A stretch of 64,000 nt of DNA from a virus. Both the position numbers and the translations under genes were made by a program. Each line of letters begins with the position of its first letter. The first letter of the stretch is position 1. Shown here piece by piece: positions 1 to 64,000 of this stretch. A model generated the notes under the pieces. That model was not told the DNA's origin and made no database searches. It saw only the letters and a list, made by a program, of their open reading frames with translations. Location of the stretch: positions 1 to 64,000 of the IMG/VR virus record IMGVR_UViG_3300031784_000026; one strand, written 5' to 3'.

Positions 1-448
1 CCCAGACTAAGACCTGACCCGGGAAACCTGTCGCCTGTACGCCGGTGACGTACACATTGGCGTCGTAGATTGTAATGACTGTGCCGACCAGAGCGTTGGC
101 TGACAGGCCATTTGGAAAGACGTTGGCATCAAGGGTGACGGTTACGCTGTTGGTAAACCCTGTTCCAACAAGACCGGTCGGATAAACATTGGCGTCATAA
201 ATTAGGGATACGTCGCCAACGTACCCAGTAGCCGACAGGCCGGTGAGGTCGATGTTGGCATCGCCAGTGGCGAGGGCTATACCTACTTCGCCAGTACCAA
301 CAACACCCGTGACGCTAAATGTCGAATCAAACTGAGTTGTAACAACGCCAACAAACCCCGTGGCATAAAGGCCATCGGGGTAGACGTTCATGCTCCCCGT
401 TTGGAACCCATTCCACTGGAAGGCATTTGGCTGGAAAGCTTTGACCAC
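1..448 (-). CDS. Tail protein with beta-repeats, partial (3' end outside window)
   Basis: A GTG start at 448 opens a protein that runs off the window edge, so its C-terminus is missing. It consists of repeats of about 20 residues built around DANVYPTG and GTG/ATG-type turns, with no catalytic motif. It is a close paralog of the protein at 60818-61450: the first 25 codons are almost identical in DNA, and the rest aligns repeat by repeat. The intact paralog ends in a Trp/Pro-rich tail that is lost here. It lies directly downstream of the fibre gene ending at 455. The role is inferred as a fibre or adhesin part from repeats and context. Confidence 0.75.
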   Translation of the reverse strand, partial: MVKAFQPNAFQWNGFQTGSMNVYPDGLYATGFVGVVTTQFDSTFSVTGVVGTGEVGIALATGDANIDLTGLSATGYVGDVSLIYDANVYPTGLVGTGFTNSVTVTLDANVFPNGLSANALVGTVITIYDANVYVTGVQATGFPGQVLVW

Positions 449-454
449 TGTTAA

Positions 455-1144
455 CTACCCAGCAATTTCCATAACAGTAATCGTGGAACACATGGTTCCC
501 GATGAGGCGCTATCCGTCCACGTACTTGATCTATTTACATAGATTGTTCCTGTCCCCTGTGTCTGAAGTTGAATTTTATAGGTTACTGAGGATGTTGTTG
601 AAGGAGAATCTAAAAAAGTAAACCCCGCCGTAGGACACTCGTTTGGCTGATTTTCAATTTGTTGAAAAGAAGCTCTTACACGCGAACCATATGCTGCACC
701 AATACCAATCGCTGTTGAGTCGCGCATTAAACGCGCATATCCTTGTGTAGACGTATCCCCTGTCATAGACAAAGCCACCATAATCAATATCTTAGAACTT
801 GTTGACGACGGAGTTATACTTACGGACATGCCTGTTAAATCCGCAAATGTAGTAGACGTGGTAGTAAAAGTGTCGGTTTTTGAAGTACTTGCAACTTGAA
901 GAATACTTCCTGTCGGCAATCTAGCAGCAGATACCGTTCCGGTAAGTTGAGAGGCAGCTATACTCTTATTTGTAAGTGTTTGAGAAGCTGCGAGTGTTAC
1001 AACAGTATCCGTTGTTGCTGGCAACGTAAGCGTATTCGTTCCAGCCACTGCCGTTGCTTGAACCGTGATAGATCCAGACGACGAACCAGAATACACCGTC
1101 GCAGGTGTTGTTTCCCCGGTCGTTCCATTGATCGTGACGGGCAT
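455..1144 (-). CDS. Tail fibre-like protein (MPVTINGTTG family)
   Basis: This 229-residue protein opens with MPVTINGTTG, an N-terminal tag shared with the gene at 61469-62407. Next comes an AVAGTNTLTLPA segment shared with the 2564-3583 protein, then shaft-like LTNKS and QLTGTVSAARLP segments, and a beta-rich C-terminal half starting near TSSKILIM. Such proteins are virion surface fibres in many phages. The start ATG overlaps the stop of the upstream small gene by one base (TAATG), indicating coupled translation. The receptor is unknown. Function is inferred from family resemblance and neighbours. Confidence 0.75.
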   Translation of the reverse strand: MPVTINGTTGETTPATVYSGSSSGSITVQATAVAGTNTLTLPATTDTVVTLAASQTLTNKSIAASQLTGTVSAARLPTGSILQVASTSKTDTFTTTSTTFADLTGMSVSITPSSTSSKILIMVALSMTGDTSTQGYARLMRDSTAIGIGAAYGSRVRASFQQIENQPNECPTAGFTFLDSPSTTSSVTYKIQLQTQGTGTIYVNRSSTWTDSASSGTMCSTITVMEIAG

Positions 1145-1335
1145 TAGTTTGCTCCTTCAGCGGGGGCGTCTGGCGGCAAAGGTTGATTACCTTCTGCAAG
1201 CCACGCAAGGTATTGCTGGTAATCGGTGTTTTCTAAATCGCATTTTATTGATGTAACTGAACCAACAGGAGTTGCTTCTGTTTCACCATTATTCAATCTA
1301 TCTACAAACAGTCCGTTTTCTGAAAGTTGATACAT
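1144..1335 (-). CDS. Small tail-fibre-associated protein
   Basis: A 63-residue protein starting MYQLSENG at 1335, two bases after the upstream fibre gene ends. A longer reading begins at 1428 but lies inside that gene. The C-terminal pattern DYQQYLAWLAEGNQPLPPD resembles the short accessory proteins found beside tail-fibre genes, where Y..WLAEGN.P is common. It probably assists or decorates the neighbouring fibre; this is inference. The equivalent block at 61-64 kb has no counterpart of this gene. Confidence 0.6.
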   Translation of the reverse strand: MYQLSENGLFVDRLNNGETEATPVGSVTSIKCDLENTDYQQYLAWLAEGNQPLPPDAPAEGAN

Positions 1336-1336
1336 T

Positions 1337-2554
1337 TTACAACTCCGTATCAAAAGAAAGAAAAGCTGAAGTATTTCCTGTTTGCAATATAGTTGCACCG
1401 CCAGCAGTTTTGGCTGGGCTAGTAACATCTAGCCTCATGTTTTGGTAGCCCTTACCTGTAAAAGATATTGCAGTAGTTGCGTCAACTGCGCCAGCATAGG
1501 CAACACGAAAGTCACCTACAGCGCTGTAAGATGCGGTATTTACTTGCGCCCTCATTGGAACTGGTAACAAAATACTGTAGTAAGAAACTGTAGTAGAATA
1601 GAACGCGCCAGATGCTACAGCGCTTGACGTAACACCCGGGGCTAATTTCCAATAATACCTCTGACACATCGCCAACTCTTGCTGATAGTTGCGATATTCA
1701 AATGGTGTAGCGACAGTGCCGCGTTCTAACTGGACGCCTGTGATGTAGAAGGTTGCGCCGTTGGTGCCGACTACTGAAGTTGCGCCTGTGGCAGAGTTAT
1801 AATTTGTGGACGACCAAGAGCCCGCCGCCCCACTCAAGGTTGCACCAACACCCAACCCAAACGCCACAATAAGTCCATAACCGTTGGTTTTTGACTGGGT
1901 TGAAGACCACGCAGTTGATGATGTTGTATCTCCAGCGATTGTTACACTTTTCTGCTCCCATGTGTTTGCAGACGATATTGTATACGTAAATGGATAAGAA
2001 CGGATAGCAGATGCGCCATCATAACCCTTAATCACTCCGCCAAATGTCCCTGTCAAACTGCTACGGACCCAAAATGAAAGTGTTACTGTTTTGGCATTTG
2101 CAGTTCCAAAATCCATTTCTGACCAGTTATACCCTTCAATACTTTGCTGAATTGCAAAATAATCAGAGGCCCCAACTGTATAGGCAGACAAAGATGTAAT
2201 ACCAAGATAGTTAGAAAACCCTGAAGGTGGCGTAACAGAGCCTGCGTTCCGTTGGAAAGATAATTTACTGCTTTGGCTGATAACCACGTTAAATCGGTCA
2301 ACCGAATAAGCACCAGCGGGAGCCAACGGCGTAACACTCGCCCCCGCATTACGCTGATCTATGACCATCGCGCCATTGATGATCTTATTCCGCATCGTGT
2401 ATGGCGATGACATGACAACGGTGCCTGCGGATGCGGTGATGCCGCCGCCGACCGTGACGTTGTTGCCTACCGTGACATTGCCGCTCGTATCCAAAGCAAT
2501 GTTGGTTGTTGCTGACGCAGCGTTCTGGATGTTTGTAGCTTTGAGGGTGGACAT
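1337..2554 (-). CDS. Tail fibre / adhesin-like protein (MSTLKATNIQN family)
   Basis: This 405-residue protein begins MSTLKATNIQN, the same tag as the 62416-63636 protein, followed by repeated NVTVG/NATVS-like turns. From about residue 55 it has the pattern NKIINGAMVIDQRNAG...YSVDRF, well known in phage receptor-binding proteins that end in a jelly-roll or carbohydrate-binding module. The rest is beta-rich with aromatic residues and an ITGVQLERG motif near residue 270. A virion adhesin role is inferred from family knowledge and from its place in the fibre array. Confidence 0.75.
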   Translation of the reverse strand: MSTLKATNIQNAASATTNIALDTSGNVTVGNNVTVGGGITASAGTVVMSSPYTMRNKIINGAMVIDQRNAGASVTPLAPAGAYSVDRFNVVISQSSKLSFQRNAGSVTPPSGFSNYLGITSLSAYTVGASDYFAIQQSIEGYNWSEMDFGTANAKTVTLSFWVRSSLTGTFGGVIKGYDGASAIRSYPFTYTISSANTWEQKSVTIAGDTTSSTAWSSTQSKTNGYGLIVAFGLGVGATLSGAAGSWSSTNYNSATGATSVVGTNGATFYITGVQLERGTVATPFEYRNYQQELAMCQRYYWKLAPGVTSSAVASGAFYSTTVSYYSILLPVPMRAQVNTASYSAVGDFRVAYAGAVDATTAISFTGKGYQNMRLDVTSPAKTAGGATILQTGNTSAFLSFDTEL

Positions 2555-2563
2555 TGTCTTTCC

Positions 2564-3583
2564 TTACGCCGTGTATGATCCAGATGCAGTGAATCGCAAA
2601 ATTGTATTAGAACCAGACGTTGTAACTGTCGGTGACCCTGTTGTAACGCCAGTGTAGTTTGCTGTTGGGATAGAAAGAACCACAACACCAGATCCGCCTG
2701 CGCCGCCTGTCGTCGCAGATGTTGTTAAGATACCAGCGCCACCACCGCCGCCGCCAGTATTTGCTGTTCCTGCTGTGCCGTTAGCCGCACCACTAGCACC
2801 CGCGCCACCGCCACCAGATCCGCCAGCGCCGCCTGTTGCGTTAGCACCTGCGCCACCGCCACCACCTGCATACGTTACTGAAGAACCCGTAATTGACGAG
2901 GCCGTACCTGCACCGCCTGCCCCACCAGTTGTTGTTGTTGAAGCAGAACCTACGGCGCTAGACCCACCGCCACCGCCACCGCCTTGTGAAGAAGTGCTAT
3001 TAAAATACGCCCCGCCTGCACCACCAGCAAAACCTTGCCCAGAGGTGCCGCTTGCTCCCGGAGTAGATGCGTTATTTGCACCACCCCCACCAGATCCGCC
3101 GCTAGTTGGTCCAGAACTATATGCACCGCCTCCGCCACCACCAATGGCATTACTTGTGTAAAAAGAAGAATTACCGCCTGATCCACCAACCCCACTTAGA
3201 GAGGCTGCGCCAGCCGCGCCACCAGCGCCAACAACAACTTGATAGGTGATACCTGCAATTAAAGGTGCTGTTCCAGTAAGTAATCCGCCAGCACCGCCGC
3301 CGCCGCCGCTAACATAGTTGGGAGAAGCACCGCCACCACCGCCACCGCCTGCAACATTTAAATAAGTGACAGAATAAGCAAAAGTTGGAATTGTTGCCCA
3401 AGTTCCATCACCGCGAAGAAATGTCGTTGCCGAAGGGGTTCCAGTAATTGCACTGTTAATAGCTGTAGAAGATACTAAAGGTGTCCCTGTTGCCGCAGGC
3501 AACGTAAGCGTGTTTGTCCCCGCAACCGCAGGTGCATCTACAATAATGTAACCAGATGTGGAGCCGTTAAGTTTCAGTGGCAT
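2564..3583 (-). CDS. Glycine-rich adhesin-like tail protein
   Basis: This 339-residue protein starts MPLKLNGSTSG and carries the APAVAGTNTLTLPA segment of the 455-1144 protein. A long central region of GGGGGAGG-type runs alternates with short polar loops. It ends with VVVLSIPTANYTGV...ITVTTSG-like strands and SGSYTA. The same architecture recurs in at least four more proteins of this window. Poly-glycine sandwiches of this type are known from the T-even gp38 adhesin of phage S16. Receptor binding is inferred, and the variable loops are the likely contact surface. Confidence 0.75.
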   Translation of the reverse strand: MPLKLNGSTSGYIIVDAPAVAGTNTLTLPAATGTPLVSSTAINSAITGTPSATTFLRGDGTWATIPTFAYSVTYLNVAGGGGGGGASPNYVSGGGGGAGGLLTGTAPLIAGITYQVVVGAGGAAGAASLSGVGGSGGNSSFYTSNAIGGGGGGAYSSGPTSGGSGGGGANNASTPGASGTSGQGFAGGAGGAYFNSTSSQGGGGGGGSSAVGSASTTTTGGAGGAGTASSITGSSVTYAGGGGGAGANATGGAGGSGGGGAGASGAANGTAGTANTGGGGGGAGILTTSATTGGAGGSGVVVLSIPTANYTGVTTGSPTVTTSGSNTILRFTASGSYTA

Positions 3584-3586
3584 GGC

Positions 3587-4090
3587 TTACACAATCGTCC
3601 AAGTTGAACCAGACGGCACCGTGACAGTGACACCTGAGTTGATGGTTATCTGACCTGCTGACAGAGCATTCTTAGTAGAGGTTATAGTATAGTTTGATGA
3701 GATTGTCTGAGCATTTTCGATGATAGCCCCAGTGACACTAAGCTGACCCGTCGTGTCCCAGCTCGGGCCGCCCGTTGAAAGCATTCCCGGAGCAATCGTT
3801 CCTGATGACACGCCAACATACAACACGTTACCAAGCATCACGCCCCAGAAAGCCGTGCTGGCAGCAGGTGCAGTCGTGAATGTGATCGTGTCGTTTGATA
3901 CGGTGTAAGATGAAGTTGGTTCTTGAACGACGCCACCAAGAGAGATGATAAGCGCGTTCGCTGATCCCGGCGTGACAGCCGTACCTGAGCTTGTGAGATT
4001 GAAAGTCGTCGTCGATCCGTTGAAGCTGCCCGAGATATCATCGAGCTTGCTATACGAACCAATGAGCGGTGGGTTGCCGATATAGCTCAT
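3587..4090 (-). CDS. Short tail fibre-like protein
   Basis: This 167-residue protein opens MSYIGNPPLIGSYSKLDDIS, followed by SFNGSTTTFNLT and ISLGGVVQEPTSSYTV. That layout is frequent in fibre proteins of marine and freshwater phages. The N-terminal YIGNPP element probably anchors it to the tail or to a partner. The C-terminal part (ITSTKNALSAGQITINSGVTVTVPSGSTWTIV) is a short collar-like beta module. It overlaps the next gene upstream by four bases. A structural role is likely; the receptor is unknown. Confidence 0.7.
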   Translation of the reverse strand: MSYIGNPPLIGSYSKLDDISGSFNGSTTTFNLTSSGTAVTPGSANALIISLGGVVQEPTSSYTVSNDTITFTTAPAASTAFWGVMLGNVLYVGVSSGTIAPGMLSTGGPSWDTTGQLSVTGAIIENAQTISSNYTITSTKNALSAGQITINSGVTVTVPSGSTWTIV

Positions 4091-5211
4091 GCTGTATAGC
4101 TCCCCGATGCGGTGAACTTAATGATTGTATTAGATCCAGACGTCGTGACTGTTGGGGAACCTGTGGTTGTGCCTGTGTAACGGGAAGTGGGAACAGAAAT
4201 AATTACAACACCTGATCCGCCTGCGCCGCCTCTACCATTTGAGCCACCGTCAACTCGACCACCGCCTCCTCCGCCGCCGCCAAGATTTGCTGTACCGGCA
4301 CTTGCGTTATTGTTTCCTCCTTGATTATTACCATTGCCGCCGCCACCATTGCCGCCGCCGCCACTGCCGCCAGTACCAGCTTGATAAGCACCTCCGGGAT
4401 CTTGGCCCTGTGCGCCCCCACCGCCGCCGCCTGCGTAGGTAATGGCTGATCCCGTAATAGAAGATGACACGCCAGCGCCGCCATTACCACCTGTTGACGT
4501 TCCACCCGGAGCAGTCCCAGTGACGCCTATTGCACCTGCACCACCGCCGCCGCCGCCGTATCGAGTTGTCTGCCCATTAAAGGAACCGCCACCACCAGAA
4601 AAGCCCGAACCGTTTGCCGTACCCCCCGATGTATTTGTTGCGTTACCTCCGCCACCACCGCCGTTACCATTGGTTGCAGACCCATTGCCGCCAGCATTGC
4701 CGCCACCAGCTCCATAACCTCCACCGCCAGCGGTTAAACTGAGGCCAGTTGAGTCGCTACCAACAACCCCATTTGATCCGGGAAAAGTTGTATTTGAAGA
4801 AGCTGCCCCGCCAGCTCCAACAACAAAACTGTAGGCTGTTCCGGGAGTTAAATAAGATGTTCCGGAAAGAACACCGCCGCCACCGCCTGCGCCCGCAGCC
4901 TGACTACCACCGCCACCACCGCCGCCAACAATTAAATAGGTGACTGCGTAAGGAGGAGCCTGTCGAAAATTTACCCACGTTGATGAGTTAGTATCGTACC
5001 ACTCTGGCTCACCAGTTGTAGAATTAAAACGTATGTACCCAGCGCCTCCAGCGGGACGTTGTGCCGTTGTCCCAACAGGAAGATCAAAATAACCAGTGCT
5101 GGTGTTGGCCTGATCAGATATGGCCGCTGGAGTGACTGCCCCAGACGCAAGGTTTGACGCAGTAACTACGCCCGTTCCAAGAAAACCAGATCCAATCTTA
5201 GTCTGTGCCAT
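4087..5211 (-). CDS. Glycine-rich adhesin-like tail protein
   Basis: A 374-residue protein. Residues 1-40 (GTGVVTASNLASGAVTPAAI) look like a fibre shaft. Residues 45-90 hold the GTTAQRP...IRFNSTTGEPEWYD module common in fibres. From about residue 95 to 325 the sequence is dominated by GGGGG runs broken by short loops. It ends with the VVIISVPTSRYTG and SGSYTA signature shared with the other glycine-rich proteins here. The start codon overlaps the stop of the upstream gene. Virion adhesin by analogy; not proven. Confidence 0.75.
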   Translation of the reverse strand: MAQTKIGSGFLGTGVVTASNLASGAVTPAAISDQANTSTGYFDLPVGTTAQRPAGGAGYIRFNSTTGEPEWYDTNSSTWVNFRQAPPYAVTYLIVGGGGGGGSQAAGAGGGGGVLSGTSYLTPGTAYSFVVGAGGAASSNTTFPGSNGVVGSDSTGLSLTAGGGGYGAGGGNAGGNGSATNGNGGGGGGNATNTSGGTANGSGFSGGGGSFNGQTTRYGGGGGGAGAIGVTGTAPGGTSTGGNGGAGVSSSITGSAITYAGGGGGGAQGQDPGGAYQAGTGGSGGGGNGGGGNGNNQGGNNNASAGTANLGGGGGGGGRVDGGSNGRGGAGGSGVVIISVPTSRYTGTTTGSPTVTTSGSNTIIKFTASGSYTA

Positions 5212-5579
5212 TACTCAACAACTTTCCAAGACGTTGTGGCTTCATCCCATGTGTATAGCTTACCGTCTGTAGGATAAGGTGTCGGTGCTTCCCATGTCCA
5301 ATTATCATGATTCAATGTCCATGAAGAGAAAGGCTGCGGCGCATAGAACACGTCATGAGACGGGTCATACGTGAAACCAACGCCAGCGTAGTTGCCGCGC
5401 AAAGCAGGCTTGCCGCTTGGCTCGTTGCTGTCAGGATTGTAATGCACATTGCCGCGTGTGTTGTACGATGTTTGGATCCACGTACCCGGCGAGCTGTCTA
5501 CAAATGTTTGGAAAAAATCAGGCTCGGCCACGATGACCTGAACAACTTTTCCATCAACTACTTTTGCAAAATGTCCCAT
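5211..5579 (-). CDS. Conserved virion-associated protein, YNTRGNVHY type
   Basis: A 122-residue soluble protein beginning MGHFAKVVDGKVVQVIVAE, with YNTRGNVHY, LRGNYAGVGFTYD and DVFYAPQPFSSWTL blocks and many aromatic residues. I recognise this combination from uncharacterised genes near tail fibres in aquatic phages, but I know of no assigned function. It sits between two glycine-rich genes and ends in the start of the next. An assembly or capping role for fibres is only a guess. Confidence 0.65.
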   Translation of the reverse strand: MGHFAKVVDGKVVQVIVAEPDFFQTFVDSSPGTWIQTSYNTRGNVHYNPDSNEPSGKPALRGNYAGVGFTYDPSHDVFYAPQPFSSWTLNHDNWTWEAPTPYPTDGKLYTWDEATTSWKVVE

Positions 5580-5589
5580 GTTTTCCTCT

Positions 5590-6957
5590 TTACGCAGTGT
5601 AAGAACCGGAAGAATTAAATGTCAGGATTGTATTGGAGCCAGATGTCGTGATTGTCGGAGTGCCTGTATAAACACCAGAATAACCTGCTGTGGGAACTGA
5701 CAAAACAACAACGCCAGAGCCACCTGCGCCGCCGACGCCACTTCCACCACGCGCACCCCCGCCGCCGCCGCCCAAATTTGCTGCCCCGGTGCCACCGTTT
5801 GACGGATCGCCCGATCCACCATTTGCGCCGCCGCCCTTTTGACCGGCTGTTGCAGTTCCACCGCCAAGACCGCCAGTGGCACCCGATCCCCCTCCGCCAC
5901 CGCCTGCGTAATAACCGGTTGATCCAGAAATAGTGCTTGTTGAAGGTATGCCGCCATTTCCGCCGTTGTTCCCAGAATTGTTTGAACCTACGCCGCCAGA
6001 CCCGCCACCGCCACCGCCACCATAAGTACCACCGCCAGCCCCGCCTCTATAGCCCTCTACTGGAGAATATCCGCCTTGGTTACCCGCCGCGCCTTGTGCG
6101 CCGCCAGTAGCCGCGTCACCGCCGCCGCCAGATCCACCAACACCGCCAGAACTTCCGCCGCCGCTACCAAAACCACCGCCCGTGGCAGAAATAGAACTTG
6201 GGCCACCGACTAAAGATGAGTTGTTGCCTTTGTTAGATGACGCCGCTCCACCGGAACCAACGGTTGCGGTATATGTTACGCCTTTGTAGAAAGTAAAAGT
6301 TGTAAAGTTTCTGAAGCCGCCCGCACCACCGCCACCACCAGCAGAGCCACCGTTACCGCCGCCACCGCCGCCTGCAACGATGAGTGCTGCGCCAGAAACC
6401 GTTGTGTACGCAGTTAACTGACCATAGGACGCATAACCCAACCATCCACGAGTTGAGTCAATATATACAAATGTTAATGATCCAGCATTTGTAACAATAG
6501 CCACGTTTGACGTAGAGCCCTCAATTTTTCCACCGTTAGGGCTAATTGTGATGGCGTTCGTTGCAGAAGTTGAAGCATAATCTTTTACGGTCACAGTATC
6601 TCCGGTTGAAGGAGACGCCGGAAGAGATACTGTTATTCCGCCAGATGTTGTGTTTACAGGATATGCTCCACCTGCCACTGCTGTGAAGTTTGTGGTTTGC
6701 ACAGCTTGCCAAGAAAGTGCAGCGGTCGCCCAAACTCCATCCCCACGCAGAAATGTTGAGGAAGAAGGAGTTCCTGTCGCACTGATGTCAGCAATAACAA
6801 CTGCACCTGCTGCAATGGCCGTGGTCGTTACGGCGTTAGCGGCAATAGCAGAGGATGTAACTGCATTTGCAGCTAAAGCATTTGCATCAACAGCACCCGT
6901 CGCAATTTGCGACGAGGTCAGCGGTGTAGAGGGAGGATAATTACCCTGATAACCCAT
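5590..6957 (-). CDS. Glycine-rich adhesin-like tail protein, longest copy
   Basis: A 455-residue protein. Residues 15-55 contain an alternating ALAANAVTSSAIAANAVTTTAIAAGAV helix-like repeat, then a STFLRGDGVWATA segment also present in the 2564-3583 protein. Residues 80-180 form a beta domain with PSTGDTVTVKDYAS and AITISPNGGKIEG. The remaining two thirds are glycine runs with short loops, ending VVVLSVPTAGYSG and SSGSYTA. The additional beta domain is not seen in the other glycine-rich copies, which supports modular shuffling. Confidence 0.75.
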   Translation of the reverse strand: MGYQGNYPPSTPLTSSQIATGAVDANALAANAVTSSAIAANAVTTTAIAAGAVVIADISATGTPSSSTFLRGDGVWATAALSWQAVQTTNFTAVAGGAYPVNTTSGGITVSLPASPSTGDTVTVKDYASTSATNAITISPNGGKIEGSTSNVAIVTNAGSLTFVYIDSTRGWLGYASYGQLTAYTTVSGAALIVAGGGGGGNGGSAGGGGGAGGFRNFTTFTFYKGVTYTATVGSGGAASSNKGNNSSLVGGPSSISATGGGFGSGGGSSGGVGGSGGGGDAATGGAQGAAGNQGGYSPVEGYRGGAGGGTYGGGGGGGSGGVGSNNSGNNGGNGGIPSTSTISGSTGYYAGGGGGGSGATGGLGGGTATAGQKGGGANGGSGDPSNGGTGAANLGGGGGGARGGSGVGGAGGSGVVVLSVPTAGYSGVYTGTPTITTSGSNTILTFNSSGSYTA

Positions 6958-6966
6958 CTGTCACGC

Positions 6967-7296
6967 TCACGTAATTTCAAGCAGGGACACAACTGCATCG
7001 GCTGTACCAGAAGATGTCACAACCTGTGCGCGGATATAGTTTGCTGCCTCAAGAACGACCTTCTGATCACCACCAACAATCACGATGGATGAGCCAACAG
7101 GAACAGGAACTTGATAAGCAAGATAATATGAGCTCGCACCTTTTACGACCTGCACGTTGACCGTGATGCTGGTCGTGTAGGTGTTGGCAAGCGAGAAGCC
7201 GATGATGGTTGTCTGCGTTGCAGATGGAGCAGTGTAAATGGTCGTATAACCACCGCTCGTAATCGCAGACCCGTAACTCTTGAAAGTATTTGCCAT
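6967..7296 (-). CDS. Small virion-associated protein
   Basis: This 109-residue protein (MANTFKSYGSAITSGGYTTIYTAP...) is beta-rich with SITVNVQVVKGASSYYLAYQVPVPVGSSIVIVGGDQKVVLEAANYIRA-like content. Similar short proteins lie between fibre genes in many phages and look like small decoration or capping modules. No motif assigns a function. It is separated by only 3 and 9 bases from its neighbours, consistent with one late transcript. Confidence 0.65.
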   Translation of the reverse strand: MANTFKSYGSAITSGGYTTIYTAPSATQTTIIGFSLANTYTTSITVNVQVVKGASSYYLAYQVPVPVGSSIVIVGGDQKVVLEAANYIRAQVVTSSGTADAVVSLLEIT

Positions 7297-7299
7297 GTT

Positions 7300-8379
7300 T
7301 TACCCCAGAGCGATTGCCAGAGCCACAGCCGTTCCGGCAGGGTCTACTTGAAGACTTGTTTGAGCACCTGACACCGTTGTAGCACCAGTGCCGCCATACG
7401 CAATTCCTAAAACACCAGACGTGATATCTGATGCTGAAACAGAAGGCGCAATTGTGGATACCGATGTCAGCTGACCCTGTGCGTTTACCGTGATTACTGG
7501 AATAGCTGTGGCAGAGCCATAACTTGTAGCACTGACGCCTGTGTTACTAATGCTGAACGTCGTGCCAGCAAGAGTTAAGCCCGTGCCCGCAGAATAGGTG
7601 ATCGGTGCGCCAAACTGAATAAATACAATGTCAGTTGTACCAACCGTGATAGGAAGCGACGTTTGTTGAACCCAAGATGTATTGGCGTTTGTTGTGCCTG
7701 CGGTGATGAGAAAGAAGTCACCGGCATCGATCTGATTAGGACCACTGCCCGCCGTATTAAAATCCGTGGCGCGTGTCATGACCCATGCAGTAGAGCCATT
7801 ACCGACAGTCGTGACAGTATACGCACCATTGTAGGGGGCGTTTGTCGAAGTCTCGTTCTTAACAAGAATACGATCATTAACGGAGGGGGTGCTTCCGTCG
7901 ATGCTCAATGCGCCGACGGCATTCGCCGTAAGCGTAGCGCCAACACCGCTTGATCCATTATTGTATGTGTACGCTGGCAGCGTAGTTGCTGTGGCATACT
8001 TACAGGATTGATGAAAGTTCAGACCTTGAGCGGTTGAGTCAACGTAGGTTTTGTTGACCAGATCATACGCACCACTCGGAACCGTGACAGTCGTGCCGCC
8101 GGTGATGACAGGAGATGTCAGCGTCTTGTTGGTGAGCGTCTGCGTTCCTGTCAGTGTCACGACGTTGCTGCTGGTGCTCAACGCACCTGCTGACAGCGTC
8201 AGTTCACCGCTTACAGAAATTTCTTCCGCTGCACCTGTACCCGCAGTAGTACGGCCTAAAAGCCTATTCGTTGCAAGCAACAAATCATGGTCATCGTTCC
8301 AGTTCGACGGCCTGACAATACTAGTGTCAGCGTCGTCCGGTACTGAACTGACGAACTTGTGCTTGAGCGAAACGGTCAT
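7300..8379 (-). CDS. Tail fibre protein
   Basis: A 359-residue protein. Its N-terminus (MTVSLKHKFVSSVPD...VRPSNWNDDHDLL...NRLLGR) is the typical opening of phage tail fibres that start with a virion-anchoring domain. The middle has a NDRILVKNETS...YNGAYTV...MTRATDF module. The end has the YGGTGATTVSGAQTSL shaft element common in collar-type fibres. It is the most canonical fibre of the left array and probably the main shaft. The last residues are short and hydrophobic, so another protein may form the tip. Confidence 0.8.
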   Translation of the reverse strand: MTVSLKHKFVSSVPDDADTSIVRPSNWNDDHDLLLATNRLLGRTTAGTGAAEEISVSGELTLSAGALSTSSNVVTLTGTQTLTNKTLTSPVITGGTTVTVPSGAYDLVNKTYVDSTAQGLNFHQSCKYATATTLPAYTYNNGSSGVGATLTANAVGALSIDGSTPSVNDRILVKNETSTNAPYNGAYTVTTVGNGSTAWVMTRATDFNTAGSGPNQIDAGDFFLITAGTTNANTSWVQQTSLPITVGTTDIVFIQFGAPITYSAGTGLTLAGTTFSISNTGVSATSYGSATAIPVITVNAQGQLTSVSTIAPSVSASDITSGVLGIAYGGTGATTVSGAQTSLQVDPAGTAVALAIALG

Positions 8380-8385
8380 TTATCA

Positions 8386-8841
8386 TCACGCTATGCGAAT
8401 AATGGAATTACTTGCGTCTGCCGCCGGGAACACGATGGTGAATGTGCCTGCCGAAGCTGTTTTGTCAGAACCAAAGTCCAACACAACAACTGACGGGTTG
8501 GTGTATGCACCGCTGCTTGGCGTGGTGTTATAGATCAACGCACCACGGGCCGTGAACGAGGCCGATGCCCAAGACGTGTCAGCAAAGTCCGTGAACGCCG
8601 TTGTTCCCGAGGAGGTCGGGTCGATGCGTGTCAGAGTGTTGCCACCCGCCGAGTAGGCCGAGCCGGAAGTGTTGGTTGTCTCGCCAGAGGTCGTGTACGC
8701 CGTGGTCGAAGCATCCAGCGTCGCGCTGTTTGTATAGAGTGCGATCTTAAAGGTGTCACCGCCAGACAACTTAAAATCGTGAACGGCTTCCAGAAGCTGC
8801 TGCTTGAAAGACGTACACATATAGTTACCGGTAAACGCCAT
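8386..8841 (-). CDS. Putative minor virion protein
   Basis: This 151-residue protein starts MAFTGNYMCTSFKQQLLEAVHDF and continues with FKIALYTNSATLDASTTAY. That pattern is widespread among phage proteins located between adaptor and fibre genes. The rest is Thr/Ser/Gly-rich and beta-like, ending in a short hydrophobic segment. It is likely a virion component at the tail, but no experimental role is known to me. Confidence 0.7.
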   Translation of the reverse strand: MAFTGNYMCTSFKQQLLEAVHDFKLSGGDTFKIALYTNSATLDASTTAYTTSGETTNTSGSAYSAGGNTLTRIDPTSSGTTAFTDFADTSWASASFTARGALIYNTTPSSGAYTNPSVVVLDFGSDKTASAGTFTIVFPAADASNSIIRIA

Positions 8842-8851
8842 TGTTCTCTCC

Positions 8852-9106
8852 TTAACCCTGTAACAATTGGCTGGCGACGGTCGATCTATCGCACTGAATA
8901 GCCTGTTTCATGTAATAGAGTATAACCTGCTCGACCTGTTTTTGAAAGGCTCTTGCCTGCTCCGAGATAACCGGGGGAGCGGTGTCAGAGACCTGTACAA
9001 TTTTCTGTGCAGCTCGGTTGGCCCAGAACTCCGGCGGGTGGCCGCCATTGGCGGAGGCCACGACATCGACCGAGATTGTGGGCATGTGCATAGCTTGAGT
9101 AAACAT
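8852..9106 (-). CDS. Conserved small phage protein
   Basis: An 84-residue protein, MFTQAMHMPTISVDVV..., with a PEFWANRAAQKIV helix and a long amphipathic C-terminal helix (RAFQKQVEQVILYYMKQAI). Similar short proteins occur directly after adaptor genes in related phages. Its ATG shares a base with the stop of the upstream gene (TGATG), so translation is coupled. Function unknown; a scaffold or connector accessory role is plausible by position. Confidence 0.65.
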   Translation of the reverse strand: MFTQAMHMPTISVDVVASANGGHPPEFWANRAAQKIVQVSDTAPPVISEQARAFQKQVEQVILYYMKQAIQCDRSTVASQLLQG

Positions 9107-9744
9107 CAGTTAGCCTTTACCCTAATGAGACCGTCACGGTAAGCATCCACGTCTTCTCGGCCTTCGCCATAGTTCTTGAGACGGGCCAATGCTTCCATGA
9201 ACCGCTGGTTGTAGGTGTTCAGGAGATCCGGCTCACCTTTCATAAAGGTGTAGGCTTCCACAAGGCAGCCGTAGAGCAGGGCTTCCTGACCGTAGTTGCT
9301 GATCCACGTCCCGCTCGTCTCCACCGTCAGGCTGGCCGGACGGTAGAAATAGTGCAGTTCCACGCCATAGGTGCTGTTCGGAACGGGAGCCAGAATGAAG
9401 TTGTTGATGTCAAAGAACGCGTAATACTTCGGAACACCGGTAGCCCCGGTAGGATTATATTCCTGAAGGTATTCGACGTCCTTTTGCAGCAAGAAACTGG
9501 TCGATCCGTTTGCCGTAACGGACAAACTGAACGCGTTCAGATAGTCTGATGGAACAGCTAAATACTTGTTACCACTCGTTAAATTAGCCGTCTGGTTCTT
9601 GCGGAAGAATTGCAAATCAACATTGAACAGAATCCGTTCTTCCGTGTTCAGGATGAACTGGTCTATCTGGCTGTTGAAGGTTGTCTCGTCGTACTGTGTC
9701 CAATCCTTAATGGCCTGAACCAGTGTAGCGTATGTCCATGCCAT
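9106..9744 (-). CDS. Head-tail adaptor-like protein
   Basis: A 212-residue protein starting MAWTYATLVQAIKDW at 9744. Reading could start as far up as 9822, but that would overlap the neighbour, whereas the chosen ATG gives a TGATG junction. Features are the helical N-terminus with FILNTEERI, the VPSDYLNAFSLSV strand region and a C-terminal helix LYGCLVEAYTFMKGEPDLLNTYNQRF. This is the layout of adaptor proteins that sit below the portal in short-tailed phages such as SU10. It likely connects portal and tail. Confidence 0.65.
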   Translation of the reverse strand: MAWTYATLVQAIKDWTQYDETTFNSQIDQFILNTEERILFNVDLQFFRKNQTANLTSGNKYLAVPSDYLNAFSLSVTANGSTSFLLQKDVEYLQEYNPTGATGVPKYYAFFDINNFILAPVPNSTYGVELHYFYRPASLTVETSGTWISNYGQEALLYGCLVEAYTFMKGEPDLLNTYNQRFMEALARLKNYGEGREDVDAYRDGLIRVKAN

Positions 9745-10049
9745 CAGGTGATCTCCACAGTAACAACACCGACCTGAGTAATCCCCTGAAGCAAGGAATT
9801 TTGCAAGAACGGAAACTGCCAATCTTGCACCGGCACATCCATCGGCTCATTCCGTGACAGGCGGGGCTCATACAAAGCCTGCGGTTCCGTCGGCGGATAA
9901 ATCGGACTCAATTGCGGGTGCTTGACTTCCCAGCATTCCGGGCATGTCTTCAAACCGTTCCATTCTTTACGGAGCTGCAAGTAGTCATACTGAAACCCGC
10001 ACCGGTCACAGATGGCTACAGCATAAGAACCGTAAGCAAAACGTGTCAT
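9744..10049 (-). CDS. Zinc-ribbon-like small protein
   Basis: A 101-residue protein with two CxxC knuckles: CDRC near residue 15 and CPEC near residue 37, spaced like a rubredoxin-type zinc ribbon. A proline-rich linker and a beta-like end follow. Proteins of this kind are frequent between the two adaptor genes of related phages. Zinc binding is predicted from the cysteines; a structural virion role is inferred from position. It overlaps the next gene upstream by four bases. Confidence 0.7.
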   Translation of the reverse strand: MTRFAYGSYAVAICDRCGFQYDYLQLRKEWNGLKTCPECWEVKHPQLSPIYPPTEPQALYEPRLSRNEPMDVPVQDWQFPFLQNSLLQGITQVGVVTVEIT

Positions 10050-10735
10050 GTCAACACGCGGTAGGAGCTTCTTCCCGGCGTCAGGTTCAGAGAAGCCCTA
10101 TCCCTGTCTTCAGTTGCGGCTCTGATGAACTCCTCGTCGTAGACTGCCTTGAGCAAAGCAACCCGATCAGGAGCTTTCTTAATCGCCAGATAATATGCCA
10201 ACCCTGCTGCAAGGCAGGGGTAGAAACGGAATGGCATTTCCATCGTATTGACGCCTGCCGAGGCATCATCCATACGCGTCAGCTTTGTCACGATAACGCT
10301 GTAGGTGTTGTCAGGAGTCGGCCAGACATACAGAACCGGGGTGATCTGACGGTCGATATAGTATTGTGTCGGCTGGCCCGTCGTCAGTTTGTTGGGGATA
10401 TTGTTGTAATATTCCCGGCTGACACGGTCCATTGTCAGGTCCGCTTGTGACGCTGTCCCCTGACCCGTAGGCATACGGCAAATCGATTGAATGACATCGA
10501 TGTCGTACGAGGCAAGGTTGTAGGTTGGCGTACCGGGGACCATCGTGATCGTCTGGTTCTCAATTGTCCATTGCAGGAGCCCACGGTTGGCCCAATCGGC
10601 CAAGACAAGATTAAGACTACGACGAGCTGTCCGCTGGTCGTAGCCTGTTCTTACCTCAATACCGCAACGCTCATACGCCTCTTCGATGTACTCAGCGACG
10701 TCAAGCTCAAAGGACTTAGTCCCAGAAGTAGCCAT
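10046..10735 (-). CDS. P22 gp4-like head-completion / adaptor protein
   Basis: A 229-residue protein. The N-terminal helix FELDVAEYIEEAYERCGIEVRTGYD is followed by ARRSLNLVLADWANRGLLQWTI, a SYDIDVIQSI beta region and DRQITPVLYVWPTPDNTYSV. It closes with helices around PCLAAGLAYYLAIKKAPDRV. This matches the adaptor family (P22 gp4-like) that binds the portal ring after DNA packaging. The gene lies with the second adaptor at 9106-9744. Good family match by pattern; the exact ring position is inferred. Confidence 0.7.
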   Translation of the reverse strand: MATSGTKSFELDVAEYIEEAYERCGIEVRTGYDQRTARRSLNLVLADWANRGLLQWTIENQTITMVPGTPTYNLASYDIDVIQSICRMPTGQGTASQADLTMDRVSREYYNNIPNKLTTGQPTQYYIDRQITPVLYVWPTPDNTYSVIVTKLTRMDDASAGVNTMEMPFRFYPCLAAGLAYYLAIKKAPDRVALLKAVYDEEFIRAATEDRDRASLNLTPGRSSYRVLT

Positions 10736-10737
10736 TA

Positions 10738-11016
10738 TTAGCAGCCTTTACCGCTCTTCATCATACCGCCCTTGTTCATCTTGACGGTCTTTTTCTTTGC
10801 CATACCACCACGCTTGTACTCGGACTTCTCCATCATCGGAGATTCCTTCTTCTCGTGCTTACGCATGGCAGCCTTCGAAGCATACATCTCGCCAGTACCC
10901 TTTTCCTTCATGGCGGAGTTCTTCATCATCTTGCCGTTAGGCATCTTGTGCATCCCAGACTTTTTCATCTTGGCACCCTTCTTTGAGAAAAGACCGTTTA
11001 CGATTTCATTTGGCAT
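10738..11016 (-). CDS. Met/Lys-rich small basic protein
   Basis: A 92-residue protein starting MPNEIVNGLFSKKGAK at 11016. Upstream in-frame codons overlap the neighbour and are less likely. It is extremely rich in Met, Lys and Gly (KKSGMHKMPNGKMMKNS, KRGGMAKKKTVKMNKGGMM) and ends in a single Cys. No fold or family with known function is recognised. Such proteins occur beside capsid and adaptor genes in aquatic phages. High positive charge suggests nucleic-acid or capsid-interior binding; this is speculation. Confidence 0.65.
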   Translation of the reverse strand: MPNEIVNGLFSKKGAKMKKSGMHKMPNGKMMKNSAMKEKGTGEMYASKAAMRKHEKKESPMMEKSEYKRGGMAKKKTVKMNKGGMMKSGKGC

Positions 11017-11017
11017 T

Positions 11018-11584
11018 TTAACACATCTTTCCTTTACCATGACCGCGAGCAGCCATGCCACAACCACGGACCATGCCGCCCTTGGCCTTCTTCATAACGC
11101 TGCCGCCACGACTCATGGCTTCAGTAGCTTTTGTTTTATATGATTTTCCTTTTGGAAGAACATCATCAGAGCTACCGGGATATTCGTAAGAATAATCTTT
11201 GTTGGTAAATCCATACTTTTGCATTTCTTTACCAAAATCTTCACGGCTTCGACGAAGACCTTCATCAAAATTTTTATCTGCCATTTTGCTTGATGCTTCA
11301 GAATCATATTTTCCGTTATTATAAACGCTAACGGGAAGGCCCATTTTTTGTTTTACACCTTCACTTTGACGTTCATATCTATCTTTATCTTTATTCATTA
11401 CCTTTGTAACGTCGCCACCTTCAGCCTTCTTCATGACCATAGGTTTTTCAGGGGTCTTGTAGCCCCCCTCAAGTTTCTTCAAATATTCCGGATCTACTGG
11501 AATGTTAGAAGATGGGTATTTGGGCTCCTTCTTAGGGGCCATATCAGCAGGACGACGGGGAGGGAGTGGGATATTCTTCGGCAT
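11018..11584 (-). CDS. Basic Met/Lys/Gly-rich protein
   Basis: This 188-residue protein has a proline-rich start (MPKNIPLPPRRPADMAPK), a charged polar middle (DRYERQSEGVKQKMGLPVSVYNNGKYDSEA) and a C-terminus resembling its neighbour (GGSVMKKAKGGMVRGCGMAARGHGKGKMC). The shared KxGGM and terminal Cys suggest a common origin of the tails of the two proteins. No known family or activity. It probably travels with the virion, judging from its position in the late block. Confidence 0.65.
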   Translation of the reverse strand: MPKNIPLPPRRPADMAPKKEPKYPSSNIPVDPEYLKKLEGGYKTPEKPMVMKKAEGGDVTKVMNKDKDRYERQSEGVKQKMGLPVSVYNNGKYDSEASSKMADKNFDEGLRRSREDFGKEMQKYGFTNKDYSYEYPGSSDDVLPKGKSYKTKATEAMSRGGSVMKKAKGGMVRGCGMAARGHGKGKMC

Positions 11585-11585
11585 A

Positions 11586-11747
11586 TTACTTACCCTTCTT
11601 TTTTGACATACCAGCTTCTGACAAGGCTATGGCAATCGCTTGCTTACGGCTCTTGACCATTGGACCCTTCTTGCTACCGGAGTGAAGTTTACCGGCTTTA
11701 AATTCCTTCATGACCTTTTGGATCTTGCCGGGCATCTGCTTTTTCAT
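11586..11747 (-). CDS. DUF6496-like tiny basic protein
   Basis: A 53-residue protein read from the sequence: MKKQMPGKIQKVMKEFKAGK, then LHSGSKKGP, VKSRKQAIAIALSEAGMSKK and a KGK end. The block around KGP-VKSRKQAIAIALSEAG is the hallmark of a small domain of unknown function (DUF6496) found in phages and bacteria. Its ATG overlaps the stop of the gene at 11744-11899 (ATGA). Function unknown; strongly basic. Confidence 0.7.
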   Translation of the reverse strand: MKKQMPGKIQKVMKEFKAGKLHSGSKKGPMVKSRKQAIAIALSEAGMSKKKGK

Positions 11748-11899
11748 TTCTTCCTCGCTGCGCGAATATTGTCGATCATGTTGGGGTACTTGCGACCTGC
11801 TTTTTTAGCTGCTGCCTTAGCAGAAGCTTTTTGAGCAGGGGTCAAGGCCTTGGATTTACCAAGGCTCTTGGGGCGAGGTTTTTCCCAGACGGCTTTCAT
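11744..11899 (-). CDS. Tiny basic protein in overlapping chain
   Basis: A 51-residue protein, MKAVWEKPRPKSLGKSKALT followed by an Ala/Lys-rich helix and PNMIDNIRAARKK. Both ends overlap neighbours by four bases (ATGA junctions), which argues that this short frame is real and translated. The composition is very basic, with a predicted helix in the middle. No family recognised. Confidence 0.65.
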   Translation of the reverse strand: MKAVWEKPRPKSLGKSKALTPAQKASAKAAAKKAGRKYPNMIDNIRAARKK

Positions 11900-12051
11900 T
11901 TTTTACCCTTTTTGCCTACAGCAATCATAATCGCAATGCCGACCTTCGGCTTCTTTGCAGAGCCGCCTTTCTTCATCGCAGGAACCATCGGAGCCATAGC
12001 TTTACGCGAACGGTTAGAAGCGACCATCTTTGAAATGCTCTTCTTACGCAC
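11896..12051 (-). CDS. Tiny basic protein with GTG start
   Basis: A 51-residue protein starting at GTG 12051 (VRKKSISKMVASNRSRKAMA read with Met). A good Shine-Dalgarno GGAG lies about eight bases upstream, inside the end of the preceding gene. It ends KVGIAIMIAVGKKGKK. A shorter version could start at ATG 12027. The C-terminal half alternates basic and hydrophobic residues (GIAIMIAVG) and may contact membrane or capsid. The stop overlaps the next start (ATGA). Function unknown. Confidence 0.6.
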   Translation of the reverse strand: MRKKSISKMVASNRSRKAMAPMVPAMKKGGSAKKPKVGIAIMIAVGKKGKK

Positions 12052-12235
12052 CGAACTTCTCCTTAAGTTTGCTTATGCCGCGCTGAACCGTCTTCGTTTC
12101 ATAGATACGAATACCCGTCCACACTATTGTAAAACCAGCAGCAATAGAAGGAAGCATGCCCATTAATGCACCTAAAACTGTAGTAACTGAAGCTAGATCG
12201 AGGACGTGCTTCACGCCATCATCAAGGTGTGTCAT
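12044..12235 (-). CDS. Small single-span membrane protein
   Basis: A 63-residue protein starting MTHLDDGVKHVL at 12235, with GGAGG six bases upstream. A GTG twelve bases earlier is possible. A hydrophobic stretch LASVTTVLGALMGMLPSIAAGFTIVWTGI (residues about 13-41) predicts one or two membrane spans, followed by a basic tail (QRGISKLKEKFGA). It could be a spanin- or holin-like accessory, but it lies far from the holin at 18 kb. Start and stop overlap both neighbours. Confidence 0.6.
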   Translation of the reverse strand: MTHLDDGVKHVLDLASVTTVLGALMGMLPSIAAGFTIVWTGIRIYETKTVQRGISKLKEKFGA

Positions 12236-12516
12236 CTGCACCTCCACCGTTTTCTGGCTTGACGGAGACGGCTATTCGGATCTTTCGCGGCCTCCGGAAA
12301 CTGTTTCATTTGTCCGGCAGAGCGAGCACAGAATGACTTACGGCGCTTTGCCCTTTCACCGGATGGGTTCGATTCGGTCACCGCTGTCTTCAGCTTTGAA
12401 CCGGGGTTTGCACGGCGATAGGCTTTCACGCCTTTCTCCGTCATTCCAGCACCTTTTTTAGTGGCGCGGAAATTTCCAGATTTCACGGAGGTTTTGATGC
12501 CCATACCTTTAGCCAT
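12232..12516 (-). CDS. DUF6321-like basic protein
   Basis: A 94-residue basic protein, MAKGMGIKTSVKSGNFRATK, then GAGMTEKGVKAYRRANPGSK, KTAVTESNPSGERAKRRKSF and an end with RARKRWRC-like content. The blocks TxKGVxxYRxANPGSKLKTAVT and RRKSFCAR are recognisable as a phage domain of unknown function (DUF6321, from memory). Conserved Cys residues at the core and end might bind metal. It follows directly on the upstream stop (TGATG). Confidence 0.7.
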   Translation of the reverse strand: MAKGMGIKTSVKSGNFRATKKGAGMTEKGVKAYRRANPGSKLKTAVTESNPSGERAKRRKSFCARSAGQMKQFPEAAKDPNSRLRQARKRWRCR

Positions 12517-13310
12517 CACGCAGTCCCCGCGTCATTTTTAATGAGAACAAGTATAAACATGCTTGAGCAGGCGTTATTGGCAGCAGATCCAACAGCCTGT
12601 GCTTCAATCGTTGTCTTTTCTGGAACCGCCAAAGGGTACTCAAAAGCATAATCTGCCGAGCCATTGTTAATTGTGACGATAGCTGCGGTGCGACGAACAT
12701 CATCCGTACCACGAGTCATTAAACGGCCCGTAACGGCATTTGAACCTGTAATTTGTCCCGAAGAAAAAAGACCTTGCTCCACATAACCAGTATAGCCAGC
12801 AGGAATGGTGTAGCTACCGGTAACCCTAGTGTTATAGTCGTACTGGATAATGTCATAAACGGTTGCTGGGACGCCCGACGTAACAACCCCAGTCCCAAAA
12901 TAAATGCTGCCTGCGGCACTATCCAGCGACCCGGCAGTGGCAACATAACACTGGTTAATGTGGAGATAAGAGTTTGCCGTAAGAACAGCAGTCTGACCGT
13001 TTAATGATACAATTTCACTAACCACATTATGATCAGCGTTTAGCCCCTCAACATATACAGTTCTAGCACCTGTTCCCGCTGCTGTATCATCAGCATTATC
13101 TGAGCTTACTTTCATCTGTAAAGCAGTGGCAGGAAATTGAAGAATACCACCATAAGGCCAAACAGTTTCCACGGATGTATCGACGTCTGAGTTGTATCCA
13201 AACACAATGACACTTTGATGCCACGGGATCTGACCACGCGCCACTTGCAGATTGAACGGTTCATACGTTCCAACCCTCGATATTGATGCAGGTGGACGCG
13301 GAGCAGCCAT
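12516..13310 (-). CDS. Putative minor capsid / virion protein
   Basis: A 264-residue beta-rich protein starting MAAPRPPASISRVGTYEPFN. It has regularly spaced Gly, Thr and Val strands (VYVEGLNADHNVVSEIVSLNG, TIPAGYTGYVEQGL) and no helices or catalytic motifs. Its location among capsid, decoration-like and adaptor genes suggests a virion surface or fibre-like protein. I do not recognise a named family. Confidence 0.65.
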   Translation of the reverse strand: MAAPRPPASISRVGTYEPFNLQVARGQIPWHQSVIVFGYNSDVDTSVETVWPYGGILQFPATALQMKVSSDNADDTAAGTGARTVYVEGLNADHNVVSEIVSLNGQTAVLTANSYLHINQCYVATAGSLDSAAGSIYFGTGVVTSGVPATVYDIIQYDYNTRVTGSYTIPAGYTGYVEQGLFSSGQITGSNAVTGRLMTRGTDDVRRTAAIVTINNGSADYAFEYPLAVPEKTTIEAQAVGSAANNACSSMFILVLIKNDAGTA

Positions 13311-13319
13311 TTATACCCC

Positions 13320-13721
13320 TCAACCGTAGTTCTTCGTCATCTCAAGGACGACAGTGTATCTATCACCAGCGGTTGCACCGACTGTTGTGAACAATACGTC
13401 GCCGGTCTTACCGCTGCCTGCGTTGTTTGACAAACCGCCAAAGCGTTCAAAGTCAAACGTAACGAATTGATCAGCACCGATGGTATAGCAAACAACGTCG
13501 GTCGTTGCATCCCAAAGGATATCAACGCCCATGCCTACCGTCATGGCATCAAGTCTTACGATATTCACGCTTGAGCAAGGCGTTCCTTGATAGGCCGCCA
13601 AAGCAGAAACATCCACCTTGATCACGGCGGACTCACCACTGCCATCTGAGATATTCGTAAACTTCATGACAGCCGTTTTAGAGCCGTCAAAAACTACCTG
13701 CGAAGCTACTGCATCCGCCAT
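13320..13721 (-). CDS. Putative virion protein
   Basis: A 133-residue beta-rich protein, MADAVASQVVFDGSKTAVMK, with FTNISDGSGESAVIKVDVSAL and a C-terminal RYTVVLEMTKNYG strand. Similar short proteins appear just downstream of capsid genes in aquatic phages. No named family recognised. It may be a head decoration or stopper-like part by position only. Confidence 0.65.
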   Translation of the reverse strand: MADAVASQVVFDGSKTAVMKFTNISDGSGESAVIKVDVSALAAYQGTPCSSVNIVRLDAMTVGMGVDILWDATTDVVCYTIGADQFVTFDFERFGGLSNNAGSGKTGDVLFTTVGATAGDRYTVVLEMTKNYG

Positions 13722-13748
13722 GTGATTCTCCTACAAAACAGGTTGTAA

Positions 13749-13773
13749 GGGCGATGCAATGGTTGCACCGCCC
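13749..13773 (-). terminator. Weak intergenic hairpin
   Basis: Between two late genes the leftward transcript can fold GGGCG-G-TGCAA / TTGCA-T-CGCCC with one internal mismatch. No clear U-tract follows, so it is more likely a partial terminator or mRNA-stabilising hairpin than a full stop. Confidence 0.4.
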
Positions 13774-13782
13774 CTAATCACA

Positions 13783-14259
13783 TTAGGCGGTGTATGTGCC
13801 GTGCTGGATGTAGTTCACAACGAGTGTGCCAGCGCCAGCGCCGGTGTTTGTCGATGTGACACGGATCTTGACGTCAGTAGTGCCGACATTGACCCAGTTA
13901 CCGACGCGGGTTGCGTCAGCGCCAGCCGTTGCTGCGATGATGCCGAGCGTACCGCCAGCAACTGCGCCAGCAGCCGTGAAAGCCGTTGCAGAAGCCGTTG
14001 AGCCGATGCCGAGCGTGGAGGCTGCGCCGTCCCAAACTGTCGTTACAAAAAGCTGAATGCTTGTGATTGTCGAGCCCGCAGGGATCACAATGTTGGTCGT
14101 GTAAACACCAGCCGAACCACCGTTCGTAGCTTGCGTGATTGCTTCTTTTTGAGAAAGAACAACTTCACCAATGTTGGCAACGTCCGTGCCGAGTGTGGTG
14201 CCGGTTGTGTATTTGATTGGGCCCGAGCGAAGCGGGCCGGAGAAAGTCGTGGTGCCCAT
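13783..14259 (-). CDS. Putative virion decoration-like protein
   Basis: A 158-residue protein, MGTTTFSGPLRSGPIKYTTG, with VVLSQKEAITQ and a long alternating beta region (VIPAGSTITSIQLFVTTVWDGAASTLGIGSTASA) ending HGTYTA. A Shine-Dalgarno AGGAG lies upstream. It is the first gene after the capsid terminator, so it may be separately expressed or expressed by read-through. Head or head-fibre protein inferred from position. Confidence 0.65.
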   Translation of the reverse strand: MGTTTFSGPLRSGPIKYTTGTTLGTDVANIGEVVLSQKEAITQATNGGSAGVYTTNIVIPAGSTITSIQLFVTTVWDGAASTLGIGSTASATAFTAAGAVAGGTLGIIAATAGADATRVGNWVNVGTTDVKIRVTSTNTGAGAGTLVVNYIQHGTYTA

Positions 14260-14323
14260 TAGGGTCTCCTGTCATTGGGTATGTCAGCCACTATGGCTGT
14301 CAGGGACTAAAAAACTGTATAAC

Positions 14324-14353
14324 AAAAAGGGGGCTGACACAAGTCCAGCCCCC
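14324..14353 (-). terminator. Intrinsic terminator after major capsid gene
   Basis: On the minus strand an eight-base-pair stem GGGGGCTG / CAGCCCCC with a nine-base loop is followed at once by TTTTT. It starts about 28 bases downstream of the capsid stop codon. This is a textbook Rho-independent terminator. It should set a high capsid level relative to the genes further left, with partial read-through likely. Confidence 0.85.
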
Positions 14354-14380
14354 AATCTGTTGTAACACGGTCAGTGCAAA

Positions 14381-15289
14381 TTACGCACCTTGTGAACCGT
14401 AGATACCGCGCGGGTCAGACCAACCGAACGAATAACGCTCGCGGGCCTTGTAGCGCACGTTGCCTGTGTCGAAGTCGCCTTCAAGAGCGGTCTTGAGGGG
14501 CGAACGAACGAAGTGCTTCATGCCGTTCGGCGCATCGGTCTTCACAAACCACGCATCAGGGTCAGTCAAGAAGTGATTGACCGCGAAGCCATCAGGCAGG
14601 TAGCTGCCCGACTTGATCGCGTTGATATCGTTGTCTGCTGTGCCGGTGCGTTGTTCCGACTTCAAGAGGCGCTGTGCAGTGAACTGAAGCTGCGGAGGAA
14701 TGATGAGCTTCATGCCACGGAGAGCGACCTTGAGACCACGTTCGTCGATGAACAAGGAGATATCAATGAGGGCCTGCTCAAGCGAGGTTTCATTGAGGTC
14801 AGCTTGCGTCGAGAGCGTGTTCGACCAGTTGCCACCCATTGCAGTCGGGTGAGCCGAGTTCACCAACGAGACGCCGTCGCCGCCTGCATATGAAGACGAG
14901 AACGCGTTGTTGAGAACCGAAGCTGCCTTAACCTGCTTGGTGTTCGACATTGAACGGGCCAAAGCGCGGGTGTAGCGAGCCGACAACTTGTCGTAGAGGT
15001 TGTCTTCCACAGCTTCTTCCGTGATGGCGAATGCAAGAGCAATCGTCTCATGGGTGTAGCGAGCCGTGAAAGATTCGCCTGCCTGATCATAAGCGACGGC
15101 AGCGCCTTCGCCTTTCACAGGGGCTTGTTCAAAGCCATAGAGCATAACCTCTTCTTCGAATGCACGGTCTGAATTCTCCGTATCGAAGATTTCAGCGTGT
15201 TCGTTGTCGTAGCGGTCATACTCCAAGCCAAAGAGGGCATTGAGGCCGGGCTCAAGCTCTTTGAGGAGTTGTGAACGGGTAATTGCCAT
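14381..15289 (-). CDS. Major capsid protein
   Basis: A 302-residue protein starting MAITRSQLLKELEPGLNALF. It shows a helical N-arm, a TARYTHETIALAFAITEEAVEDNLYD segment, VNSAHPTAMGGNWSN, the LRGMKLIIPPQLQFTAQRLLKS backbone region and a C-terminal DPDAWFVKTDAPNGMKHFVR block. This is the HK97-fold capsid subgroup typified by Mu gpT and many podovirus-like phages. It assembles the icosahedral head on the scaffold encoded at 16389-17297 and is followed by a strong terminator. Confidence 0.85.
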   Translation of the reverse strand: MAITRSQLLKELEPGLNALFGLEYDRYDNEHAEIFDTENSDRAFEEEVMLYGFEQAPVKGEGAAVAYDQAGESFTARYTHETIALAFAITEEAVEDNLYDKLSARYTRALARSMSNTKQVKAASVLNNAFSSSYAGGDGVSLVNSAHPTAMGGNWSNTLSTQADLNETSLEQALIDISLFIDERGLKVALRGMKLIIPPQLQFTAQRLLKSEQRTGTADNDINAIKSGSYLPDGFAVNHFLTDPDAWFVKTDAPNGMKHFVRSPLKTALEGDFDTGNVRYKARERYSFGWSDPRGIYGSQGA

Positions 15290-15302
15290 TGTCCATTACT
15301 CC

Positions 15303-15920
15303 TTAGACGCCAGCGCCTGTGCCGTTAGCACAGTAGCGATAGAAGTGATTGTTAAGCTGAACGATGGCAATGCGGCCAGCAACCGACGGATCCGAGTCGT
15401 TCGGCGTATCTACGAAGCCGAGGATGCGGAGGTTGAGGGTGTTGGTCGTGTTAGCCGTCGAAACCGCAAGCTCTGCCGAAGAAAGACCCGAGGTCGTTGA
15501 ACCCGAGGTTGCCGAGGCAAGGTTTGCGTTAGCGTGGATGAGTGAGTCTGCTGCTGCCGCATCGCAGTTAATTGCGAATGTTGCATCTGGGTCAGAAACA
15601 ATCGTTGCTGTCGCGGCAGTGTTTGCCTTAACAGCAGCGGTTCCCGGCCAGTACGGCGACCACTTGGGCTTGCCCGTGAGGTCGATGTAGTTGCAGCCCA
15701 TGAAAACGCCGAGAAGCGGAACAGTACCGCCGTTGGCATTGCCGACGATGTCGACCAAGCCGTTGGCGAGCGGAATCACAGGGGTGCCCTGATAGATAAC
15801 GCTTGAGGTACCAGCCGTCGAAGCCGTCTGAATGCTGTAGACGACGTCGCCGGTTGAGTTTACACCGCTTCCAAGCATACGATACGGCTTCAAGCCGAAC
15901 GCGGCATCTGTATTTGCCAT
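15303..15920 (-). CDS. Putative head decoration / minor capsid protein
   Basis: A 205-residue protein, MANTDAAFGLKPYRMLGSGV, with Gly/Ala/Thr-rich beta strands, LANGLVDIVGNANGGTVPLLGVFMGC and a LNLRILGFVD-NDSDPS region. Proteins of this kind sit immediately upstream of the capsid gene in related phages and are often called structural or decoration proteins. Only 13 bases separate it from the capsid gene, so expression is coordinated. Confidence 0.65.
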   Translation of the reverse strand: MANTDAAFGLKPYRMLGSGVNSTGDVVYSIQTASTAGTSSVIYQGTPVIPLANGLVDIVGNANGGTVPLLGVFMGCNYIDLTGKPKWSPYWPGTAAVKANTAATATIVSDPDATFAINCDAAAADSLIHANANLASATSGSTTSGLSSAELAVSTANTTNTLNLRILGFVDTPNDSDPSVAGRIAIVQLNNHFYRYCANGTGAGV

Positions 15921-15936
15921 TGCTTAGATCCTTTGT

Positions 15937-16392
15937 TCAGGAGGTTCTTGGACCTCCAAACGTGACACGGGATTGCCGATCAGGTTTCTGAATCGGCATA
16001 GTTGAATTGCTCTCTCGCATCAGGTCGTTATCCACCGCGATGATCTGATCACCAGCCATTTTACGGTAGTAAGCATTACGCTGATCGACGAGTTCTTTTG
16101 GAATACGAGCCAAGACCAGACCACCTACCGCAATCACTCCGGCATGTTTGCCGTCCTGAAGGCTCGGGAGATCGTCCCGATCTGGATATTCCTCTGCGCG
16201 AACCAATTCGTAGCCTTCGCGAAGGCGAGCGGACATATTCTTCCGGTCATCGAACCCGTTGGTTTCGTAACGAATCCAACGGTGAACAAAGCCCTCCGGA
16301 GCCGGAGGTGCGTCCAAGGTGGACGGGGGGCGCCAGACTTTTGGTCTAACGGATTTTTCACGGGTCACTTCTGCACGTCCAGTACGAGTCAT
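15937..16392 (-). CDS. Conserved protein of the head cluster
   Basis: A 151-residue charged protein, MTRTGRAEVTREKSVRPKVW, with PPAPEGFVHRWIRYETNGFDDRKN and a helical region PKELVDQRNAYYRKMAGDQI. I recognise the pattern EGF-HRWIR near scaffold genes of aquatic phages without a known function. It overlaps the scaffold-like gene by four bases, suggesting a role in head assembly. Confidence 0.6.
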   Translation of the reverse strand: MTRTGRAEVTREKSVRPKVWRPPSTLDAPPAPEGFVHRWIRYETNGFDDRKNMSARLREGYELVRAEEYPDRDDLPSLQDGKHAGVIAVGGLVLARIPKELVDQRNAYYRKMAGDQIIAVDNDLMRESNSTMPIQKPDRQSRVTFGGPRTS

Positions 16393-17297
16393 TGTACTCT
16401 CTCCTGTACGAGCTTCAGTTGCCGTTTGTAGTCATCATAACTGACTCCCAACCTTTTGGCAATTGTCTTCTGGGTTTCGCTGAGTTCAACGTCACCTGAA
16501 GAGCGTTTTACCTGTGTTGGACGGGCTGAAGCTACGGGGTTGTTGGGTTTCTTTACTGCGGGCTGCGTAAACTTATGTGGGAATTCCTGACGGATACGCT
16601 TATCCAACTCACGATAGTAATCATCATCCGTGGCTGAATAACCTTCCTGCATAAGATCTTCGTGAATGCCCAAAGCCTCTTGAGTCATGGCTCGATCTTT
16701 TCCGAACCATACATTTTTCTCGGCCCAGTTCTGGGCTTTTGGATCAGGCGACGCTTCTCTGGGTTGCGGAGGCGGAGGCGTTTGTCTTGTCGGTGCCTCA
16801 ACTTCCTGCTGCCTGTAGGCCCGATAGTTGTGTAGACGTTCACGTTCAGTCGCCAAACGAACAAGGTTTGTTTGGATCTCAACCTGCTTATCTACGTCGC
16901 CACTATCTACGGCAAACTTAAGTTGGTCGCGATAAAGCTGCTCTTGAGTGGAAAGGCGTGTCTCTGCCTCGGACTCAAAACTTTTGCTAAGGGTTGTCTC
17001 ACGTTTCCGGATTTCATCCAGTTCCGTTTTGACAGCCTTGGCGTAATCAAGGGCTTCTTGTTCGCGGCGCTGCGCTTCCCTAGCCTTATAGGTAAGCTTG
17101 TTAATTCGCCTTTTGACGGTCTCACTATACGAAGAAAGCTCGTCATCTTCGTCTTCAGAGGCTTTTTTCTTCGGCTCCTCTGCCTGTTCCTCTTTATCAG
17201 AGGCCTCGGCGGAGGCGGCTTCTACCTCTTTTTCAGGGGCAGACTCGGACTCTTGTTCTTCAACAACGTCCTTTTCCTTGTCTTCTTCCTCGAGCAT
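16389..17297 (-). CDS. Putative scaffolding protein
   Basis: A 302-residue protein. Residues 1-55 are extremely acidic (Glu/Asp runs, EEEDKEKDVVEEQESESAP). Residues 60-150 form a long charged coiled coil (KRRINKLTYKAREAQRREQE). A Pro/Gln linker with TRQTPPPPQPRE follows, and the C-terminal helix region ends RLGVSYDDYKRQLKLVQERV. Acidic coiled-coil proteins directly upstream of the capsid gene act as internal scaffolds for procapsid assembly. No protease motif is visible in it. Call based on composition and position. Confidence 0.7.
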   Translation of the reverse strand: MLEEEDKEKDVVEEQESESAPEKEVEAASAEASDKEEQAEEPKKKASEDEDDELSSYSETVKRRINKLTYKAREAQRREQEALDYAKAVKTELDEIRKRETTLSKSFESEAETRLSTQEQLYRDQLKFAVDSGDVDKQVEIQTNLVRLATERERLHNYRAYRQQEVEAPTRQTPPPPQPREASPDPKAQNWAEKNVWFGKDRAMTQEALGIHEDLMQEGYSATDDDYYRELDKRIRQEFPHKFTQPAVKKPNNPVASARPTQVKRSSGDVELSETQKTIAKRLGVSYDDYKRQLKLVQERVQ

Positions 17298-17316
17298 GAA
17301 TCACTCCATGTTGCGC

Positions 17317-17829
17317 TTAGACGTGCAAGACGTCAGCGGGGTCTAGAATAGTCGCGATTACCTCGTCATCATTGATGATTCGGACTTCACCACCGTCGAT
17401 ACGGAATCGTGCTCCGGCATACCGCCCGATCATGACCCAATCGCCCTTCTTGCACCAAGGGCCGGTAGGAAATTTTTCCTTGTCATTGTAGGCTTCAGGC
17501 CCAATGGCAAGTACATACCCCACCACAGTGGTCAAAGAGTTCCGTTCAACGGTCTCGTCCGCATACAGGACGCCGCCTTTGGACTGTTTTGGGCCACGGT
17601 AGGGGAGAATGAGAACGCGCCATCCCGTTGGTTTAGGGAGGCGTTCCATAACATTAGCTGGGATCTTCGTGGGATCTAGAGATCGTTCGACCTCTGGGAC
17701 ATAAGCATCGGCTACTGTGGGTTCTGTCGGTGCTTCTTGCGCGGGAACCGGAGATGCCGGGGCTTTTTTGGCTTTAACGGCCTTTGCTACGTGATCGGGT
17801 AGAATCAGACCACTCATCGTCGTTACCAC
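17317..17829 (-). CDS. groES: GroES-like co-chaperonin
   Basis: A 170-residue protein (GTG 17829; ATG 17817 is an alternative start). The first 65 residues are Ala/Pro-rich and unstructured-looking. Residues 66-167 match the chaperonin-10 fold: PTGWRVLILPYRGPKQSKGG, VLYADETVERNS, VGYVLAIGPEAY, GDWVMIGRYAGARFRIDGGE and DDEVIATILDPADVL. Co-chaperonins cap host GroEL; phage versions such as T4 gp31 adapt the cage to fold the capsid protein. Its place between scaffold and portal genes fits that job. The long N-terminal extension is unusual for GroES, which is normally near 97 residues. Confidence 0.8.
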   Translation of the reverse strand: MVTTMSGLILPDHVAKAVKAKKAPASPVPAQEAPTEPTVADAYVPEVERSLDPTKIPANVMERLPKPTGWRVLILPYRGPKQSKGGVLYADETVERNSLTTVVGYVLAIGPEAYNDKEKFPTGPWCKKGDWVMIGRYAGARFRIDGGEVRIINDDEVIATILDPADVLHV

Positions 17830-18007
17830 TCTTCTTCAGCAGAGAGACTATCTGCTCCTCTACCGACACAAACGCTTCGTATTGAGAGCGAAGCTTTTGA
17901 TAGGTAGCGAAGTCCGGAACAGACCCCTCTGTTATCTGTTCCGTTAGGACTGTAGTCCTTTCGCGTAGGAATTTAAGAATATTTTCAGCTAAGTAAAGGC
18001 CGTCCAC
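17774..18007 (-). CDS. Small helical protein of unknown function
   Basis: A 77-residue charged helical protein, MDGLYLAENILKFLRERTTV, with TYQKLRSQYEAFVSVEEQIVSLLKKSG. It overlaps the co-chaperonin start by more than 50 bases in another frame. Similar short helical proteins lie beside head genes in other phages. No motif gives a role. Confidence 0.55.
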   Translation of the reverse strand: MDGLYLAENILKFLRERTTVLTEQITEGSVPDFATYQKLRSQYEAFVSVEEQIVSLLKKSGNDDEWSDSTRSRSKGR

Positions 18008-18021
18008 GGGTTGTTCCCCTT

Positions 18022-18522
18022 TTATTTAGGTGAGTTCTCATGCTTGTGAGCAGACCCAAAATAATACGATAGCACCAGCATCAGAGCCCCATCCAATGTA
18101 CCAAGGACTCGAGCCACAAGCTCCCGCATAGAACCGTCGATAACATTGTGCAATAAGAACCATTGGACTGTCCCCCACGCAACCACAACGATCACGGCAA
18201 GAACGCGCGGTGTCAGGTCATGGGTGACCATTGCCATCTTGCGTGCTGAATCACGGTCAGACGCCGCAATTCTTTCCAGATCTATATCCAGAGATTTCAT
18301 TTGGACTTTGAAATCAGCATCGATCTTTTTCAACGCGGCGAGCTGATCTGCTGTCGGATTAGCGAGAGCAGTTTTAATATCATCAGCCGTCGCGTCCTCG
18401 TGACCAAACAAAGCTCCTGATAAGGCTTTAACCGCCATGCCTGCGACTGGCCCGCCAAGAGCTGTGGCAATCGTAGGGGCAACGGAACCAATAAGCGGCC
18501 CAAACGTCTTGAGAATGTCCAT
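18022..18522 (-). CDS. Holin, three-TM gene-transfer-agent type
   Basis: A 166-residue protein starting MDILKTFGPLIGSVAPTIAT. It has three hydrophobic segments: about residues 8-37, 102-127 (RVLAVIVVVAWGTVQWFLL) and 140-158 (LDGALMLVLSYYFGSA). A charged amphipathic middle contains ADDIKTALANP and a KIDADFKVQMKSLDIDLERI helix. This matches the holin family of three transmembrane helices known from gene transfer agents (GTA_holin_3TM). It should permeabilise the inner membrane and release the muramidase encoded at 46699-47211. Confidence 0.75.
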   Translation of the reverse strand: MDILKTFGPLIGSVAPTIATALGGPVAGMAVKALSGALFGHEDATADDIKTALANPTADQLAALKKIDADFKVQMKSLDIDLERIAASDRDSARKMAMVTHDLTPRVLAVIVVVAWGTVQWFLLHNVIDGSMRELVARVLGTLDGALMLVLSYYFGSAHKHENSPK

Positions 18523-18794
18523 CACTTGCCCTCCGTGACTTTTTCTAGGATGCGAACGCGCACCGACAATTCATTGAGCTTACCCGTCAACTCATCACGC
18601 AACTTATACCGCGCTTCTGCCGACAACGGACTATCGGTTGGTGTCCCCTGTGGCGTGATTAACATTGGCATTTTGCTCTCAAGTTCCTGAACCTTGACTT
18701 GCAAAGTTGTGATCTGCGTCAAAAGCCAACCAATCGCCGCCAGAAGGACGGGAAAGAGCATGTTAATGATTTTGCTGAAGTCAAAATGGTCCAT
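18522..18794 (-). CDS. N-terminally anchored coiled-coil membrane protein
   Basis: A 90-residue protein with one membrane segment at residues 9-26 (INMLFPVLLAAIGWLLTQ). A heptad helix follows (TTLQVKVQELESK), then a second helix near the end (LTGKLNELSVRVRILEKV). The layout resembles i-spanin (Rz-like) proteins, but no partner with a lipobox was found embedded or adjacent. Its position next to the holin makes a lysis role plausible. Confidence 0.6.
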   Translation of the reverse strand: MDHFDFSKIINMLFPVLLAAIGWLLTQITTLQVKVQELESKMPMLITPQGTPTDSPLSAEARYKLRDELTGKLNELSVRVRILEKVTEGK

Positions 18795-19261
18795 CAGTGA
18801 GCTCCAAGCACAATTATTAACCCAATAACACCCATAACAATAATGAGCCCACCAACAATGCTTCCAACAAGTATTGCATCTTTACGGGCTTCTTCCATCT
18901 CTTCTGCGTGTAGTCGTGCCTGACGGGCAGCTTCTCTTTTCATTTCAGCAACCTGTTTTTGGATGTAGTCCCAAGCGTTTTTCCCATGTTGGGAAATGAA
19001 CAGGTTTTTTGCATCAAGCGCCAACTGATTAGCTTTGGCCTTGGCGCTATAAAGTTTCATGGCCTCAGCTTCAAAGTCTTCCGTGGATTGGAACAGGCGT
19101 TTCTTTCGTGGCAGCGAAACGAGCTGCACGACTTTAGCCACCTCAGACATCAGACTACTGACACGGCGTGCCGTATCTACAACGTCCTCACCCGCACTAA
19201 CTGCGGACTTGAGGCCGCTATAGATAGCGGTAGCACCGGCCAGTATTGTAAAAGGATCCAT
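18794..19261 (-). CDS. Membrane protein of the lysis/ejection cluster
   Basis: A 155-residue protein with a hydrophobic C-terminal segment (DAILVGSIVGGLIIVMGVIGLIIVLG, about residues 128-153) and a weakly hydrophobic N-terminus. Between them lies a long charged helix rich in Ala, Lys and Glu. The C-tail anchor suggests a bitopic inner-membrane protein. It shares stop/start bases with both neighbours. Function unknown; lysis or DNA entry are candidates. Confidence 0.6.
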   Translation of the reverse strand: MDPFTILAGATAIYSGLKSAVSAGEDVVDTARRVSSLMSEVAKVVQLVSLPRKKRLFQSTEDFEAEAMKLYSAKAKANQLALDAKNLFISQHGKNAWDYIQKQVAEMKREAARQARLHAEEMEEARKDAILVGSIVGGLIIVMGVIGLIIVLGAH

Positions 19262-19455
19262 TAGCGGACGATGAACATCTGACCGCGAAGCATCGCACCA
19301 AAGCCGCGAGCTTTCATTTCACCCTTTGAAGGTGCGCCCGGAACAGCTACGTTTTCCGTCTTACGGAAAGGAACTGTGCCTTGGCCCTCAATCACTTGCA
19401 CCATATCATCGACCTTAGGGGTCTTTGTCTTAGCACGCTTAATCGGATAAACCAT
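19261..19455 (-). CDS. Small basic protein
   Basis: A 64-residue protein starting MVYPIKRAKTKTPKVDDMVQ at 19455. GAGGAG lies a short distance upstream, which favours this start over an in-frame one at 19572 inside the neighbour. The C-terminus ARGFGAMLRGQMFIVR is basic and hydrophobic. No family recognised. Confidence 0.6.
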   Translation of the reverse strand: MVYPIKRAKTKTPKVDDMVQVIEGQGTVPFRKTENVAVPGAPSKGEMKARGFGAMLRGQMFIVR

Positions 19456-19456
19456 A

Positions 19457-21058
19457 TCATTCTCCTCTATTACGTCCGTACTTACGGAAGTATTCTTCGT
19501 CAGAGAGATTAGCGTCGCTAGAGCCTTCTGACTTGCCACCAAACAAAGAGGCAATGCCTTGCCCCAACCCACCGAAGATTGCTTCGCCGAGATCTTTTAC
19601 ATAATAATCGACAACTGGCCCCTGACCAAAGTCTACGATGCGTGACTTAACTTTGCTCATGTCGCCGCCAGCAAAGTCCTCTGCATACTTCTGCTTTGCG
19701 TATCCGATATCAGCCTCCGGATAGGTTGAAGTACGTCCTTGCGCTTCAAGCTGCGAAACGCGACCACCAGTATCAAATAGACTACCAAGCCACTCACCAA
19801 AAGTCTGTGGACTCGACGACGCTGCTTGCGCCGCCGTTTGTGCCCCTCCCCCAGACACAGTCACGCCTAGCCCTTCTTGCATACCAGAAGCGGGCGAACC
19901 CATAAACACATCGGCAGGAGAACCTGCTTCCATGAATGTACGTGGCTCTCTTACTCTTGCCCCCGCTACTTTAGCGTTAACCGTACCAAGAACATCGGCA
20001 ACGGTTTTGTTATCACCAAGAATAGAAGGATTATACCGAACAGCTTTTTCTCCAACCACCTCAGAGATTGGTGTATCAGGGGCAGCTTTTAATGCTTTTA
20101 CAGCAGCGTTTACGCCAAGGAAGTGTGAGGTATAAAGACTTTCCGGCGTAATAGCGATGCCGTTGTCGCGAAGTGTGCGGGCATTTTCTATCGCAAGATT
20201 TCTAGCCATCTCCGTAGAAAGGACCGGATTGAAACGCAGATCCAAAACTTCTTGTTCTGTGCGGCCCTGTAGAAGGTCTGGGCGAGTCTTAGCAACTGTA
20301 TCAAGCCACGTTCCCTCCGTGAACTGATATAAACCAGAGGCCGAACTTTGTTTGTTCTTTGCCAATGGATCTCCGCCACTTTCAATAATTGCGGTTCTAT
20401 CCAAGAAGTTGTTGAGAGTATCGCGGTATGTGTAATCAAGATTTTTACGAATAGCAGATTCAGGCACACCACGACGTTGTGGACCTGTCTCCTGACCCAT
20501 CATTGGGTTGAAGTCATACTTACCGAACTGTGCTCCCAAGTCTGGGATTGTGTAGCCGGTAGGTCGAATAGCTTCTGTTGTGGGTGCAATAGCCATCGTT
20601 GGCTGTGGCACGTTTGCAAAGATCGACGGCATCCCTACCGTGTAGGGAGTCATCTGATACTGAGCAAAATTAGGGAATGATATTGGTGCAGTTTGCGGCT
20701 GAACTTGTGGAGCCATGCCATAGCGCATTGTCTCGGCAGGCGAAAATGGAAATGCGCTGGTCACATTAGAGCCACGGCCCTGACCCATCGCAAGCCCCAT
20801 GTTCACAGGCATGGCCGCTTCGGCTGGTGCTACAGGGCGAACATCAGTTACGTTTGAACCACGCCCTTGAGATTGATAGTCACGACCGCCGCCACCCGCC
20901 GGTGTGCCAGCGCCGGTTGTACCGAAGCCGCCCCCGCCACCTACGGATCCACCGCCACCCGTTCCGAAGCCGGGCGTGTCGCCTGCGCGTGGGTTAAACC
21001 CGCCACCAAGACCGTAACCAGAATTAAAGGACCCGCCACCATATTCTCTGTCTGGCAT
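19457..21058 (-). CDS. Virion-associated lytic transglycosylase-like protein
   Basis: A 533-residue protein. Residues 1-200 are Gly/Pro-rich low complexity. Residues 215-330 resemble the SLT fold: LDRTAIIESGGDPLAKN with candidate catalytic Glu226, SSASGLYQFTEGTWLD and LYTSHFLGVNAAVKALK. Such enzymes cut the peptidoglycan glycan strand locally during DNA entry. The C-terminal 200 residues are mostly disordered. The position just downstream of the portal fits an ejection-apparatus protein rather than a lysis enzyme. Confidence 0.7.
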   Translation of the reverse strand: MPDREYGGGSFNSGYGLGGGFNPRAGDTPGFGTGGGGSVGGGGGFGTTGAGTPAGGGGRDYQSQGRGSNVTDVRPVAPAEAAMPVNMGLAMGQGRGSNVTSAFPFSPAETMRYGMAPQVQPQTAPISFPNFAQYQMTPYTVGMPSIFANVPQPTMAIAPTTEAIRPTGYTIPDLGAQFGKYDFNPMMGQETGPQRRGVPESAIRKNLDYTYRDTLNNFLDRTAIIESGGDPLAKNKQSSASGLYQFTEGTWLDTVAKTRPDLLQGRTEQEVLDLRFNPVLSTEMARNLAIENARTLRDNGIAITPESLYTSHFLGVNAAVKALKAAPDTPISEVVGEKAVRYNPSILGDNKTVADVLGTVNAKVAGARVREPRTFMEAGSPADVFMGSPASGMQEGLGVTVSGGGAQTAAQAASSSPQTFGEWLGSLFDTGGRVSQLEAQGRTSTYPEADIGYAKQKYAEDFAGGDMSKVKSRIVDFGQGPVVDYYVKDLGEAIFGGLGQGIASLFGGKSEGSSDANLSDEEYFRKYGRNRGE

Positions 21059-21060
21059 GA

Positions 21061-23400
21061 TTACCTACCCATTTTGGTAGCGGCTACACGCTGCATAGCA
21101 GTGTTAGCGCGGAGTTGAGCAATGTCTTCCATCGATTGGATCTTTTCTTTGTCCAATGCAGTCTTCGTCTGAAGCTTCTGGGCATCAAGAGCAATCCGGC
21201 TTTGGTCAGACTGAGCCTTCTGCTGAAGTTCCTGTGCCTTCAATTGCAGGTTCTGCTGCTGCAACTGCACAAGCGGGTCAGGACCTTGCTGAGGCATAAG
21301 CTGCTGCATCAACTGCTGAGTCATCATGGCTTCAATCTTGGCGACCTCGACTTCCATCTCTTGCGGCTGCAACATGACATTGATGCCCTGCTGCTGCATT
21401 TGGATGACAACCTGCTGCTGCGCTGCGAGAGACAGGTGCTCGAGGACGTGGGACATCAGCACGCCATACACTGCCGGTGACATTTGAATCAGCGGCGTGA
21501 GCATGAAAGTGATGTGGGTTTGGATGTGGGCCATGTGGTCCTGTTCCGGGAAAACCTTCAACGGTTGACCACCGGACGGGATTGTCAGGGACTTTGCATT
21601 CTCCAAGGCAGGGCTTTGCGGCATCGGCTGCGGAGGAGGGGGCAACACAAGGTCTACGTCGGTGACGCCCAGTGCCGAATACATCCGGCGATACGCCTCA
21701 TACATATTGTGCATCTGCGGCGCTTGCTGGGCGAGCTGCAATTGCTGTTGAGCCAGCGCAATACGCTGGGTCATCGAGAAGATATTGGGGTCGCTAACCG
21801 GAATAACGTCGATCTTGCCGTCAAAGTCTTGGGCCTTGACCGAAGCATCACCGCCTTGGACCTCGTACGGGTACACAGGCGGTAGATATTCAGCAAAAAT
21901 GTCCGCGAGTAGCTTCAATTCCTGCTTTTGAGCGAAGTGCATCCGTTTGTGGACCGCCGACATGACCCGGGAGCCACGTTCCAACAGGGCGATTGTAGTA
22001 CCGACCGGCAATTCTTGGTTGGACTCGCCCATTCCAAGGTCTGTCGTACCGATAAACTTCTCGGCTGCGCCAATACAGAAGCCTAAAAGCTGGAAAAGTG
22101 TGGCCGACGGCTCTTTATAGGGGAGCGGAAGCAGAGATTGCTGCAAATCGCCACCCGGAGCGTCAACATCTCGCCATTCCCCCGGCTGAATCGGGGTTTG
22201 ATCCTCGATTCTCAGTCCTCTTGCCTTAAATCCCGCAGGTAAATTCGCAAGAGTGCCAGCGTCAACCAACTGCCGAAGAATAGAGGTAGAGCTCCGACTG
22301 AGATTGCCCAAAAGATGAACGAGTCCAAATCCATAGAACCCCATTCCTGACAAGAATTTGTATTGAACAAAGAACTGCCTCTTCTTTTTGAGCGGATCAT
22401 CCTCACGCCAGTTGCGGCGGATGGACAAAATCTTACGGGAACCGGTGTCATAGGTCACAATGTAGGGGATTTGGAGACCTGTGACCTCTCCTTCCTCATC
22501 TTTGTCCTCGAAACCTTCGATATCGAGGTAACAATGACACTCGTGAAGCGTATATGAGTTAGGGTCATCTGGTTTTTCGATGCCCGTCGTCCGATCTACG
22601 CGCTCTTGAATCTCATCTTTGTCCCCTGCCGATGGCTTACCGAGGTCGATGTCGCGGTAAAAGCCGTTTACTTGCAGGCGCTTAAGTTCATTTGGAGAGT
22701 AGCTAAGCACGTGAGTGACCCGTTCAGCGGTCAAAAGATCACGAGCAGCATACGGAACGATCAAATCCTTGGGCAAAATGTAGGGACTGGTCGCCCGGCC
22801 AAGGTAATCGTCGTAGTAAACCTTCTTGAAAGCCGACCCACCGTACCCGACAAAGTACAACATCTGGTCGAAATCGGGGTCATATTCTTCCATGACCTCC
22901 GTAATCTGATAGTTCATGTAAGTTTTGATGCGATCTGCCTGTGCTTCACGCTCCGGTGTCACCTTTCCGATGATCTGTGTGCGTACCGGACCACCTGCTG
23001 GCAGCAATTCCTTGTAGGCCTGAGCCTGAAACTGGGTCACAGCCTCGTTGAGGATGGGGTGCGTAACACCCGTCGAACCCTCAAACGGCTCTGTGCGGTC
23101 TTCATAGTTGAGACCGAGCAAGACCATGCCCTGCTCGTAGATCTTTTTCCACTCGTCGCGGCTTCGATCATCTTCCGTGATCAGCTCGTCAAGGTCATCG
23201 ACGATTTTAAGTAGAAGGCGTTCATCCAAAACTTCGGCGAGGTTTGCGCCGAACGGGATGTCCATCTCGGCAACGTCCACGCTCTCTTGTTCTTCGACCT
23301 CTGCCTCATCCATCTCGGAGGAATCGTTCTGGTCCTTGAGGAGGTCTTCGATGTCTGAGTCGTCAGACTTTTCAATATTGTTGAACGGGGAAATAGCCAT
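21061..23400 (-). CDS. Portal protein
   Basis: A 779-residue protein; ATG 23400 shares a base with the terminase stop. The N-terminus is acidic. Residues 75-115 carry RSRDEWKKIYEQGMVLLGLNYEDRTEPFEGSTGV, then QAYKELLPAGGPVRT, a long middle with FLSGMGFYGFGLVHLLGNLSRSSTSIL, and a very Gln/Met-rich helical C-terminus (MMTQQLMQQLMPQQGPDP) like a portal barrel. Size and order after terminase match the P22/SU10-like portals of short-tailed phages. Twelve copies would form the DNA gate. Confidence 0.8.
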   Translation of the reverse strand: MAISPFNNIEKSDDSDIEDLLKDQNDSSEMDEAEVEEQESVDVAEMDIPFGANLAEVLDERLLLKIVDDLDELITEDDRSRDEWKKIYEQGMVLLGLNYEDRTEPFEGSTGVTHPILNEAVTQFQAQAYKELLPAGGPVRTQIIGKVTPEREAQADRIKTYMNYQITEVMEEYDPDFDQMLYFVGYGGSAFKKVYYDDYLGRATSPYILPKDLIVPYAARDLLTAERVTHVLSYSPNELKRLQVNGFYRDIDLGKPSAGDKDEIQERVDRTTGIEKPDDPNSYTLHECHCYLDIEGFEDKDEEGEVTGLQIPYIVTYDTGSRKILSIRRNWREDDPLKKKRQFFVQYKFLSGMGFYGFGLVHLLGNLSRSSTSILRQLVDAGTLANLPAGFKARGLRIEDQTPIQPGEWRDVDAPGGDLQQSLLPLPYKEPSATLFQLLGFCIGAAEKFIGTTDLGMGESNQELPVGTTIALLERGSRVMSAVHKRMHFAQKQELKLLADIFAEYLPPVYPYEVQGGDASVKAQDFDGKIDVIPVSDPNIFSMTQRIALAQQQLQLAQQAPQMHNMYEAYRRMYSALGVTDVDLVLPPPPQPMPQSPALENAKSLTIPSGGQPLKVFPEQDHMAHIQTHITFMLTPLIQMSPAVYGVLMSHVLEHLSLAAQQQVVIQMQQQGINVMLQPQEMEVEVAKIEAMMTQQLMQQLMPQQGPDPLVQLQQQNLQLKAQELQQKAQSDQSRIALDAQKLQTKTALDKEKIQSMEDIAQLRANTAMQRVAATKMGR

Positions 23401-24863
23401 CAATAATAAATCCTTCTGCCGACCTTCGTCTCACCTTCTATCACAAGATCTTCCGGATGCGACAGGAATCCTCCCTGCCGAAACCGCATCAACGCTTGTG
23501 TGGCGGCGTCACAGTGGTCGTCATGTTCTCCAAATGGAAATGCGGCCATCTCTTCGATGACCTCTTCGGCCCAGCTCGTTTCAGGATACCACACCAAACC
23601 TGCCTCGAATAGGGGGGCCACGGAGTTCATTCTGACGTGTTTATCATTTCCCCGGCTTGGAGAAAAGTTCACGACCGGGATGCCCGTTGCCCGGAGTTCC
23701 TGTGTCAAAGGATGACCGGCAGCCTTCGCTTCGATCAAGACCGTTTCCGGATCCCAGTACTTATACTCGTCGTGGGCAATCTTCTTCAGTTCCGGAAACT
23801 CCCACCGACCCTTCTTGGCATCAAGGAGGATCACGTTCGGCGGTCCACCTTCCGAAGGATAGAAGACGCCCCATGTCTGGATCGCGCTAAAGTCAGCCGT
23901 CCGGGTTTTAAGGAACGCCGTGTCGTAGCTTTGCATTACATACTGCAAAGGCGGGATGCTTCCCTTCTTCCAAGGTTTCCACCAGTCGCGCTTGATGATC
24001 GCCGCCGTATCCGAGGTCGGCGTCTGCATATACTGCGCGTTCCACTGGGTGAGCGGAATCGAAGCTTTGACGCGCTCCAACTCCTCGATCTTCCAGTATT
24101 GCGGCCACAAAGGTTTGCCGCTCGGAAGAATCGCCGGAAACTCAATGACTTCCCACTGATCAGCCTTCGGGTCATTCGCCGACTGACGCAGCAAGCGAGC
24201 CGTCAGGTCGTTCTCACCCCACCGGGTCATGACTAGGATAATAGTACCGCCCGGCTGTAACCGTTGTCTCGGACCCGAACTATACCACTCCCACGCGTTT
24301 TCCAGCGCAGTCGGTGACATTGCATCTTGTTCTGAATGAGGATCATCAACGATAAATAAGTCTGCGCCACGTCCTGCGATGGATCCCCCCACACCGGCTG
24401 CGTAATATTCTCCACCATCATCTGTCTCCCACCGGTATGCAGCCTTACTGTCAGACCTGAGCTTTGTTTGAAAGATCTTCTTATACTCCTCAGACTCCAT
24501 CAGGTTCTTAACCTTGCGACCAAACCTCACAGACAAATCTGCTGTATGCGTCGCCTGCATAATCTTCAAATGCGGATTCCTACCAATCATCCACGCCGGA
24601 AACAGATAGCTCGCAAACTCGGATTTCGTATGACGCGGAGGGAGATTAATGATTACCCGCTTCAGCTCGCCGCGAGCGATAGCCTCAAACTTCTCCGCAA
24701 TATCTCGATGATGCTTGCCAGCAATGAAGCTCGGCCACACGAGTTTCACAAACTCCAGAAACTCTTTGCGAGCCAAAGCTGTTGTATCAATGACCCCGAG
24801 ACGTTCGCCTAACTGATAGGCCCGAACCATAATCTCTTGAGGTAATTTCTCTTCATCGGTCAT
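23400..24863 (-). CDS. terL: Terminase large subunit
   Basis: A 487-residue packaging motor. Features are HHRDIAEKFEAIARGELKRVIINLPPRHTKSEFAS (Walker A-like PPRHTKS), LKIMQATHTADLSVRFGRKV, Walker B-like ADLFIVDDPHSEQDA, and a C-terminal nuclease domain beginning MQSYDTAFLKTRTADFSAIQ with acidic YDTAF. It pumps DNA into the procapsid and cuts the concatemer. The small subunit is separate, at 29933-30526. A leftward promoter candidate lies just upstream. Confidence 0.9.
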   Translation of the reverse strand: MTDEEKLPQEIMVRAYQLGERLGVIDTTALARKEFLEFVKLVWPSFIAGKHHRDIAEKFEAIARGELKRVIINLPPRHTKSEFASYLFPAWMIGRNPHLKIMQATHTADLSVRFGRKVKNLMESEEYKKIFQTKLRSDSKAAYRWETDDGGEYYAAGVGGSIAGRGADLFIVDDPHSEQDAMSPTALENAWEWYSSGPRQRLQPGGTIILVMTRWGENDLTARLLRQSANDPKADQWEVIEFPAILPSGKPLWPQYWKIEELERVKASIPLTQWNAQYMQTPTSDTAAIIKRDWWKPWKKGSIPPLQYVMQSYDTAFLKTRTADFSAIQTWGVFYPSEGGPPNVILLDAKKGRWEFPELKKIAHDEYKYWDPETVLIEAKAAGHPLTQELRATGIPVVNFSPSRGNDKHVRMNSVAPLFEAGLVWYPETSWAEEVIEEMAAFPFGEHDDHCDAATQALMRFRQGGFLSHPEDLVIEGETKVGRRIYY

Positions 24864-24889
24864 TCGCTATTTCCATCAAGCACTTAGGT

Positions 24890-24917
24890 ATGATATCACA
24901 AAAGAGATAAATGTCAG
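24890..24917 (-). promoter_or_regulatory. Candidate leftward promoter for terL and the head operon
   Basis: On the minus strand CTGACA (24917-24912) and TATCAT (24895-24890) are separated by 16 bases, upstream of the terminase start at 24863. It is a plausible sigma70-type promoter for the late block. The -35 box overlaps a GTCAGAGGACA motif of the kind scattered over the early region. Confidence 0.45.
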
Positions 24918-24930
24918 AGGACAAAGGATA

Positions 24931-25413
24931 ATGGGCGATCAACCCCTAGACCTATATGACATCGCGTGGTTCTTCTCAAAAGTAGACGTTAAAGACAAAC
25001 GAGACTGCTGGGAGTTCAGAGGACACAAGGCCGTTGGCGGATATGGGAGCGTAACGATCCGAGGCCAACATTACTACACCCACCGATTATCATACGAGAT
25101 ATTCTGCGGGGAGATCCCCAAAGATCTGGTCATCCGGCACATGTGCGATAACGCCGCGTGCTGTAACCCCTGCCATCTGACCACTGGCACTCAAAGAGAT
25201 AACGTCGTCGACCGGATGATCCGTGGCCGCTCTGCCGTCGGATCCCGGAACGGGCGATCCAAGCTTACAGAAGACGAGGTCCGGCAAATCCTCGATGACC
25301 CGAGATCAGCCCCGGCAACTGCAAAGGCATATGGTGTAGGCAAGGATACCATCCTCCGTATACGCAGAGGGCAGTCTTGGGCGCACGTTACTTCGGACGA
25401 CGTCGCAAAATAG
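24931..25413 (+). CDS. HNH homing endonuclease-like protein
   Basis: A 160-residue protein with ribosome site AAAGGAT just before ATG. Residues 48-90 hold the HNH_3-type core: YYTHRLSYEIFCGEIP, then RHMCDNAACCNPCHLTTGTQRDN (His51, His70, Cys72, Cys77, Asn79, His82). Residues 109-150 (SKLTEDEVRQIL...YGVGKDTILRIRRGQSW) form a helix-turn-helix DNA-binding tail. Free-standing HNH enzymes of this type are mobile in phages. It is rightward, opposite to terL and to the gene at 25388-25654, whose end it overlaps by 26 bases. Confidence 0.85.
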   Translation: MGDQPLDLYDIAWFFSKVDVKDKRDCWEFRGHKAVGGYGSVTIRGQHYYTHRLSYEIFCGEIPKDLVIRHMCDNAACCNPCHLTTGTQRDNVVDRMIRGRSAVGSRNGRSKLTEDEVRQILDDPRSAPATAKAYGVGKDTILRIRRGQSWAHVTSDDVAK

Positions 25414-25654
25414 CTTTGTTGGTTCTTGGGTCATAGACGTATTCGGCCTTTGATCTTCCCGATGCAGAAGCCGCGCGATCTATCGCCCGCTCCTGTGCCG
25501 TCATCCGGTTGCGCCGCTCGCCCGCTGCCGTCAAAGTCCCGTCGTCATTCATGTGACCACGGCTCTTCAAGATTTGCTCGGCCTTCTCCCGCGACCCTAA
25601 CTGCGCTGACAGGCGGTCTACGAGTTGATGTCGCCCCATAAATTTCATCGTCAT
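25388..25654 (-). CDS. Conserved small phage protein
   Basis: An 88-residue basic helical protein, MTMKFMGRHQLVDRLSAQLG, with KAEQILKSRGHMNDDGTLTAAG and RTNKAILRRRPK. A Shine-Dalgarno GAGGC lies eight bases upstream. I recognise the motif SREKAEQILKSRGHM from many phages but know of no function. It is last in a leftward operon 26401 to 25388 and is convergent with the HNH gene. Confidence 0.7.
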   Translation of the reverse strand: MTMKFMGRHQLVDRLSAQLGSREKAEQILKSRGHMNDDGTLTAAGERRNRMTAQERAIDRAASASGRSKAEYVYDPRTNKAILRRRPK

Positions 25655-25666
25655 GGGTATGCCTCA

Positions 25667-25690
25667 TTGGTAGATATCTTGGTAGATATC
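25667..25690. repeat. Perfect tandem 12-bp repeat
   Basis: TTGGTAGATATC occurs twice in immediate succession. Each unit contains the palindrome GATATC. The repeat fills the short gap between two leftward genes and its end touches the stop codon at 25689. It could be an operator or a slippage product. Confidence 0.8.
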
Positions 25691-25964
25691 AAAAGAGCTT
25701 GATCTCGTCCATGATCAGAGGACAACCGTCAAATGACGTTTGACAGTTGTAGCCGATAAACTCGGAAGCTTCGTCCTCTGTCATCCCGTCTCTTACCATA
25801 AGCACATCGATCATCTTATCGAAAGAATATATCACCCGAAGGCTGTTATTTATCTCGGTCGTACCAATGATCGCGTCATCGAAACCATCCATAAGGACGG
25901 CTGTCATACCGAAGTGTTCTGCGAATTCAGCTACTGCTTCACGGAGGGGATGGGGCTCTGTCAT
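25689..25964 (-). CDS. Small acidic phage protein
   Basis: A 91-residue protein starting MTEPHPLREAVAEFAEHFG at 25964. The start is supported by GAGGA upstream and an ATGA overlap with the preceding stop; an in-frame codon at 26003 lies inside that gene. It contains DAIIGTTEINNSLRVIYSFDKMIDVLMVRDGMTEDEASEFIGY. The C-terminal part EDEASEFI-Y-- resembles a family of small phage proteins of unknown function. It is acidic and soluble. Confidence 0.65.
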   Translation of the reverse strand: MTEPHPLREAVAEFAEHFGMTAVLMDGFDDAIIGTTEINNSLRVIYSFDKMIDVLMVRDGMTEDEASEFIGYNCQTSFDGCPLIMDEIKLF

Positions 25965-26401
25965 GATATCCTCTGAAATTTGTCCATTGAAATAAGGCAA
26001 CACGGTTCGATGTCCTGATCATCCCCGCGATCCTTCCGACCGGCAATGGTCAGAGGATAGAGGGGAAAGGATTCCACAGCTTTAACAGTGTGCATATAGA
26101 TCCCGTCTGTCAGCTTGAGCGCCAACACAAAGGCTATACGAAACTGGTCATGCCACTTCTGGGCTTCCAAGATCTTGTGGGCAGAGATAATCACGCCCCC
26201 AAAAGAGTCGAGCTTGTCGTACGAGTAATTACGGCATTTGATCTCTGCGATAGCCACAACGGTCTTGTCGCGGCACAAGGCGTAATCCAAGGCAAAGTAG
26301 TTCTTTAGCTTGTGGACATCGACGCCCCACTTCTCACCGATGACCTTTGCCACCGAAGCTTCGTTGTCCAGATCCTGTTGGGTTTCATATGTCGGGCGCA
26401 C
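25961..26401 (-). CDS. PD-(D/E)XK nuclease-like protein
   Basis: A 146-residue protein with a GTG start at 26401 preceded by AGAGGA. The core FALDYALCRDKTVVAIAEIK gives the pattern Asp39-x13-Glu53-Ile-Lys55, preceded by a helix with Glu14, as in restriction-endonuclease-like folds. The following GGVIISAHKILEAQKWHD helix also fits. Likely a small DNA nuclease or resolvase acting on phage or host DNA. It is first gene of a three-gene leftward operon. Confidence 0.65.
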   Translation of the reverse strand: MRPTYETQQDLDNEASVAKVIGEKWGVDVHKLKNYFALDYALCRDKTVVAIAEIKCRNYSYDKLDSFGGVIISAHKILEAQKWHDQFRIAFVLALKLTDGIYMHTVKAVESFPLYPLTIAGRKDRGDDQDIEPCCLISMDKFQRIS

Positions 26402-26664
26402 TCTGTCCTCTTTTTATTATACCCCGGGCCGCCGGGGGACCCTATGAACAGACCGTAAAAAGGGGGTCGGGGTCAATATCAAAAGTTTTATTTCCATATA
26501 ACTTTCCGTGAAAAATCGTGTTTTTAGTCGAGTGCGTGCGATGGCAGGGGTCAATTAGGGGGGTCTGGGGTCAACGGTTCGGTCGAAAGCGGATCTGGAT
26601 TCTTGGAAAGGGACCCGCGTCGGGGATAGGTCAGCATTGTTGACCTGATGCGCGACAGGCGAGG

Positions 26665-26691
26665 TATGCGCCAGACGCATGGCAGGTATGC
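26665..26691 (+). promoter_or_regulatory. 27-bp activator/operator-like element, copy 1
   Basis: The element begins TATGCGCCAGACGCAT, with inverted arms ATGCG/CGCAT, and continues GGCAGGTATGC. It matches the copy at 31251-31277 at 24 of 27 positions. In both cases the element starts exactly 38 bases before the first base of the -35 box. A partial extra copy of the right part (GGCGAGGTATGC) lies at 26657-26668. Identical spacing suggests a bound regulator touching RNA polymerase. Confidence 0.7.
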
Positions 26692-26702
26692 ATAAATAGT
26701 TA

Positions 26703-26731
26703 TTGACTATCCTTTGACTATGTGTTAGTCT
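26703..26731 (+). promoter_or_regulatory. Rightward sigma70-like promoter P1
   Basis: TTGACT (26703-26708) and TAGTCT (26726-26731) with 17 bases between. A second TTGACT starts 11 bases after the first. The promoter drives the first early gene at 26789. Confidence 0.65.
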
Positions 26732-26735
26732 TCTG

Positions 26736-26761
26736 GTGTTAGATCGATGGTGGTCTAACAC
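26736..26761 (+). promoter_or_regulatory. Leader hairpin after P1
   Basis: GTGTTAG (26736-26742) pairs with CTAACAC (26755-26761) across a 12-base loop, right at the expected 5' end of the P1 transcript. A GGCTGTTTT stretch follows. It may stabilise the mRNA, attenuate transcription, or be a DNA operator. Confidence 0.55.
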
Positions 26762-26788
26762 GGCTGTTTTACATTGTGGAGAAATACT

Positions 26789-27139
26789 ATGAACAGCGAT
26801 AACATCACGCGCGTCGCGCATGACCTTAGCAGACTGCTTGACGAAATGCTTTACGAGATCCGGAAAACAGAGCTTCTGGCAAAGAGCCTAGAGGATCGGA
26901 TCAGGGAGCTAGAGCTGAAGGCGGAGGTTTTATCCTTGGCGGATCGCAAGGGATATAACATGACGGACCTTGGAAACATGGTCGATGAGATATCGAAGGA
27001 AGGTCTGCTCGACGACTACATCAACGAGCGGATCTCAGATCATCCCGACGTCGCAAGCGAAGACAGTATTCGCGAGTGGGCGCGAGACGAAGCTCAAGAG
27101 GTCTTGAGTAACGCGAGCTTCGAGATCACGGTTAACTAA
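26789..27139 (+). CDS. Early coiled-coil protein of unknown function
   Basis: A 116-residue acidic protein, MNSDNITRVAHDLSRLLDEM, helical throughout, with a heptad-like stretch LYEIRKTELLAKSLEDRIRELELKAEVLS and an acidic end rich in Asp and Glu. GGAG lies upstream of the ATG. As the first gene behind P1 it should be expressed very early, when phages make host-takeover proteins; that role is inference. No family recognised. Confidence 0.65.
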   Translation: MNSDNITRVAHDLSRLLDEMLYEIRKTELLAKSLEDRIRELELKAEVLSLADRKGYNMTDLGNMVDEISKEGLLDDYINERISDHPDVASEDSIREWARDEAQEVLSNASFEITVN

Positions 27140-27148
27140 TAAAAGAAA

Positions 27149-27176
27149 GGGGAGAGAAATCTCCCCTTGACTTTTT
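27149..27176 (+). terminator. Intrinsic terminator fused to next promoter
   Basis: GGGGAG and CTCCCC pair across AGAAAT (27149-27166), followed by TTGACTTTTT. The U-tract of this terminator is at the same time the -35 box of the next promoter. Confidence 0.7.
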
Positions 27177-27194
27177 CTTTATAGTTGATAGATT
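27167..27194 (+). promoter_or_regulatory. Rightward sigma70-like promoter P2
   Basis: TTGACT (27167-27172) and TAGATT (27189-27194), spacer 16. It begins one base after the preceding terminator stem and serves the gene at 27226. Confidence 0.55.
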
Positions 27195-27225
27195 GATATT
27201 GTCCCAAAGCAGAGGAGAAAGTGCA

Positions 27226-27423
27226 ATGGACACATTCACGGCGATCAGCCTGATCGAAGGTCTTGAAGAAGCAGAAGAATTCGAGATCATCGAAGCTTGG
27301 CAATACCTGATCGACACCGGCATTGTCTGGAGCTTGCAGGGTTTCTACGGTCGCATGGCACGGGATCTTATTGAGACCGGCGTATGCTACCTCAACAATA
27401 GCGAAGAAGAAATCGCAGTCTAA
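27226..27423 (+). CDS. Small acidic early protein
   Basis: A 65-residue protein, MDTFTAISLIEGLEEAEEFE, then IIEAWQYLIDTGIVWSLQGFYGRMARDLIE. The start follows AGGAGAAAGTGCA. The segment AWQYLIDTGIVWSLQGFYGR-A--LIE is typical of a widespread small phage protein of unknown function. It forms a single-gene unit between promoter P2 and the terminator at 27429. Confidence 0.75.
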   Translation: MDTFTAISLIEGLEEAEEFEIIEAWQYLIDTGIVWSLQGFYGRMARDLIETGVCYLNNSEEEIAV

Positions 27424-27428
27424 TTGAG

Positions 27429-27454
27429 AGCGGGGGCGCAAGCTCCCGCTTTTT
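27429..27454 (+). terminator. Intrinsic terminator
   Basis: AGCGGGGGC pairs with GCTCCCGCT (one G-U pair) across a GCAA tetraloop, followed by TTTTTC. It closes the 27226-27423 unit. Confidence 0.85.
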
Positions 27455-27509
27455 CTTTGTCCTTAATCAATCAATGTCCTATTAGGACTTTACCGGCGCG
27501 AGGCGAATT

Positions 27510-27683
27510 ATGATTACTAAAGCACAACAACAGGCGATACTGAGGGTTTACTTGCGAGATACCACAGAAGCGCAGTCTTATTTGCAATTCCGTCGCAGGA
27601 TAGTGCGAGGGTTTGATTGTCTTATGCTCCCTTGGAAAGGCATGTGGCTTGGGATCGAACTTGACGGTTACACCCACAGTTAA
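27510..27683 (+). CDS. Conserved small phage protein, PWKGMWLGIE type
   Basis: A 57-residue protein, MITKAQQQAILRVYLRDTTE, then AQSYLQFRRR, a FDCLMLPWKGMWLGIE block and DGYTHS. This sequence pattern is widely conserved in phages of Gram-negative bacteria, with no known function. The ribosome site GAGGCG abuts the first ACTTTACCGGCG repeat, and the TAA stop is one base from the second. It has no promoter of its own that I can see. Confidence 0.8.
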   Translation: MITKAQQQAILRVYLRDTTEAQSYLQFRRRIVRGFDCLMLPWKGMWLGIELDGYTHS

Positions 27684-27711
27684 GACTTTACCGGCGCATT
27701 GAGACTTTACC

Positions 27712-27732
27712 GGCGTGACTTCTCCACACGCC
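27712..27732 (+). repeat. Hairpin with TTCTCCACA loop, copy 1
   Basis: GGCGTG pairs with CACGCC around a loop that includes TTCTCCACA (27720-27728). The 5' arm is the end of the repeat at 27704. The same loop sequence appears in the hairpins at 28090 and 28325. Confidence 0.65.
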
Positions 27733-27735
27733 CCT

Positions 27736-27770
27736 GCCCCTCGCAAATTTATTTTTGCGGGGGGCTTTTT
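27736..27770 (+). terminator. Intrinsic terminator
   Basis: GCCCC-T-CGCAAA pairs with TTTGCG-G-GGGGC and is followed by TTTTT. It lies directly before promoter P3. Confidence 0.85.
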
Positions 27771-27775
27771 ATTTG

Positions 27776-27804
27776 TTGACTTTTATTTGACTTGCTCCTA
27801 TATT
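27776..27804 (+). promoter_or_regulatory. Rightward sigma70 promoter P3
   Basis: TTGACT (27776-27781), 17-base spacer, TATATT (27799-27804). A second TTGACT begins 11 bases downstream of the first. The upstream 27 bases, starting TTTTATTTGTTGACTTTTAT, recur at promoter P4. Confidence 0.75.
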
Positions 27805-27836
27805 GATCTGGTAACGCAAACAAAGGGAGAAAGCCT

Positions 27837-28070
27837 ATGCGTTCTATTTCCACTATCGCTCGTGAAATCCGCGCAGACTGGACTAAGCCTTACTTTGGCG
27901 CAGTCCCTTACTTAAGCGCAATGCAGTCCCTCGATAGCATTGAGGATAACTATTATGAGGATAGCGGCAAATCCGTTGTGCTCTACTTTCTCGCGAACGC
28001 GCAGACTTGGAAAGGCGAGAAAGCCCGTTCGATAAAGGCTGAGCTAAAGAAGCTCTGCGGTATCAAATAA
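27837..28070 (+). CDS. Conserved small phage protein, IAREIRADW type
   Basis: A 77-residue protein, MRSISTIAREIRADWTKPYF, then GAVPYLSAMQSL, a YYEDSGKSVVLYFLANAQTW block and KAELKKLCGIK. I recognise the pattern from many phages. It is helical with a conserved Trp-Arg-Gly/Lys-Gly turn, and no activity is known. GGGAGAAAG precedes the ATG. It forms a monocistronic cassette between P3 and the terminator at 28090. Confidence 0.8.
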   Translation: MRSISTIAREIRADWTKPYFGAVPYLSAMQSLDSIEDNYYEDSGKSVVLYFLANAQTWKGEKARSIKAELKKLCGIK

Positions 28071-28089
28071 GATTAGCACTTTACCGGCG

Positions 28090-28121
28090 CGGGCCCGCTT
28101 CTCCACAGGCGGGCCCGTTTT
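28090..28121 (+). terminator. Intrinsic terminator with TTCTCCACA loop, copy 2
   Basis: CGGGCCCGC pairs with GCGGGCCCG around TTCTCCACAG, followed by TTTT. The 5' arm continues the repeat at 28078. It is almost identical to the terminator at 28325. Confidence 0.85.
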
Positions 28122-28142
28122 CTTATGACAAGGAGAAAGTAT

Positions 28143-28292
28143 ATGGACATTGCCGAAGCCCTAGAGATTGTAATTAATCTTGCCCGTCAAAACATACCGT
28201 CAGATCCCGAACTAGAGGAGCTTGCCGCTCGTTACGCCGAAGCCTGCAACGTGGTCGAGGATATGGCAGTCAATCAATTCAGCGAAGATTAG
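28143..28292 (+). CDS. Small acidic phage protein
   Basis: A 49-residue protein, MDIAEALEIVINLARQNIPS, then DPELEELAARYAEACNVVED and MAVNQFSED. A strong site AGGAGAAAG precedes the ATG. The combination LARQNI--DPEL...VVEDM-VN-F is a recurrent tiny phage family of unknown function. The stop codon is one base from the repeat at 28294. Confidence 0.75.
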   Translation: MDIAEALEIVINLARQNIPSDPELEELAARYAEACNVVEDMAVNQFSED

Positions 28293-28324
28293 AACTTTAC
28301 CGGCGCAGTCGGACTTTACCGGCG

Positions 28325-28357
28325 CGGGCCCGCTTCTCCACAGGCGGGCCCGTTTTT
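28325..28357 (+). terminator. Intrinsic terminator with TTCTCCACA loop, copy 3
   Basis: CGGGCCCGC / GCGGGCCCG stem with the same loop as copy 2, followed by TTTTT. It starts inside the repeat at 28313 and is followed by promoter P4. Confidence 0.85.
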
Positions 28358-28362
28358 ATTTG

Positions 28363-28390
28363 TTGACTTTTATTTGACTTCTGTTATTCT
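28363..28390 (+). promoter_or_regulatory. Rightward sigma70-like promoter P4
   Basis: TTGACT (28363-28368), 16-base spacer, TATTCT (28385-28390), with a second TTGACT 11 bases after the first. It is a near copy of P3. Confidence 0.65.
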
Positions 28391-28421
28391 TGGCGGGTCA
28401 ATTCCACAGAAAGGGGATATC

Positions 28422-29069
28422 ATGACAACTCTCAAAGAAGCGCAAAGCGCAGGCAAGATATCAATAGGTAATACAAAAATGCCGGGCTCTACCTTCGCAG
28501 TCTCGGCAAAGCACTGCAACGTAGGCGGCAAGCTTGCCGATCTAGAGGGGTCGGTTTGTTATGAATGTTATGCCCTAAGGCTTCAAAATTTCCGGCCTAC
28601 CGTCAACGCCGGATGGACGGGCAACCTAGACAAGGCAAACCGCATGATCAAAACCGATCCGGCGCGATGGGTCGCCTACATCACCTTCCAAATCAATAAA
28701 GCTTACGAGAAAACCGGCGAACCATATCACCGTTGGTTTGACAGTGGAGACTTGCAATCTGTCGAGATGCTAGAGGCGATATGCGAGGTCGCACGGGCTA
28801 CGCCCCAGATCCGCCATTGGCTCCCGACGCGTGAGACAAAAATCATTAATGACTTTACCGGCTCGATCCCAGACAACCTAATCGTGCGGGTCTCGAGCCC
28901 GATGATCGACGACAAGCCAATCAATAAATACATATGGACTAGCACGGTCCACAAGAACAGTGAACCGGTCGGACATATTTGTCCGGCCCGTCATCAAGGA
29001 AACGCGTGCGGCTCTTGCCGTGCCTGTTGGTCAGATGACATCCGAAACATCTCCTACCCCCTCCACTAG
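28422..29069 (+). CDS. Gene product 88-like protein (GP88 family)
   Basis: A 215-residue protein starting MTTLKEAQSAGKISIGNTKM after GGGGAT. Cysteine-rich segments include SAKHCNVGG, GSVCYECYALRLQNF, and a C-terminal CPARHQGNACGSCRACW cluster. Between lie WVAYITFQIN, YHRWFDSGDLQS and HWLPTRETKI. This is the layout of the phage GP88 family, first named in mycobacteriophages; the cysteines suggest a metal or Fe-S site. Its biochemical role is unknown to me. It is driven by promoter P4. Confidence 0.75.
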   Translation: MTTLKEAQSAGKISIGNTKMPGSTFAVSAKHCNVGGKLADLEGSVCYECYALRLQNFRPTVNAGWTGNLDKANRMIKTDPARWVAYITFQINKAYEKTGEPYHRWFDSGDLQSVEMLEAICEVARATPQIRHWLPTRETKIINDFTGSIPDNLIVRVSSPMIDDKPINKYIWTSTVHKNSEPVGHICPARHQGNACGSCRACWSDDIRNISYPLH

Positions 29070-29075
29070 GGGGTA
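29055..29075 (+). terminator. Hairpin at the end of the GP88-like gene
   Basis: TACCCCC pairs with GGGGGTA across seven bases that contain the stop codon. The following CTCTTCTTTGCTT is only moderately T-rich, so it is a weak terminator or a 3'-end stabiliser. Confidence 0.55.
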
Positions 29076-29113
29076 GCTCTTCTTTGCTTATTGATACTTT
29101 ACCGGCGTGCGTG

Positions 29114-29521
29114 CTACTTTACCGGCGCGACGTGGATGCCTCCCTTTTGTCCGTCGCCAACTGCCCACGGTTGAGCGCATGCGCTCCCGTGGGTCTTTTT
29201 CCAGAATGTTTCCCGTGAAAAGTTATGACAAGATAAATGACATGACCGGCACAGCCAGAGAACATCTGTCGGTCTACCATAATCCTCATGGTGCATCTCG
29301 GCGTCTGTACCGGCGCACACGAAACAATACTGGGCGTCAAGCTTTCCGCGTCTCTTGTAGACGTTGGCATGAGATCGAGCCTTCACCTTTTTCTTTTGCT
29401 CGTCTGAGAGATCCCCGTAAGGGGTTCGATGCTCGCGCATATATGCGGCATGGCAGGCCTTACAGTATCTCTGCCCGTGCCGGTCGTTTTCATTCCCGCA
29501 TTTTGAGCATGTCGTTTTCAT
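29114..29521 (-). CDS. HNH-like zinc-finger protein
   Basis: A 135-residue protein starting MKTTCSKCGNENDRHGQRYC at 29521, with GGAG upstream. Two zinc knuckles come first (CSKC, CKAC), then a basic linker, then CFVCAGTDAEMHHEDYGRPTDVLWLCRSCHLSCHN. HHEDYxxPxDVxWLCRxCH is the core of a very common phage HNH-like family. A nicking or DNA-binding function is likely but untested. Its last codons (APVK and stop) are encoded by the repeat at 29116. Confidence 0.75.
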   Translation of the reverse strand: MKTTCSKCGNENDRHGQRYCKACHAAYMREHRTPYGDLSDEQKKKVKARSHANVYKRRGKLDAQYCFVCAGTDAEMHHEDYGRPTDVLWLCRSCHLSCHNFSRETFWKKTHGSACAQPWAVGDGQKGGIHVAPVK

Positions 29522-29592
29522 GGGTCGCTCCGTGGAACATGTGGAACATTTTCCTAACACGCATTTGTTCCACGGTAAAGTGTTTTAAGACT

Positions 29593-30006
29593 TTACCGGC
29601 GCAGGGCAATGAGCCGTGATTCAAGGAAATCGAGCAAGGTCTGCCACTTTACCGGCGCGGATAACACTAAATCTGGGGTAATTTCAGGGTTTTCCACTAG
29701 ATCTAGTAGCTTTGAGCATGAAAAAATTTCTACAACCTCTGCCCGTGGACGGCTGACCAAGTTGAACACGTTAGGAAAAAATGCCGCTCTCCTTGTTTGC
29801 CAAGCAATTTGGGCGGGACGCCACAAAGAGACCGGTTGGATCGCCTTGCGAGATTCTACCTTGTTTTCGAGCCAAAATTCGCCGAAAGGGGCGGCTCCGT
29901 TGACGTCTGGTATTCCGACGCCTGCCCACGCCTCAACCCTTGTCCAATGGATCGTCTCCGTCGCTTTCTTCAAGGACTGATACATCTTCTTCTCGGTTTG
30001 GAACAA
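29593..30006 (-). CDS. PD-(D/E)XK (VRR-NUC/resolvase-like) nuclease
   Basis: A 137-residue protein with GIPDVNGAAPFGEFWLENKV: Asp34, Glu47 and Lys49 give the D-x12-E-x-K core. WRPAQIAWQTRRAAFF follows, matching the Q-x-W helix of VRR-NUC/Holliday-junction nucleases. It probably resolves branched DNA before packaging. The start overlaps terS by 74 bases; a later Met at 29985 is possible. The repeat at 29590 contains its stop, and the repeat at 29646 lies within its coding frame. Confidence 0.7.
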   Translation of the reverse strand: MFQTEKKMYQSLKKATETIHWTRVEAWAGVGIPDVNGAAPFGEFWLENKVESRKAIQPVSLWRPAQIAWQTRRAAFFPNVFNLVSRPRAEVVEIFSCSKLLDLVENPEITPDLVLSAPVKWQTLLDFLESRLIALRR

Positions 30007-30526
30007 GGTCGATCTCCTTCGGGGGAAGCATCGCCTGCTTCAATGCAGGGTATTGCTCATGCAGTTTCTGAAGCTCGGCGAGCACCTCTTCACGGGACAT
30101 CTGGTCGATCTTGCCCACAAGGATTTCAGAGCGGCTGATGTAGAGGCCTGCCGCCATGCCGCGTTGCTTCTCTGCCGCGACAGCAGGGCCAAGGGCCTTC
30201 TGTTCAATGGCGAGATCACGGATGCGAGCCAGTTGGGTGATGTGGCTCTCGTAGGTAACCTCATGCTGTTTGGCGAGGCTTTTCTCAAGCTCACGGATCC
30301 GGTCGATGACTTTGGGAAAGTCGCGACCGTTCATAAAACGAGAGGCCACGACAGCGGCGTCTTGATAGCCCGCCTTCTCTGCGGCTTCTGTCTGAGTCAT
30401 GAAGCCGAAGACGAAGTTGCGGCAAAAGTCCTCCTGCATCTGGGTCAGGCCCGACTCAAGCTTCGTCAGCTTAGTCTTGGGAGGGGCGACAGCCTTCACA
30501 TAGTGGGTCTGCTTGCGATCCTTCAC
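29933..30526 (-). CDS. terS: Terminase small subunit
   Basis: A 197-residue protein with a GTG start. Residues 25-70 (LTQMQEDFCRNFVFGFMTQTEAAEKAGYQDAAVVASRFMNG) form the Terminase_2-type helix-turn-helix for recognising the packaging site. Residues 75-130 are a helical oligomerisation region (VIDRIRELEKSLAKQHEVTYE), and the C-terminus is acidic. It selects phage DNA and stimulates terL, which lies 5 kb away behind unrelated genes. It ends inside the downstream nuclease gene. Confidence 0.85.
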   Translation of the reverse strand: MKDRKQTHYVKAVAPPKTKLTKLESGLTQMQEDFCRNFVFGFMTQTEAAEKAGYQDAAVVASRFMNGRDFPKVIDRIRELEKSLAKQHEVTYESHITQLARIRDLAIEQKALGPAVAAEKQRGMAAGLYISRSEILVGKIDQMSREEVLAELQKLHEQYPALKQAMLPPKEIDLVPNREEDVSVLEESDGDDPLDKG

Positions 30527-31028
30527 GATGTTCTCTTTCTGTTCTGAATTTCCCAGTAAGGCATTCTAGCCAAAGAAAAATTTTATTTCCACAGAGAAAA
30601 ATCCTGTCCACATGCGCGGGGGGAACTTATTTGGTCTATCACATTTTATGATAGCTTCCTGTAAAAAAGATAGCATATTCTCTTGTATTATCAATGGGTT
30701 ATCAATTCTATCATTTCTATCATGCCGAATCCACCTTTTGTGTGTCCAAAAATTTTTTAACGCCGCGCGCGCGCAGATTCAGTTTGGAAAAACACACTTT
30801 TTTAAAATCGACGATATTTATGATAGAAGTGATAAGGTATTTGAAATCATTCATCTTTTCCCTATCAAAGTTAACAACAAATTAGATAGACCTCACTTCC
30901 CTTATAGGCAGTTTGTCAAAGGACAGAGGACCTCTAACCACCCACCACTAACCACCCCCGCCAACAATTCCCCTCGATTTATTGGCGGCCCCCAGTTACA
31001 ATCTGACCACTGCAATAGGAGGCCTGCC
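30527..31028. other. AT-rich non-coding region with TATCA/TGATA iterons (candidate origin)
   Basis: A 500-base gap without a credible gene. Between 30636 and 30890 at least nine YTATCA or TGATAR hexamers occur. The tandem run TTATCA, TTATCA, CTATCA, CTATCA starts at 30688, 30699, 30708 and 30717, and TGATAG/TGATAA at 30821/30830 has the same nine-base step. CTATCA (30636) and TGATAG (30649) form an inverted repeat. Two DnaA-box-like sites, ATTTCCACA and CTGTCCACA, lie near 30590-30612. The features fit a melting or initiation region. Confidence 0.6.
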
Positions 31029-31217
31029 ATGACCGATCCCAAGATCTTCACCGTCTACAACCTCGTGACCTATGTGATGGAAGTAGAGGCCGCCAACGAG
31101 GACGAAGCCTTGGAGATGGCCCGCTTCTCGGACGAGAGCGAGTGGGAATTCGTGGGCGAGGACTTCGACGTGGACGACAACGCAGGCAACGAGGACGAAT
31201 TCGAACTCCCGTTCTGA
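31029..31217 (+). CDS. Small acidic protein
   Basis: A 62-residue protein starting MTDPKIFTVYNLVTYVMEVE with AGGAGG upstream. Longer in-frame readings from 30612 run through the non-coding region and are rejected. NEDEALEMAR and a very acidic end (EDFDVDDNAGNEDEFELPF) resemble the small phage family with an alpha-beta ASP-like start and EDEA-E-A motif. Function unknown; DNA mimicry is conceivable from the charge. Confidence 0.65.
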   Translation: MTDPKIFTVYNLVTYVMEVEAANEDEALEMARFSDESEWEFVGEDFDVDDNAGNEDEFELPF

Positions 31218-31250
31218 CTGCCCAACACCTTAAATCTTTGTAGGCACACC

Positions 31251-31277
31251 CATGCGCCGGTCGCATGGCAGGTATGC
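31251..31277 (+). promoter_or_regulatory. 27-bp activator/operator-like element, copy 2
   Basis: It begins CATGCGCCGGTCGCAT and continues GGCAGGTATGC. It equals copy 1 (26665-26691) except at three positions and has the same 11-base distance to the following -35 box. Confidence 0.7.
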
Positions 31278-31288
31278 GCTTGTGTGCG

Positions 31289-31316
31289 TTGATCCTTTGT
31301 AAACAATCTATATCTT
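31289..31316 (+). promoter_or_regulatory. Rightward promoter P5
   Basis: TTGATC (31289-31294), 16-base spacer, TATCTT (31311-31316), 37 bases before the gene at 31353. It should transcribe the long run of small early genes. Confidence 0.6.
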
Positions 31317-31352
31317 GCACCCTGTTGATTTGTTCAAAGAAAGGAACATCAC

Positions 31353-31604
31353 ATGGAAATGGCAATGCACCACGAATACAACCTGACCACCAAAGACGGT
31401 CTGATCTTGGGGGTCTGGAACGAGAAGAAAACCCCGTCCCACCTCGACTACTACATTGGCCCGTTCGAGTCAGAAGAGCAGGCCAAGCAATATGCCGACG
31501 ACTACACCGAGTCGTGGCGCTTGGGCTACAACGGACGTGGTCGGGCGGTAAAGCTCAACCATTCCTTCTACGTCGCCTGCACCCGTTGGACATCGTGTGA
31601 CTGA
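31353..31604 (+). CDS. Small protein of unknown function
   Basis: An 83-residue protein, MEMAMHHEYNLTTKDGLILG, then an alpha-beta unit GPFESEEQAKQYADDYTESW and RAVKLNHSFYVACTRW. GAAAGGAAC lies upstream. It is the first gene behind P5. No family recognised. Confidence 0.65.
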   Translation: MEMAMHHEYNLTTKDGLILGVWNEKKTPSHLDYYIGPFESEEQAKQYADDYTESWRLGYNGRGRAVKLNHSFYVACTRWTSCD

Positions 31605-31614
31605 GGAGGAACCC

Positions 31615-31956
31615 ATGAACATTGAGCAACGCACAGGGATCGAGCGGAAGATCGTCAGCATGGTCATCGATGCCGCCTTCGAGCGTGGCTTCGGTATCTG
31701 GATCGACAATGGCGGGAACGACGACGAGATCATCTACTGTGGCACACCGGAAGAAGCCAAGGCTCAGATCATGCAGACCGACGAGGAGTATATCCACCTG
31801 TACAAGGCAGAGAACGACCTAAAGATTGGTTACGGGTGGGTCTGGTGTGTCTATGGCAATGACGGTTTCGACGTGATCGCCGATCACTCGACCTTCACCG
31901 TCATCGACGAGATCATGAACCCCATCAACGACCTGATCGAGAAAGGACAGATCTGA
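31615..31956 (+). CDS. Small acidic early protein
   Basis: A 113-residue protein, MNIEQRTGIERKIVSMVIDA, after GAGGAGGAACCC. It contains FGIWIDNGGNDDEIIYCGTPEEAKAQIMQTDEEY and GYGWVWCVYGNDGFDVIADHS. The pattern sVdnGge---------AmF-tDEe-L resembles a phage family in which a short alpha-beta domain ends in NDL-EK. No activity known. It overlaps the next ATG by one base. Confidence 0.65.
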   Translation: MNIEQRTGIERKIVSMVIDAAFERGFGIWIDNGGNDDEIIYCGTPEEAKAQIMQTDEEYIHLYKAENDLKIGYGWVWCVYGNDGFDVIADHSTFTVIDEIMNPINDLIEKGQI

Positions 31957-32117
31957 TGGCCCAGTATTTGGTAACCCTCGCCTCCTACAAGTCCATTCTT
32001 GTGGAGGCTGAGGGGGAGATGTCTGCGCGGGAAGTTGCAGGCAAGATCCCAGAGACGGAATGGCAAGAGGACGAGCTTCTTTTGTTCGTTGAACCTTATG
32101 ACCCCGAAGAGGAGTGA
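31956..32117 (+). CDS. Very small acidic protein
   Basis: A 53-residue protein, MAQYLVTLASYKSILVEAEG, then EMSAREVAGKIPETEWQEDE and LLLFVEPYDPEEE. The ATG overlaps the previous stop (TGATG), and the next gene starts four bases on. Coupled position and compact reading frame support it as real. Function unknown. Confidence 0.6.
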   Translation: MAQYLVTLASYKSILVEAEGEMSAREVAGKIPETEWQEDELLLFVEPYDPEEE

Positions 32118-32121
32118 CCCC

Positions 32122-32361
32122 ATGTCACGCGAGATCCACGTTTTTAGTGCCGTTTGTTACACAAACTACGTTGACGCCAAGGAGTCGGGGGGCATCTATG
32201 CCTACGACGTCAGCCACGCAGACGACTCGGACAATTTGAGAAAGGGCCTGCTCTACGAGGCGATTCTCGCCATGCAGACCGCCTTGTCCTGTGTCGGACA
32301 TATGGGCGACCTGTCTTTCGCGTTGGTCGAAGACGGCAAGATCATAGACTACTGGCGATAG
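32122..32361 (+). CDS. Small protein of unknown function
   Basis: A 79-residue protein, MSREIHVFSAVCYTNYVDAK, with IYAYDVSHADDSDNLRKGLLYEAILAMQTALSCV and a FALVEDGKIIDYWR end. GAGGAGTGACCCC precedes it, giving the same spacing as the neighbouring GAGGAACCC sites. No family recognised. Confidence 0.6.
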   Translation: MSREIHVFSAVCYTNYVDAKESGGIYAYDVSHADDSDNLRKGLLYEAILAMQTALSCVGHMGDLSFALVEDGKIIDYWR

Positions 32362-32370
32362 GAGGAACCC

Positions 32371-32550
32371 ATGAAGATCAAATACATCTGCACCCGTTGC
32401 AAGTCTGACCGCGTCGGGCAGGACGCCTTCTGCGATTGGAATGTCGAAAAACAAACGTGGGAGATCGCCAACTTCACAGGCGAGGCCTTCTGCCACGATT
32501 GCTCTGACAACACAGAGCTTGTGGAAGTCCAGATCGAACCGGAGAACTGA
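32371..32550 (+). CDS. Small zinc-finger protein
   Basis: A 59-residue protein, MKIKYICTRCKSDRVGQDAF, with CTRC near residue 7 and CHDC near residue 41, consistent with one zinc site, flanked by an acidic end. AGGAGGAACCC precedes the ATG. It belongs to a recurrent phage type (I/V-C--C-S--V--DA---W). Nucleic-acid or protein binding is inferred. Confidence 0.65.
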   Translation: MKIKYICTRCKSDRVGQDAFCDWNVEKQTWEIANFTGEAFCHDCSDNTELVEVQIEPEN

Positions 32551-32551
32551 C

Positions 32552-32812
32552 ATGATCTTTACTGTTGGACAATTGCGTGAATCCTTGAAGGACTTGGCTG
32601 ATTGGGCGGAAGTCTACGTTTGGGATGACGGAGACCGCCATGTGATTGAATCCGTGGACAAACTGCATGTAGGCCATGTTGATTTGAATATATGCCACGT
32701 TGATCTTAACGCGAGGTCAAACTCTACGGATGAAATTAACCGGTTGCGGGAAGAACTCCATGAGCTGAGAATAACAATGGGGTTCATCCGCAAGCTTTCA
32801 GAGGACGCCTGA
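32552..32812 (+). CDS. Small protein with C-terminal coiled coil
   Basis: An 86-residue protein, MIFTVGQLRESLKDLADWAE, followed by VYVWDDGDRHVIESVD. The first half is a short beta-domain seen in other phage proteins (TVGxLxxxLxDxxDxxEVxVW). The second half is a leucine-rich coil EINRLREELHELRITM. It begins right after the previous stop. Function unknown. Confidence 0.6.
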   Translation: MIFTVGQLRESLKDLADWAEVYVWDDGDRHVIESVDKLHVGHVDLNICHVDLNARSNSTDEINRLREELHELRITMGFIRKLSEDA

Positions 32813-32813
32813 G

Positions 32814-33143
32814 ATGCCAAAAGCCTATTGCGTGACCGGTTTAGAACGCCCTGTATGGGTCTCGAGCGAAGTCAAGGCCCGACAGATGATAAAGGACAGA
32901 GGTCAGGGAACAGTCATCCCTTTTGATATTCCAACCAGATTGTCGGACCTACTTGACTGGCTCAACACCCTTGATCTCACAAATCCTGTGGCCTCAGATA
33001 AACCACCAGTTGACAGAGGACAACAGAAAGTAGACACTGCGTCGTGGCCTGACGATATTATTGATTTACAAAAGCGTGTAATCGAACGACTACAGGAGCA
33101 GTTGGACCTGTTCCAAAGCCATGAACCTAAGAAAGGGAAGTAA
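32814..33143 (+). CDS. Protein of unknown function with C-terminal coil
   Basis: A 109-residue protein, MPKAYCVTGLERPVWVSSEV, then KARQMIKDRGQGTVIPFDIP and TRLSDLLDWLNTL. The C-terminal helix KRVIERLQEQLDLFQ is a coiled coil. The coding sequence includes two of the dispersed GGACAGAGG-like motifs (32891, 33010). The stop overlaps the next start. Confidence 0.6.
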   Translation: MPKAYCVTGLERPVWVSSEVKARQMIKDRGQGTVIPFDIPTRLSDLLDWLNTLDLTNPVASDKPPVDRGQQKVDTASWPDDIIDLQKRVIERLQEQLDLFQSHEPKKGK

Positions 33144-33328
33144 TGGAAGAGCTTAAAGAGATTGCGGTGATCGTTGTCAGCACATGGGCGGCGGTCGAAG
33201 TCCTCAAACAATTTATTCGTGCTTGGGAAAACTACTACACCGATTGGTATCGCAGAGAATACAGCAACCTTACAGACGTCATCGAACAGATAACGAAGTC
33301 AGAACTTCCAAAGAAAGGGGCGAAGTAA
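33143..33328 (+). CDS. Small amphipathic protein
   Basis: A 61-residue protein, MEELKEIAVIVVSTWAAVEV, whose residues 5-25 are hydrophobic enough for a membrane anchor. A charged helical remainder with NYYTDWYRREY follows. Start overlaps the preceding stop. No family recognised. Confidence 0.55.
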   Translation: MEELKEIAVIVVSTWAAVEVLKQFIRAWENYYTDWYRREYSNLTDVIEQITKSELPKKGAK

Positions 33329-33329
33329 T

Positions 33330-33560
33330 ATGGACAAGTATCAAGCTACAAATTTCCTCGTGTCTCGTAGCCTTGAGGTCAGCGCGTTGTGTCTGACGTC
33401 TGCTGACAAGGCTTTCCTGAGCATTGTGTTGGATGGGTATCGTGTGGAGATGGAGCGTGCGCTTGCAGATCCCTCGATGCCTTCCCGCACTCGCGAATTC
33501 ATCTTGAAAGAAGTCGCAGACTCAAAGCGTTTATCCAAGCTGATGGTAGGTGACCAATGA
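33330..33560 (+). CDS. Small helical protein
   Basis: A 76-residue protein, MDKYQATNFLVSRSLEVSAL, with DKAFLSIVLDGYRVEMERALADPSMP and a basic tail. GGGGCGAAG precedes the start. It overlaps the next gene by four bases. Function unknown. Confidence 0.55.
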   Translation: MDKYQATNFLVSRSLEVSALCLTSADKAFLSIVLDGYRVEMERALADPSMPSRTREFILKEVADSKRLSKLMVGDQ

Positions 33561-33796
33561 CAGAGGACAGAAGCAAATCAAGAAAGCTTCTCGATAAGCT
33601 TGCCGATCTCATGAACGGCTATCTTAATGAGGCAACGACCGATGAAGAGAGGGAGGCCGCAATTGCTACGGGTCTTCAGACTCTTGTGAATTTCGCGATC
33701 CTGTCGTCTTGCACGGCAGGTCTTACAGAAGACGAGATGCACGATGTCGTGCATGAGATTTACTCGATGTACAATGAAGGTAGAGCAGATGACTAA
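33557..33796 (+). CDS. Small acidic helical protein
   Basis: A 79-residue protein, MTEDRSKSRKLLDKLADLMN, with YLNEATTDEEREAAIATGLQTLVNFAI and an acidic tail LTEDEMHDVVHEIYSM. Start and stop overlap neighbours. One copy of the dispersed ACAGAGGACAG motif encodes its first residues. Function unknown. Confidence 0.55.
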   Translation: MTEDRSKSRKLLDKLADLMNGYLNEATTDEEREAAIATGLQTLVNFAILSSCTAGLTEDEMHDVVHEIYSMYNEGRADD

Positions 33797-34178
33797 AGAA
33801 GAATTGGAACGGCTTGTTCGAGCGTATGAGGAAGAACTGGATTATTACCGTAGCTTGTTTTCGGTGGATCAATTCAGCTCTCGCCTCAAGGATTACTTCA
33901 ATCTCACCGATCAGTTGGCGGCGGCGTTGAAGCTTTTCTTGGACTCAGGCCGCGTGTCGAACGAGGCTTTGACAAAGACCGCAGAACTCTTTGGCAAGAA
34001 GGCAGAGCACGATGCAGACTACTCAAAGATTGTTGTCTGGCGCTTGCGTAAGGCTCTCGAAGACTACGGCTTTGTGATCGAGAACAGTTATGGTTGGGGC
34101 TACCGCATGGATCCCGATCAAGTGAAAGAGCTGAAGGATATCGTGAACAACAAGAAGAAAGGGAAGAAGTCTAAATGA
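33789..34178 (+). CDS. Winged-helix DNA-binding protein (OmpR C-domain-like)
   Basis: A 129-residue protein starting MTKEELERLVRAYEEELDYY at 33789. Residues 40-107 resemble the DNA-binding domain of OmpR/PhoB-type regulators: LTDQLAAALKLFLDSGRVSNEAL, DYSKIVVWRLRKALEDYGFV and ENSYGWGYRM, the last matching the conserved wing G-GY. There is no receiver domain; the N-terminus is a short coil instead. It is a candidate phage transcription regulator. The basic tail may add DNA affinity. Confidence 0.7.
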   Translation: MTKEELERLVRAYEEELDYYRSLFSVDQFSSRLKDYFNLTDQLAAALKLFLDSGRVSNEALTKTAELFGKKAEHDADYSKIVVWRLRKALEDYGFVIENSYGWGYRMDPDQVKELKDIVNNKKKGKKSK

Positions 34179-34699
34179 CCGTATCCTACATTGATAACTA
34201 CAAAACGATCCGCAACAAGTTTCGCCCGCCGGTGAGGCCTGTCGTGATTCAAAGGACAGAGGTCAAAGAACAACCCGCACCTGTCGTTGTACTTGAGCCA
34301 GAGCAGATCGAAGAGCTTCCGGAGATCGAGCGTTGGGCGCGATATGGTTCGGGCGACAAGAACTATCGCGACATGATGAGTGACGCGAGAACACTTCGCA
34401 CCGAAGCAGAGAAGCGTGGCATCAGCTTCTATACCAAACTCATGGAAGGTATGCCGACCGTATCGAACCGCCTGAAGCTTGCGACGGTGGTCGTGCTTGA
34501 GGAATACGCGATTGATTGGAAGACACTGTTTGACAAGGACCGGTCTCGTTTCAAGACAGCGATACGGTGGAAGGTCTTTGACGCATTGCGCGAAGAGGGC
34601 CTGTCGTTTTTAGAAATCGCCAGACTTTGTGATGTGGATCACACGTCGGTGATGCACGGTCTTAAGAGAATTAGGGGAGAGTACAATGTCGGACGTTAA
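34175..34699 (+). CDS. DnaA domain IV-like DNA-binding protein
   Basis: A 174-residue protein. Residues 1-50 are a flexible Pro-rich segment. Residues 128-167 (IRWKVFDALREEGLSFLEIARLCDVDHTSVMHGLKRI) match the DnaA C-terminal helix-turn-helix, including the DHT-V-H signature (Asp155, His156, Thr157). There is no AAA+ domain. It may bind an origin or block host DnaA boxes. Its gene overlaps both neighbours, tying it to the winged-helix gene. Confidence 0.7.
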   Translation: MTVSYIDNYKTIRNKFRPPVRPVVIQRTEVKEQPAPVVVLEPEQIEELPEIERWARYGSGDKNYRDMMSDARTLRTEAEKRGISFYTKLMEGMPTVSNRLKLATVVVLEEYAIDWKTLFDKDRSRFKTAIRWKVFDALREEGLSFLEIARLCDVDHTSVMHGLKRIRGEYNVGR

Positions 34700-35066
34700 G
34701 AAGATCTTGGGCGAGCGCGAGAAGACACACGGTAGCTTTGCGGATGTTGCGGCGATGAGTCAGCAGTTGAAGACAGCAATGAGCATGTCGAAGAACTGGC
34801 TTGTGTTGAATGCGGCACAGCGCGAGGCGCTTGAACAGATCGCCATGAAGATCGCACGGGTTCTGTCCGGTGATCGCAACTACCGTGACCACTGGGAAGA
34901 CATTGGTGGCTACGCAAAGCTTGGCGAAGAGTGGTCGAACACGTCGCTTCATACCGTGCAGAAGGAGTTGGCTGAGGCAGGGATGCCAACCGTAGGTGAG
35001 ATCAACTTTGTCGGCGCGGAAGGTAAAGAAGAGAAGGCTCCGGTCTTGGCGATCTTCAAGAAATGA
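34686..35066 (+). CDS. DUF6378-like phage protein
   Basis: A 126-residue protein, MSDVKKILGEREKTHGSFAD. Recognisable blocks are REKTHGSF, NWLVLNAAQREALEQIAMKIARVLSGD and YRDHWEDIGGYAKLGEEW. This is the common phage domain DUF6378, an all-helical fold that I would compare with MazG-like or nucleotide-handling proteins, though no activity is shown. It overlaps the DnaA-like gene. Confidence 0.75.
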   Translation: MSDVKKILGEREKTHGSFADVAAMSQQLKTAMSMSKNWLVLNAAQREALEQIAMKIARVLSGDRNYRDHWEDIGGYAKLGEEWSNTSLHTVQKELAEAGMPTVGEINFVGAEGKEEKAPVLAIFKK

Positions 35067-35176
35067 GTCATGAATGGATAGTCTTTGTGGTGTGCGAGAC
35101 CGTCATGGTCTTGTGCATCGCAATGATCCTAATTGGTCGCTACACAGGAGGGCCACATGGACGTAACGATGTGTAA
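35063..35176 (+). CDS. Tiny single-span membrane protein
   Basis: A 37-residue protein, MSHEWIVFVVCETVMVLCIA, then MILIGRYTGGPHGRNDV. Residues 5-25 form one membrane helix. It overlaps both neighbours by a few bases (ATGA at the start), which supports it despite its size. A possible superinfection-exclusion or membrane-targeting peptide, but that is a guess. Confidence 0.5.
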   Translation: MSHEWIVFVVCETVMVLCIAMILIGRYTGGPHGRNDV

Positions 35177-35402
35177 GGGGGCAGATGAGGGATGTCCGTT
35201 GGCGGAGACGTGTTATCGATCCCCTGCCAGTGGGAAGGAGCCAGACCCGACTTATCAGTCTTGGTTCATAGACCCGCCGTTCTGGCGGTCTTGGCAGAAC
35301 GGGAACCTAAGCATTTCCTGCGATGAGTACTGGGAAGTCCGTAAGAAAGGGGCAAGCAATGGCATTCAAGGAAACAAAGATACTGAGGGAACTAGCGGCT
35401 GA
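35157..35402 (+). CDS. Cysteine-rich small phage protein
   Basis: An 81-residue protein starting MDVTMCKGADEGCPLAETCY at 35157 with AGGAGG upstream. MCKG--EGCPLAETCYR is followed by SWFIDPPF and ISCDEYW, giving four conserved Cys that may bind zinc. This arrangement is typical of a small phage family of unknown function. It overlaps the next gene by 44 bases. Confidence 0.65.
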   Translation: MDVTMCKGADEGCPLAETCYRSPASGKEPDPTYQSWFIDPPFWRSWQNGNLSISCDEYWEVRKKGASNGIQGNKDTEGTSG

Positions 35403-35601
35403 TACGGGCCTGACCTTTTTAGGAATGCATACCAAAAGCAAACACGACTGGGCTTCCTTCCGGAATAGTGATGGGGTAGTCTTACTCCATCCAATATCAA
35501 GGGCTGATGGCATATCAGGACGTGACGTCATGAACATGCGCGGTCAGTTTAAAAGGTTTGCCCGTGGTCAGGTTCATGGGCTGAAGATAATTAAGTCGTA
35601 G
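35359..35601 (+). CDS. Small basic protein
   Basis: An 80-residue protein, MAFKETKILRELAADTGLTF, with MHTKSKHDWASFRNSDGVVL and a basic end QFKRFARGQVHGLKIIKS. Alternative in-frame start at 35323. No family recognised; basic charge suggests nucleic-acid binding. Confidence 0.55.
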   Translation: MAFKETKILRELAADTGLTFLGMHTKSKHDWASFRNSDGVVLLHPISRADGISGRDVMNMRGQFKRFARGQVHGLKIIKS

Positions 35602-35613
35602 AAAGATAAACCC

Positions 35614-35754
35614 GTGGGTTACAAACTGATCATAGCGATGGCGGTGTTCGACCTACTTGTCGCAATATCGTTTCTGTATGAGGAGAAGTACCCGTGGGCT
35701 ATCATCTTTTTCTGTGCAACCATAAGTAACATCGCATCATTGTGGCTTTTATGA
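35614..35754 (+). CDS. Tiny two-span membrane protein
   Basis: A 46-residue protein from GTG, MGYKLIIAMAVFDLLVAISF, then LYEEKYPWAIIFFCATISNI and ASLWLL. Two hydrophobic helices are separated by a charged loop. The stop overlaps the next start (ATGA). No clear Shine-Dalgarno sequence is visible, so moderate support. Confidence 0.5.
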   Translation: MGYKLIIAMAVFDLLVAISFLYEEKYPWAIIFFCATISNIASLWLL

Positions 35755-36401
35755 AACCGGCAATTGCCATCTTCCGACACGATCCAGAATGTTCCCAAGA
35801 GTGTATCGATGGGATGGTCGAAGCTTTATCTGGTGACTTCAAGATCAAGACTTTTGATGAGACAGAGTTTCATGCCAACACCTTTGACGAGATCGACATC
35901 GTCGCTTTTGGTGGCGGGATTGGAGATGCTCGTCGCTACTACGATTTCTTCAAACGGAGGGAGGGCAACGCCGTCGCTGACTTTGTTGCCAATGGTGGCA
36001 AATACTTAGGGATCTGTATGGGCGCTTACTGGGCGGGGCGGGACTACTTTGATCTGCTTACCAACCTCGAGCCTGTGCAGTACATCAAGCGACCAACGGC
36101 AGATGTTAAACGATCCTACGCAACTGTCGCGCCGGTCGATTGGCAGGGGAAAAAGGACACCATGTTCTTTTACGATGGTTGCACATACGAGGGAGAAGGC
36201 CGTTGTCAGACGATAGCTCGCTATGCTAATGACGATCCTATGGCGATCATTCAAGGCCGCGTTGGTTTGATTGGTTGTCACCCAGAAAGTTTAGAGTCGT
36301 GGTATCAAGGTAGGTACAAGTACATCAATAAGCATTGGCACGAGGGTCGCCATCATGACCTTCTTGTTTCATTCACAAAGAGATTGTTGAGGCAGAAATG
36401 A
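35751..36401 (+). CDS. Class I glutamine amidotransferase-like protein
   Basis: A 216-residue protein starting MKPAIAIFRHDPECSQECID. GGKYLGICMGAYWAG carries the nucleophile elbow with Cys89, and GLIGCHPES provides His177 and Glu179, a complete Cys-His-Glu triad. DIVAFGGGIGDARRYYD forms the conserved early loop. The closest family I can name is the N-terminal domain of biotin-protein ligases (BPL_N), which is GATase1-like with unknown substrate. It could modify a metabolite or nucleotide. Rare among small early phage genes. Confidence 0.65.
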   Translation: MKPAIAIFRHDPECSQECIDGMVEALSGDFKIKTFDETEFHANTFDEIDIVAFGGGIGDARRYYDFFKRREGNAVADFVANGGKYLGICMGAYWAGRDYFDLLTNLEPVQYIKRPTADVKRSYATVAPVDWQGKKDTMFFYDGCTYEGEGRCQTIARYANDDPMAIIQGRVGLIGCHPESLESWYQGRYKYINKHWHEGRHHDLLVSFTKRLLRQK

Positions 36402-36601
36402 ACACCGAAGAAGAGCTGAAAGAAAACCTTTTTCAAGTGATGAAAAAGTACCATAAAGTAACTGCTGAACTATCCTCTATAGATATGAGGTCAGCGCAGT
36501 TGAAATACGAAAAAAGTAAGATAGAAAATGAACGTGTTTCTATTGAGCGTTCTCTGGAAACTTATTTTAGGAAGTTGAATGAAGACGATCATTCACGTTA
36601 A
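36398..36601 (+). CDS. Small coiled-coil protein
   Basis: A 67-residue highly charged helix, MNTEEELKENLFQVMKKYHK, with SAQLKYEKSKIENERVSIERSL. Both ends overlap other genes. AT-rich codons differ from neighbours. No function. Confidence 0.55.
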   Translation: MNTEEELKENLFQVMKKYHKVTAELSSIDMRSAQLKYEKSKIENERVSIERSLETYFRKLNEDDHSR

Positions 36602-36830
36602 CCAACACATCATCAAGAAGAACGCCAAGACAAAGGGCAGAGATCCTGTGTTGACAGTCAAGACATACAAGTCAAATACCTATGCCCATGAGGTTCGCAT
36701 CAAGGGTGAGTCGCGAGTGGTTTACTCTGCGGATGAGCCACTCTCATGCGGTGCCCGTGTGTGGATCGAAACGAATGCGCCGGTTGAAACTATAGTGTGG
36801 AATGAAAACGATGACAGGGTTCAGGAGTAA
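36579..36830 (+). CDS. Conserved small phage protein
   Basis: An 83-residue beta-rich basic protein, MKTIIHVNQHIIKKNAKTKG, then RDPVLTVKTYKSNTYAHEVR and SCGARVWIET. I recognise VNQHxIKxNxK...PVLTVK-YKxNxYAHEV...SCGARVWIET from very many phages; function is unknown. Start lies inside the preceding gene. Confidence 0.75.
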   Translation: MKTIIHVNQHIIKKNAKTKGRDPVLTVKTYKSNTYAHEVRIKGESRVVYSADEPLSCGARVWIETNAPVETIVWNENDDRVQE

Positions 36831-36837
36831 AAGACAA

Positions 36838-37098
36838 ATGGCAGAGGTCAGATGGCTGGGGCCATATGCCCCAGAAGAAAGGCACGCAGACAACGAGACG
36901 CTTGAGCACATCATCGCGCTTCGTAAGATGTTGGCTATGGCAGAACAACAACGAGACAATGCTCTCGATGCGGCGGTGGCGTCGATCCACAAGGAACGCG
37001 TGTTTCGTTATGCATTGAACGAGATCCATGCGGCATCGACAGACGATCTTATCAAACGTCTTGTTACTAAGACTTTTGAAACGGTGAATGATTTATGA
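36838..37098 (+). CDS. Small helical protein
   Basis: An 86-residue protein starting MAEVRWLGPYAPEERHADNE, with AGGAG ten bases upstream, then IIALRKMLAMAEQQRDNALDAAVASIHKE and a helical end. An in-frame ATG at 36802 lies within the previous gene. A copy of the dispersed GGCAGAGGTCA motif spans the start codon. Confidence 0.55.
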   Translation: MAEVRWLGPYAPEERHADNETLEHIIALRKMLAMAEQQRDNALDAAVASIHKERVFRYALNEIHAASTDDLIKRLVTKTFETVNDL

Positions 37099-37211
37099 GA
37101 AAGATCATCCGATACGAGAAGCACGGCGACGAACTCGTTGCCTTGTGTGAAGACGACAACGGTGACCGTTGGTATATACTTATCAGCAAAGGTGGTAAGT
37201 TTACTTTTTAA
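37095..37211 (+). CDS. Tiny beta-hairpin-like protein
   Basis: A 38-residue protein, MRKIIRYEKHGDELVALCED, then DNGDRWYILISKGGKFTF. It overlaps the previous stop (ATGA). Short but compact, with alternating strands. Function unknown. Confidence 0.5.
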   Translation: MRKIIRYEKHGDELVALCEDDNGDRWYILISKGGKFTF

Positions 37212-37233
37212 ATCTCTTAGAAAGGAAAGAGAC

Positions 37234-37680
37234 ATGATGTACTACGATCCAAAACAAATGGAGCCCATTGATGATATGGTTTACTCCATTGAACCTGATG
37301 CAGAAACTATTCTTAAGAAAGCTATAGACATTTACAAGGAACAATTCCTTACGGTTAAGGAACAAGAAAAAACAATTCGCGTTCTCAAGGCAACGATTGA
37401 TTTCATAACCAATGAAACCGTAATTTTGAGAAGGAAATACAAGTCCCTTATGGGGGAAAAGGTAGAAACCTTCGAGAAGTCAATTGAAGAGCTTGAGCTT
37501 AGCACTCGTGTTTACAATGTTTTTTTGAACATGAATGTTAAGACTTTAGGAGATGTGTACGTTCTTAAGAAGAGCGAACTTTTACGGCAACCAAACTTTG
37601 GCGTAACGTCTCTTAGGGAAGTGAAAGAACTCATGAAGTTGCATGGGCTAACCGATTGGGGATACGAGGAACAACGGTAA
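37234..37680 (+). CDS. RNA polymerase alpha C-terminal-domain-like protein
   Basis: A 148-residue protein. Residues 22-80 are helical. Residues 84-139 (IEELELSTRVYNVFLNMNV, LGDVYVLKKSELLRQPNFG, SLREVKELMKLHGL) align without gaps to the bacterial alpha CTD. The DNA-contact positions are largely kept: Arg92, Asn95, Gly123, Ser126 and Glu129 correspond to E. coli R265, N268, G296, S299 and E302, while K298 becomes Thr125. It may bind UP-like DNA or regulators in place of host alpha. Inference from sequence pattern only. Confidence 0.7.
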   Translation: MMYYDPKQMEPIDDMVYSIEPDAETILKKAIDIYKEQFLTVKEQEKTIRVLKATIDFITNETVILRRKYKSLMGEKVETFEKSIEELELSTRVYNVFLNMNVKTLGDVYVLKKSELLRQPNFGVTSLREVKELMKLHGLTDWGYEEQR

Positions 37681-38141
37681 TGTGGTACGAGTTTCATCAA
37701 AACAATAGTGGTGGATCTTTCTACATTGACGGGTACAAAGGCATTGGTCCTAACGTATGGATCGAGGCCGACTCTGAAGAAGCCGCAAATGATATAGCCG
37801 AGGGCATTGGTATATACTTTGACGGCGTCGAGAAAGAGCGTGACTGCTCGTGTTGCGGGGACCGGTGGTATCCCGCAAGCCACGGTCAAGAAGCTCCGAT
37901 CATAGACACCATGTACAACTTTTTTCACCACCCAAATGTCTACCTTCACGGCAAGAATGGTGAAGTTGTGACGGTGACAGATGTAACGCTTATTGGGGTG
38001 TTGACAGATGTTGACATCCCTCTACGCCAAGACCTGTTCTGTTTTGTTACCGATGGCAGTGAAGAGATGCTGAAGGTTTGGAAGTACAAGCACACATTGT
38101 ACGGGGAAACTATTCACAACTTTTTAATTGGACCTGAATAG
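37680..38141 (+). CDS. Conserved phage protein with CxxC pair
   Basis: A 153-residue protein, MWYEFHQNNSGGSFYIDGYK, then GPNVWIEADSEEAANDIAEGIGIYFDGVE and CSCCGDRWYPAS. This layout (YEF-QNNSGG-F--d---g----V-IEA---EEA---a---GiYFdG---g-DC-CCGDRW) is well conserved in phages, with no known function. The CxCC could bind metal. TAATG junction with the previous gene. Confidence 0.7.
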   Translation: MWYEFHQNNSGGSFYIDGYKGIGPNVWIEADSEEAANDIAEGIGIYFDGVEKERDCSCCGDRWYPASHGQEAPIIDTMYNFFHHPNVYLHGKNGEVVTVTDVTLIGVLTDVDIPLRQDLFCFVTDGSEEMLKVWKYKHTLYGETIHNFLIGPE

Positions 38142-38201
38142 GTCAGTTGACAAAGGGCAGAGGACACCTTACCGTCCTCAACCCATACGGAGAAGAAAGC
38201 C

Positions 38202-38540
38202 GTGACGGTTTATATTACGCAAGAAGTTAGGGGGAGAGATCTCTCTGATGCTTTAAGTTTCGGTGAGCTAGATGTTCTGATTCCTGCCAAGGATCAGATT
38301 GCTTTGTCTGCCGCGCCAACGGTACGGCGTATGCTGAGGAAGCTCTCTAAGTTTACCGATAAGGACTATCTAGTCCTGTCTGGTGATCCGGTTTGCATTG
38401 GCATCGCTTGTGCCATTGCCGCCTCCTCCAACAATGGAAAATTCCAAGTGTTGAAGTGGGATCGATTGGATCAAATGTACTACCCGATACAGGTCAATCT
38501 CTTTGGAAAGGAGAAAGAAAGTGGATCTGTCAGTTCTTGA
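38202..38540 (+). CDS. Conserved phage protein, SGDPVxIGIA type
   Basis: A 112-residue protein with GTG start after GGAGAAGAAAG. It has LDVLIPAKDQIALSAAPTVRRMLRKLSKFTDKDYLVLSGDPVCIGIACAIAA and VLKWDRLDQMYYPIQVNLF. The block DYL-LSGDP--IG-A-A-A----G----LKWDR----YYPI is widely conserved in phages, often next to replication genes. No activity known. Confidence 0.7.
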   Translation: MTVYITQEVRGRDLSDALSFGELDVLIPAKDQIALSAAPTVRRMLRKLSKFTDKDYLVLSGDPVCIGIACAIAASSNNGKFQVLKWDRLDQMYYPIQVNLFGKEKESGSVSS

Positions 38541-39081
38541 GGCGGCGGCTGCTGAAGTCGCGAAGATTGAAGAGGAAGGACTCTCGCGGGTTTCTTCCTT
38601 GGTCAAGAAACAAATGACACTCGAGAAGCGTGTCGTTGATATTGAAGAAGAACTTTCACGCACGAAGGAGGATCTCCGTCGCGTGCAAGAAGAAGAATTG
38701 CCTTCTGCTCTAGCCGAGCATGGGCTGAAGTCATTGCAGATGGAAGACGGAAGCGTTGTTACCGTTGATCCATTCTATGGTGCATCGATCCCCAAGGATC
38801 GTACCGTCGAAGCCTTTCACTGGCTTCGCGATCACGGCTTTGGGGATATCGTGAAGAACACAGTCTCGGCCTCGTTTGGTCGCGGTCGTGATGATGAGGC
38901 ACAGGCTCTGCTCAACAGTCTTGAACAGCAGGGAATGGATGTGTCGCAGAAGCAATGGGTTGAACCCATGACACTCAAGGCTTTTGCAAAGGAGCAGATT
39001 GAAAAGGGGTCTGCTCTTCCAAGTGATTTGTTTGGTGTTTATGTGGGCCAGAAAGCCCGTGTCCGGAAAGGAAAGAAGTAA
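38521..39081 (+). CDS. Coiled-coil replication-region protein
   Basis: A 186-residue protein starting at GTG 38521, with GGAAAGGAG upstream. Residues 1-70 form a charged coil (VDLSVLEAAAAEVAKIEEEG; EEELSRTKEDLRRVQEEELP). A globular part with EHGLKSLQMEDGSVVTVDPFYGASIPKDR and a conserved end LPSDLFGVYVGQKARVRK follow. The gene precedes an SSB-like gene in many phages. A replication or recombination accessory is inferred from position. Confidence 0.6.
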   Translation: MDLSVLEAAAAEVAKIEEEGLSRVSSLVKKQMTLEKRVVDIEEELSRTKEDLRRVQEEELPSALAEHGLKSLQMEDGSVVTVDPFYGASIPKDRTVEAFHWLRDHGFGDIVKNTVSASFGRGRDDEAQALLNSLEQQGMDVSQKQWVEPMTLKAFAKEQIEKGSALPSDLFGVYVGQKARVRKGKK

Positions 39082-39881
39082 TGACTAAGAATGCTGTAGC
39101 AAAGGTCGAGAAGACCTCACACCTCACCCTTGTTGGTGGTATCGATCTCGAGCAGTTTGCCGGTGGCGGCATGCAAGAGATGAAGGCAGAGGATATGTCG
39201 ATCCCCTTCCTTCGTATCCTCGCGCAGTTGTCACCGCAGGTGAACAAGCGTGATGGTGCTTACGTACAAGGCGCAGAGGCAGGGGACATCTACCACACGG
39301 TAGAGAACCGCGCGTTCAAAGGTGACGAAGGCGTAATCGTTGTGCCCTGCTATCTCTCGCATCGTTATGTTGAGTGGAAGCCTCGTGAAAAGGGCGGCGG
39401 GTACGTTGCCAGCTATCACGCGGAAGATCCGGTCGTGAAGACAACACGTCGCGATGATCGCGGTAATGATGTCCTTCCGAACGGCAACATGCTGGTGAAC
39501 ACATACCAGTACTTTGTTCTTCTGATTACCTCGGATGGTCCACAGCGTTGCATGATTGCCATGTCTTCCTCGCAAGTTACGCGTGCGAAGAAATGGAATA
39601 CTACCATGCAGGCCCAGACTGCTCGTGGTTCAAAGGGATTGTTTACTCTCCCGATGTACACCTACATGTACAAGATGCGTACTGCCCAACAGCAGAATGA
39701 TAAGGGGTCGTGGTACGGTTGGGACATCACAAAGGAAGATCATGTTGATACTGAGACTTTCCAGTTGGCTCACGACTTTATGCTTGCCGTGCGTGCAGGT
39801 GATGTGAAGGTCCGTGAAGACGATGGATCAGAACACGCTGCAAGCTCGAGCTCCACTGCAAGAGAAGACGAAGTTCTTTAA
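39081..39881 (+). CDS. Putative ssDNA-binding/replication accessory protein
   Basis: A 266-residue protein. PFLRILAQLSPQVNKRDGAYVQGAEAGDIYHT, VVPCYLSHRYVEWKPREKGGGYVASY, PNGNMLVNTYQYFVLLI and AMSSSQVTRAKKWNT are conserved blocks of an uncharacterised phage family. The C-terminal 25 residues are disordered and acidic (REDDGSEH...REDEVL), as in single-stranded DNA-binding proteins. Its place before the primase supports replication. No proven function, so the call is tentative. Confidence 0.5.
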   Translation: MTKNAVAKVEKTSHLTLVGGIDLEQFAGGGMQEMKAEDMSIPFLRILAQLSPQVNKRDGAYVQGAEAGDIYHTVENRAFKGDEGVIVVPCYLSHRYVEWKPREKGGGYVASYHAEDPVVKTTRRDDRGNDVLPNGNMLVNTYQYFVLLITSDGPQRCMIAMSSSQVTRAKKWNTTMQAQTARGSKGLFTLPMYTYMYKMRTAQQQNDKGSWYGWDITKEDHVDTETFQLAHDFMLAVRAGDVKVREDDGSEHAASSSSTAREDEVL

Positions 39882-39933
39882 TTGGTGGACAGAGGCACGG
39901 CCTACGGGCCGTGTCCTCCTCGGGGGATGAACC

Positions 39934-41463
39934 GTGGACTTAACAAAAGAATTCTACGATCTCTTTCGTGGTAGCGATATCGCGCACGGAACATTTGAGA
40001 TCAACGCAGAAAGAGTAACAGATGGCAAACGTCAGGGAACAGCCCGCGTTATCCGTGAAGCAACGACTCTTGATCATTGGAGAAGTCATCTCGATGGCAA
40101 GGTTGGCCTTGGGATTATCCCCATCACGAGCGAGAACACTGTACGGTGGTGCGCCATCGACGTTGACGTATACAGTCTCGATCACGCTTCCCTCGCGAGA
40201 AAGCTCAAATCTTTACATATCAAGGGTGTGCTTTGCCGGTCAAAATCTGGAGGTGGACACCTCTACTTTTTTCTGAGTGAAAGCATCCCTGCCGGTGATG
40301 CCATGTCCAAGTGCGGTGCTATCGCCGCCCTGCTTGGTTACGGTAATTGTGAGATCTTTCCGAAGCAGGCGTCGATCCTGCTTGATCGTGGTGACACAGG
40401 CAACTTCTTGAACATGCCGTACTTTGCCAGTGGGCGAAGTACCCGCTTCGGTTTCAACGACGAAGGCACGGGTCTTAGCGCACAAGAGTTTGTAGACTTC
40501 GCCAAGTCTCGCGTGATGACGGCAGATGAATTCTTTGCAATTAAGACACGCGATGAAAGCCAAGACGATACTTTGCCCGAAGGACCGCCGTGTCTTCAGC
40601 ACCTTGCATCGCAAGGTTTCGGAGAAGGTAGTCGCAACAACGCACTGTTCAACCTTGGAGTGTATGCACGGTTGTCTGCCCCTGACGATTGGGAAGAACG
40701 TGTGAAGAAGATGAATGCTAAGATGGTGGTTCCGCCCTTGGATAATAGGGAAGTTGAAGCCATCATTAAACAATTGAAAAAGAAGGACTACTTCTACAAG
40801 TGTGGCGATCAACCGATTGCACCGTTCTGCAACAAAGACATTTGCATGACGCGCAAGTTTGGTGTCGGAGAAGGTAATGCCAACGTCGACATTAGTTCGC
40901 TCACAAAGATCGACGGTGATCCTCCGATCTGGATCCTGACTGTCAATGGGCAAAGGTTAGAGCTCAACACAGACTCGCTCCACTCGCAGACGATGTTTCA
41001 GAAAGCCTGCATCTCACAGATCAATCAGTTCCCTCCGATGGTGAGTGCGCCGGTATGGCAACGGCGAGTTGCGGCATTGCTTGCAAATGCAACCGTTGTT
41101 GAAGTCCCACCGGACACAACGACCAAAGGTGAGTTTGAAGATCTGTTGACGGCGTTTTGTTGTGATCGTGCGCGTGGCAGTGAGAAACAGGAAATCTTGC
41201 AAGGCATTGCTGTCTGGTTGGATGGAAGAATCTTTTTTCAAATCAAAGATCTTAAGAAGCACCTTATTGTTAACGGTTTCACACAGTATACAACCAACAA
41301 GATTGGCCTCGTACTGAAAGAAATTGATGGGGCGTTGAAAGGTTTTTGGAATGTGCGCGGCAAAGGTGTTCACGTTTGGAGCGTTCCTGAAAAACACTTT
41401 GTCGATAGAATGGTTATCAACAAGCGGGAGATCCCGCAGTTCAAAGAAGATCAGGTACTCTAA
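39934..41463 (+). CDS. Archaeo-eukaryotic-type primase
   Basis: A 509-residue protein with GTG start. The AEP core is visible: RWCAIDVDVYS (metal-binding Asp76, Asp78), then CRSKSGGGHLYFFL (Ser105, His109), CEIFPKQA and NFLNMPYF. This is the primase-polymerase fold also used in TOTE-type elements. A C-terminal helical part with FYKCGDQPIAPFCNKDICMTRKFGVG may hold a metal cluster. It should make primers for the family A polymerase encoded downstream. It ends directly on the helicase start. Confidence 0.8.
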   Translation: MDLTKEFYDLFRGSDIAHGTFEINAERVTDGKRQGTARVIREATTLDHWRSHLDGKVGLGIIPITSENTVRWCAIDVDVYSLDHASLARKLKSLHIKGVLCRSKSGGGHLYFFLSESIPAGDAMSKCGAIAALLGYGNCEIFPKQASILLDRGDTGNFLNMPYFASGRSTRFGFNDEGTGLSAQEFVDFAKSRVMTADEFFAIKTRDESQDDTLPEGPPCLQHLASQGFGEGSRNNALFNLGVYARLSAPDDWEERVKKMNAKMVVPPLDNREVEAIIKQLKKKDYFYKCGDQPIAPFCNKDICMTRKFGVGEGNANVDISSLTKIDGDPPIWILTVNGQRLELNTDSLHSQTMFQKACISQINQFPPMVSAPVWQRRVAALLANATVVEVPPDTTTKGEFEDLLTAFCCDRARGSEKQEILQGIAVWLDGRIFFQIKDLKKHLIVNGFTQYTTNKIGLVLKEIDGALKGFWNVRGKGVHVWSVPEKHFVDRMVINKREIPQFKEDQVL

Positions 41464-42971
41464 TGCATATTATTCTCGGGCCCCCGGGCACAGGTAAAAC
41501 AACAAAGCTTTTGTCCTTGGTAGAATATTATCTCGACAAGGGCGTGCCTCCGGATCGCATTGGCTACTTCGCTTTCACTCGTCGTGCCGCGCACGAAGCG
41601 ATCACGCGTGCAAAAGCCAAGTTCAAACTGGAGGCCAGTGCGTTTCCGTTCTTTAAGACATTGCACAGTTTGGCGTTTCGTCAGCTTGGTATTCCATCCA
41701 AGAACCTTATGCAGTATGAGCACTACAACGACATTAGTAAGTGGCTGAAGATCCCAAAGTTTAACCAAAGCTTTGAGATTGAGGATGGTCCTTTTGTAGA
41801 CTTTGGATACGGCGACAAGTTTCTTCAGACAATTAACATGGCTCGCATCTGCCAGACTCCACTGCGGGATCTGTACAATCGGACAGAGGTGTCTCTCTAT
41901 GTCAATTGGTCAGAGCTTGAGTGGGTTGCTCGCTGTGTGAATGAGTACAAGAAGAAGCATCAACTCTTCGACTACACTGATCTGCTCGAGCAGTTTGTCG
42001 CGCAGGAACTTGCTCCCAGACTTGATGTCGCCTTTATCGATGAGGCACAGGATCTGTCTCCTCTACAGTGGCAGATGGCACACCTCATCGAACGCTGTTC
42101 AGAAGAAACATACATTGCCGGTGACGATGACCAAGCCATCTATCGTTGGGCTGGGGCTGACGTGGATTACTTTATCCGCCTTGACGGTGACGTGACAGTA
42201 CTGGATCGAAGCTACCGTATCCCGAGCAGTCACCATGAGATTTCACAGAGTCTGATTAACCGCATCAACTCACGCCGCCCTAAAGTTTTTGAGCCTCGTC
42301 CAGAGCGTGGCGTTGTGCAGTGGCACTCAGACAGCATGAGTGTCGATCTCTCAGAAGGATCGTGGCTTCTGCTTGGTCGCACCAAGAACATGATCCGAGG
42401 TTTGGAAGAGCAGGTCAAAACAAAAGGTCACCTCTATACGACACGTCTTGGTGGGTCTGACAAGAACGACATCACCTCTGCGATTGAGATCTGGGAACGT
42501 CTGCGTAGTGGTGGCGAAGCAACCGTTGAAGAGGTTCGTCTTGCATATAAGTTCATGGACAAAGATCAGGTGACACACGGCTTTAAAACGATGCCGAATG
42601 CTGACGAAGACAGGCCCTATAAAATTCAAGATCTTGTGCAAGACTTTGGATTGAAGCACCAAGATCCTTGGAACATTGGATTGAAGCGCATCCCTGAAGA
42701 GACTCGGGTATATTTTGAGGCGTGCGAGAAGAAGGGTGAGAACGTAGGAAGCAAGCCCCGCATCCATATCTCCACCATTCATGGGGCAAAAGGTGCGGAA
42801 GCAGACAACGTCTTGTTGCTTACAGACTTTAACTACCCCAATGAAAGACGCCTTCGTTACAACCCACATCTTATGGACGACGAGAAGCGCGTGTTCTATG
42901 TTGGCCTTACTCGAGCCAAAGAACAGCTTCACCTGATTCATCCAACGAACACACAAGGATTTAGGATATGA
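41463..42971 (+). CDS. UvrD/Rep-like superfamily 1 DNA helicase
   Basis: A 502-residue protein. Walker A GPPGTGKTT (6-14), FAFTRRAAHEA (Ia), VAFIDEAQDLSPLQW (II, Asp193-Asp197), YIAGDDDQAIYRWAG (III), STIHGAKGAEADNVLLLTD (V) and VFYVGLTRAKEQLHL (VI) are all present. It is short for UvrD (about 720) and closer to phage 1A helicases. It should unwind DNA 3' to 5' during replication or recombination. It overlaps primase and the next gene. Confidence 0.85.
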   Translation: MHIILGPPGTGKTTKLLSLVEYYLDKGVPPDRIGYFAFTRRAAHEAITRAKAKFKLEASAFPFFKTLHSLAFRQLGIPSKNLMQYEHYNDISKWLKIPKFNQSFEIEDGPFVDFGYGDKFLQTINMARICQTPLRDLYNRTEVSLYVNWSELEWVARCVNEYKKKHQLFDYTDLLEQFVAQELAPRLDVAFIDEAQDLSPLQWQMAHLIERCSEETYIAGDDDQAIYRWAGADVDYFIRLDGDVTVLDRSYRIPSSHHEISQSLINRINSRRPKVFEPRPERGVVQWHSDSMSVDLSEGSWLLLGRTKNMIRGLEEQVKTKGHLYTTRLGGSDKNDITSAIEIWERLRSGGEATVEEVRLAYKFMDKDQVTHGFKTMPNADEDRPYKIQDLVQDFGLKHQDPWNIGLKRIPEETRVYFEACEKKGENVGSKPRIHISTIHGAKGAEADNVLLLTDFNYPNERRLRYNPHLMDDEKRVFYVGLTRAKEQLHLIHPTNTQGFRI

Positions 42972-43231
42972 CCGAAGAAACAACATCCGACCGTGTTCAA
43001 TCCGTTTACACTAGCCTTATCAAGAATATGATTGGGCAGTTGCACGACAGATACACAGATGACGACTACAGCTCGTCAGACGTCATGTTTGATTGTGCGC
43101 TTGTCATGATCAAGGAAGCGGCACAGGTTGCTGTCCTCCTTGGGGTACCGAAAGATACGTATCTAGCTACCTGCGTCGAAGTCTACGACGTTGTTCAGTT
43201 GGCGATGACGGATGTTGTTGGGACAGCATGA
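42968..43231 (+). CDS. Small helical protein between helicase and polymerase
   Basis: An 87-residue acidic helical protein, MTEETTSDRVQSVYTSLIKN, with SSDVMFDCALVMIKEAAQVAVLLGVPKDTYLATCVEVYDV. It overlaps both neighbours. No family recognised; possibly a polymerase or helicase partner by position. Confidence 0.6.
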   Translation: MTEETTSDRVQSVYTSLIKNMIGQLHDRYTDDDYSSSDVMFDCALVMIKEAAQVAVLLGVPKDTYLATCVEVYDVVQLAMTDVVGTA

Positions 43232-43443
43232 TGGAAGTCGTTGCAGTTTGTGAGTGCGGTAAGGTTGAGTTGCAGACCACGATGGATAAGCTGTCCAAGA
43301 AGTGGCCGGTCTGTGACTGCAATCAATTTTTGAAAGTGACTAACGATGTCAATGTTCTTCGTGAAACCACCAGAGACAGAGTGGGTGATGCCGACCGAGA
43401 TTCCGGACTTGAGAGGGGCAAAAGAGTTTTGTATCGACCTTGA
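43228..43443 (+). CDS. Small zinc-finger-like protein overlapping polymerase
   Basis: A 71-residue protein, MMEVVAVCECGKVELQTTMD, with CECG and CDCN pairs (possible zinc site) and a basic tail LERGKRVLYRP. Its last 98 bases overlap the polymerase gene in another frame. The ATG overlaps the upstream stop. Moderate support. Confidence 0.5.
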   Translation: MMEVVAVCECGKVELQTTMDKLSKKWPVCDCNQFLKVTNDVNVLRETTRDRVGDADRDSGLERGKRVLYRP

Positions 43444-45241
43444 AACATATGACCCTAATCTAAAGACAAAGGGCAGTGGATGGCCCACCAAGGACGGGCA
43501 CGTCGTTGGCGTAGCCATCGCTGTTGAAGGTCTGGCGATCTATCTCCCCATTCGTCACGGTAAGGGTGACAATTTCCCACCGAGCATGGTCCTCAACTAC
43601 ATGAAGGATCTCTGCTCAGACCCCGAAGCGCACTACATCTTTCACAACGCACAGTATGACGTGGGTTGGCTGAGAGCAGAGGGTGTCGAGGTAAAGGGAA
43701 CGATCATTGATACAATGATCGCCGCCCCATTACTGGATGAAAACCGCTTCAGTTATGCGCTAAATAGTTTGGGCAAAGACTACCTGTTCGAAACCAAAGA
43801 TGAGCGGATGCTTCGCGATGCGGCGAAGGAGTTTGGTCTTGACCCCAAGGCCGAGCTTCACCTGCTCCCTGCCATGTATGTTGGCAAGTACGCCGAGCAG
43901 GATGCGGCGCTGACTCTCCGCTTGTGGAACCATTTCAAGGGCATGATCCAGAACGATGGTCTTGAGCAGATCTTTGAGGTCGAATCTCAAATCCTTCGGA
44001 TCGCCATCGACATGAGGACTAGAGGGGTCAGGATTGATCTTGAGAAGACAGAGAGTGCCGGTAAGGACCTTGTCGCAAAAGAGCGTGAGATCATTGCCTC
44101 TGTAAAAAAAGAATACGGAATTGATGTAGACATCTGGGCGGCGGCTTCCGTAGCCAAGGGCTTCGACAAGCTTGGGCTTGAGTACAACCGCACGGCAAAG
44201 GGACAGCCCAGCTTTACCAAAGACTTCCTCAAGAACCACGAGCACCCGTTTGCTCAGTCCGTGGTCAAGGCCCGTGAATTGAACAAGGCACACTCGACAT
44301 TTATCGAGACGATCCTCCGCCACCAGAACAATGGTCGCTTGCACCCTGAAATGCATCAGCTCCGCAGTGACGATGGCGGCACGGTGACAGGGCGGTTCAG
44401 CTATTCAAACCCAAACCTTCAGCAGATCCCATCTCGCGATCAAAACATCTCCTCCTTGATCCGGTCGCTCTTTCTTCCGGAGAAGGGTGAGACATGGGGA
44501 TCGTTTGACTACGCATCACAAGAGCCACGCCTTGTCGTGCATTACGCGAAGTCCCTCGACCTTGGCGGGTCAGATGAGTTTGTTCATGCGTTCTTGGATG
44601 ATCCTCGTACAGACTTCCATCAGCTTGCGGCTGATCTCATGGGTGTGTCGCGCAAGGAAGCAAAGACAATCGGCTTGGGTTTGATCTACGGCATGGGCGT
44701 CAACAAGCTTTCGCATCAGCTCGGTGTTGATCTTGACGAGGCCAAGGGCTTGTCCCGCAAGTACCACCAGAACATCCCGTTCCTCAAAGAGCTTGCCGAT
44801 AAATGCTCGGGCAGAGCAAGCCGCCCACCCTATCTAATCCGCACCCTGCTCCATCGCCGGTGCCGCTTCCCAATGTGGGAACCTGTGTCCGTCTCACGGG
44901 ATGAGCCTGTACGTACACCGTACAACCGCGAGAAAGCTGAGCAGACATATGGCCCCAATAACATCAAGGTGGCCTTTGCCTATAAGGCGTTGAACCGTTT
45001 GATCCAAGGCTCTGCCGCCGATCAGACCAAGATGGCAATGGTTGAGTTACACAAGGAAGGTTTGTTGCCCCTCGTTCAAATCCACGACGAGTTGGCAATG
45101 TCTGTTCCCGATAGAGATACCGCCCACAAGGTGCGTGAAATTATGGAGTCATGCGTACGTCTTCACGTACCAAGTGTTGTGGATATGGAATGCGGTCCCA
45201 ACTGGGGATCTTTAAAGGAAGGCTGGTTTGATCCAGAATAA
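43346..45241 (+). CDS. polA: DNA polymerase I family A with 3'-5' exonuclease
   Basis: A 631-residue protein. The proofreading domain has ExoI DLETYD (Asp31, Glu33), HNAQYDVGWL (ExoII) and YAEQDAALTLRLW (ExoIII). The polymerase domain has motif A SFDYASQEPRLVV (Asp388), motif B RKEAKTIGLGLIYG (Arg436) and motif C QIHDELAM (His580-Asp581-Glu582). There is no 5' nuclease domain. It is the replicative enzyme of T7-like design. Phage of this type usually recruit a helicase and primase, here the AEP protein. Confidence 0.9.
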   Translation: MSMFFVKPPETEWVMPTEIPDLRGAKEFCIDLETYDPNLKTKGSGWPTKDGHVVGVAIAVEGLAIYLPIRHGKGDNFPPSMVLNYMKDLCSDPEAHYIFHNAQYDVGWLRAEGVEVKGTIIDTMIAAPLLDENRFSYALNSLGKDYLFETKDERMLRDAAKEFGLDPKAELHLLPAMYVGKYAEQDAALTLRLWNHFKGMIQNDGLEQIFEVESQILRIAIDMRTRGVRIDLEKTESAGKDLVAKEREIIASVKKEYGIDVDIWAAASVAKGFDKLGLEYNRTAKGQPSFTKDFLKNHEHPFAQSVVKARELNKAHSTFIETILRHQNNGRLHPEMHQLRSDDGGTVTGRFSYSNPNLQQIPSRDQNISSLIRSLFLPEKGETWGSFDYASQEPRLVVHYAKSLDLGGSDEFVHAFLDDPRTDFHQLAADLMGVSRKEAKTIGLGLIYGMGVNKLSHQLGVDLDEAKGLSRKYHQNIPFLKELADKCSGRASRPPYLIRTLLHRRCRFPMWEPVSVSRDEPVRTPYNREKAEQTYGPNNIKVAFAYKALNRLIQGSAADQTKMAMVELHKEGLLPLVQIHDELAMSVPDRDTAHKVREIMESCVRLHVPSVVDMECGPNWGSLKEGWFDPE

Positions 45242-45265
45242 TTGTAGCCACAGAAAGGGCAGAAC

Positions 45266-46702
45266 ATGAGATACAAATTTAAGCATCAGCCATACGCGCA
45301 TCAGCTTACGGCTTTGGAAAAGTCATGGGACAAGAACGAGTACGCTTTGTTCTGTGAGATGGGCACAGGCAAATCGAAGATTCTTATCGACAACTTTGCC
45401 ATGCTCTATGACAACGGCCAGATCGATGGCGTGTTGGTTGTCGCACCAAAGGGTGTGTACAAGAATTGGCAGAGGAAAGAGGTCCCCGAACATCTGCCCG
45501 AGCACATCGTTGCAGACATCGTAGTCTGGTCTCCCAACCACACCAAGAAACAACTGGAGCATCTCGATGTCGCGTTGAAGGACGATGACAACCTCAAGGT
45601 GTTGATCATGAATGTCGAAGCATTCTCCACTGACAAGGGCGTAGAGTTTGCCAAGCAGTTTCTACGCAAGCGCAAAGTCTTTATGGCAGTGGATGAAAGC
45701 ACGACGATTAAGAATCGTTCAGCCAAGCGTACAAAGAACATCGTGAATGTAGGTGGTCTTGCCAAGTATCGTAGGATCGCAACGGGATCTCCTATCACCA
45801 AGACACCGATGGATCTATTTTCGCAGTGCGACTTTCTTGACCCGCATCTTCTTGGCTTTGGGTCGTTCTTCAGTTTCCAAGCCCGCTACTGTAAAATGTG
45901 GAGACGTTCCGTCGGCACCCACTCCTTCAATCAAGTTGTCGGGTACCAGAACCTCGAAGAACTTACAAACAACCTTGACCGGTTTAGTTACCGTATTCTC
46001 AAGAAAGATTGTCTCGATCTCCCCGAGAAGATCTACATCAAGAGATTGGTAGAACTTACGCCCGAGCAACGGCGCGTCTACGACCAGCTCAAAACAATCG
46101 CACTTGCCGTCCTCGAGCAAGGGGTTGTTACGGCGGCAAATGCACTTACTCAGATCCTGCGACTTCAACAGGTGTGCTCCGGATTCTTGAAGACTGACGA
46201 CGGGAAGTTTGAAACAATCCCTTCCAACAAGCTTAACGAATTGATGGAGGCATTGGAAGAGGTAGACGGCAAAGTAATTATCTGGGCCAACTATACCCAC
46301 GACATTTACGCCATCGCCAAGGCCATTCAAAAAGAATACGGGGAAGGCACAGTCCGTATGTACTTCGGCGAGACAAAGGCAGAGGACAGACAGCAGATTG
46401 TAGAGGACTTCCAAGACCCCAACAACTCTGTGCGGTTCTTTGTCGGACAGCCTCGTACAGGTGGCTACGGCCTGACGCTGACTGAGGCTAAAACTGTCAT
46501 TTATTACAGTAATAGTTATGACTTAGAAGTCAGACTTCAGTCAGAAGATCGCGCACACCGCATTGGTCAGAAGAACAATGTCACTTACATCGACATCGTT
46601 ACTGAAGGTACGGTGGACGAAAAGATCCTGTCTGCTCTACGTGACAAGATTGATATTGCTTCGACGGTCCTGAAAGAAGGCTACAAAGAGTGGCTGATCT
46701 AA
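45266..46702 (+). CDS. SNF2-family DEAD/DEAH helicase
   Basis: A 478-residue superfamily 2 protein. Q-like YAHQLTALEKSW, Walker A EMGTGKSKIL (Lys36), motif II VDESTTIKN (Asp143-Glu144, a DEST variant of DEAH), SPITKTPMDLF (III), and C-terminal motifs V and VI (GYGLTLTEAKTVIYYS; EDRAHRIGQKNNVTYIDI). Phage SNF2 enzymes translocate on DNA and can support replication or displace bound proteins. Its stop overlaps the stop of the opposing muramidase gene. Confidence 0.85.
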   Translation: MRYKFKHQPYAHQLTALEKSWDKNEYALFCEMGTGKSKILIDNFAMLYDNGQIDGVLVVAPKGVYKNWQRKEVPEHLPEHIVADIVVWSPNHTKKQLEHLDVALKDDDNLKVLIMNVEAFSTDKGVEFAKQFLRKRKVFMAVDESTTIKNRSAKRTKNIVNVGGLAKYRRIATGSPITKTPMDLFSQCDFLDPHLLGFGSFFSFQARYCKMWRRSVGTHSFNQVVGYQNLEELTNNLDRFSYRILKKDCLDLPEKIYIKRLVELTPEQRRVYDQLKTIALAVLEQGVVTAANALTQILRLQQVCSGFLKTDDGKFETIPSNKLNELMEALEEVDGKVIIWANYTHDIYAIAKAIQKEYGEGTVRMYFGETKAEDRQQIVEDFQDPNNSVRFFVGQPRTGGYGLTLTEAKTVIYYSNSYDLEVRLQSEDRAHRIGQKNNVTYIDIVTEGTVDEKILSALRDKIDIASTVLKEGYKEWLI

Positions 46703-47211
46703 GTTGCCATCTCGAACGCAACCTTTTCTACGTCATCAACGCGACGTTGCCAGCCCTTCCCAAATGTACTCCAGATGGGAAGGGACTGCATAAACGCAAG
46801 ACGTTTGTCGCAGATGTTTGTTACAAGATCTCGGGGGTTTGCGGCGGCTACGGCAGCAAGGGTAGCTGGCCCAATGATGCCATCCTGATTAAGTCCAAGA
46901 GCAGCCTGAAGAAACTTGGCGGCACGCACAACACCACTATTAACAGCAACATCAAACACAGCATAGTCCACACCTGCCGGTAGATCATCTCCACGGACAC
47001 GGTCCCAGTAGTTCTTTTTGTAGAGCGGTTGGACATCTTCTGTTGTCAACGCCTTCATGTCATCGATTGTTACTGGGTGACCAACCCACTCTTCCCAAAC
47101 CTTTTTGGTCACCCCTTTGTTGGTAGCTCCGCCCGGATCAGAAGGATGATTTACGAAGCCTCCCTCATGTTTGAGGACGTGAGCAATGCAGGTGTTGTAG
47201 TTATCGCGCAT
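46699..47211 (-). CDS. Endolysin, GH108 N-acetylmuramidase
   Basis: A 170-residue protein starting MRDNYNTCIAHVLKHEGGFV at 47211, immediately after the upstream stop; TTG 47223 is an alternative. KHEGGFVNHPSDPGGATNKGV carries the catalytic Glu16 and is the signature of glycoside hydrolase 108. DYAVFDVAVNSGVVRAAKFLQ and DGIIGPATLAAV correspond to the C-terminal peptidoglycan-binding part. No signal peptide is visible, so export depends on the holin at 18022. It cleaves the glycan backbone at lysis. Confidence 0.85.
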   Translation of the reverse strand: MRDNYNTCIAHVLKHEGGFVNHPSDPGGATNKGVTKKVWEEWVGHPVTIDDMKALTTEDVQPLYKKNYWDRVRGDDLPAGVDYAVFDVAVNSGVVRAAKFLQAALGLNQDGIIGPATLAAVAAANPRDLVTNICDKRLAFMQSLPIWSTFGKGWQRRVDDVEKVAFEMAT

Positions 47212-47212
47212 A

Positions 47213-50200
47213 TTACAATCCAAGTTCTCGGCCCATAGTCACGGCCTGTTCTGCTAGACGAACCTTTTCTTCCCTCAACATATTGATCCGTTGAACTTTG
47301 TCTTCAGCGGAAATGTTTTGATTGAGACGAACCTTATCCATAGCGTCGTTAAGATCACCGATTCTATTTTGAACACGATTGAGCATTGGCTTCAAGGTCA
47401 TAGCTTGTGGGTTAGCCTCAAGCTTTTCCAACAAAGCATCAATGTCCCCAGTATCCTGAGCCTTCTTAATGGAGCTGGTGATCTCTGTTACATCCTTCAC
47501 CATTGTGTAGAAGTCTTTGACGTACTTGTTTGTAAGTTGCTCAGGAGATTTCACAAAGCGAGCAAGGCCTACAGCATTGGCACCGATAGAAACAGGATTT
47601 GTCGGATCTCCAAAATACCCCTGCGGACGAGTACCGGCTGATGCAAGAAACCCGTCAACGATAGAAGTAAAGGTTGTTGCTAGTGTGCCAAGATATCCAC
47701 GCAAGAGAACATCAACTTGCTTTGGAGAAAGGTTAGCCTCGCCGGTATACTTACCAATAAGCTTTGCGACTTCGGACGTGAGTTCATCTGCACGTTCTCC
47801 TGACGGCAACCGCTTGTCAGCAAGGGTTTCAATATCTCTGCCTGTAAACATATCCCTGTTAAAGTACAGCTCAACAAGAGGCTTTGCAAACTGCGGGATT
47901 GGATTGAAGAAGAAGGTGCCCATTGCAATTTGACCGAGGCCATCTGCAAGTTCAGACCCATCTTGTTGACGAATAGCATCCAACACTAGAGCAGGAATAG
48001 CACCGAACGCCGATCCCAATTCAAAGACTCGAGGCAACGCAACAACTGTATCCCCAGCCTTGAGATAATTGTTTGCGATCTTGTCTCTAACAGAAAGATT
48101 TTTATACCACTCGTCATCGCCGTAGATGGCGTTGAGACCCAACTCGATTGCGGCCAACATTAAACCGCGATTAACGATTGCAAGAGGGAGACCGATAGAA
48201 CCCTTTTGGAAAAGAGTCTTTCCCCCACCTGCCGTACCTGCTTCCATCAAGCGGTAAAGGCTTTGCACTCGGGCATTCAAGAAAGGAATCATAGGAATAA
48301 GAACAGCAAGGGCGCTGCCCGTTATACCTTTGCCCGTGCCGGATCGACTGAAGTTTGTAAGGTTCACCGCTTCCCAAGCAGCTTCTTCTGGGTTCATCTT
48401 TTTCTTTTCGACAAGCCACTTATAGTAAGCAATACGTGGACCCATTTCAGAGGCATCGCCGATATTCTCAAGTTTACCGAGCAGGTTCATGCCCTGTTGC
48501 CATGCGGTGGCACTTCCTTCTTTCGTAGCAAATGCAGCACGCAAAGCTTCGGCCTGACTCTGTGCTGATGCACCATAGCGAAACCCACCAAAGCCTGTCT
48601 TAGCCTGAATGGCTTGAGCAGAGGCACCCCTCTTGTATGCTTCTTTGATGCCTTTAAACGTACCGACAACAAGATCTGTCAGTGGCATACCTGTCTTCAA
48701 GTAGACGTCAAGCACGCCGCGATACAAGTTTGCAATCTGAAACGCCGGTGCAGTAGTGACACCCGTCCGAAGTACGTTAGCAAACTTAGATGCGGCTGAC
48801 ACAAAGCCATCCAATTGCTTTGGCGAGAACGCCGCAAGCGACTGAAACATTGCCGGATCGTTGATCTGAAGGTGCTTGTCGCCACCAGCCACACGATAGG
48901 TGATAGAGTTATTGTCTGGCTTGCCAACGACCTGAGCGATTGATGGATCATCAAGATCGATCAAAGCCTTCGCAGCATTGCTGTACGCAATATTCTTAAG
49001 ACCTGCCGTAACAATTGAAGAGTAGTTACGAAATGTATTTTCGTAGAAATTAGCGTCGATCTGCCCACCTGCCGTAACCTTCTGGTTAAACAACGTGACG
49101 GCACTTGGATTTTTAAGAGCTGCACCAACAGGACCGGCAACGGTCAGATTACCGTTGTTCTCTATCTCGGTATCCTGAATACGATAGAACGGGGTATAGA
49201 ACATCGACATGAGATTATCCCCCAACTCCTGCGGGATAACACCAGTGTCAACTGAGAACTGAACCATCTCTTTGTTGAACTCATAGAGGTCCTGACCAAC
49301 CTTCTTAATGTGCTCAGGTGTGGCCTCTACAATCTTCTTGAGTTGCTCATTGGTAAACGGCTTCATTGTATTAGGATCAATCTTGCCTGTCTTAGGATCG
49401 ATTGTTCCTGTGCTCGGATCCTTGTATCCAATACCCGTACGACCACGGGCACGGAGATCAAGCTCACGTTTCGCAATCATATACAGCTGAAGAGCAGCCT
49501 CGCCTTTCAGCCCGGCAGGAGCGAAGAGTTTCTTAAGACCACCAATGTCTCGATTACCAATCTTAGAACGAAACTCAAGTTGCTTCGTCTTTGGATCGTA
49601 GACAAGATGACCTGACTCAATCAATCCTGTCATACGACCTTGGGCATTTTGCATACGCTCAAGTGTACGACCAACCTCGCGCAAATCCGCTCTCTCAAGG
49701 AACGGAACCTGAGACGCCACGTTGTTTCTGATGAAGGCAGAAGCCAGAGATTCGTTACCAACCCTACCAAACAAATTGCTTACTAGGTTAGACCAGAACC
49801 CGACAGGTTTTTTAGCGGCCACAAAGTAGGCCATCTTCTGGACTTCTGGTGGAATGTTGGGATCAAGAAGAGCGGGGTTGTTATCTGTCTCTTGAATATC
49901 TGCCTGAGTCAGCGGGTGCTCTTTGCTGATTAGGCGGTCGCCCATGCTCGTATAGCCGGGGCGTGCTTCTTCACGCACAGTCGCTTCACGCATGACGTTT
50001 TCAACAACACCCTTGCGTCTACGGGCATCCGTAACCTTTGTATCCAAAGGAACACCGGCTGCACGAGCAGCAGCCTCGGCTTCAGCCTCTGTTTGAGCAG
50101 CCTTACCAGCCACATCAATCGGCGTAGTTTCCTTGCGACCATACAGTTCGGAAAGCAGTTGTTCAAAAGCACCTTGGTCTGGCGTGATGCCAAGATACTT

Positions 50201-52549
50201 AGAGATCTCGTAATAGATCTTACGAAGACCATCGTAGAAGTTTTTAAATGCTTTTTGCAACGCCGTGCGTGGAACACGGTCGCTATTCATGTACCAGTTA
50301 GCACCCTTCTCCGCGATCCACTCAGAGAACCCCAAGTGATACCTCGGACGAAACTGAGCCTTGGCCTCACCTTTAAGAACAATCCTCCCTTTTGGTGTCT
50401 TCTCAACTTTACCCTTCAAAGCTGCTGCGATCTCGGCTTGATCGGCAGAAGATTTAAATTTCTGCTGTTCAATAACCTTAAAGATCTCATACGAAGCCAT
50501 GCGACGCATCGCATCTGGATACGTCTCGCGAACATACTGATCGATGATCGCACGAAGTTGATCCTTAGGAATACTGGAGAACCACGTAAACTCAAACACG
50601 TGAGCAAACTCGTGGAACAGTGTACGAAGAGCACTCTCCGGAGAATATGCTGCATCAGTGTTCACGTTAATCGTGATTTCACCCTGCAACAGTTTTCCGT
50701 AGTTCATGCTTCCAAAAGTACGGCTACCAGATGACGTCTTTCCTTTGGCCGACCGAAGATTCATCTTTATGCCGGGGAAAAACTTCAAGTGAATATCACG
50801 AGCAAGATCGACGATTCCCGGCGCGTAATCCTCTAACGCCTTGTTCGAAGCATCTGTAACATTGAAGGGACTCTTATCGACAATGTCTTTGAGCTTAGCC
50901 TGTTCGGCAGGATCTGTTGTGTTGACATCGATCCCGCCGATAGTCTCGCGTGGCTCAACAGGAAATGTAACTACAGACGCATCCTCACTAAAGCGAGGCA
51001 CCGTAATTGATTCCTCTGGCGCATGTCCTTTACCGTAGGCCTGCTTGCGATCCTCGAGATGCTTGTCGATCTTTGCAGAAACCTCGCGGCTCTTAAGATC
51101 AATCTCGTCCTCGGACATACCAAGGCCCTTACTCAAGTAGTCCTTGGCAAGGACTGAGTACCTTGGATCTTTAGCAAACGCATACAGAGATTTGTCCACA
51201 ATGCTCGTGAACTTTATCGGTAACTTTTTGCCCTCATCTGTTAAATAGTCCTGACCCTTATCAATAAGATCTTTATCAACTGCTGGATCTGTTACGTAAG
51301 ACGCAACAGCGGTCGGCTCTGATTTTGTGAAATTAAATGTTTGAGGTACATCAACAAACTTGATTGCCGCTTCGGGCTTTGCCTTTAACAGATCCTTTGG
51401 ATTGGCAAAAAACGCAGTGGCTCCGGTGCTTCCCTCTGTAACATCGGGATCGAAGTACATACGAGTCTCGCCATTCTTAGGAGGCGGAAGTTTAGTTGCA
51501 GGTTCAGCAACCTGATACTCCATAGGAGCTTCGTTAAAAGCTTCCAACGGTTTAGCATTTTGTTGAAGCCATTCATTTCCTTGCGAAGGAACGGCAACAG
51601 GTTCACCGGGCGGTGTGACAGTGGGTTCAACAGGGGCACCCGGCTCCGCAGGTTGTGCCGCCGTTGGTTCCGTTGGAGTTGTTGGTTCCACAGTAGGTTG
51701 CCTGCTGACAGCACCAGTGACCGCACCAAGACCACCACCAAGAAGACCGCCCGCCACAGCGCTTTCAACAAGTTCTTGGCGAACCTCCGGACTGAAGTCC
51801 GTAAGCTTTTCAGGATTAGCCTGAAGAATTTCCAAAGCCTGTTGTGCAGTCTCAGTCAAACCTTCAACTGCACCACCCTCAAGGGCTTTCAATGTAGACC
51901 GACGAACCAAGCTTCCTGTTGCGGCCTTGCCAATAAACGGAATGTACCTACCGATCAAAGCATCAAACGCGGCTTGTGGTACGGCAGTCGCGGCAGCACG
52001 ACCAATAGAAACATCCTGTAAAGGTGCTCCTTCTTGAACCTGCCGCTGGATGTTTGTTGCTGTGAACACGGGAAAGCTAAGAGCACTGGCTCCTGCTGCC
52101 GCGCCAATAGGACCACCAATAATGCCGCCACCAATACCGCCAATGACAGAGGGCAGAGCATAGGGGACACTCTCTGCACCGACCTCGTACGCATAGCGTG
52201 CAAGACGAGATGGACTCATACCAATCTCAGCGGCTGTAGGAACTTCTCTACGATACCGTTGAGCAATATCTTCTTGCCGTTGCTGAGCTTCTTTAAGATT
52301 TTCTTTTGCTGCTTCTTCATAACCAAGTTGAGATTGCAGTGCAGCAATACCGGTTTGAGCCGCTGACTTTAGACCAGCAGTACCCGCCTCAAAGGGGGTT
52401 GCCCTTTGTCCTTTGCCGGTTACGGTAAGCCAAAAGTCAAACTTATCTTTTCCCTCACCGTATTCTTTGTAAAGAATAGCGGCTAGTTCAGGATCGGAAT
52501 AGTTTTGATACTCTGGAAACGCTTGGCGGTATTCGTCAAGAGTAGACAT
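47213..52549 (-). CDS. Giant polyvalent virion protein with zincin motif
   Basis: A 1778-residue protein. Residues 120-300 are hydrophobic Gly/Ala-rich (IGGIGGGIIGGPIGAAAG), then a Pro/Thr linker. A metalloprotease-like site LFHEFAHVF (His646, Glu647, His650) lies in a domain with GSRTFGSMNYG and SAKGKT. After residue 900 the sequence is helical, with PAFQIANLYRGVLD near residue 1265 and FSRSGTGKGI, as in the large polyvalent proteins that phages inject with DNA. It likely forms the internal core and helps ejection; protease activity is inferred. Confidence 0.7.
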   Translation of the reverse strand: MSTLDEYRQAFPEYQNYSDPELAAILYKEYGEGKDKFDFWLTVTGKGQRATPFEAGTAGLKSAAQTGIAALQSQLGYEEAAKENLKEAQQRQEDIAQRYRREVPTAAEIGMSPSRLARYAYEVGAESVPYALPSVIGGIGGGIIGGPIGAAAGASALSFPVFTATNIQRQVQEGAPLQDVSIGRAAATAVPQAAFDALIGRYIPFIGKAATGSLVRRSTLKALEGGAVEGLTETAQQALEILQANPEKLTDFSPEVRQELVESAVAGGLLGGGLGAVTGAVSRQPTVEPTTPTEPTAAQPAEPGAPVEPTVTPPGEPVAVPSQGNEWLQQNAKPLEAFNEAPMEYQVAEPATKLPPPKNGETRMYFDPDVTEGSTGATAFFANPKDLLKAKPEAAIKFVDVPQTFNFTKSEPTAVASYVTDPAVDKDLIDKGQDYLTDEGKKLPIKFTSIVDKSLYAFAKDPRYSVLAKDYLSKGLGMSEDEIDLKSREVSAKIDKHLEDRKQAYGKGHAPEESITVPRFSEDASVVTFPVEPRETIGGIDVNTTDPAEQAKLKDIVDKSPFNVTDASNKALEDYAPGIVDLARDIHLKFFPGIKMNLRSAKGKTSSGSRTFGSMNYGKLLQGEITINVNTDAAYSPESALRTLFHEFAHVFEFTWFSSIPKDQLRAIIDQYVRETYPDAMRRMASYEIFKVIEQQKFKSSADQAEIAAALKGKVEKTPKGRIVLKGEAKAQFRPRYHLGFSEWIAEKGANWYMNSDRVPRTALQKAFKNFYDGLRKIYYEISKYLGITPDQGAFEQLLSELYGRKETTPIDVAGKAAQTEAEAEAAARAAGVPLDTKVTDARRRKGVVENVMREATVREEARPGYTSMGDRLISKEHPLTQADIQETDNNPALLDPNIPPEVQKMAYFVAAKKPVGFWSNLVSNLFGRVGNESLASAFIRNNVASQVPFLERADLREVGRTLERMQNAQGRMTGLIESGHLVYDPKTKQLEFRSKIGNRDIGGLKKLFAPAGLKGEAALQLYMIAKRELDLRARGRTGIGYKDPSTGTIDPKTGKIDPNTMKPFTNEQLKKIVEATPEHIKKVGQDLYEFNKEMVQFSVDTGVIPQELGDNLMSMFYTPFYRIQDTEIENNGNLTVAGPVGAALKNPSAVTLFNQKVTAGGQIDANFYENTFRNYSSIVTAGLKNIAYSNAAKALIDLDDPSIAQVVGKPDNNSITYRVAGGDKHLQINDPAMFQSLAAFSPKQLDGFVSAASKFANVLRTGVTTAPAFQIANLYRGVLDVYLKTGMPLTDLVVGTFKGIKEAYKRGASAQAIQAKTGFGGFRYGASAQSQAEALRAAFATKEGSATAWQQGMNLLGKLENIGDASEMGPRIAYYKWLVEKKKMNPEEAAWEAVNLTNFSRSGTGKGITGSALAVLIPMIPFLNARVQSLYRLMEAGTAGGGKTLFQKGSIGLPLAIVNRGLMLAAIELGLNAIYGDDEWYKNLSVRDKIANNYLKAGDTVVALPRVFELGSAFGAIPALVLDAIRQQDGSELADGLGQIAMGTFFFNPIPQFAKPLVELYFNRDMFTGRDIETLADKRLPSGERADELTSEVAKLIGKYTGEANLSPKQVDVLLRGYLGTLATTFTSIVDGFLASAGTRPQGYFGDPTNPVSIGANAVGLARFVKSPEQLTNKYVKDFYTMVKDVTEITSSIKKAQDTGDIDALLEKLEANPQAMTLKPMLNRVQNRIGDLNDAMDKVRLNQNISAEDKVQRINMLREEKVRLAEQAVTMGRELGL

Positions 52550-52560
52550 TTAATTATCCG

Positions 52561-54210
52561 TTACTGAAACTGTTCAAAATCTTTAGTCAACTCAGGATCA
52601 GGGGAAGCATTTCTTGCTATAGAGACTTGAGTTTTAAACTGATCTGTAAAGTCTTGAAGCTGATCATTAATGAACAACTTCTTTCGAGCATTAAATGCTG
52701 CGGGATCTTTGCTTTGTAACATAGATAGGGTTGGGTCGTTTTTAACGGTATCGATCCACTTACCTTCCGCTTTACTACGTGCATTGCTGAGTGCTTCAAG
52801 ATAGTCTTGTTGAAGTTTTGCAGCAGCGATACCGGCAGCTTTTTCACGGCTACCGTAATACTTTTCCATCATGCTCAGCTTACGGTCTTCAATATCACGC
52901 GCACGAGCTTGCCCCAGTTGAGATGCATATGCTTGCAGTCCAGCAATACCACCCTCACCAATGTTGGCAAGAGCGTTAGAACTTTTGCCTGCCATCATTG
53001 CAAGACCGGCTTGCATCAATGCCATGTTAAATGCGTCTTCGCGATCACGTTTAATATCAGTCATTGACGTCGAATAGTCTCTCTCCGAAGAAGCGGCTCT
53101 AGTGACTGCGGGTGTTGGTGCTTTTGCGCCGTACTGTAAATTACCTTCTACACGAGACGCAGCAACTTTGTCTTCCGCAGATTGAGTTGCTGGAAGACTC
53201 GTCAGTCCCATACCACTCGTTGTGGCAGCGCCGGAGAGAGGACCACCTTGATACTCTGACCGAGTAGGAACGGATCCGCCAACATCGGCCACAGCTTTTC
53301 TAACGGCGGCTTCTTGCTGCGCCTGTGCGCGAGCAACTTCTTCGCGCGTTGAGGACTCAAACACTCCCGGAACAGGGTTTTCTTCTCTTGCACGACGTGC
53401 GGCACGACGTTGTTCTTCAATGTCAGCAAGCCTGCGCTCGTACATCCGCTGTTCAACATCTGGTCGCGGAGCAGTTTCTTCCTGTTCTTTAAGTGTTTTA
53501 ATTGTCTGTTCGATCTCAGACTTACTTGGGGGGTTGTCCAAAAGATCGCGGATACCACGAGTAAGTCTTGAGCCACCATCGGTATAGCGAGCCTGCTGTT
53601 CGTCAAAAATCTTTTGGGCCGCTTCCGGACCATAGCGATTCTTAAGTTCTTCAAGGGCAGCACGTTCTTCGTCAGACAATGGCTCGGCCATAAATTCCGG
53701 GCGAACATAGTTTGTCTGGAACTCATCGACAATTGCGGGTTGATCTTCACGACCAATGCGAAGTCCAACGTCAGGAAGTGAATACTTTGCTTTAGGTCCA
53801 ACAGCCATTGTCTGCGGGCCATCGGGATACATGAAACGGCTGATGCGCTCAAACACCCCGGGTGATTCAATGGTCGGCTTGATCTTGTCGGCAGGATCTC
53901 CGCCCTCTGCCATGCCGATTGGACGCATGCCCATGTTCGCCATCTGCTGCATACGCATGGCAGTGTCGGCAGTCTGTTGTTGTGCAGGCATGTTGACAGC
54001 AACCGGACGGAATACGCCCGGGCGATCTTGTTCCTTGAGCGTTTGATAGTTTGCGGGGTCAAACTTTTCTTTTGCTGCCGCCATCATCGCAAGCGCCTGC
54101 TCACGACGAGCAACCACTGCCGGATCTTCAGACTCGCGAAGATCTTCTACGCCCTTCGACTTAGACTTCGGGCGAAACATCTCACGATCAAGAACGGGAT
54201 CATATGCCAT
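52561..54210 (-). CDS. Putative internal core protein
   Basis: A 549-residue charged, mostly helical protein, MAYDPVLDREMFRPKSKSKG. It has long Glu/Arg-rich coils (RRLADIEEQRRAARRAREENP), a Met/Gly helix FNMALMQAGLAMMAGKSSNALANIGEGGIAGLQAY and coil-forming ends. The Met-Ala-Gly-Ser-Pro-rich helix resembles ejection proteins of podoviruses. It lies between the giant protein and other core genes and is translationally adjacent to both. Confidence 0.6.
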   Translation of the reverse strand: MAYDPVLDREMFRPKSKSKGVEDLRESEDPAVVARREQALAMMAAAKEKFDPANYQTLKEQDRPGVFRPVAVNMPAQQQTADTAMRMQQMANMGMRPIGMAEGGDPADKIKPTIESPGVFERISRFMYPDGPQTMAVGPKAKYSLPDVGLRIGREDQPAIVDEFQTNYVRPEFMAEPLSDEERAALEELKNRYGPEAAQKIFDEQQARYTDGGSRLTRGIRDLLDNPPSKSEIEQTIKTLKEQEETAPRPDVEQRMYERRLADIEEQRRAARRAREENPVPGVFESSTREEVARAQAQQEAAVRKAVADVGGSVPTRSEYQGGPLSGAATTSGMGLTSLPATQSAEDKVAASRVEGNLQYGAKAPTPAVTRAASSERDYSTSMTDIKRDREDAFNMALMQAGLAMMAGKSSNALANIGEGGIAGLQAYASQLGQARARDIEDRKLSMMEKYYGSREKAAGIAAAKLQQDYLEALSNARSKAEGKWIDTVKNDPTLSMLQSKDPAAFNARKKLFINDQLQDFTDQFKTQVSIARNASPDPELTKDFEQFQ

Positions 54211-55118
54211 TACACAACTCCGAATGCGTTCTTGCCCATGTTGTATGCGCCAAGACCGGCGATACCGAGGCCAGCAATCTGCGAGAACGGGCTAGGTGTA
54301 GGCTGCGTTGTCGCTGTCATACCCATCTGGCCTGACGGCGTCTTGTTCAAGATATCAGCATAGTAAGACAAACGCTGATACGGCTCTGCATTCATCATTG
54401 CTTGGTTCATGCGTTGAGCGTCAAGCAGCTTCTGCTGCTGGCCCTGCATGTTAGCGCCCATGTTATACAAGAATGAAACATCACCTTGGCCAAGGGCAGA
54501 GGTCTGCTGACCGAGACCAGCGATCCCCTGACCAACTGTTGCAAGAGACTGACCTGCCGCCTGCATACGAGCCTGCTGATTTTGGAATGCGTTCATCGCG
54601 GCTTGTTGTGCTTGGCTGTAGTTCTGCGCGTAGTCTTGCATGATACGTGCTGATTGAACGTCAGCAAGATTGCGACCGAGTTCCGCTTGCTGAATGCCAT
54701 AGCGAGATCCGCCAAATGCGCCTGCTCTTGTCGCACCGGCAGCAACGCCTTGCCGCTGTATGTCAGCCTGACGGTTCATCTCCTGCAAGGCTTTCTGTGT
54801 CACAGCCTCTTGATACGGATTCATGTACGCTGCGGCAGCATTTGGATCGTAGGCTTGAGCGCCACCAGCAATCATACCCGCGCCTTGGCCCATCAAGCCA
54901 CTGGCCTGTTGCAAGAAAGGTTGATACGCGCCAATGCCTTGTGATGCCAACTGAGAAGCACGTTCTTGCTGACCAGAAAGACCTGCCACCTGATACTCAG
55001 GAAGTTGCGCCGGAGCCTTGCCGGTAACGCCTTTCACGTCCTCAATGAGGGCGCGGCGATACGCTTCCATCCAATCTGGTTCGCGTTGAACATAGGTTTG
55101 TGTCGTCGTATCAGCCAT
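54210..55118 (-). CDS. Putative internal/ejection protein, Gln/Ala-rich
   Basis: A 302-residue helical protein rich in Ala, Gln and Gly: MADTTTQTYVQREPDWMEAY, YQVAGLSGQQERASQLASQG, AAAAYMNPYQEAVTQKALQE and QQARMQAAGQSLATVGQ. This family (start with W-E-YR-L and QVAGLS-LQ, MNPY) is common in aquatic podovirus-like phages and is thought to be a virion core part. No enzymatic motif. Its start overlaps the next gene region by close packing. Confidence 0.65.
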   Translation of the reverse strand: MADTTTQTYVQREPDWMEAYRRALIEDVKGVTGKAPAQLPEYQVAGLSGQQERASQLASQGIGAYQPFLQQASGLMGQGAGMIAGGAQAYDPNAAAAYMNPYQEAVTQKALQEMNRQADIQRQGVAAGATRAGAFGGSRYGIQQAELGRNLADVQSARIMQDYAQNYSQAQQAAMNAFQNQQARMQAAGQSLATVGQGIAGLGQQTSALGQGDVSFLYNMGANMQGQQQKLLDAQRMNQAMMNAEPYQRLSYYADILNKTPSGQMGMTATTQPTPSPFSQIAGLGIAGLGAYNMGKNAFGVV

Positions 55119-55120
55119 TG

Positions 55121-56467
55121 TTAGGCCCTCTTTTCAAACTGGTGCATAAGAGCATACATCTTCTTTGCACCCGCCTTACGGCTGCCATTACCTGCGCCAC
55201 GAACAGCCTTTGCTGTCATGACAAACTCACCGTCGCTCAAACGAGCTGGAATGCTATCGCTTGTTCCTGTACCCGGGCCCTCAAGGTGCCCACCCATGCG
55301 AGCATCCATCTCACCACCGTGCGCTGCATACATCGTCGGAACAAAGTTGACTCGTGAGGCAACACCAGACGTGAACGCATTAGGTGCAAATCGATTAGCC
55401 CGGATCTGTTCTGCTGTAGCCCCCGGAGGAAGCGACGGTGCTTCACCTTGTTCTGGCTGCATGGCAGAGGCTATTGCTGCGCCCCCGAGACCTGCAATTC
55501 CAGCAGTGATGTAGGGGCTGTCTCGAACAAACTTATCTACGCCCGCAAACATACTGGGGGTTGAAGACGCAGTTGTTATTGGAGCTGCCGTCTCTCTTGC
55601 TACCTTGATGGCATCCGTGGGTGTTGTTGTCGGCAAAGGCGTATATGCGGACGACTGATTGGCATAAAGATTTGAAGAAGCGCCCGGAAGACCACCTTGG
55701 ACGCCTGCCATAAAGCCCTTGCCGCTCATCGCGCCTTGTACCCCGCTGAATACAGCACCGGTCGCGCCGCCGATCAAAGCGGACTGAAGTGCTTCGCCGG
55801 GCGATGCGCCGTTGATCATTGCACCAATACCAGACCCAATTGCACCCGATGCAATGGCCCCAAGGCCGGGAACCAAGAAGTTTAATGCCACCGGCAGGAC
55901 AACGGGAGCAGCCTTCTTCAAGAAGTTACCGATGTCATCAAAGAACCCATACTCCGGCAGGCCGGTCTTGGGGTTCATGCCGCCGCCACGAGTCGCCTGA
56001 AGCATAGCTGCTTCACGAGGATTGATGTGAGCGAGGATCTTGTCACTGCCTGTGCCAGCCTTTTGAACGGCTTTGGCTTTCTTTCGCAATGCAGCAATCC
56101 CGCCCTTGGCGAACTGCTCTCTGCCGCCTGAGAGGGCCTGATCGACCATCTTCTCAAGGATCTCAAAGAACGACGGAACGTAGTCAGGTGGCAGATCGCC
56201 TGCCTCAATGACACCCTTGTCAACGAGCATTCTGACAGCGTCGTCGTAACGATCTTGATTCTTCTTCAGGAACTGAATGATTTGCTGGAGGATCTGAAGT
56301 TTGTCAGGGGACAATTCTGACAGATCATCTTGAAGTTCTTGCAGGCTATTGATCTCTGCCGGAGACAAGCTATTGAAGCCCCCGCTCAAGGCGTTGACTG
56401 CATCCGGAGAAGCGCCCTCCGCTTGTTGCGGCTGCGCCGTGTTAAGACCCATTATTCCCTGCACCAT
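55121..56467 (-). CDS. Putative core / structural protein
   Basis: A 448-residue protein. The first 120 residues are acidic and helical (LQELQDDLSELSPDKLQILQQIIQFLKKN). Then RGGGMNPKTGLPEYGFFDDIGNF, a Gly-rich hydrophobic stretch (PVVLPVALNFLVPGLGAIASGAIGSGIGAMI), a low-complexity part, and a conserved end HLEGPGTGTSDSIPARLSDGEFVMTAKAVRGAG. The block TG-SDSIPA-LSDGEFV is known from many phage virion proteins near the tail hub. Function inferred as internal or hub-associated. Confidence 0.65.
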   Translation of the reverse strand: MVQGIMGLNTAQPQQAEGASPDAVNALSGGFNSLSPAEINSLQELQDDLSELSPDKLQILQQIIQFLKKNQDRYDDAVRMLVDKGVIEAGDLPPDYVPSFFEILEKMVDQALSGGREQFAKGGIAALRKKAKAVQKAGTGSDKILAHINPREAAMLQATRGGGMNPKTGLPEYGFFDDIGNFLKKAAPVVLPVALNFLVPGLGAIASGAIGSGIGAMINGASPGEALQSALIGGATGAVFSGVQGAMSGKGFMAGVQGGLPGASSNLYANQSSAYTPLPTTTPTDAIKVARETAAPITTASSTPSMFAGVDKFVRDSPYITAGIAGLGGAAIASAMQPEQGEAPSLPPGATAEQIRANRFAPNAFTSGVASRVNFVPTMYAAHGGEMDARMGGHLEGPGTGTSDSIPARLSDGEFVMTAKAVRGAGNGSRKAGAKKMYALMHQFEKRA

Positions 56468-56556
56468 AGCTCACCTATAATGTATATGCTGTGGCAGGGG
56501 CCGAACCTGTTATAAGGCCCATCCACAATACATTTTTAAGCCTCGGAAGACAAGTA

Positions 56557-56850
56557 TTAGACTGTCACCGAAACCGTTCCAACTCCACCTGTTGCAGACA
56601 AGCCCAAGACATAAGGCTTATCCTGCAACGAGATACGCACTGCACCGTCAACCTGAAACAAAGATCCCGGCTCAAGGCCGTAGTCGGTTGTTGGCAAATC
56701 CGTCAACACCATCGTCGTTTGACGACCTTCACCGGGGTTCCTAATCAAGGTTGTCAGGATGTTGAGCATCCTGACCACGTCGTCCATGTATTGCGGGCTG
56801 TAGGCATCGGGCGACCGACCGAATACCGGAAGCGAAAGCCTGCGATCCAT
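56557..56850 (-). CDS. Small virion-associated protein
   Basis: A 97-residue protein, MDRRLSLPVFGRSPDAYSPQ, with YMDDVVRMLNILTTLIRNPG and a beta-rich end (ALGLSATGGVGTVSVTV-like). Similar short proteins follow the gp10-like gene in related phages; role unknown. Its start overlaps the larger gene upstream by one base. Confidence 0.6.
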   Translation of the reverse strand: MDRRLSLPVFGRSPDAYSPQYMDDVVRMLNILTTLIRNPGEGRQTTMVLTDLPTTDYGLEPGSLFQVDGAVRISLQDKPYVLGLSATGGVGTVSVTV

Positions 56851-58715
56851 TAGCGCCTACCGTCTGGCTGGATTTCAATGCGCGGCGATCCAAGAGACCA
56901 CCGCGTCCCTACCTTGTTGCTACCAACCCTAAAGGTTACTTGCCGCCCACGCAAACGTGTAAACACCTGCGTTGTGAACTGTTCAATCGGAACTGTAGCA
57001 CTCTGTGCTACAGTATTCGTAGAACTGCTTGAGTAGTTCGACCCCGGGAACTGCTGCATCTTCAACGTCATAGTAGCCTGCGGGCTATCTGTTGAGTTGA
57101 TAAAGGTCAGGTCTGGAATGATCTTTTTCACGAAGGCAAACTGATCACCCTCACCGATATCGAACGGCGAGCTTTCGATGTACGAGTTGATTGCGACAGG
57201 CGGGTTAGCACTACCATCGTCCGTCCCGAGTTCTTGATTGTAGAGGTAGCGATCAGGCGAAGCGGCAATCGGATATTGGTTTGTGCCGCGATCAAGCCAT
57301 GCAGTACGTGCAAGTGTTCCATACGACCATGCTTTTTCTGCATAGTTGTACGTGACATAGACGTCGTTCTCCGACGAGTTTGCTGTCGGATAGAACCATG
57401 TGATCTCATTGTACTCAGAATTGACGGCAGCGTAGACCTTGTCCGTCTCTTCCATGTTGATATTTGTAAACACATGATTCTTGATGGGGCAGGGCAACTC
57501 ATCGGTTCTACCGTTATAGATGTAGAACTTACCCATACCCATCCAAAAGACATTGTCTTCGACGGTTGCGTAGCAGTTGTAACCAATCGACGTGATGTTC
57601 GATGCAATCGGGTTGATGCCGAATGTGTATGGCGGACCCAAGAACTGCAACGAGTAGAGCGACAAGTCCGTCCAGACAAGAATTTCGCGCTTGGTTTCGA
57701 TGGCACGGATGATGTGTGTACCGGCACCGAGACGTAAATCACCCGCCGTGTTTGTGGCAGACGGTGTCCAGACAGTCGGATCTTCCTGTGTGCTGAACCG
57801 AATCAGAAGCGGATCTTGCGCGGGATTGATACTGCCGTCGTTGTTGATGAAGTTGTTTGCACCAAAGGCAATAACGTGGCGATCATTGTCCGAAACGATG
57901 ATCTGTGTGGCGATTGTCGGGCAAGAAGGGTCAGTGGACAGAGAATCAAGTTCAACCCCCCGTACACCAGTGCCAGTTGTTGCATCCCAATAATAGATGC
58001 CACCGTCACGTACGTTGAAGATCAAGTCCTCACCGAAGTTATCCGAAGCCCAAAGACGAAGAGTATTACCCACACTGAGCGTTGTCGCTGAACCCCAGCC
58101 ACCACGACCCCATGTGCCTGCACCCCAACCTGTGCCGCCGACCTGTGTATCGAGGCCAGAGTTGATTTGATAGGCAGCCGTGACAGTGCCACCATTGCCT
58201 GTGTCAGAAGCATTGGCTGTTGCAGAAGCTGTGATCTGATAGTTGTCAGCATCAACAACGAATGTAATCTGATGTTCTTGGTTCAACACTGATGCTGTGA
58301 TGTTGCCACCAAGACCCGTTGCGCCAGAGAACGTGACATAGTCCCCGGTGAACGCGCCGTGGTTCACGTCATAGACGTTGATGACAGCACTGCCGTTTGT
58401 TGCTGTCAGCGGACTTGTGAGCGTGACAGTGTCACGGAGAGGAGTGATGTCAAATAACTCCTGACCACTTTCAATGTAGAACTTACTTGTTGTTCCGATG
58501 CCTAAGTAGTTTGCACCACTCAAAGCAATCCAGTTATTGAGTTCGCGGCAGGTGCCAAGGAATTGTGTGGTCGCGTATTTCTGCCATCCGCCCACGGACT
58601 GCGGAAAGCCGTTACGAAAGCGTACAAGGTTGCCATCATACCAGCCGCCCTCGTTCGTGTATGATGACACGTCCTTGATGATTCCGGGGCGAAACTGAAG
58701 TTTTTGTAATGGCAT
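56850..58715 (-). CDS. P22 gp10-like tail hub / DNA stabilisation protein
   Basis: A 621-residue protein starting MPLQKLQFRPGIIKDVSSYT at 58715; the extra 18 residues of a longer frame overlap the next gene. NEGGWYDGNLVRFRNGFPQSVGGWQKY is the hallmark of a phage family that includes gp10-like tail proteins. The centre is a beta-rich repeat region (LWASDNFGEDLIFNVRDGGIYYWDA) resembling a propeller. It likely closes the portal-adaptor channel. Fibres may attach here. Family match good, precise position inferred. Confidence 0.7.
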   Translation of the reverse strand: MPLQKLQFRPGIIKDVSSYTNEGGWYDGNLVRFRNGFPQSVGGWQKYATTQFLGTCRELNNWIALSGANYLGIGTTSKFYIESGQELFDITPLRDTVTLTSPLTATNGSAVINVYDVNHGAFTGDYVTFSGATGLGGNITASVLNQEHQITFVVDADNYQITASATANASDTGNGGTVTAAYQINSGLDTQVGGTGWGAGTWGRGGWGSATTLSVGNTLRLWASDNFGEDLIFNVRDGGIYYWDATTGTGVRGVELDSLSTDPSCPTIATQIIVSDNDRHVIAFGANNFINNDGSINPAQDPLLIRFSTQEDPTVWTPSATNTAGDLRLGAGTHIIRAIETKREILVWTDLSLYSLQFLGPPYTFGINPIASNITSIGYNCYATVEDNVFWMGMGKFYIYNGRTDELPCPIKNHVFTNINMEETDKVYAAVNSEYNEITWFYPTANSSENDVYVTYNYAEKAWSYGTLARTAWLDRGTNQYPIAASPDRYLYNQELGTDDGSANPPVAINSYIESSPFDIGEGDQFAFVKKIIPDLTFINSTDSPQATMTLKMQQFPGSNYSSSSTNTVAQSATVPIEQFTTQVFTRLRGRQVTFRVGSNKVGTRWSLGSPRIEIQPDGRR

Positions 58716-58719
58716 GTTA

Positions 58720-59757
58720 TTAGACCGTATAAGTGCCTGAGCCAGTGAAAGTAATAAGTGTATAACCACCAGATGTGCTAATGCTTGCAGAACCTGTATA
58801 AGTACCTGAGTACTGGCTTGTTGGCACAGCGATAATTACAACACCCTGATAGCCGTTACCGCCGTATGCAACAAAAGTTGCGCTGTCGCCACCGGCTGCG
58901 CCAGCACCGCCACCGCCACCGCCGTAGAATGTAGCATTGCCACCTGTATTACCGCCACCGTTTGCACCGGCACCGCCACCACCGGATCCACCCGCAGCCC
59001 CACTGCCGCTACTTGATGCACCACCACCGCCACCACCAGCATAGGTGACGCTGTTAATTGACCAAGTGTGGCCGTTACCGCCTACACCAGCATACGTTCC
59101 TGCCGCTCCAGCGCCACCACCGCCACCGCCTCGCGTCTGACCGGTAGCAGATCCGCCGCCAGCGTTTCCGTAGAAGGTTGAGAACGAGCCTGTGCCGGAA
59201 GTAGCAGAGCCAACGCTTGCACCCCATGACGAACCGCCACCAGAGCCGCCGTTACCGCCGCTCTGATCCAACCCACGACGACCGCTTGTGATACCGCCGC
59301 CACCGCCACCATAGGCTGTTATGGTGTTGGTCAAGAATGAGAGGGTGCTGTTGCCCCCTCTACCGTTTGCTGTGTTTCCAGCTTGTGAGGTGTTTGTTGC
59401 AGCGCCGCCAGATCCGACGGTTACGCTAATTACCGTACCGATAAGTATCGTTGTGCTTCCAACGCCAACACCGCCCGCGCCACCGCCGCCGGGACCCGGT
59501 TGTTGTTGGTCTGTGCCACCACCAGCACCGCCGCCACCAACCACAATCCAGTTTGTGTTTACGAGAGGATTGGTCCCGGTCGTGCTGTAGAACGCCGTCA
59601 TAGCAAGGTTTGACGAAGGAAACGTCCCTGATGAACCGTTTGAATAGTAATAAGTTATGCCACGGTAGTCAGACAAGGCATAGGTATTCACAGCAGGAAA
59701 CGCGTCTTTAATGTCCTGCATCGTTATTGTACCAGAAGAGGGGCAGTATGTAGGCAT
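58720..59757 (-). CDS. Glycine-rich adhesin-like tail protein
   Basis: A 345-residue protein. The N-terminal 70 residues (MPTYCPSSGTITMQDIKDAF; YALSDYRGITYYYSNGSSGTF) form an anchor module found in other phage fibres. The central region is GGGGG-runs with loops, and it ends VVIIAVPTSQYSGTYTGSAS...TFTGSGTYTV like the other copies. It lies directly before the gp10-like gene in the transcript. Adhesin role inferred. Confidence 0.75.
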   Translation of the reverse strand: MPTYCPSSGTITMQDIKDAFPAVNTYALSDYRGITYYYSNGSSGTFPSSNLAMTAFYSTTGTNPLVNTNWIVVGGGGAGGGTDQQQPGPGGGGAGGVGVGSTTILIGTVISVTVGSGGAATNTSQAGNTANGRGGNSTLSFLTNTITAYGGGGGGITSGRRGLDQSGGNGGSGGGSSWGASVGSATSGTGSFSTFYGNAGGGSATGQTRGGGGGGAGAAGTYAGVGGNGHTWSINSVTYAGGGGGGASSSGSGAAGGSGGGGAGANGGGNTGGNATFYGGGGGGAGAAGGDSATFVAYGGNGYQGVVIIAVPTSQYSGTYTGSASISTSGGYTLITFTGSGTYTV

Positions 59758-60776
59758 TACTTAGCCTCCAAAGCTTCCACCTTAGCCTTAAGTTCCTTGA
59801 TTGCCTCTATAAGCAAAGGAACAAGACGCTCGTATCGAACAGTCATGTATTGTGGGTCGATTGGTGCTTCGGCAACAATCTCCGGCATGACAGCAGCAAC
59901 CTCTTGGGCTGACACGCCGACTTCCTTCTTAACGTCGTAACCCAAGGCTTGAGCTAGTTCGTTTGCCTGATAATAGAAACCCGATAGAGATTGAACCTTG
60001 TCCAGCGGGCTATCAATTGCACCGAGCCGTGTCTTCAGCCGCTCGTCAGAATAGTAGGCTGTCACGTTACCGGTCGAGCGAAGTTCGCCAACGGTAATAA
60101 TTGACGGGAGATCAATAGTAATAGACCCTGTGCCATTCGTAATCGAAATGTTGCTACCAGCCGTCAACGTAGCTTTGGTAAGCGTGTTGCCCGTGCTGTT
60201 GCCAATTAAGAGCTGACCGTTTGTGTAGGTCGTTTGTCCAGTTCCACCGTTTGCTACAGGCAATGTCCCCGTGATGGACGAACTGAGTGAGATGTTGCTG
60301 AATGTGTTTGAAGCGCCGCTCATGGTCTTGCCGGTGAGCGTCTGTGCGCCGTCTTCCGTGACAGGAGCGTTGGCGACCTCGATCACGTCGGTCGAGTTTG
60401 TATATACAATTGCCTTCTTACCAGCCTTGATAATGACGCCAGTTTGGCCCGAGACCTTGACGGTCACTGTGTAGCCGCCGGTTGTGTTGTTGTAGAAGAT
60501 ATATGGCTTATCGACGGCAGGCACTTCAACGGTGCGGTTTGCTGTCAAAACGCCTGTCAGCTCAAGGACATAGTTACGACCGTTTGAGGATGCGCCGTTA
60601 GGGATTGTGAGGACGGTGGGGCTTGCGCTGTCAGCAACGGCCTGCGTGACATAGCCAACAATCGCCTCTTCCATAATGGTGCCGAGGTTTGTGTTGGTCG
60701 TCGAACCCCAAGTACCGGACTGATCGCCTGTACCCATCAGGTTGATTTTAAGATTGGTTGAATAGGTACTGGTCAT
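59757..60776 (-). CDS. Tail fibre with S74 intramolecular chaperone
   Basis: A 339-residue protein. The N-terminus (NLKINLMGTGDQSGTWGSTTNTNLGTIMEEAI) is a common fibre anchor, followed by PSIITVGELRSTGNVTAYYS. From residue 243 SDERLKTRLGAIDSPLDKVQSLSGFYY begins the peptidase S74 / endosialidase chaperone, with MTVRYERLVPLLIEAIKEL at the end. These domains fold trimeric fibres and cut themselves off, with Ser at the S-D-ER site. Own promoter candidate just upstream. Confidence 0.85.
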   Translation of the reverse strand: MTSTYSTNLKINLMGTGDQSGTWGSTTNTNLGTIMEEAIVGYVTQAVADSASPTVLTIPNGASSNGRNYVLELTGVLTANRTVEVPAVDKPYIFYNNTTGGYTVTVKVSGQTGVIIKAGKKAIVYTNSTDVIEVANAPVTEDGAQTLTGKTMSGASNTFSNISLSSSITGTLPVANGGTGQTTYTNGQLLIGNSTGNTLTKATLTAGSNISITNGTGSITIDLPSIITVGELRSTGNVTAYYSDERLKTRLGAIDSPLDKVQSLSGFYYQANELAQALGYDVKKEVGVSAQEVAAVMPEIVAEAPIDPQYMTVRYERLVPLLIEAIKELKAKVEALEAK

Positions 60777-60802
60777 GAAACGGTCCTCTTACATGCAAAA
60801 GC

Positions 60803-60831
60803 AGTATACTCTTTATGTCAGCTTGGTTCAA
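60803..60831 (-). promoter_or_regulatory. Leftward promoter before the S74 fibre gene
   Basis: Minus strand TTGAAC (60831-60826), 17-base spacer, TATACT (60808-60803). The -35 box lies inside the end of the upstream gene. It is one of the best sigma70 matches on the minus strand. Confidence 0.55.
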
Positions 60832-61450
60832 TCGGCGTCCAGATAGAAGCGTCAGATGGTTCAATCTCCGTCCAGATTGAGCCGGGTGTCGGGTTCATTT
60901 GAGCCCATGTACCAGCCTCAACAGGAACAACCTGCGTCCAGATTGAGCCGGGAGCAGGTGTGATGCCATTCCAGCTTGATCCGGGGTCGGGGATGATTTG
61001 GCCCCAGACCAAGACCTGACCGGCATAACCTGTGGCCTGTACGCCAGTGACGTACACATTGGCGTCGTAGATTGTAACGACGGTGCCGACAAGGGCGTTG
61101 GCTGACAAACCATTTGGAAACACCGTGGCATCGAGAACCACGGTAACGTCATTGGTGTAGCCTGTCCCAACTACACCCGTCGGGTAGACATTGGCGTCGT
61201 AAATTACGGATACGTCACCAACGTACCCTGTAGCCGACAAACCGGTAAGGTCGATATTGGCGTCGCCAGTGGCGAGGGCGATACCGACTTCACCTGTACC
61301 AACAACGCCCGTGACGCTGACGCTTGAGTCAAGATTAACCGTTAGAACGCCAACAAACCCCGTGGCATAAAGGCCATCGGGGTAGACGTTCATGCTTCCA
61401 GTTTGGAACCCGTTCCACTGGAAGGCATTTGGCTGGAAAGCTTTGACCAC
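60818..61450 (-). CDS. Repeat-rich tail protein (complete paralog of 1-448)
   Basis: A 210-residue protein from GTG 61450. About eight beta-repeats of 18-22 residues (DANVYPTGVVGTGYTNDVTV is one) are followed by a different tail with PGSIWT-type repeats: SSWNGITPAPGS, IWTQVVPVEAGT and IWTEIEPSDAS. The repeats suggest a solenoid shaft, and the Trp/Pro tail an exposed tip. It is highly similar to the partial gene at the left edge. Confidence 0.75.
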   Translation of the reverse strand: MVKAFQPNAFQWNGFQTGSMNVYPDGLYATGFVGVLTVNLDSSVSVTGVVGTGEVGIALATGDANIDLTGLSATGYVGDVSVIYDANVYPTGVVGTGYTNDVTVVLDATVFPNGLSANALVGTVVTIYDANVYVTGVQATGYAGQVLVWGQIIPDPGSSWNGITPAPGSIWTQVVPVEAGTWAQMNPTPGSIWTEIEPSDASIWTPIEPS

Positions 61451-61468
61451 GGCCCTACCCTAAACCAG

Positions 61469-62407
61469 CTAAGATATGGTGTAAGTGCTAGATGCAAAAT
61501 CAATCGGCAAGAAATACTCAATCGTCATTACGCCTTGAAAAAGATTGCTTCCGTCCGATGACGATAGATTAGTGATCAACACGTTACTTGTAGATGTATT
61601 GAAAGAAAGACCGGGAATGTTTGTTCCACTGTCATACCTAAAGATTTGAACAGGTGCGGCTGTTCCGCCATCCCAGTAGTACATAGCGTAAATGTGTCCG
61701 TTGCCTTTTGCGCCCGTGTGACCGCAAAGAGAAATGCGTATCATGCTACGGAATCCGTTTGCACCCGTTCCTGTGACACGGCTGATCTCCTGCGATGCAG
61801 TAACACCAATAGAGAAAACCTCCTGTGTGTAATACCCCGCCCCGGGAACAGATGAATTACCGTTCATGAAAATGGTGGCTGGGCTGGAATTACTCGCCGT
61901 GCCACGGATATTTAATATCCTGCCGCCACTGGTATCGTATTGAGTTGGATTGGTGGAATTGATGCCTACGTTGCCGGAGGAGTCGATACGCATACGTTCT
62001 GTAGCGTTTGTAAAAAATGTTAACGGAACAACTGATCCATTATATAGAAATCCACCACCACCAAGATTAGGATCGTTACTTGAACCTACAATTAAAGTAT
62101 TACTGGTAGAGGTAAACGTTGCTCTTGATTGTGCAGATGATCCACTGTTTGTATTTTGAATATTGACAGAGAATGCTCCTGAAGAAGAACCTTGCACATC
62201 AAGTTTATAACCCGGCGAATTCGTCCCGATCCCAACATTACCTGACGAGTCAACGCGCATACGCTCACTACCACCAGTAGTCCAAGCAATCGTATCTGCC
62301 GCAGGGAAGAACTCACCTGTGTTGGTATCACTACCTTGCACTGCGGGGGTAGAGGCAGAGCCGTCAACGCCAGCGATACCAGTTGTTCCGTTAATTGTTA
62401 CGGGCAT
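61469..62407 (-). CDS. Tail fibre-like protein (MPVTINGTTG family)
   Basis: A 312-residue protein with the MPVTINGTTG tag. Two copies of the shaft unit ERMRVDSSGNVGIGTNSPGY and ERMRIDSSGNVGINSTNPTQ follow, then a beta-rich C-terminal domain. ERMRIDSSGNVGI units are common in fibre shafts preceding receptor-binding tips. The tip differs from the 455-1144 paralog, so only the anchor is shared. Confidence 0.75.
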   Translation of the reverse strand: MPVTINGTTGIAGVDGSASTPAVQGSDTNTGEFFPAADTIAWTTGGSERMRVDSSGNVGIGTNSPGYKLDVQGSSSGAFSVNIQNTNSGSSAQSRATFTSTSNTLIVGSSNDPNLGGGGFLYNGSVVPLTFFTNATERMRIDSSGNVGINSTNPTQYDTSGGRILNIRGTASNSSPATIFMNGNSSVPGAGYYTQEVFSIGVTASQEISRVTGTGANGFRSMIRISLCGHTGAKGNGHIYAMYYWDGGTAAPVQIFRYDSGTNIPGLSFNTSTSNVLITNLSSSDGSNLFQGVMTIEYFLPIDFASSTYTIS

Positions 62408-62415
62408 GTCTCACC

Positions 62416-63636
62416 TCAGTAATAAATAGCCACAAAACCAGAACCGCCACCGGCTGAAGTATACTGTGATGCCGATTGAACTTGGTTTCCGCCAACAGCA
62501 TAATGGCTCCAGTTGTCATATCCATCATATGTTTTTGGTAGATCAGGATCATCATACATTGCTGGGCGAAACTCTTCTCCAGTATAGGTAGCGCCGTTTA
62601 AAACTGTTGATCCGATATATCCAGAGCCGCCACCACCGCCAGCCATAGTATTTGTTTCAAAATAACCGCCGCCACCGCCGCCGTAATATCCACCGCCGCC
62701 ACCGCCGCCGTAAGCCTGATTCCCACCATACCCTCCAGTTAATGCACTTCCAGCAGAGCCAGCAGTGCTGGAGCTGGTTCCTGCTGCACCCCCCGAAGAT
62801 TGAGTGCCGCCGCCACCTGCGGCGGCGTATCTTCCGTCATAGGAAGCGGCACCATTCTGTCCAGTTAACCCCCCGCCAGCTCCGCCCCAATTACCGTTAA
62901 TCATGCGGCTGCATCCACCGCCACCGCCACCGCCTGCAATCATAACAGCGTTTGCTTGCGTCACTGATGTACGAAAAATTCCGCTGTACCCACCGCCGCC
63001 GCCGACATAACGGTTGTCCGTATTAGAATATATCCCACCACCTCCACCGTAAATTGGTGTTTGACCCCCGGCATAATTTGTTTGGCCGCCACGTCCAACA
63101 ACGATGATTAGTGATTCTCCTGCTGTGACAGGAATAATCCCTGTTGAATGACCTCCGCCGCCACCGCGCATCCCATAGTTCCAACCACCTTGGTTTCCAC
63201 CACCACCTCCAGCGCCCCACATCTTAACAAGGATGTGGGCTATACCAGCAGGAACCGTCCACGTTTGGTTGGCGTTAGTGCAAGAAAAAGTAACTTTTGT
63301 TTTCCCAGATGGAAGCGCATAGAGAGGTTGCACCGGGAAAGGCATTGTCCCACGTTGTGCGCCGAAAGTTCCTGCCACTGACATTGTCATGACCGGAGAT
63401 GATGTATTCACACCAAGAGTTGTTGGGTTAAAACCGCCAGAAGGTGTGAACGACCCTGTGACAACAAGATTTCCAGTAACGGTCGCATTTCCAGATACAG
63501 TGGCATTTCCAGTAACGGTCGCATTTCCAGATACAGTGGCATTCGCCCCAGTCGTAAGATTACCGCTCGGGTCAAGCGTAATATTAACCGTCGTAGACGA
63601 TGGGTTCTGGATGTTTGTGGCTTTGAGGGTGGACAT
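62416..63636 (-). CDS. Glycine-rich adhesin-like protein (MSTLKATNIQN tag)
   Basis: A 406-residue protein with MSTLKATNIQN, then a NATVSGNATVTG repeat whose DNA is a perfect 36-bp tandem duplication. A beta domain PLYALPSGKTKVTFSCTNANQTWTVPAGIAHILVK follows, and the C-terminal half is glycine-rich (GGGGGYYGGGGGGYF). It combines the tag of the 1337-2554 protein with a glycine-rich tip, direct evidence of module exchange. Confidence 0.75.
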   Translation of the reverse strand: MSTLKATNIQNPSSTTVNITLDPSGNLTTGANATVSGNATVTGNATVSGNATVTGNLVVTGSFTPSGGFNPTTLGVNTSSPVMTMSVAGTFGAQRGTMPFPVQPLYALPSGKTKVTFSCTNANQTWTVPAGIAHILVKMWGAGGGGGNQGGWNYGMRGGGGGHSTGIIPVTAGESLIIVVGRGGQTNYAGGQTPIYGGGGGIYSNTDNRYVGGGGGYSGIFRTSVTQANAVMIAGGGGGGGCSRMINGNWGGAGGGLTGQNGAASYDGRYAAAGGGGTQSSGGAAGTSSSTAGSAGSALTGGYGGNQAYGGGGGGGYYGGGGGGYFETNTMAGGGGGSGYIGSTVLNGATYTGEEFRPAMYDDPDLPKTYDGYDNWSHYAVGGNQVQSASQYTSAGGGSGFVAIYY

Positions 63637-63645
63637 AAATGTACC

Positions 63646-64000
63646 TTAAGTTGTGAAGGTGCCAGAAGTTGTAAACGTGTGAATGGTGTACCCGCCCGAT
63701 GAAGTTACTGTTCCACCCGTCGCTACCTGTGCCCCCAAGTAACGTATAATCACGATGCCAGAACCCCCGTTTCCACCAATATATATAGAGATACCCTGAC
63801 CTCCACCTCCGCCGCCGGTATTTGCTCCACCTGATCCACCTGTTGCAGACGAAGAGGAGGCTGTTCCATTCCCACCGGTGTTTAAGGCAGAACCACCTCC
63901 AGTACCCGGTGTGCCGGGGGAGGCTGGATACAGGGCACCGCCGCCACCGCCACCAAGCCCTCCGTTTCCTGCCGTGGCAGCCGTTGCGCTTGATTGGGCC
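63646..64000 (-). CDS. Glycine-rich adhesin-like protein, partial (5' end outside window)
   Basis: The reading frame runs leftward from beyond the window to a TAA at 63646 and ends TFTTSGTFTT. The visible part includes glycine runs and an IVIRYLGAQVATGGTVTSSG-like ending. It is the sixth glycine-rich copy seen here. Start and N-terminal tag are outside the window. Confidence 0.7.
   Translation of the reverse strand, partial: AQSSATAATAGNGGLGGGGGGALYPASPGTPGTGGGSALNTGGNGTASSSSATGGSGGANTGGGGGGQGISIYIGGNGGSGIVIIRYLGAQVATGGTVTSSGGYTIHTFTTSGTFTT

Follow-up and report, generated by a model that had tools for sequence, protein, structure and literature searches.

Two copies of a 27-bp element in the window, as we call the whole 64-kb stretch of viral DNA analyzed here, most probably represent LysR-type (LTTR) boxes from which an LsrB/VtlR-type activator of the host would drive two rightward promoters in a class I-like manner, as judged from sequence comparisons. 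The regulator would bind the dyad ATGC-N7-GCAT (T-N11-A, centered at about -66) and also the third half-site ATGC (at about -50) on the same helix face, and would then aid RNA polymerase via the C-terminal domain of its alpha subunit (alpha-CTD), after which transcription of two rightward blocks would start. The phage thus probably borrows a host activator for its early genes instead of supplying its own. The sequence-only reading had proposed an activator-type site at a class I position, served by a dedicated phage regulator; the first part is retained here, and the second is not.

Two elements and their promoters

Both elements (Table 1) lie where they had been placed before, agree at 24 of 27 positions and begin 38 bp 5' of a TTGAxx hexamer, as originally described. 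They are the sole matches at three mismatches or fewer in the window, and no such match occurred in 100 dinucleotide shuffles of it. Each consists of three half-sites with an 11-bp period (ATGC-N7-GCAT-N7-ATGC); a fourth half-site is not evident in the window. The first dyad has the T-N11-A layout of a LysR-type box, and relative to the predicted start its GCAT half-site is found at about -62. Counted from the first ATGC, the -35 box is located at +37 and the -10 candidate at +59 for both elements. The predicted element span, reckoned from the -35 position, is -73 to -48, compared with about -72 to -49 for published LsrB/VtlR sites. Since the -35 boxes are near consensus, the sequence does not prove activator dependence. 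Element 1 is followed by a second TTGACT (26714-26719), exactly 11 bp past the first one and present in the relative L191 too, so that the +37 and +48 registers are both present at promoter 1. The gene behind promoter 2 opens a rightward block leading to replication genes, and we infer an early timing for both blocks. A reading of the elements as an RNA motif or riboswitch was rejected, as no Rfam family was found at either one. A literature search for the exact element retrieved no relevant paper.

Table 1. Elements, promoters, first genes and candidate regulators in the window
Feature	Position	Strand	Description
Element 1	26665-26691	+	TATGCGCCAGACGCATGGCAGGTATGC; ATGC 26666-26669, GCAT 26677-26680, ATGC 26688-26691
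Promoter 1	26703-26730	+	-35 TTGACT 26703-26708, 16 bp, -10 candidate TTAGTC 26725-26730
First gene behind promoter 1	26789-27139	+	Small coiled-coil-like protein without assigned function; ATG 26789
Element 2	31251-31277	+	CATGCGCCGGTCGCATGGCAGGTATGC; ATGC 31252-31255, GCAT 31263-31266, ATGC 31274-31277
Promoter 2	31289-31316	+	-35 TTGATC 31289-31294, 16 bp, -10 candidate TATCTT 31311-31316
First gene behind promoter 2	31353-31604	+	Small protein without assigned function
Winged-helix candidate	33789-34178	+	Weak OmpR-type signal, Pfam Trans_reg_C E=0.039, below cut-off
DnaA domain IV-like protein	34175-34699		VDHTSVMHGLKRI; weak, subthreshold Pfam match
Stand-alone RNA polymerase alpha-CTD-like protein	37234-37680	+	Pfam RNA_pol_A_CTD E=4.8e-15

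Contig L191 is a near relative of the window with blocks of 72-89% identical DNA, and it carries both elements at the same places. Its element 1 has the +37/+59 register unchanged, and the half-sites of its element 2 are intact although the flanking DNA has diverged. The syntenic promoter 2 of L191 (TTTACA, 16 bp, TATGAT) is located at +48/+70, exactly 11 bp further away, and most of the sequence between GTTGATTTG and the start codon is retained, which together indicate an exact one-turn shift.

Occurrence in other phage contigs and in bacterial genomes

The 15-mer core of the element matched 100 IMG/VR stretches. Taken alone it is unspecific, as many of the matches are glycine/methionine-rich coding sequence or have different repeat layouts, and the count was therefore limited to sites with the first half-site. 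Five of the eight non-redundant sites with a full first half-site have TTG at +37, any other TTG offset occurs in at most one of these eight, and among the sites lacking the first half-site only two out of 48 have TTG at +37. By our own arithmetic, with a probability of 1/64 per site, the chance of five out of eight is about 5e-8, uncorrected for the roughly 70 offsets. At one of the remaining three sites (L016), TTGATC stands at +48. The majority of these contigs have no detectable protein in common with the window; L016, L071 and L100 share a terminase or portal with it, and L021 shares two small genes, which in the window both adjoin element 1. The spacing is thus kept in L191 as well as in non-homologous phage contigs, and characterized LsrB/VtlR sites are placed alike, which supports the class I position claimed earlier. 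As separate observations, a different layout, GCATGGCAGGTATGC-N7-GCATGGC, is common to five phage contigs (L013, L014, L052, L059, and L077), and in each of two others (L080 and L099) several element copies are found within about 50 to 1400 bases.

Cultured phages gave no counterpart in the searches made: the region from 24 to 35 kb had no match by megablast, element queries of 44-46 bases gave only short chance matches by blastn, and no convincing copy was found in 13 cultured phages checked, including 10 Rhodobacteraceae phages and two Pelagibacter phages, which speaks against the host-activator reading. The DNA polymerases closest to that of the phage (about 50% identity) belong to Pelagibacter phages and a lake phage; the host of the window phage is presumably alphaproteobacterial.

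The element is shared with bacterial genomes. A 19-base pattern had nine exact matches in GTDB contigs, five of them from Rhodobacteraceae. At two mismatches or fewer it matched 77 of 295 Rhodobacteraceae genomes (reversed-pattern control: 0) and 26 of 299 genomes of the wider phylum, and thus extends beyond Rhodobacteraceae. At 14 of the 29 Rhodobacteraceae loci fetched, and additionally in L153, L159 and L160, the site is found about 110 bp 5' of a gene that we take to be of the DUF6280 type. These loci mostly have a CATAAG-like -10 box at +59, as in the phage, with a poor -35 box. Based on these sequence comparisons, the DUF6280-type gene is likely an unreported regulon member in many Rhodobacteraceae; a literature search on DUF6280 returned no relevant paper. 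In L160 this gene adjoins efp. Other Rhodobacteraceae sites stand 5' of ruvC-like and DUF1127-like genes (labels assigned by eye).

Sites at the lsrB-type locus

LsrB has been described as an indispensable and likely class I activator of nfeR1, where its site TGCA-N6-GCAT spans -72 to -57 (PMC10746234). For abcR1 of S. meliloti, a GCAT-N3-TG-N3-T site at -61 to -49 has been described (PMC8844928), corresponding to the LsrB/VtlR consensus of Brucella and Agrobacterium (PMC7486931), and the gene order in Agrobacterium is trxB, vtlR, abcR1. Compared with this Brucella/Agrobacterium consensus, the window has GCAT-GGC-AG-GTA-T and agrees at six of seven positions (AG for TG); the lsrB-linked sites of Rhodobacteraceae mostly have GG where the consensus has TG. 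The TGCA-N6-GCAT layout is exact in both elements of L191 and matches at seven of eight positions in those of the window.

The label LsrB/VtlR-type is provisional and is based on trxB synteny in one Rhodospirillales genome and best matches elsewhere. Behind trxB of Telmatospirillum (L222) stands an LTTR gene, the product of which has a single best match of 47-49% identity in each of five Rhodobacteraceae, the next match being about 30-34% identical. A gene of this type was found in 59 of 61 Rhodobacteraceae genomes. A site of this kind is located directly behind it at 27 of 33 loci, allowing two mismatches or fewer across the 12 half-site bases, and is followed by TTG at +48 (19 of 27) or +47 (6 of 27). 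Both in phages and in hosts, the site thus stands at a helix-phased distance 5' of the -35 box, in registers (+37 or +48) that are one turn apart. An sRNA-like unit then follows the lsrB-linked site, for which Rfam SorX was barely over the cut-off at 7 of 12 loci. The SorX of R. sphaeroides has been described as lying behind a gene of the OmpR type. The sRNA-like unit behind the lsrB-type gene in L246-L275 has CCTCCCTGTTGGAC and a terminator. The Rfam families ar9 and ar15 gave no matches in 142 alphaproteobacteria, where the controls were likewise silent.

A scoring matrix was built from the 27 lsrB-linked host sites alone, with no phage sites included. In the window this matrix ranks element 1 first (26.3) and element 2 second (22.7); the third-ranking hit (15.2) is element 1 again, read on the opposite strand as a palindrome, and the next independent site scores 12.0. 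The two elements of L191 also rank first and second in that contig. The maximum in 200 simulated windows was 21.3, below both phage elements. Since many bacterial genomes carry the element and a looser form of it accompanies the lsrB-type gene, the binder is likely host-encoded.

Other alphaproteobacterial LTTRs could have the same half-site, and another host regulator of this family with a similar half-site, in place of LsrB/VtlR, is the best surviving alternative, albeit an unlikely one. A T-N11-A layout is shared by LTTRs in general, and the interior of the site differs between GGCAG before DUF6280-type genes (where the search had selected for GGCAG) and mostly aGCGG behind lsrB, so that two related regulators are conceivable. 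On the other side, most of the Rhodobacteraceae loci tested have the site immediately behind the lsrB-type gene, as at a known VtlR target, and L237 has an exact copy of the phage core behind its LTTR gene.

Phage-encoded candidates and comparison with known systems

Slightly less probable still is that a regulator encoded by the phage binds the element, be it the winged-helix protein alone or together with the alpha-CTD-like or DnaA-domain-like protein. The winged-helix protein has an OmpR/PhoB-type signal, though weak, and this family has binding units of 11 bp. All three proteins are conserved in the near relatives L103-L105, of which L103 and L104 also carry the element. However, among the loci compared their homologues are confined to these relatives and none was found in the other element-bearing contigs examined, which are partial; the element is frequent in bacterial genomes, where it is linked with an LTTR gene; and its arms alternate in orientation, as opposed to the direct repeats of PhoB. 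On the first two of these grounds, the dedicated phage activator of the sequence-only reading is not supported. For the winged-helix protein, AlphaFold gave a poor model (pLDDT 49.5). The alpha-CTD-like protein has a coiled-coil-like N-terminus and had no match among 50,697 cultured-phage records. It keeps residues aligned by eye to R265, N268, G296 and S299 of E. coli, and DNA binding by this protein is thus possible. We do not favor the winged-helix and alpha-CTD-like proteins as binders of the element, while a role of the latter as a modulator is possible. No relative of the LsrB/VtlR-type LTTR is encoded in the window.

It is least probable that the element is a repressor operator by which a host regulator would keep the phage promoters silent pending a signal: LTTRs are able to repress, OxyR does so at the mom promoter of phage Mu, and the phage -35 boxes are near consensus, but a location 5' of the promoter, at a constant distance that shifts by one helical turn, is typical of activation, and poor -35 boxes are found at the host promoters of this layout (DUF6280).

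For the LsrB/VtlR-type activator of the host, we infer its binding to the element, an activating rather than repressing role and a contact with the alpha-CTD. A further, rather doubtful extension is that the LsrB/VtlR box was acquired convergently by unrelated alphaproteobacterial phages, with a host redox/stress regulator licensing early transcription, and that the alpha-CTD-like protein, which is encoded in the second rightward block, may act as a decoy silencing alpha-CTD-dependent promoters. The proposed activator would connect, in a concrete and testable way, early transcription in phages without a cultured host to a conserved LysR regulator of alphaproteobacteria with known roles in oxidative stress and in the control of symbiosis or virulence. 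For such uncultured phages the site would serve as a host clue, indicating which regulator the host should have. The predicted LsrB regulon of Rhodobacteraceae would comprise the sRNA behind lsrB, the DUF6280-type gene and DUF1127 genes.

The phage site has the T-N11-A dyad with a GCAT arm in common with the LsrB/VtlR boxes of Rhizobiales (abcR1, nfeR1, vrsA, and atu1667), which like the phage site are located at -72 to -49 from the start, 5' of a sigma70 promoter (PMC7486931; PMC8844928; PMC10746234). The likeness extends to the lsrB-type gene of Rhodobacteraceae, which also has an sRNA with such a site behind it. In contrast to the Rhizobiales boxes, the phage site precedes early-type promoters, has an extra third ATGC and has AG for the consensus TG, and its assignment is made at the sequence level. 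Tandem LTTR sites of the OxyR type (ATAG-N7-CTAT-N7-ATAG-N7-CTAT) likewise have half-sites of alternating orientation with an 11-bp period on one face of the helix, 5' of the -35 box, whereas the phage half-site is ATGC/GCAT and three half-sites are clear. At the mom promoter of phage Mu, a late promoter that is repressed, a LysR-type regulator of the host (OxyR) acts on phage transcription, as proposed here; in the window, however, the promoters are rightward and early-type, are likely activated, and have a site that is common to unrelated phage contigs.

Follow-up and report, generated by a model that had tools for sequence, protein, structure and literature searches.

Genes of the islet

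The window, i.e. the whole stretch of DNA analysed here, is 64,000 bases long and represents positions 1–64,000 of a 67,011-base record. The islet described below lies between the TerL gene (23400–24863, PHROG 38) and the TerS gene (29933–30526, PHROG 51). The TerL protein shares 62.8% identity with its counterpart in Pelagibacter phage HTVC027P and 61.2% with that in phage DSL-LC04, and the DNA comes from an uncultivated relative of HTVC023P-type phages; a megablast search of named phages with positions 24000–34000 gave zero matches.

On the + strand, the row begins with a small gene without a predicted function (26789–27139), whose homologues in the related loci L006, L066 and L005 are 36–40% identical, followed by a gene encoding a DUF7417 protein (27226–27423; PF24192, 38.3 bits, cut-off 27) and a small gene (27510–27683) that is 82–84% identical in several relatives. 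A PHROG 13953 gene (27837–28070, E 1.6e-28) precedes an orphan gene (28143–28292), found only in the window phage among the phages compared, and the row is completed by a GP88-family gene (28422–29069; PF17338, 71.5 bits, cut-off 24.4), for which relatives were found. The following minus-strand gene (29593–30006) is called as a member of a DNA helicase family by PHROGs; we take it to encode a VRR-NUC nuclease.

Terminators and promoters

Strong hairpins, defined as stems of at least 8 pairs with at least 5 G-C pairs, were sought across the whole window, and seven distinct ones were found. Six of the seven fall within the islet of approximately 2 kb, on the + strand (27147–29076), and the seventh lies on the minus strand at 14353. 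The scanned islet hairpins fold better than nearly all of their shuffles (z −3.1 to −4.3). They include the five intrinsic terminators that a first-pass annotation had placed at 27149, 27429, 27736, 28090 and 28325, each recovered as a + strand hairpin with a T-tract (27147–27168, 27426–27453, 27736–27765, 28089–28118 and 28324–28353; z −3.5 to −4.3), as well as a hairpin resembling a terminator where the GP88 gene ends (29054–29076). A second strong hairpin with a T-tract is found 3′ of the GP88 gene (29163–29194, + strand; z −3.4 against shuffles), and its long loop kept it from being picked up by the scan. The first terminator is merged with the −35 box of the next promoter; that its U-tract runs straight into TTGACT had been pointed out before, and this fusion at 27147 is kept in L011 and L015. 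Terminator-promoter joints are retained in relatives.

Promoter-like sites were likewise found where they had been claimed, at 27167–27194 (TTGACT-16-TAGATT), 27776–27804 (TTGACT-17-TATATT) and 28363–28390 (TTGACT-16-TATTCT), all on the + strand and all recurring in L011 and L015; in the latter two, TTGAC is repeated 11 bp apart. The number of promoter-like sequences does not exceed that of shuffles in any scanned segment of the window. The three promoters are credible on three grounds: they occupy equivalent positions in L011 and L015; the sequence surrounding the −35 box hardly varies, whereas the −10 region drifts; and TTGAC-N6-TTGAC is in excess, with three exact copies in 64 kb vs 0.17 expected (at 26703, 27776 and 28363, each preceding an islet gene). 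At 26703 this motif is preceded by an operator-like element upstream of gene 26789 (26677–26718, + strand), in which GCATGGCAGGTATGC at 26677–26691 is followed by TTGACTATCCTTTGAC at 26703–26718. The 15-mer GCATGGCAGGTATGC is an imperfect palindrome with an exact second copy at 31263–31277, before the rightward early genes. With up to three mismatches it shows no excess (3 matches vs 1.6 by chance), and it is possible that the two exact copies constitute a common operator.

With three promoters, two of which carry the 11-bp repeat at −35, and strong terminators, short transcripts are to be expected. The description of the locus as a row of single-gene units was not confirmed, as gene 27510–27683 had been overlooked and neither this gene nor gene 28143 has a promoter recognised by the scan. 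By the moron criterion of an own promoter plus terminator, five islet genes show a terminator in five cases and a promoter-like site in three. The GP88 homologue of HTVC027P is gp33, and in the available part of an RNA sequencing report on that phage, this gene and the adjacent gp34 make up a temporal expression cluster of their own (PMC12753301). This separate timing fits independent units in a relative.

An oriented 12-bp repeat at gene ends

The 12-mer ACTTTACCGGCG is present in ten exact copies, all on the + strand and all within 27487–29657, and was found neither elsewhere in the 67,011-base record nor in reverse; the first-pass annotation had not noted it. Allowing up to one mismatch gives 11 matches vs 0.23 expected, a number reached by none of 100 shuffles. 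A Chi-like or genome-wide function was rejected since all copies are confined to 2.2 kb. When the paired-site pattern was searched for in bacterial genomes, five stretches were found in taxonomically scattered records, which does not point to any host carrying arrays of this type.

Site 1 (27487–27498) lies 11 nt from the next start codon, and sites 2 and 3 (27685–27715, 19 bp apart) are located 1 and 20 nt past a stop codon. Site 4 and the terminator following it make up the left copy of a 44-bp repeat (28078–28121), and site 6, again followed by a terminator, belongs to the right copy (28313–28356); site 5 is found at 28294–28305. Sites 7 and 8 (29096–29127) are 20 bp apart. Sites 9 and 10 (29590–29657) are located where the minus-strand gene has its 3′ end, which shows that the array does not follow + strand gene ends throughout. 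Of the ten copies, eight are positioned 1–63 nt past a + strand stop codon. Three pairs have spacings of 19, 19 and 20 bp, and seven copies contain no coding sequence, the non-coding share of the islet being 570 of 1974 bases.

The sites were compared to the orthologous places in L011 and L015 and found to be identical at 96/96 and 60/60 positions, vs 201/256 and 99/160 for their flanks, a comparison that favours the sites in that the pairs were picked as exact in both genomes and the flanks partly hold neighbouring sites; a pair in coding sequence at 28852 was excluded from the count. A decayed site, ACATGACCGGCAC (29237–29250), adjoins a degenerate parS; L015 and L016 have both elements in intact or almost intact form.

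Gain, loss and reshuffling of single genes

Gene 28143 is flanked by the two 44-bp copies of site and terminator, which are identical at 44 of 44 positions, and deleting one 235-bp unit yields the arrangement of L011 save for a 19-bp site-plus-spacer difference. The gene is absent from L011, L015, L016 and L008, and no relative was confirmed among 20 pattern matches in viral contigs. One different extra gene each is found in L016 and L015, surrounded by its own spacer copies (23/23 and 24/26 identical, respectively), and L008 has a 229-bp terminator/sites/promoter module on either side of a two-gene unit (172/229 identical). The order of genes 27510 and 27837 varies, with 27510 coming first in the window and L011 and second in L008 and L037. 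The gene content of the relatives, the copied spacers and the changed order of gene 27510 support the earlier proposal that single cassettes can be gained or lost.

Single-gene presence and absence, a criterion used for morons, is seen for gene 28143 when compared to L011 and for the extra genes of L015 and L016. Unlike morons, the islet is a whole row with copied spacers, and gene 28143, which is clearly inserted, has no recognised promoter. Integron-like cassettes were rejected after a PF00589 profile search for an integrase found none. We favour, at about even confidence, the view that the locus is an accessory islet made up of short units of transcription, that it carries stoperator-like oriented sites and that its copied spacers would exchange single genes.

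Repeats at the same place in related phages

A wider form of the site, ACTTNNCCGGCGC, was found in 36 copies in six of the seven records searched, in one direction per record, with no opposed copies and none in the reversed control. Among 69 loci examined of the 80 in which TerL was found, ACTTNNCCGGCGC lies upstream of TerL in seven and never occurs on the other strand or elsewhere in the locus. Other relatives have different repeats in the TerL-TerS interval, such as the word TTGCATCWAAGGMCCGCGC in L056 and L064, a 16-bp tandem unit in L061 and a 14-bp unit in L047. HTVC027P and DSL-LC04 encode arrays of 7-bp repeats between terL and terS (GCTTGNN and CCACGGC-like; L018:8500–8636, L018:9397–9447 and L019:9547–9833). 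In HTVC027P the repeats overlap the terminal part of a gene that resembles a nuclease gene.

A strand-biased repeat score of at least 9 was obtained for 14 of 27 TerL-TerS regions, with every shuffle scoring 8 or less (20 shuffles per region); as the 27 include regions from closely related phages and some repeats may be coding, these do not amount to 14 independent cases. Little or nothing beyond shuffles was seen in L028, L034, L035, L053, L054, L069, L071, L077, L080 and L092. The shuffle control covers the 27 regions, whereas a listing of the best repeats over 34 loci was made without a control, and the word listed for L046 lies largely within coding sequence as judged by eye. A 12.8-kb fragment, L102, has the gene trio of the islet together with its own 36-nt repeat, present in four copies within the corresponding spacers; a related terminase was not found on this fragment. 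Such repeats are absent near the GP88 gene of Roseobacter phage CRP-113, which is 60% identical, and the available portions of PMC9599517 and PMC10149686 do not mention repeats of this sort for HTVC023P-type phages. A literature search on direct repeats between pelagiphage genes turned up a single paper, which deals with Actinomarinales.

Repeats of this kind could also arise without any protein partner, if the intergenic DNA of an islet with gene turnover were homogenised by duplication and gene conversion. Whole spacer modules are indeed copied within a genome, as seen from the 44/44 match in the window and the 229-bp module in L008, and distant relatives carry quite different repeats, some of them tandem. 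Homogenisation would however have to account for ten exact 12-mers in the islet with just one at a single mismatch, for a 12-mer that is invariant where its flanks differ and for repeats that are always on the same strand, and we regard this explanation as rather unlikely.

Candidate DNA-binding proteins and parS sequences

A candidate regulator is encoded at 33783–34178 (+ strand), a predicted OmpR-like winged helix protein with a weak Pfam match (E 0.035). Its model (pLDDT 83) was matched by Foldseek to several response-regulator DNA-binding domains with a probability of 0.89–0.99, none with an E below 0.07; since the Foldseek E is not significant and the assignment rests on a motif, we hold the OmpR-like fold with moderate confidence. 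Relatives of the protein occur in seven of 20 records; six of these belong to the two GC-rich site types, and the seventh (L054) has no array above chance. An RNA polymerase alpha C-terminal-domain-like protein is encoded by a further gene (37138–37680; 54.9 bits, cut-off 23.8), with homologues in four of 20 records. For the 7-bp repeats, an RHH_1 regulator was found in none of 12 records searched; a 67-aa ORF in L102 appears ribbon-helix-helix-like by eye.

The second candidate regulator (34175–34699, + strand) resembles a DnaA C-terminal domain, with a score below the family cut-off, and a search of solved structures gave a chance match only. Its presence suggests that the array might be part of a replication origin, in which the repeats would serve as iterons or boxes for this DnaA-like initiator. 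The oriented short repeats are found near the switch in gene direction, and the L016 variant ACTTATCCGGCGC has TTATCC in common with the DnaA box. However, the helix of the DnaA-like protein hardly differs between lineages whose site types are different, and a search of 20 records, including several fragments, gave no homologue in 11. The sites moreover track gene ends across 2.2 kb rather than being clustered. We regard an origin as improbable.

TerS itself was also considered, as the sites could be pac sites for the small-terminase ring encoded next door. The array is flanked by terS and terL, both in the window phage and in those relatives whose loci reach the two genes. Where the GC-rich sites are related, in two lineages, the C-terminal part of the TerS helix-turn-helix reads [AG]S[RK]F[LM]NGR[DT]; it differs in several other lineages. 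Covariation of TerS with site type is nevertheless doubtful because L054 has a similar helix and an array not above shuffles, and descent would equally explain the pattern. In L102 the repeats are surrounded by the same genes although no matching terminase was found on the 12.8 kb, and ten sites across 2.2 kb would be wide for a pac site. We give a pac function little credence. No site-binding protein was identified; the covariation of TerS and the winged helix protein with site type gave no clear answer.

The degenerate parS-like palindrome of the window, TGTTTCCCGTGAAAAG (29207–29222, + strand), aligns with intact parS of relatives. The chromosomal parS consensus, TGTTTCACGTGAAACA, was found with at most one mismatch in 16 of the 85 family loci examined, e.g. 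at L015:4986, L016:10804, L027:9717, L028:4294, L034:3834 and L035:9718, whereas exact copies are expected approximately 0.0003 times in 1.3 Mb. In the relatives it lies beside the array or approximately 300 bp before TerL, and at least 120 stretches with exact TGTTTCACGTGAAACA were found in viral contigs. A parS within a phage-encoded ParABS system was rejected, as the record of the window phage gave no match to ParB_N. Array and parS together could still form a partition element or recruit the ParB of the host, given that parS is found beside the array in several of the 16 loci. This is highly improbable, considering that the parS of the window is degenerate, that a ParB gene was not found in the record and that L008-type loci have the array and lack parS.

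Proposed role of the islet and comparison with known systems

If the locus is indeed an accessory islet with stoperator-like sites, its short + strand genes would be read as separate units, with host-type promoters starting three of them and strong intrinsic terminators ending the units. The ten 12-bp putative sites would probably be bound by a lineage-specific protein marking the boundaries of the units. Such a protein might act in a stoperator-like manner, either by blocking stray transcription in a polar fashion or by repressing the promoter that follows, and recombination among the terminator/sites/promoter spacers, which are copies of each other, would add or remove single genes. Many sites come after a terminator or separate it from a promoter, and two are located within a gene on the minus strand, which makes a role at the DNA level likelier than one at the RNA level. 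Counting against a stoperator-like role, a lysogeny repressor would have no obvious use in a phage in which an integrase was not found.

A broader combination can be envisaged, in which a phage protein would read oriented sites behind stop codons as polar boundaries, the words (12-mer, 16-mer, 14-mer and heptads) would be swapped wholesale between sister phages with their positions kept, and the adjoining parS would draw host ParB in part of the clade. We consider this combination a long shot.

As far as the literature was searched, the islet is a variant of known dispersed-repeat arrangements. The available parts of two reports describe the stoperators of the Cluster A phages L5 and TipsytheTRex as asymmetric 12–13-bp sites in many copies, located in short intergenic spaces and oriented with transcription, with a consensus that varies among related phages (PMC9283540, PMC6550527). 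Like these, the islet sites are asymmetric, with ten exact copies and none reversed, and are mostly intergenic, with eight of ten shortly behind a + strand gene and the remaining two in a minus-strand gene. In contrast to the stoperators of L5, which occur genome-wide and also in promoters, the islet sites are restricted to one 2.2-kb stretch. The L5 stoperators have a known repressor, whereas the OmpR-like protein is only a candidate for the islet sites, and unlike L5, the window phage yielded no integrase (PF00589).

The SAS of Cluster K, as described in the accessible part of PMC3203893, is a 13-bp asymmetric repeat of 11–19 copies in a single orientation that is confined to part of the genome and has no known function. 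The islet repeat is similarly short, asymmetric, one-directional and confined to part of the genome, but SAS copies lie 3–7 bp before start codons whereas the islet sites are mostly just past stop codons, with only site 1 near a start. For Cluster O (Corndog), the consulted part of PMC4351075 reports 17-bp repeats in many intergenic copies and proposes that recombination between them adds or removes a single gene. The islet copies are also intergenic and tied to single-gene gain and loss; the Cluster O repeats are however palindromic, without orientation and genome-wide, and the islet sites differ on all three counts. Finally, tandem 7-bp repeats overlap promoters in the omega/parS system of pSM19035, according to the portion of PMC9499535 at hand. 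These heptads resemble the arrays of HTVC027P and DSL-LC04, in contrast to the sites of the window, which are 12 bp long and dispersed.

Among those found, the described oriented short phage repeats (Clusters A and K) come from mycobacteriophages, and a similar arrangement is now seen, tied to gene ends, in an aquatic phage clade with HTVC027P and DSL-LC04 as cultured members. As sister lineages have different words in the same place, what reads the words can be tested by word swaps. The islet also supplies concrete cases of single-gene gain at copied spacers.

The first-pass annotation had further regarded monocistronic packaging as unusual in a phage. This was not borne out, as L109 and L106 display promoter-like repeats gene by gene. 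These two phage contigs (L109:8718–15559 and L106:2318–14102) are unrelated and carry a PHROG 13953 gene; their promoter-like elements are strongly conserved, with 10 copies and none antisense in L109 and 18 copies with three antisense in L106. Each element of L109 is preceded, as seen by eye, by a CRP-like palindrome (TGTGA-N6-TCACA).

Follow-up and report, generated by a model that had tools for sequence, protein, structure and literature searches.

The gap between the terminase small- and large-subunit genes (terS and terL) of a freshwater phage holds, among small rightward genes, an array of short direct repeats on one strand. Since many relatives have the same arrangement, with different repeat words and an onset within a nuclease gene, the array is probably a DNA address label in genome packaging or processing. 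More specifically we propose, with a probability of about 0.45, that it is a polar, multi-copy, pac-like region at which packaging is initiated and which the terminase complex recognizes jointly with an accessory nuclease. It is from location, polarity and co-variation that we infer binding of the word by the nuclease or terminase, and packaging as the event concerned. The window is the 64,000-nucleotide stretch analysed here, positions 1 to 64,000 of IMG/VR record IMGVR_UViG_3300031784_000026.

The repeat array and its surroundings

An exact scan for the 12 bp word ACTTTACCGGCG finds ten copies, all on the + strand and all within 27487-29657 (Table 1). No other exact copy occurs in the whole 67,011-base record, the further search that a preliminary description of this DNA had called for, and the reversed control word has no matches. 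When up to two mismatches are allowed, the window contains 23 matches against 3.9 expected and a maximum of 9 in 100 shuffles. Beyond its exact core the word extends weakly to GCGCCGGTAAAGT-NN-YAAT in the direction of TerL. The preliminary description had counted ten copies in one orientation, with three pairs 19, 19 and 20 bp apart and with copies in spacers, at stop codons and inside the nuclease gene, and all of this is borne out: seven of the ten copies are intergenic, those at 29116 and 29590 are at gene ends and that at 29646 is in the nuclease gene. It was also right that the repeat writes the ends of two leftward genes, the 29116 copy encoding the last residues (APVK) and the stop of the HNH gene and the 29590 copy supplying CGC CGG TAA (RR-stop) to the nuclease gene.

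Table 1. Features of the terS-terL region of the window
Feature	Coordinates	Strand	Setting
TerL, terminase large subunit	23400..24863	-	downstream of array, on nuclease strand
Repeat copy 1	27487..27498	+	intergenic, 12 bp ahead of 27510 gene
57-aa ORF	27510..27683	+	repeat copies on both flanks; other side of 27837 gene in L014
Repeat pair 27685/27704, 19 bp	27685..27715	+	right behind stop of 27510 gene, ahead of terminator
77-aa protein (phrog_13953)	27837..28070	+	within array; common to lineages with different words
Single repeat copy	28078..28089	+	opens 44-bp direct duplicate 28078-28121, terminator inside
Small ORF	28143..28292	+	insertion compared with L016, flanked by two repeat copies
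Repeat pair 28294/28313, 19 bp	28294..28324	+	28313 copy opens second 44-bp duplicate 28313-28356
GP88-like gene	28422..29069	+	within array, convergent with nuclease
Imperfect eleventh copy, 1 mismatch	28852..28863	+	within GP88-like gene (DFTGSIPDN)
Repeat pair 29096/29116, 20 bp	29096..29127	+	29116 copy forms last residues of HNH gene
HNH endonuclease gene	29114..29560	-	between two array clusters
Repeat copy	29590..29601	+	provides final codons and stop of nuclease gene
PD-(D/E)XK nuclease, 137 aa, Hjc/RecU/VRR-NUC fold (predicted)	29593..30006	-	between TerS and array
Repeat copy inside nuclease gene	29646..29657	+	codes for APVKW
TerS, terminase small subunit	29933..30526	-	upstream of nuclease

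The imperfect copy at 28852 is probably a product of the GP88-like coding sequence. The two 44-bp segments at 28078-28121 and 28313-28356 form a perfect direct duplication of repeat plus terminator on either side of the small ORF at 28143-28292, which is likely to be a recent cassette insertion. Between the nuclease and HNH genes, at 29573-29598, the repeat core recurs imperfectly and inverted (CGGTAAAGT/ACTTTACCG), so that a hairpin could form.

The window's TerS and TerL genes are both leftward, and the small rightward genes in the gap have their own terminators and in some cases promoter-like sequences. Two nearly identical promoter-like stretches (TTGACTTTTATTTGACTT), at 27757-27793 and 28344-28380, stand right behind terminators and each precedes a separate rightward gene, so that with these genes they look like moron-type units. 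Several repeat copies lie between the stop codon and the terminator of rightward genes, as might be expected if the array controlled transcription, be it as late promoters, as roadblocks of the stoperator kind or as terminator-associated RNA elements. The stoperators of Cluster A mycobacteriophages are likewise asymmetric words of constant orientation that change with their reader between lineages; however, they are spread genome-wide and oriented with transcription (PMC6550527), whereas the present array is confined to one locus of 2 kb with its orientation fixed to the nuclease and TerL. We consider transcriptional control very unlikely, since the orientation of the copies is independent of gene direction and copies occur within the nuclease and HNH genes, whose transcription runs the other way.

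Repeat words in relatives

In every family in which the array was found it lies between terS and terL, and its layout is shared: a single strand, several clusters across approximately 2 kb (about 9-16 copies in all) and an onset inside the 3′ end of the small nuclease gene. The word itself differs by lineage, and at least nine families can be distinguished. The loss of the array in close relatives, named earlier as a ground for refutation, is not seen; ACTTTACCGGCG is kept in L016-L020, L010, L014 and L059, though TerS identity drops to about 55 %, and between the window and L016 all 84 of 84 motif bases are identical compared with 87 % of spacer and 79 % of gene positions. L021 has the words ACTTGACCGGCG and ACTTATCCGGCG, and L022 has ACTTTTCCGGCG in addition to both of these. 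Relatives with other words, located through TerS and nuclease searches (words are given in the nuclease direction), carry AGAATCGCCAGTG (L066-L069), CGCGCGGGCCTTAGATGCAAT (L060, L070 and L072, with a variant in L065), CCGTGGT heptads (L061 and L062), GCCCTGCG (L127-L129), GATGGAT-type octads (L285-L300), TCAAATCGTC octads (L282) or GCTTGnn heptads (pelagiphage HTVC027P and many marine contigs); L073 is a weaker case. Their opposite strands are nearly devoid of the same word (0 to 2 copies). Spacing differs between families, at 17-20 bp in A, 14-16 bp in C, 26-27 bp in B and 7 bp in the marine phages.

Whole-record checks place the array at one position per genome, the exception being a single stray match in HTVC027P, where the other 16 of 17 genome-wide word matches are at 16.5-17.7 kb. 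A strict array threshold is passed by only 34 of 65 nuclease-anchored loci, and no clear array was detected in L071, L077, L086 and DSL-LC04, all of which have the nuclease; there is also none in L082, L087 and L099, which have enough flank and no detected nuclease. No close phage isolates were found at the DNA level. A host or bacterial repeat was considered and rejected, as a search of 84,980 species genomes with the paired word hit nothing but unrelated repetitive sequences, and none of these is close to a homologue of terminase, nuclease or GP88.

The main rival to packaging is cassette or homing-type recombination, in which the nuclease would cut or resolve junctions at the words and small accessory genes would be gained, lost and shuffled. 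The preliminary description had listed cassette recombination among its options, and it would account for particular differences between relatives: compared with L016, the window has the 28143 ORF inserted precisely between two copies, the indel of the HNH gene at 29114-29560 (of which just 28 aa remain in L057 and L011) has its endpoints at copies, the 27510 ORF is on opposite sides of the 27837 gene in the window and L014, and the 27837 gene crosses word families with up to 79 % identity. Breakpoints at words are not a general rule, with some indels, among them those of the B family (L066/L067), away from words. Moreover, the copies remain intact while the spacers vary, and the strict link to terminase and the single strand are left unexplained; we therefore judge such a platform unlikely. 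No site-specific integrase, of the kind that goes with attC-like cassette sites, was seen among the local genes. A second HNH gene of the gap (24931-25413) is present in L011, L058, L061 and L062 and was not found in L057 or L014.

Nuclease, terminase and word

No Pfam or NCBIfam model names the nuclease, and none in Pfam passes its cut-off. Its AlphaFold (AF2) model has a pLDDT of 92, and Foldseek matches this to Hjc/RecU (E-values 3e-4 to 1e-3) and to the VRR_NUC structure 4qbn (2.6e-3), with a weak match to the homing endonuclease I-Ssp6803I that would suit a homing function; a profile search finds the VRR_NUC-domain nuclease 4qbo (E-value 0.0036). Together with the invariant residues E25, P33-D34, E47-x-K49 and Q66, the modelled fold has the features of a predicted Hjc/VRR-NUC nuclease with the PD-(D/E)XK motif, as in the phage VRR-NUC/Hjc/RecU resolvases. 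In the literature searched we found no published link between a nuclease of this kind and a repeat array beside terminase.

In most word families the array begins within the 3′ end of the nuclease gene, and the protein's tail changes accordingly. The A-word nucleases end in ...CGC CGG TAA (RR-stop), those with AGAATCGCCAGTGTAA in ESPV-stop and those with CGCGGGCCTTAG in RGP-stop, while with heptad words the tail reads, for instance, LEACGLELEA, its TGA stop being drawn from GCTTGA. Since the protein end varies with the DNA word, selection most likely acts at the level of DNA. The earlier suggestion of a DNA-level signal is thus strongly supported, the C-terminal codons and stop following the word in several different-word lineages. 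If this is true, protein C-termini are here dictated by a DNA signal.

The nuclease is also the protein that best predicts whether two phages share a word. In a first set the AUC was 0.98 for the nuclease, 0.65 for TerS, 0.74 for TerL and 0.67 for the 27837 protein; in a larger set, for which only the nuclease core was used and the word-encoded tail left out, the nuclease reached 0.97-0.98, TerL 0.93 and TerS 0.88-0.89, although the core adjoins the array and the co-variation may in part reflect physical linkage. L073 and L014 have TerL proteins that are 94 % identical, different words and nuclease cores only 60 % identical; with TerS strongly different as well, this pair is, on sequence comparison, a module exchange beside terL.

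The helix-turn-helix (HTH) domain of TerS is not supported as the reader of the word: between the B and C families, which have unrelated words, it is 81-86 % identical, and among A members, which share theirs, identity drops to as little as 53 %. The test is a weak one because in HK97 the channel of TerS takes part in reading the DNA (PMC11331095) and the SF6 TerS HTH binds without sequence preference (PMC4737164). A classical pac bound by TerS alone would agree with the constant proximity of the array to terS and with the SPP1 pac, which also has direct repeats (PMC4737164), but it seems very doubtful when both the HTH and the whole of TerS track the word less well than the nuclease does, and when TerS is inverted in 25 of 67 loci while the orientation of the array stays with the nuclease and TerL.

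This polarity is strict. TerL is downstream of the nuclease and on the same strand in 70/70 distinct loci, and TerS, inverted or not, is upstream of it in 67/67; a terminase gene is near every nuclease-anchored locus with enough flank (65/65). In a DNA scan with the heptad word only, 78 of 79 analysed contigs carry homologues of TerS, the nuclease, GP88 or TerL, the arrays keep to one strand in 77 of the 79, and CAAGC is on the strand opposite to the nuclease in 67/67 cases and to TerL in 21/21. The array is thus located in or beside terminase genes, as is required of a pac site.

Possible roles in packaging and replication

Among the options of the preliminary description packaging is the best supported, because in all the genomes checked the terS-terL interval is the array's only location; TerS as the specific reader is not supported, since HTH similarity is not linked to the word. 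In the mechanism that we envisage, the nuclease, alone or with TerS or TerL, would recognize the word once the DNA is replicated, branched or concatemeric; the constant orientation of the copies would set the side that is loaded, and TerL, downstream on the nuclease strand, would package. Two general considerations count against the packaging reading: a pac or cos region does not usually have ten or more sites spread over 2 kb, and resolvases of Holliday junctions as a rule recognize a DNA structure and not a particular word. Contig ends near arrays were set aside as packaging ends because assembly breaks at repeats.

The array resembles an SPP1-type pac in having short direct repeats beside terS at a proposed packaging start, although in SPP1 three repeat sets span the start of terS (PMC4737164), whereas here the copies are more numerous, extend downstream of the nuclease gene and have lineage-specific words that the TerS HTH does not track. 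A further precedent is phage HK97, in which the HNH nuclease gp74, encoded beside terminase, aids cleavage of cos (PMC11331095, PMC9410871). On the proposed reading the nuclease would be comparable in role to gp74, and the HK97 system also has an asymmetric recognition sequence; gp74, however, is an HNH protein acting with one cos site, whereas the nuclease here has a predicted Hjc/VRR PD-(D/E)XK fold and lies beside a multi-copy array.

It is possible, if on balance unlikely, that the resolvase-fold nuclease and its own oriented words co-evolve as a genome-identity module, the word being replaced in all copies upon a change of nuclease lineage, so that only DNA bearing the phage's own tag is packaged or processed, against rival phages and satellites. 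Should the proposed role of the array be confirmed, it would show a recognition word that is swapped wholesale between lineages along with a nuclease. The open-access literature yielded no earlier description of such an array, of which an earlier account may exist, and the relevant passages of the HTVC023P-type phage paper (PMC9599517) make no mention of such repeats. That type of pelagiphage, which belongs to the family and is described as widespread in the ocean, has no packaging start described in the same passages. The 16.5-17.7 kb segment of HTVC027P, a cultured phage, offers a precise candidate sequence that can be tested.

The direct repeats, with their 14-20 bp plus heptad/octad spacing and pairs about two helical turns apart, also recall an iteron origin bound by a phage initiator, and the array occupies the gap at which the genes change direction and the GC skew switches. 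The skew was discarded as origin evidence since it tracks gene strand, and the spacing varies between families (7-27 bp) without the regularity expected of iterons, with genes interrupting the array. The preliminary description had suggested iteron-type initiation aided by a DnaA-like protein; this 174-aa protein (34175-34699), which has a weak match to the DnaA C-terminal domain (E-value 4.5e-4, below the Pfam cut-off) and homologues in A-family relatives, is not supported as a reader, having no detectable homologue in the complete genome of HTVC027P, which has an array. With its gene, about 4.5 kb away, as the sole initiator candidate examined, no linked initiator was found. The location of the array, moreover, tracks terminase and nuclease and not replication genes, so that we see an origin as quite unlikely. 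Upstream of TerS, at about 30540-30960, the sequence is AT-rich and contains repeats of the TTCTATCAT type together with an inverted partner; this stretch would fit an origin, or may be a regulatory region. An apparently unrelated phage contig (L196:196-645) has CAAGC heptads just upstream of its own terminase-like gene, with GCTTG on the terminase strand; these may reflect chance or convergence.
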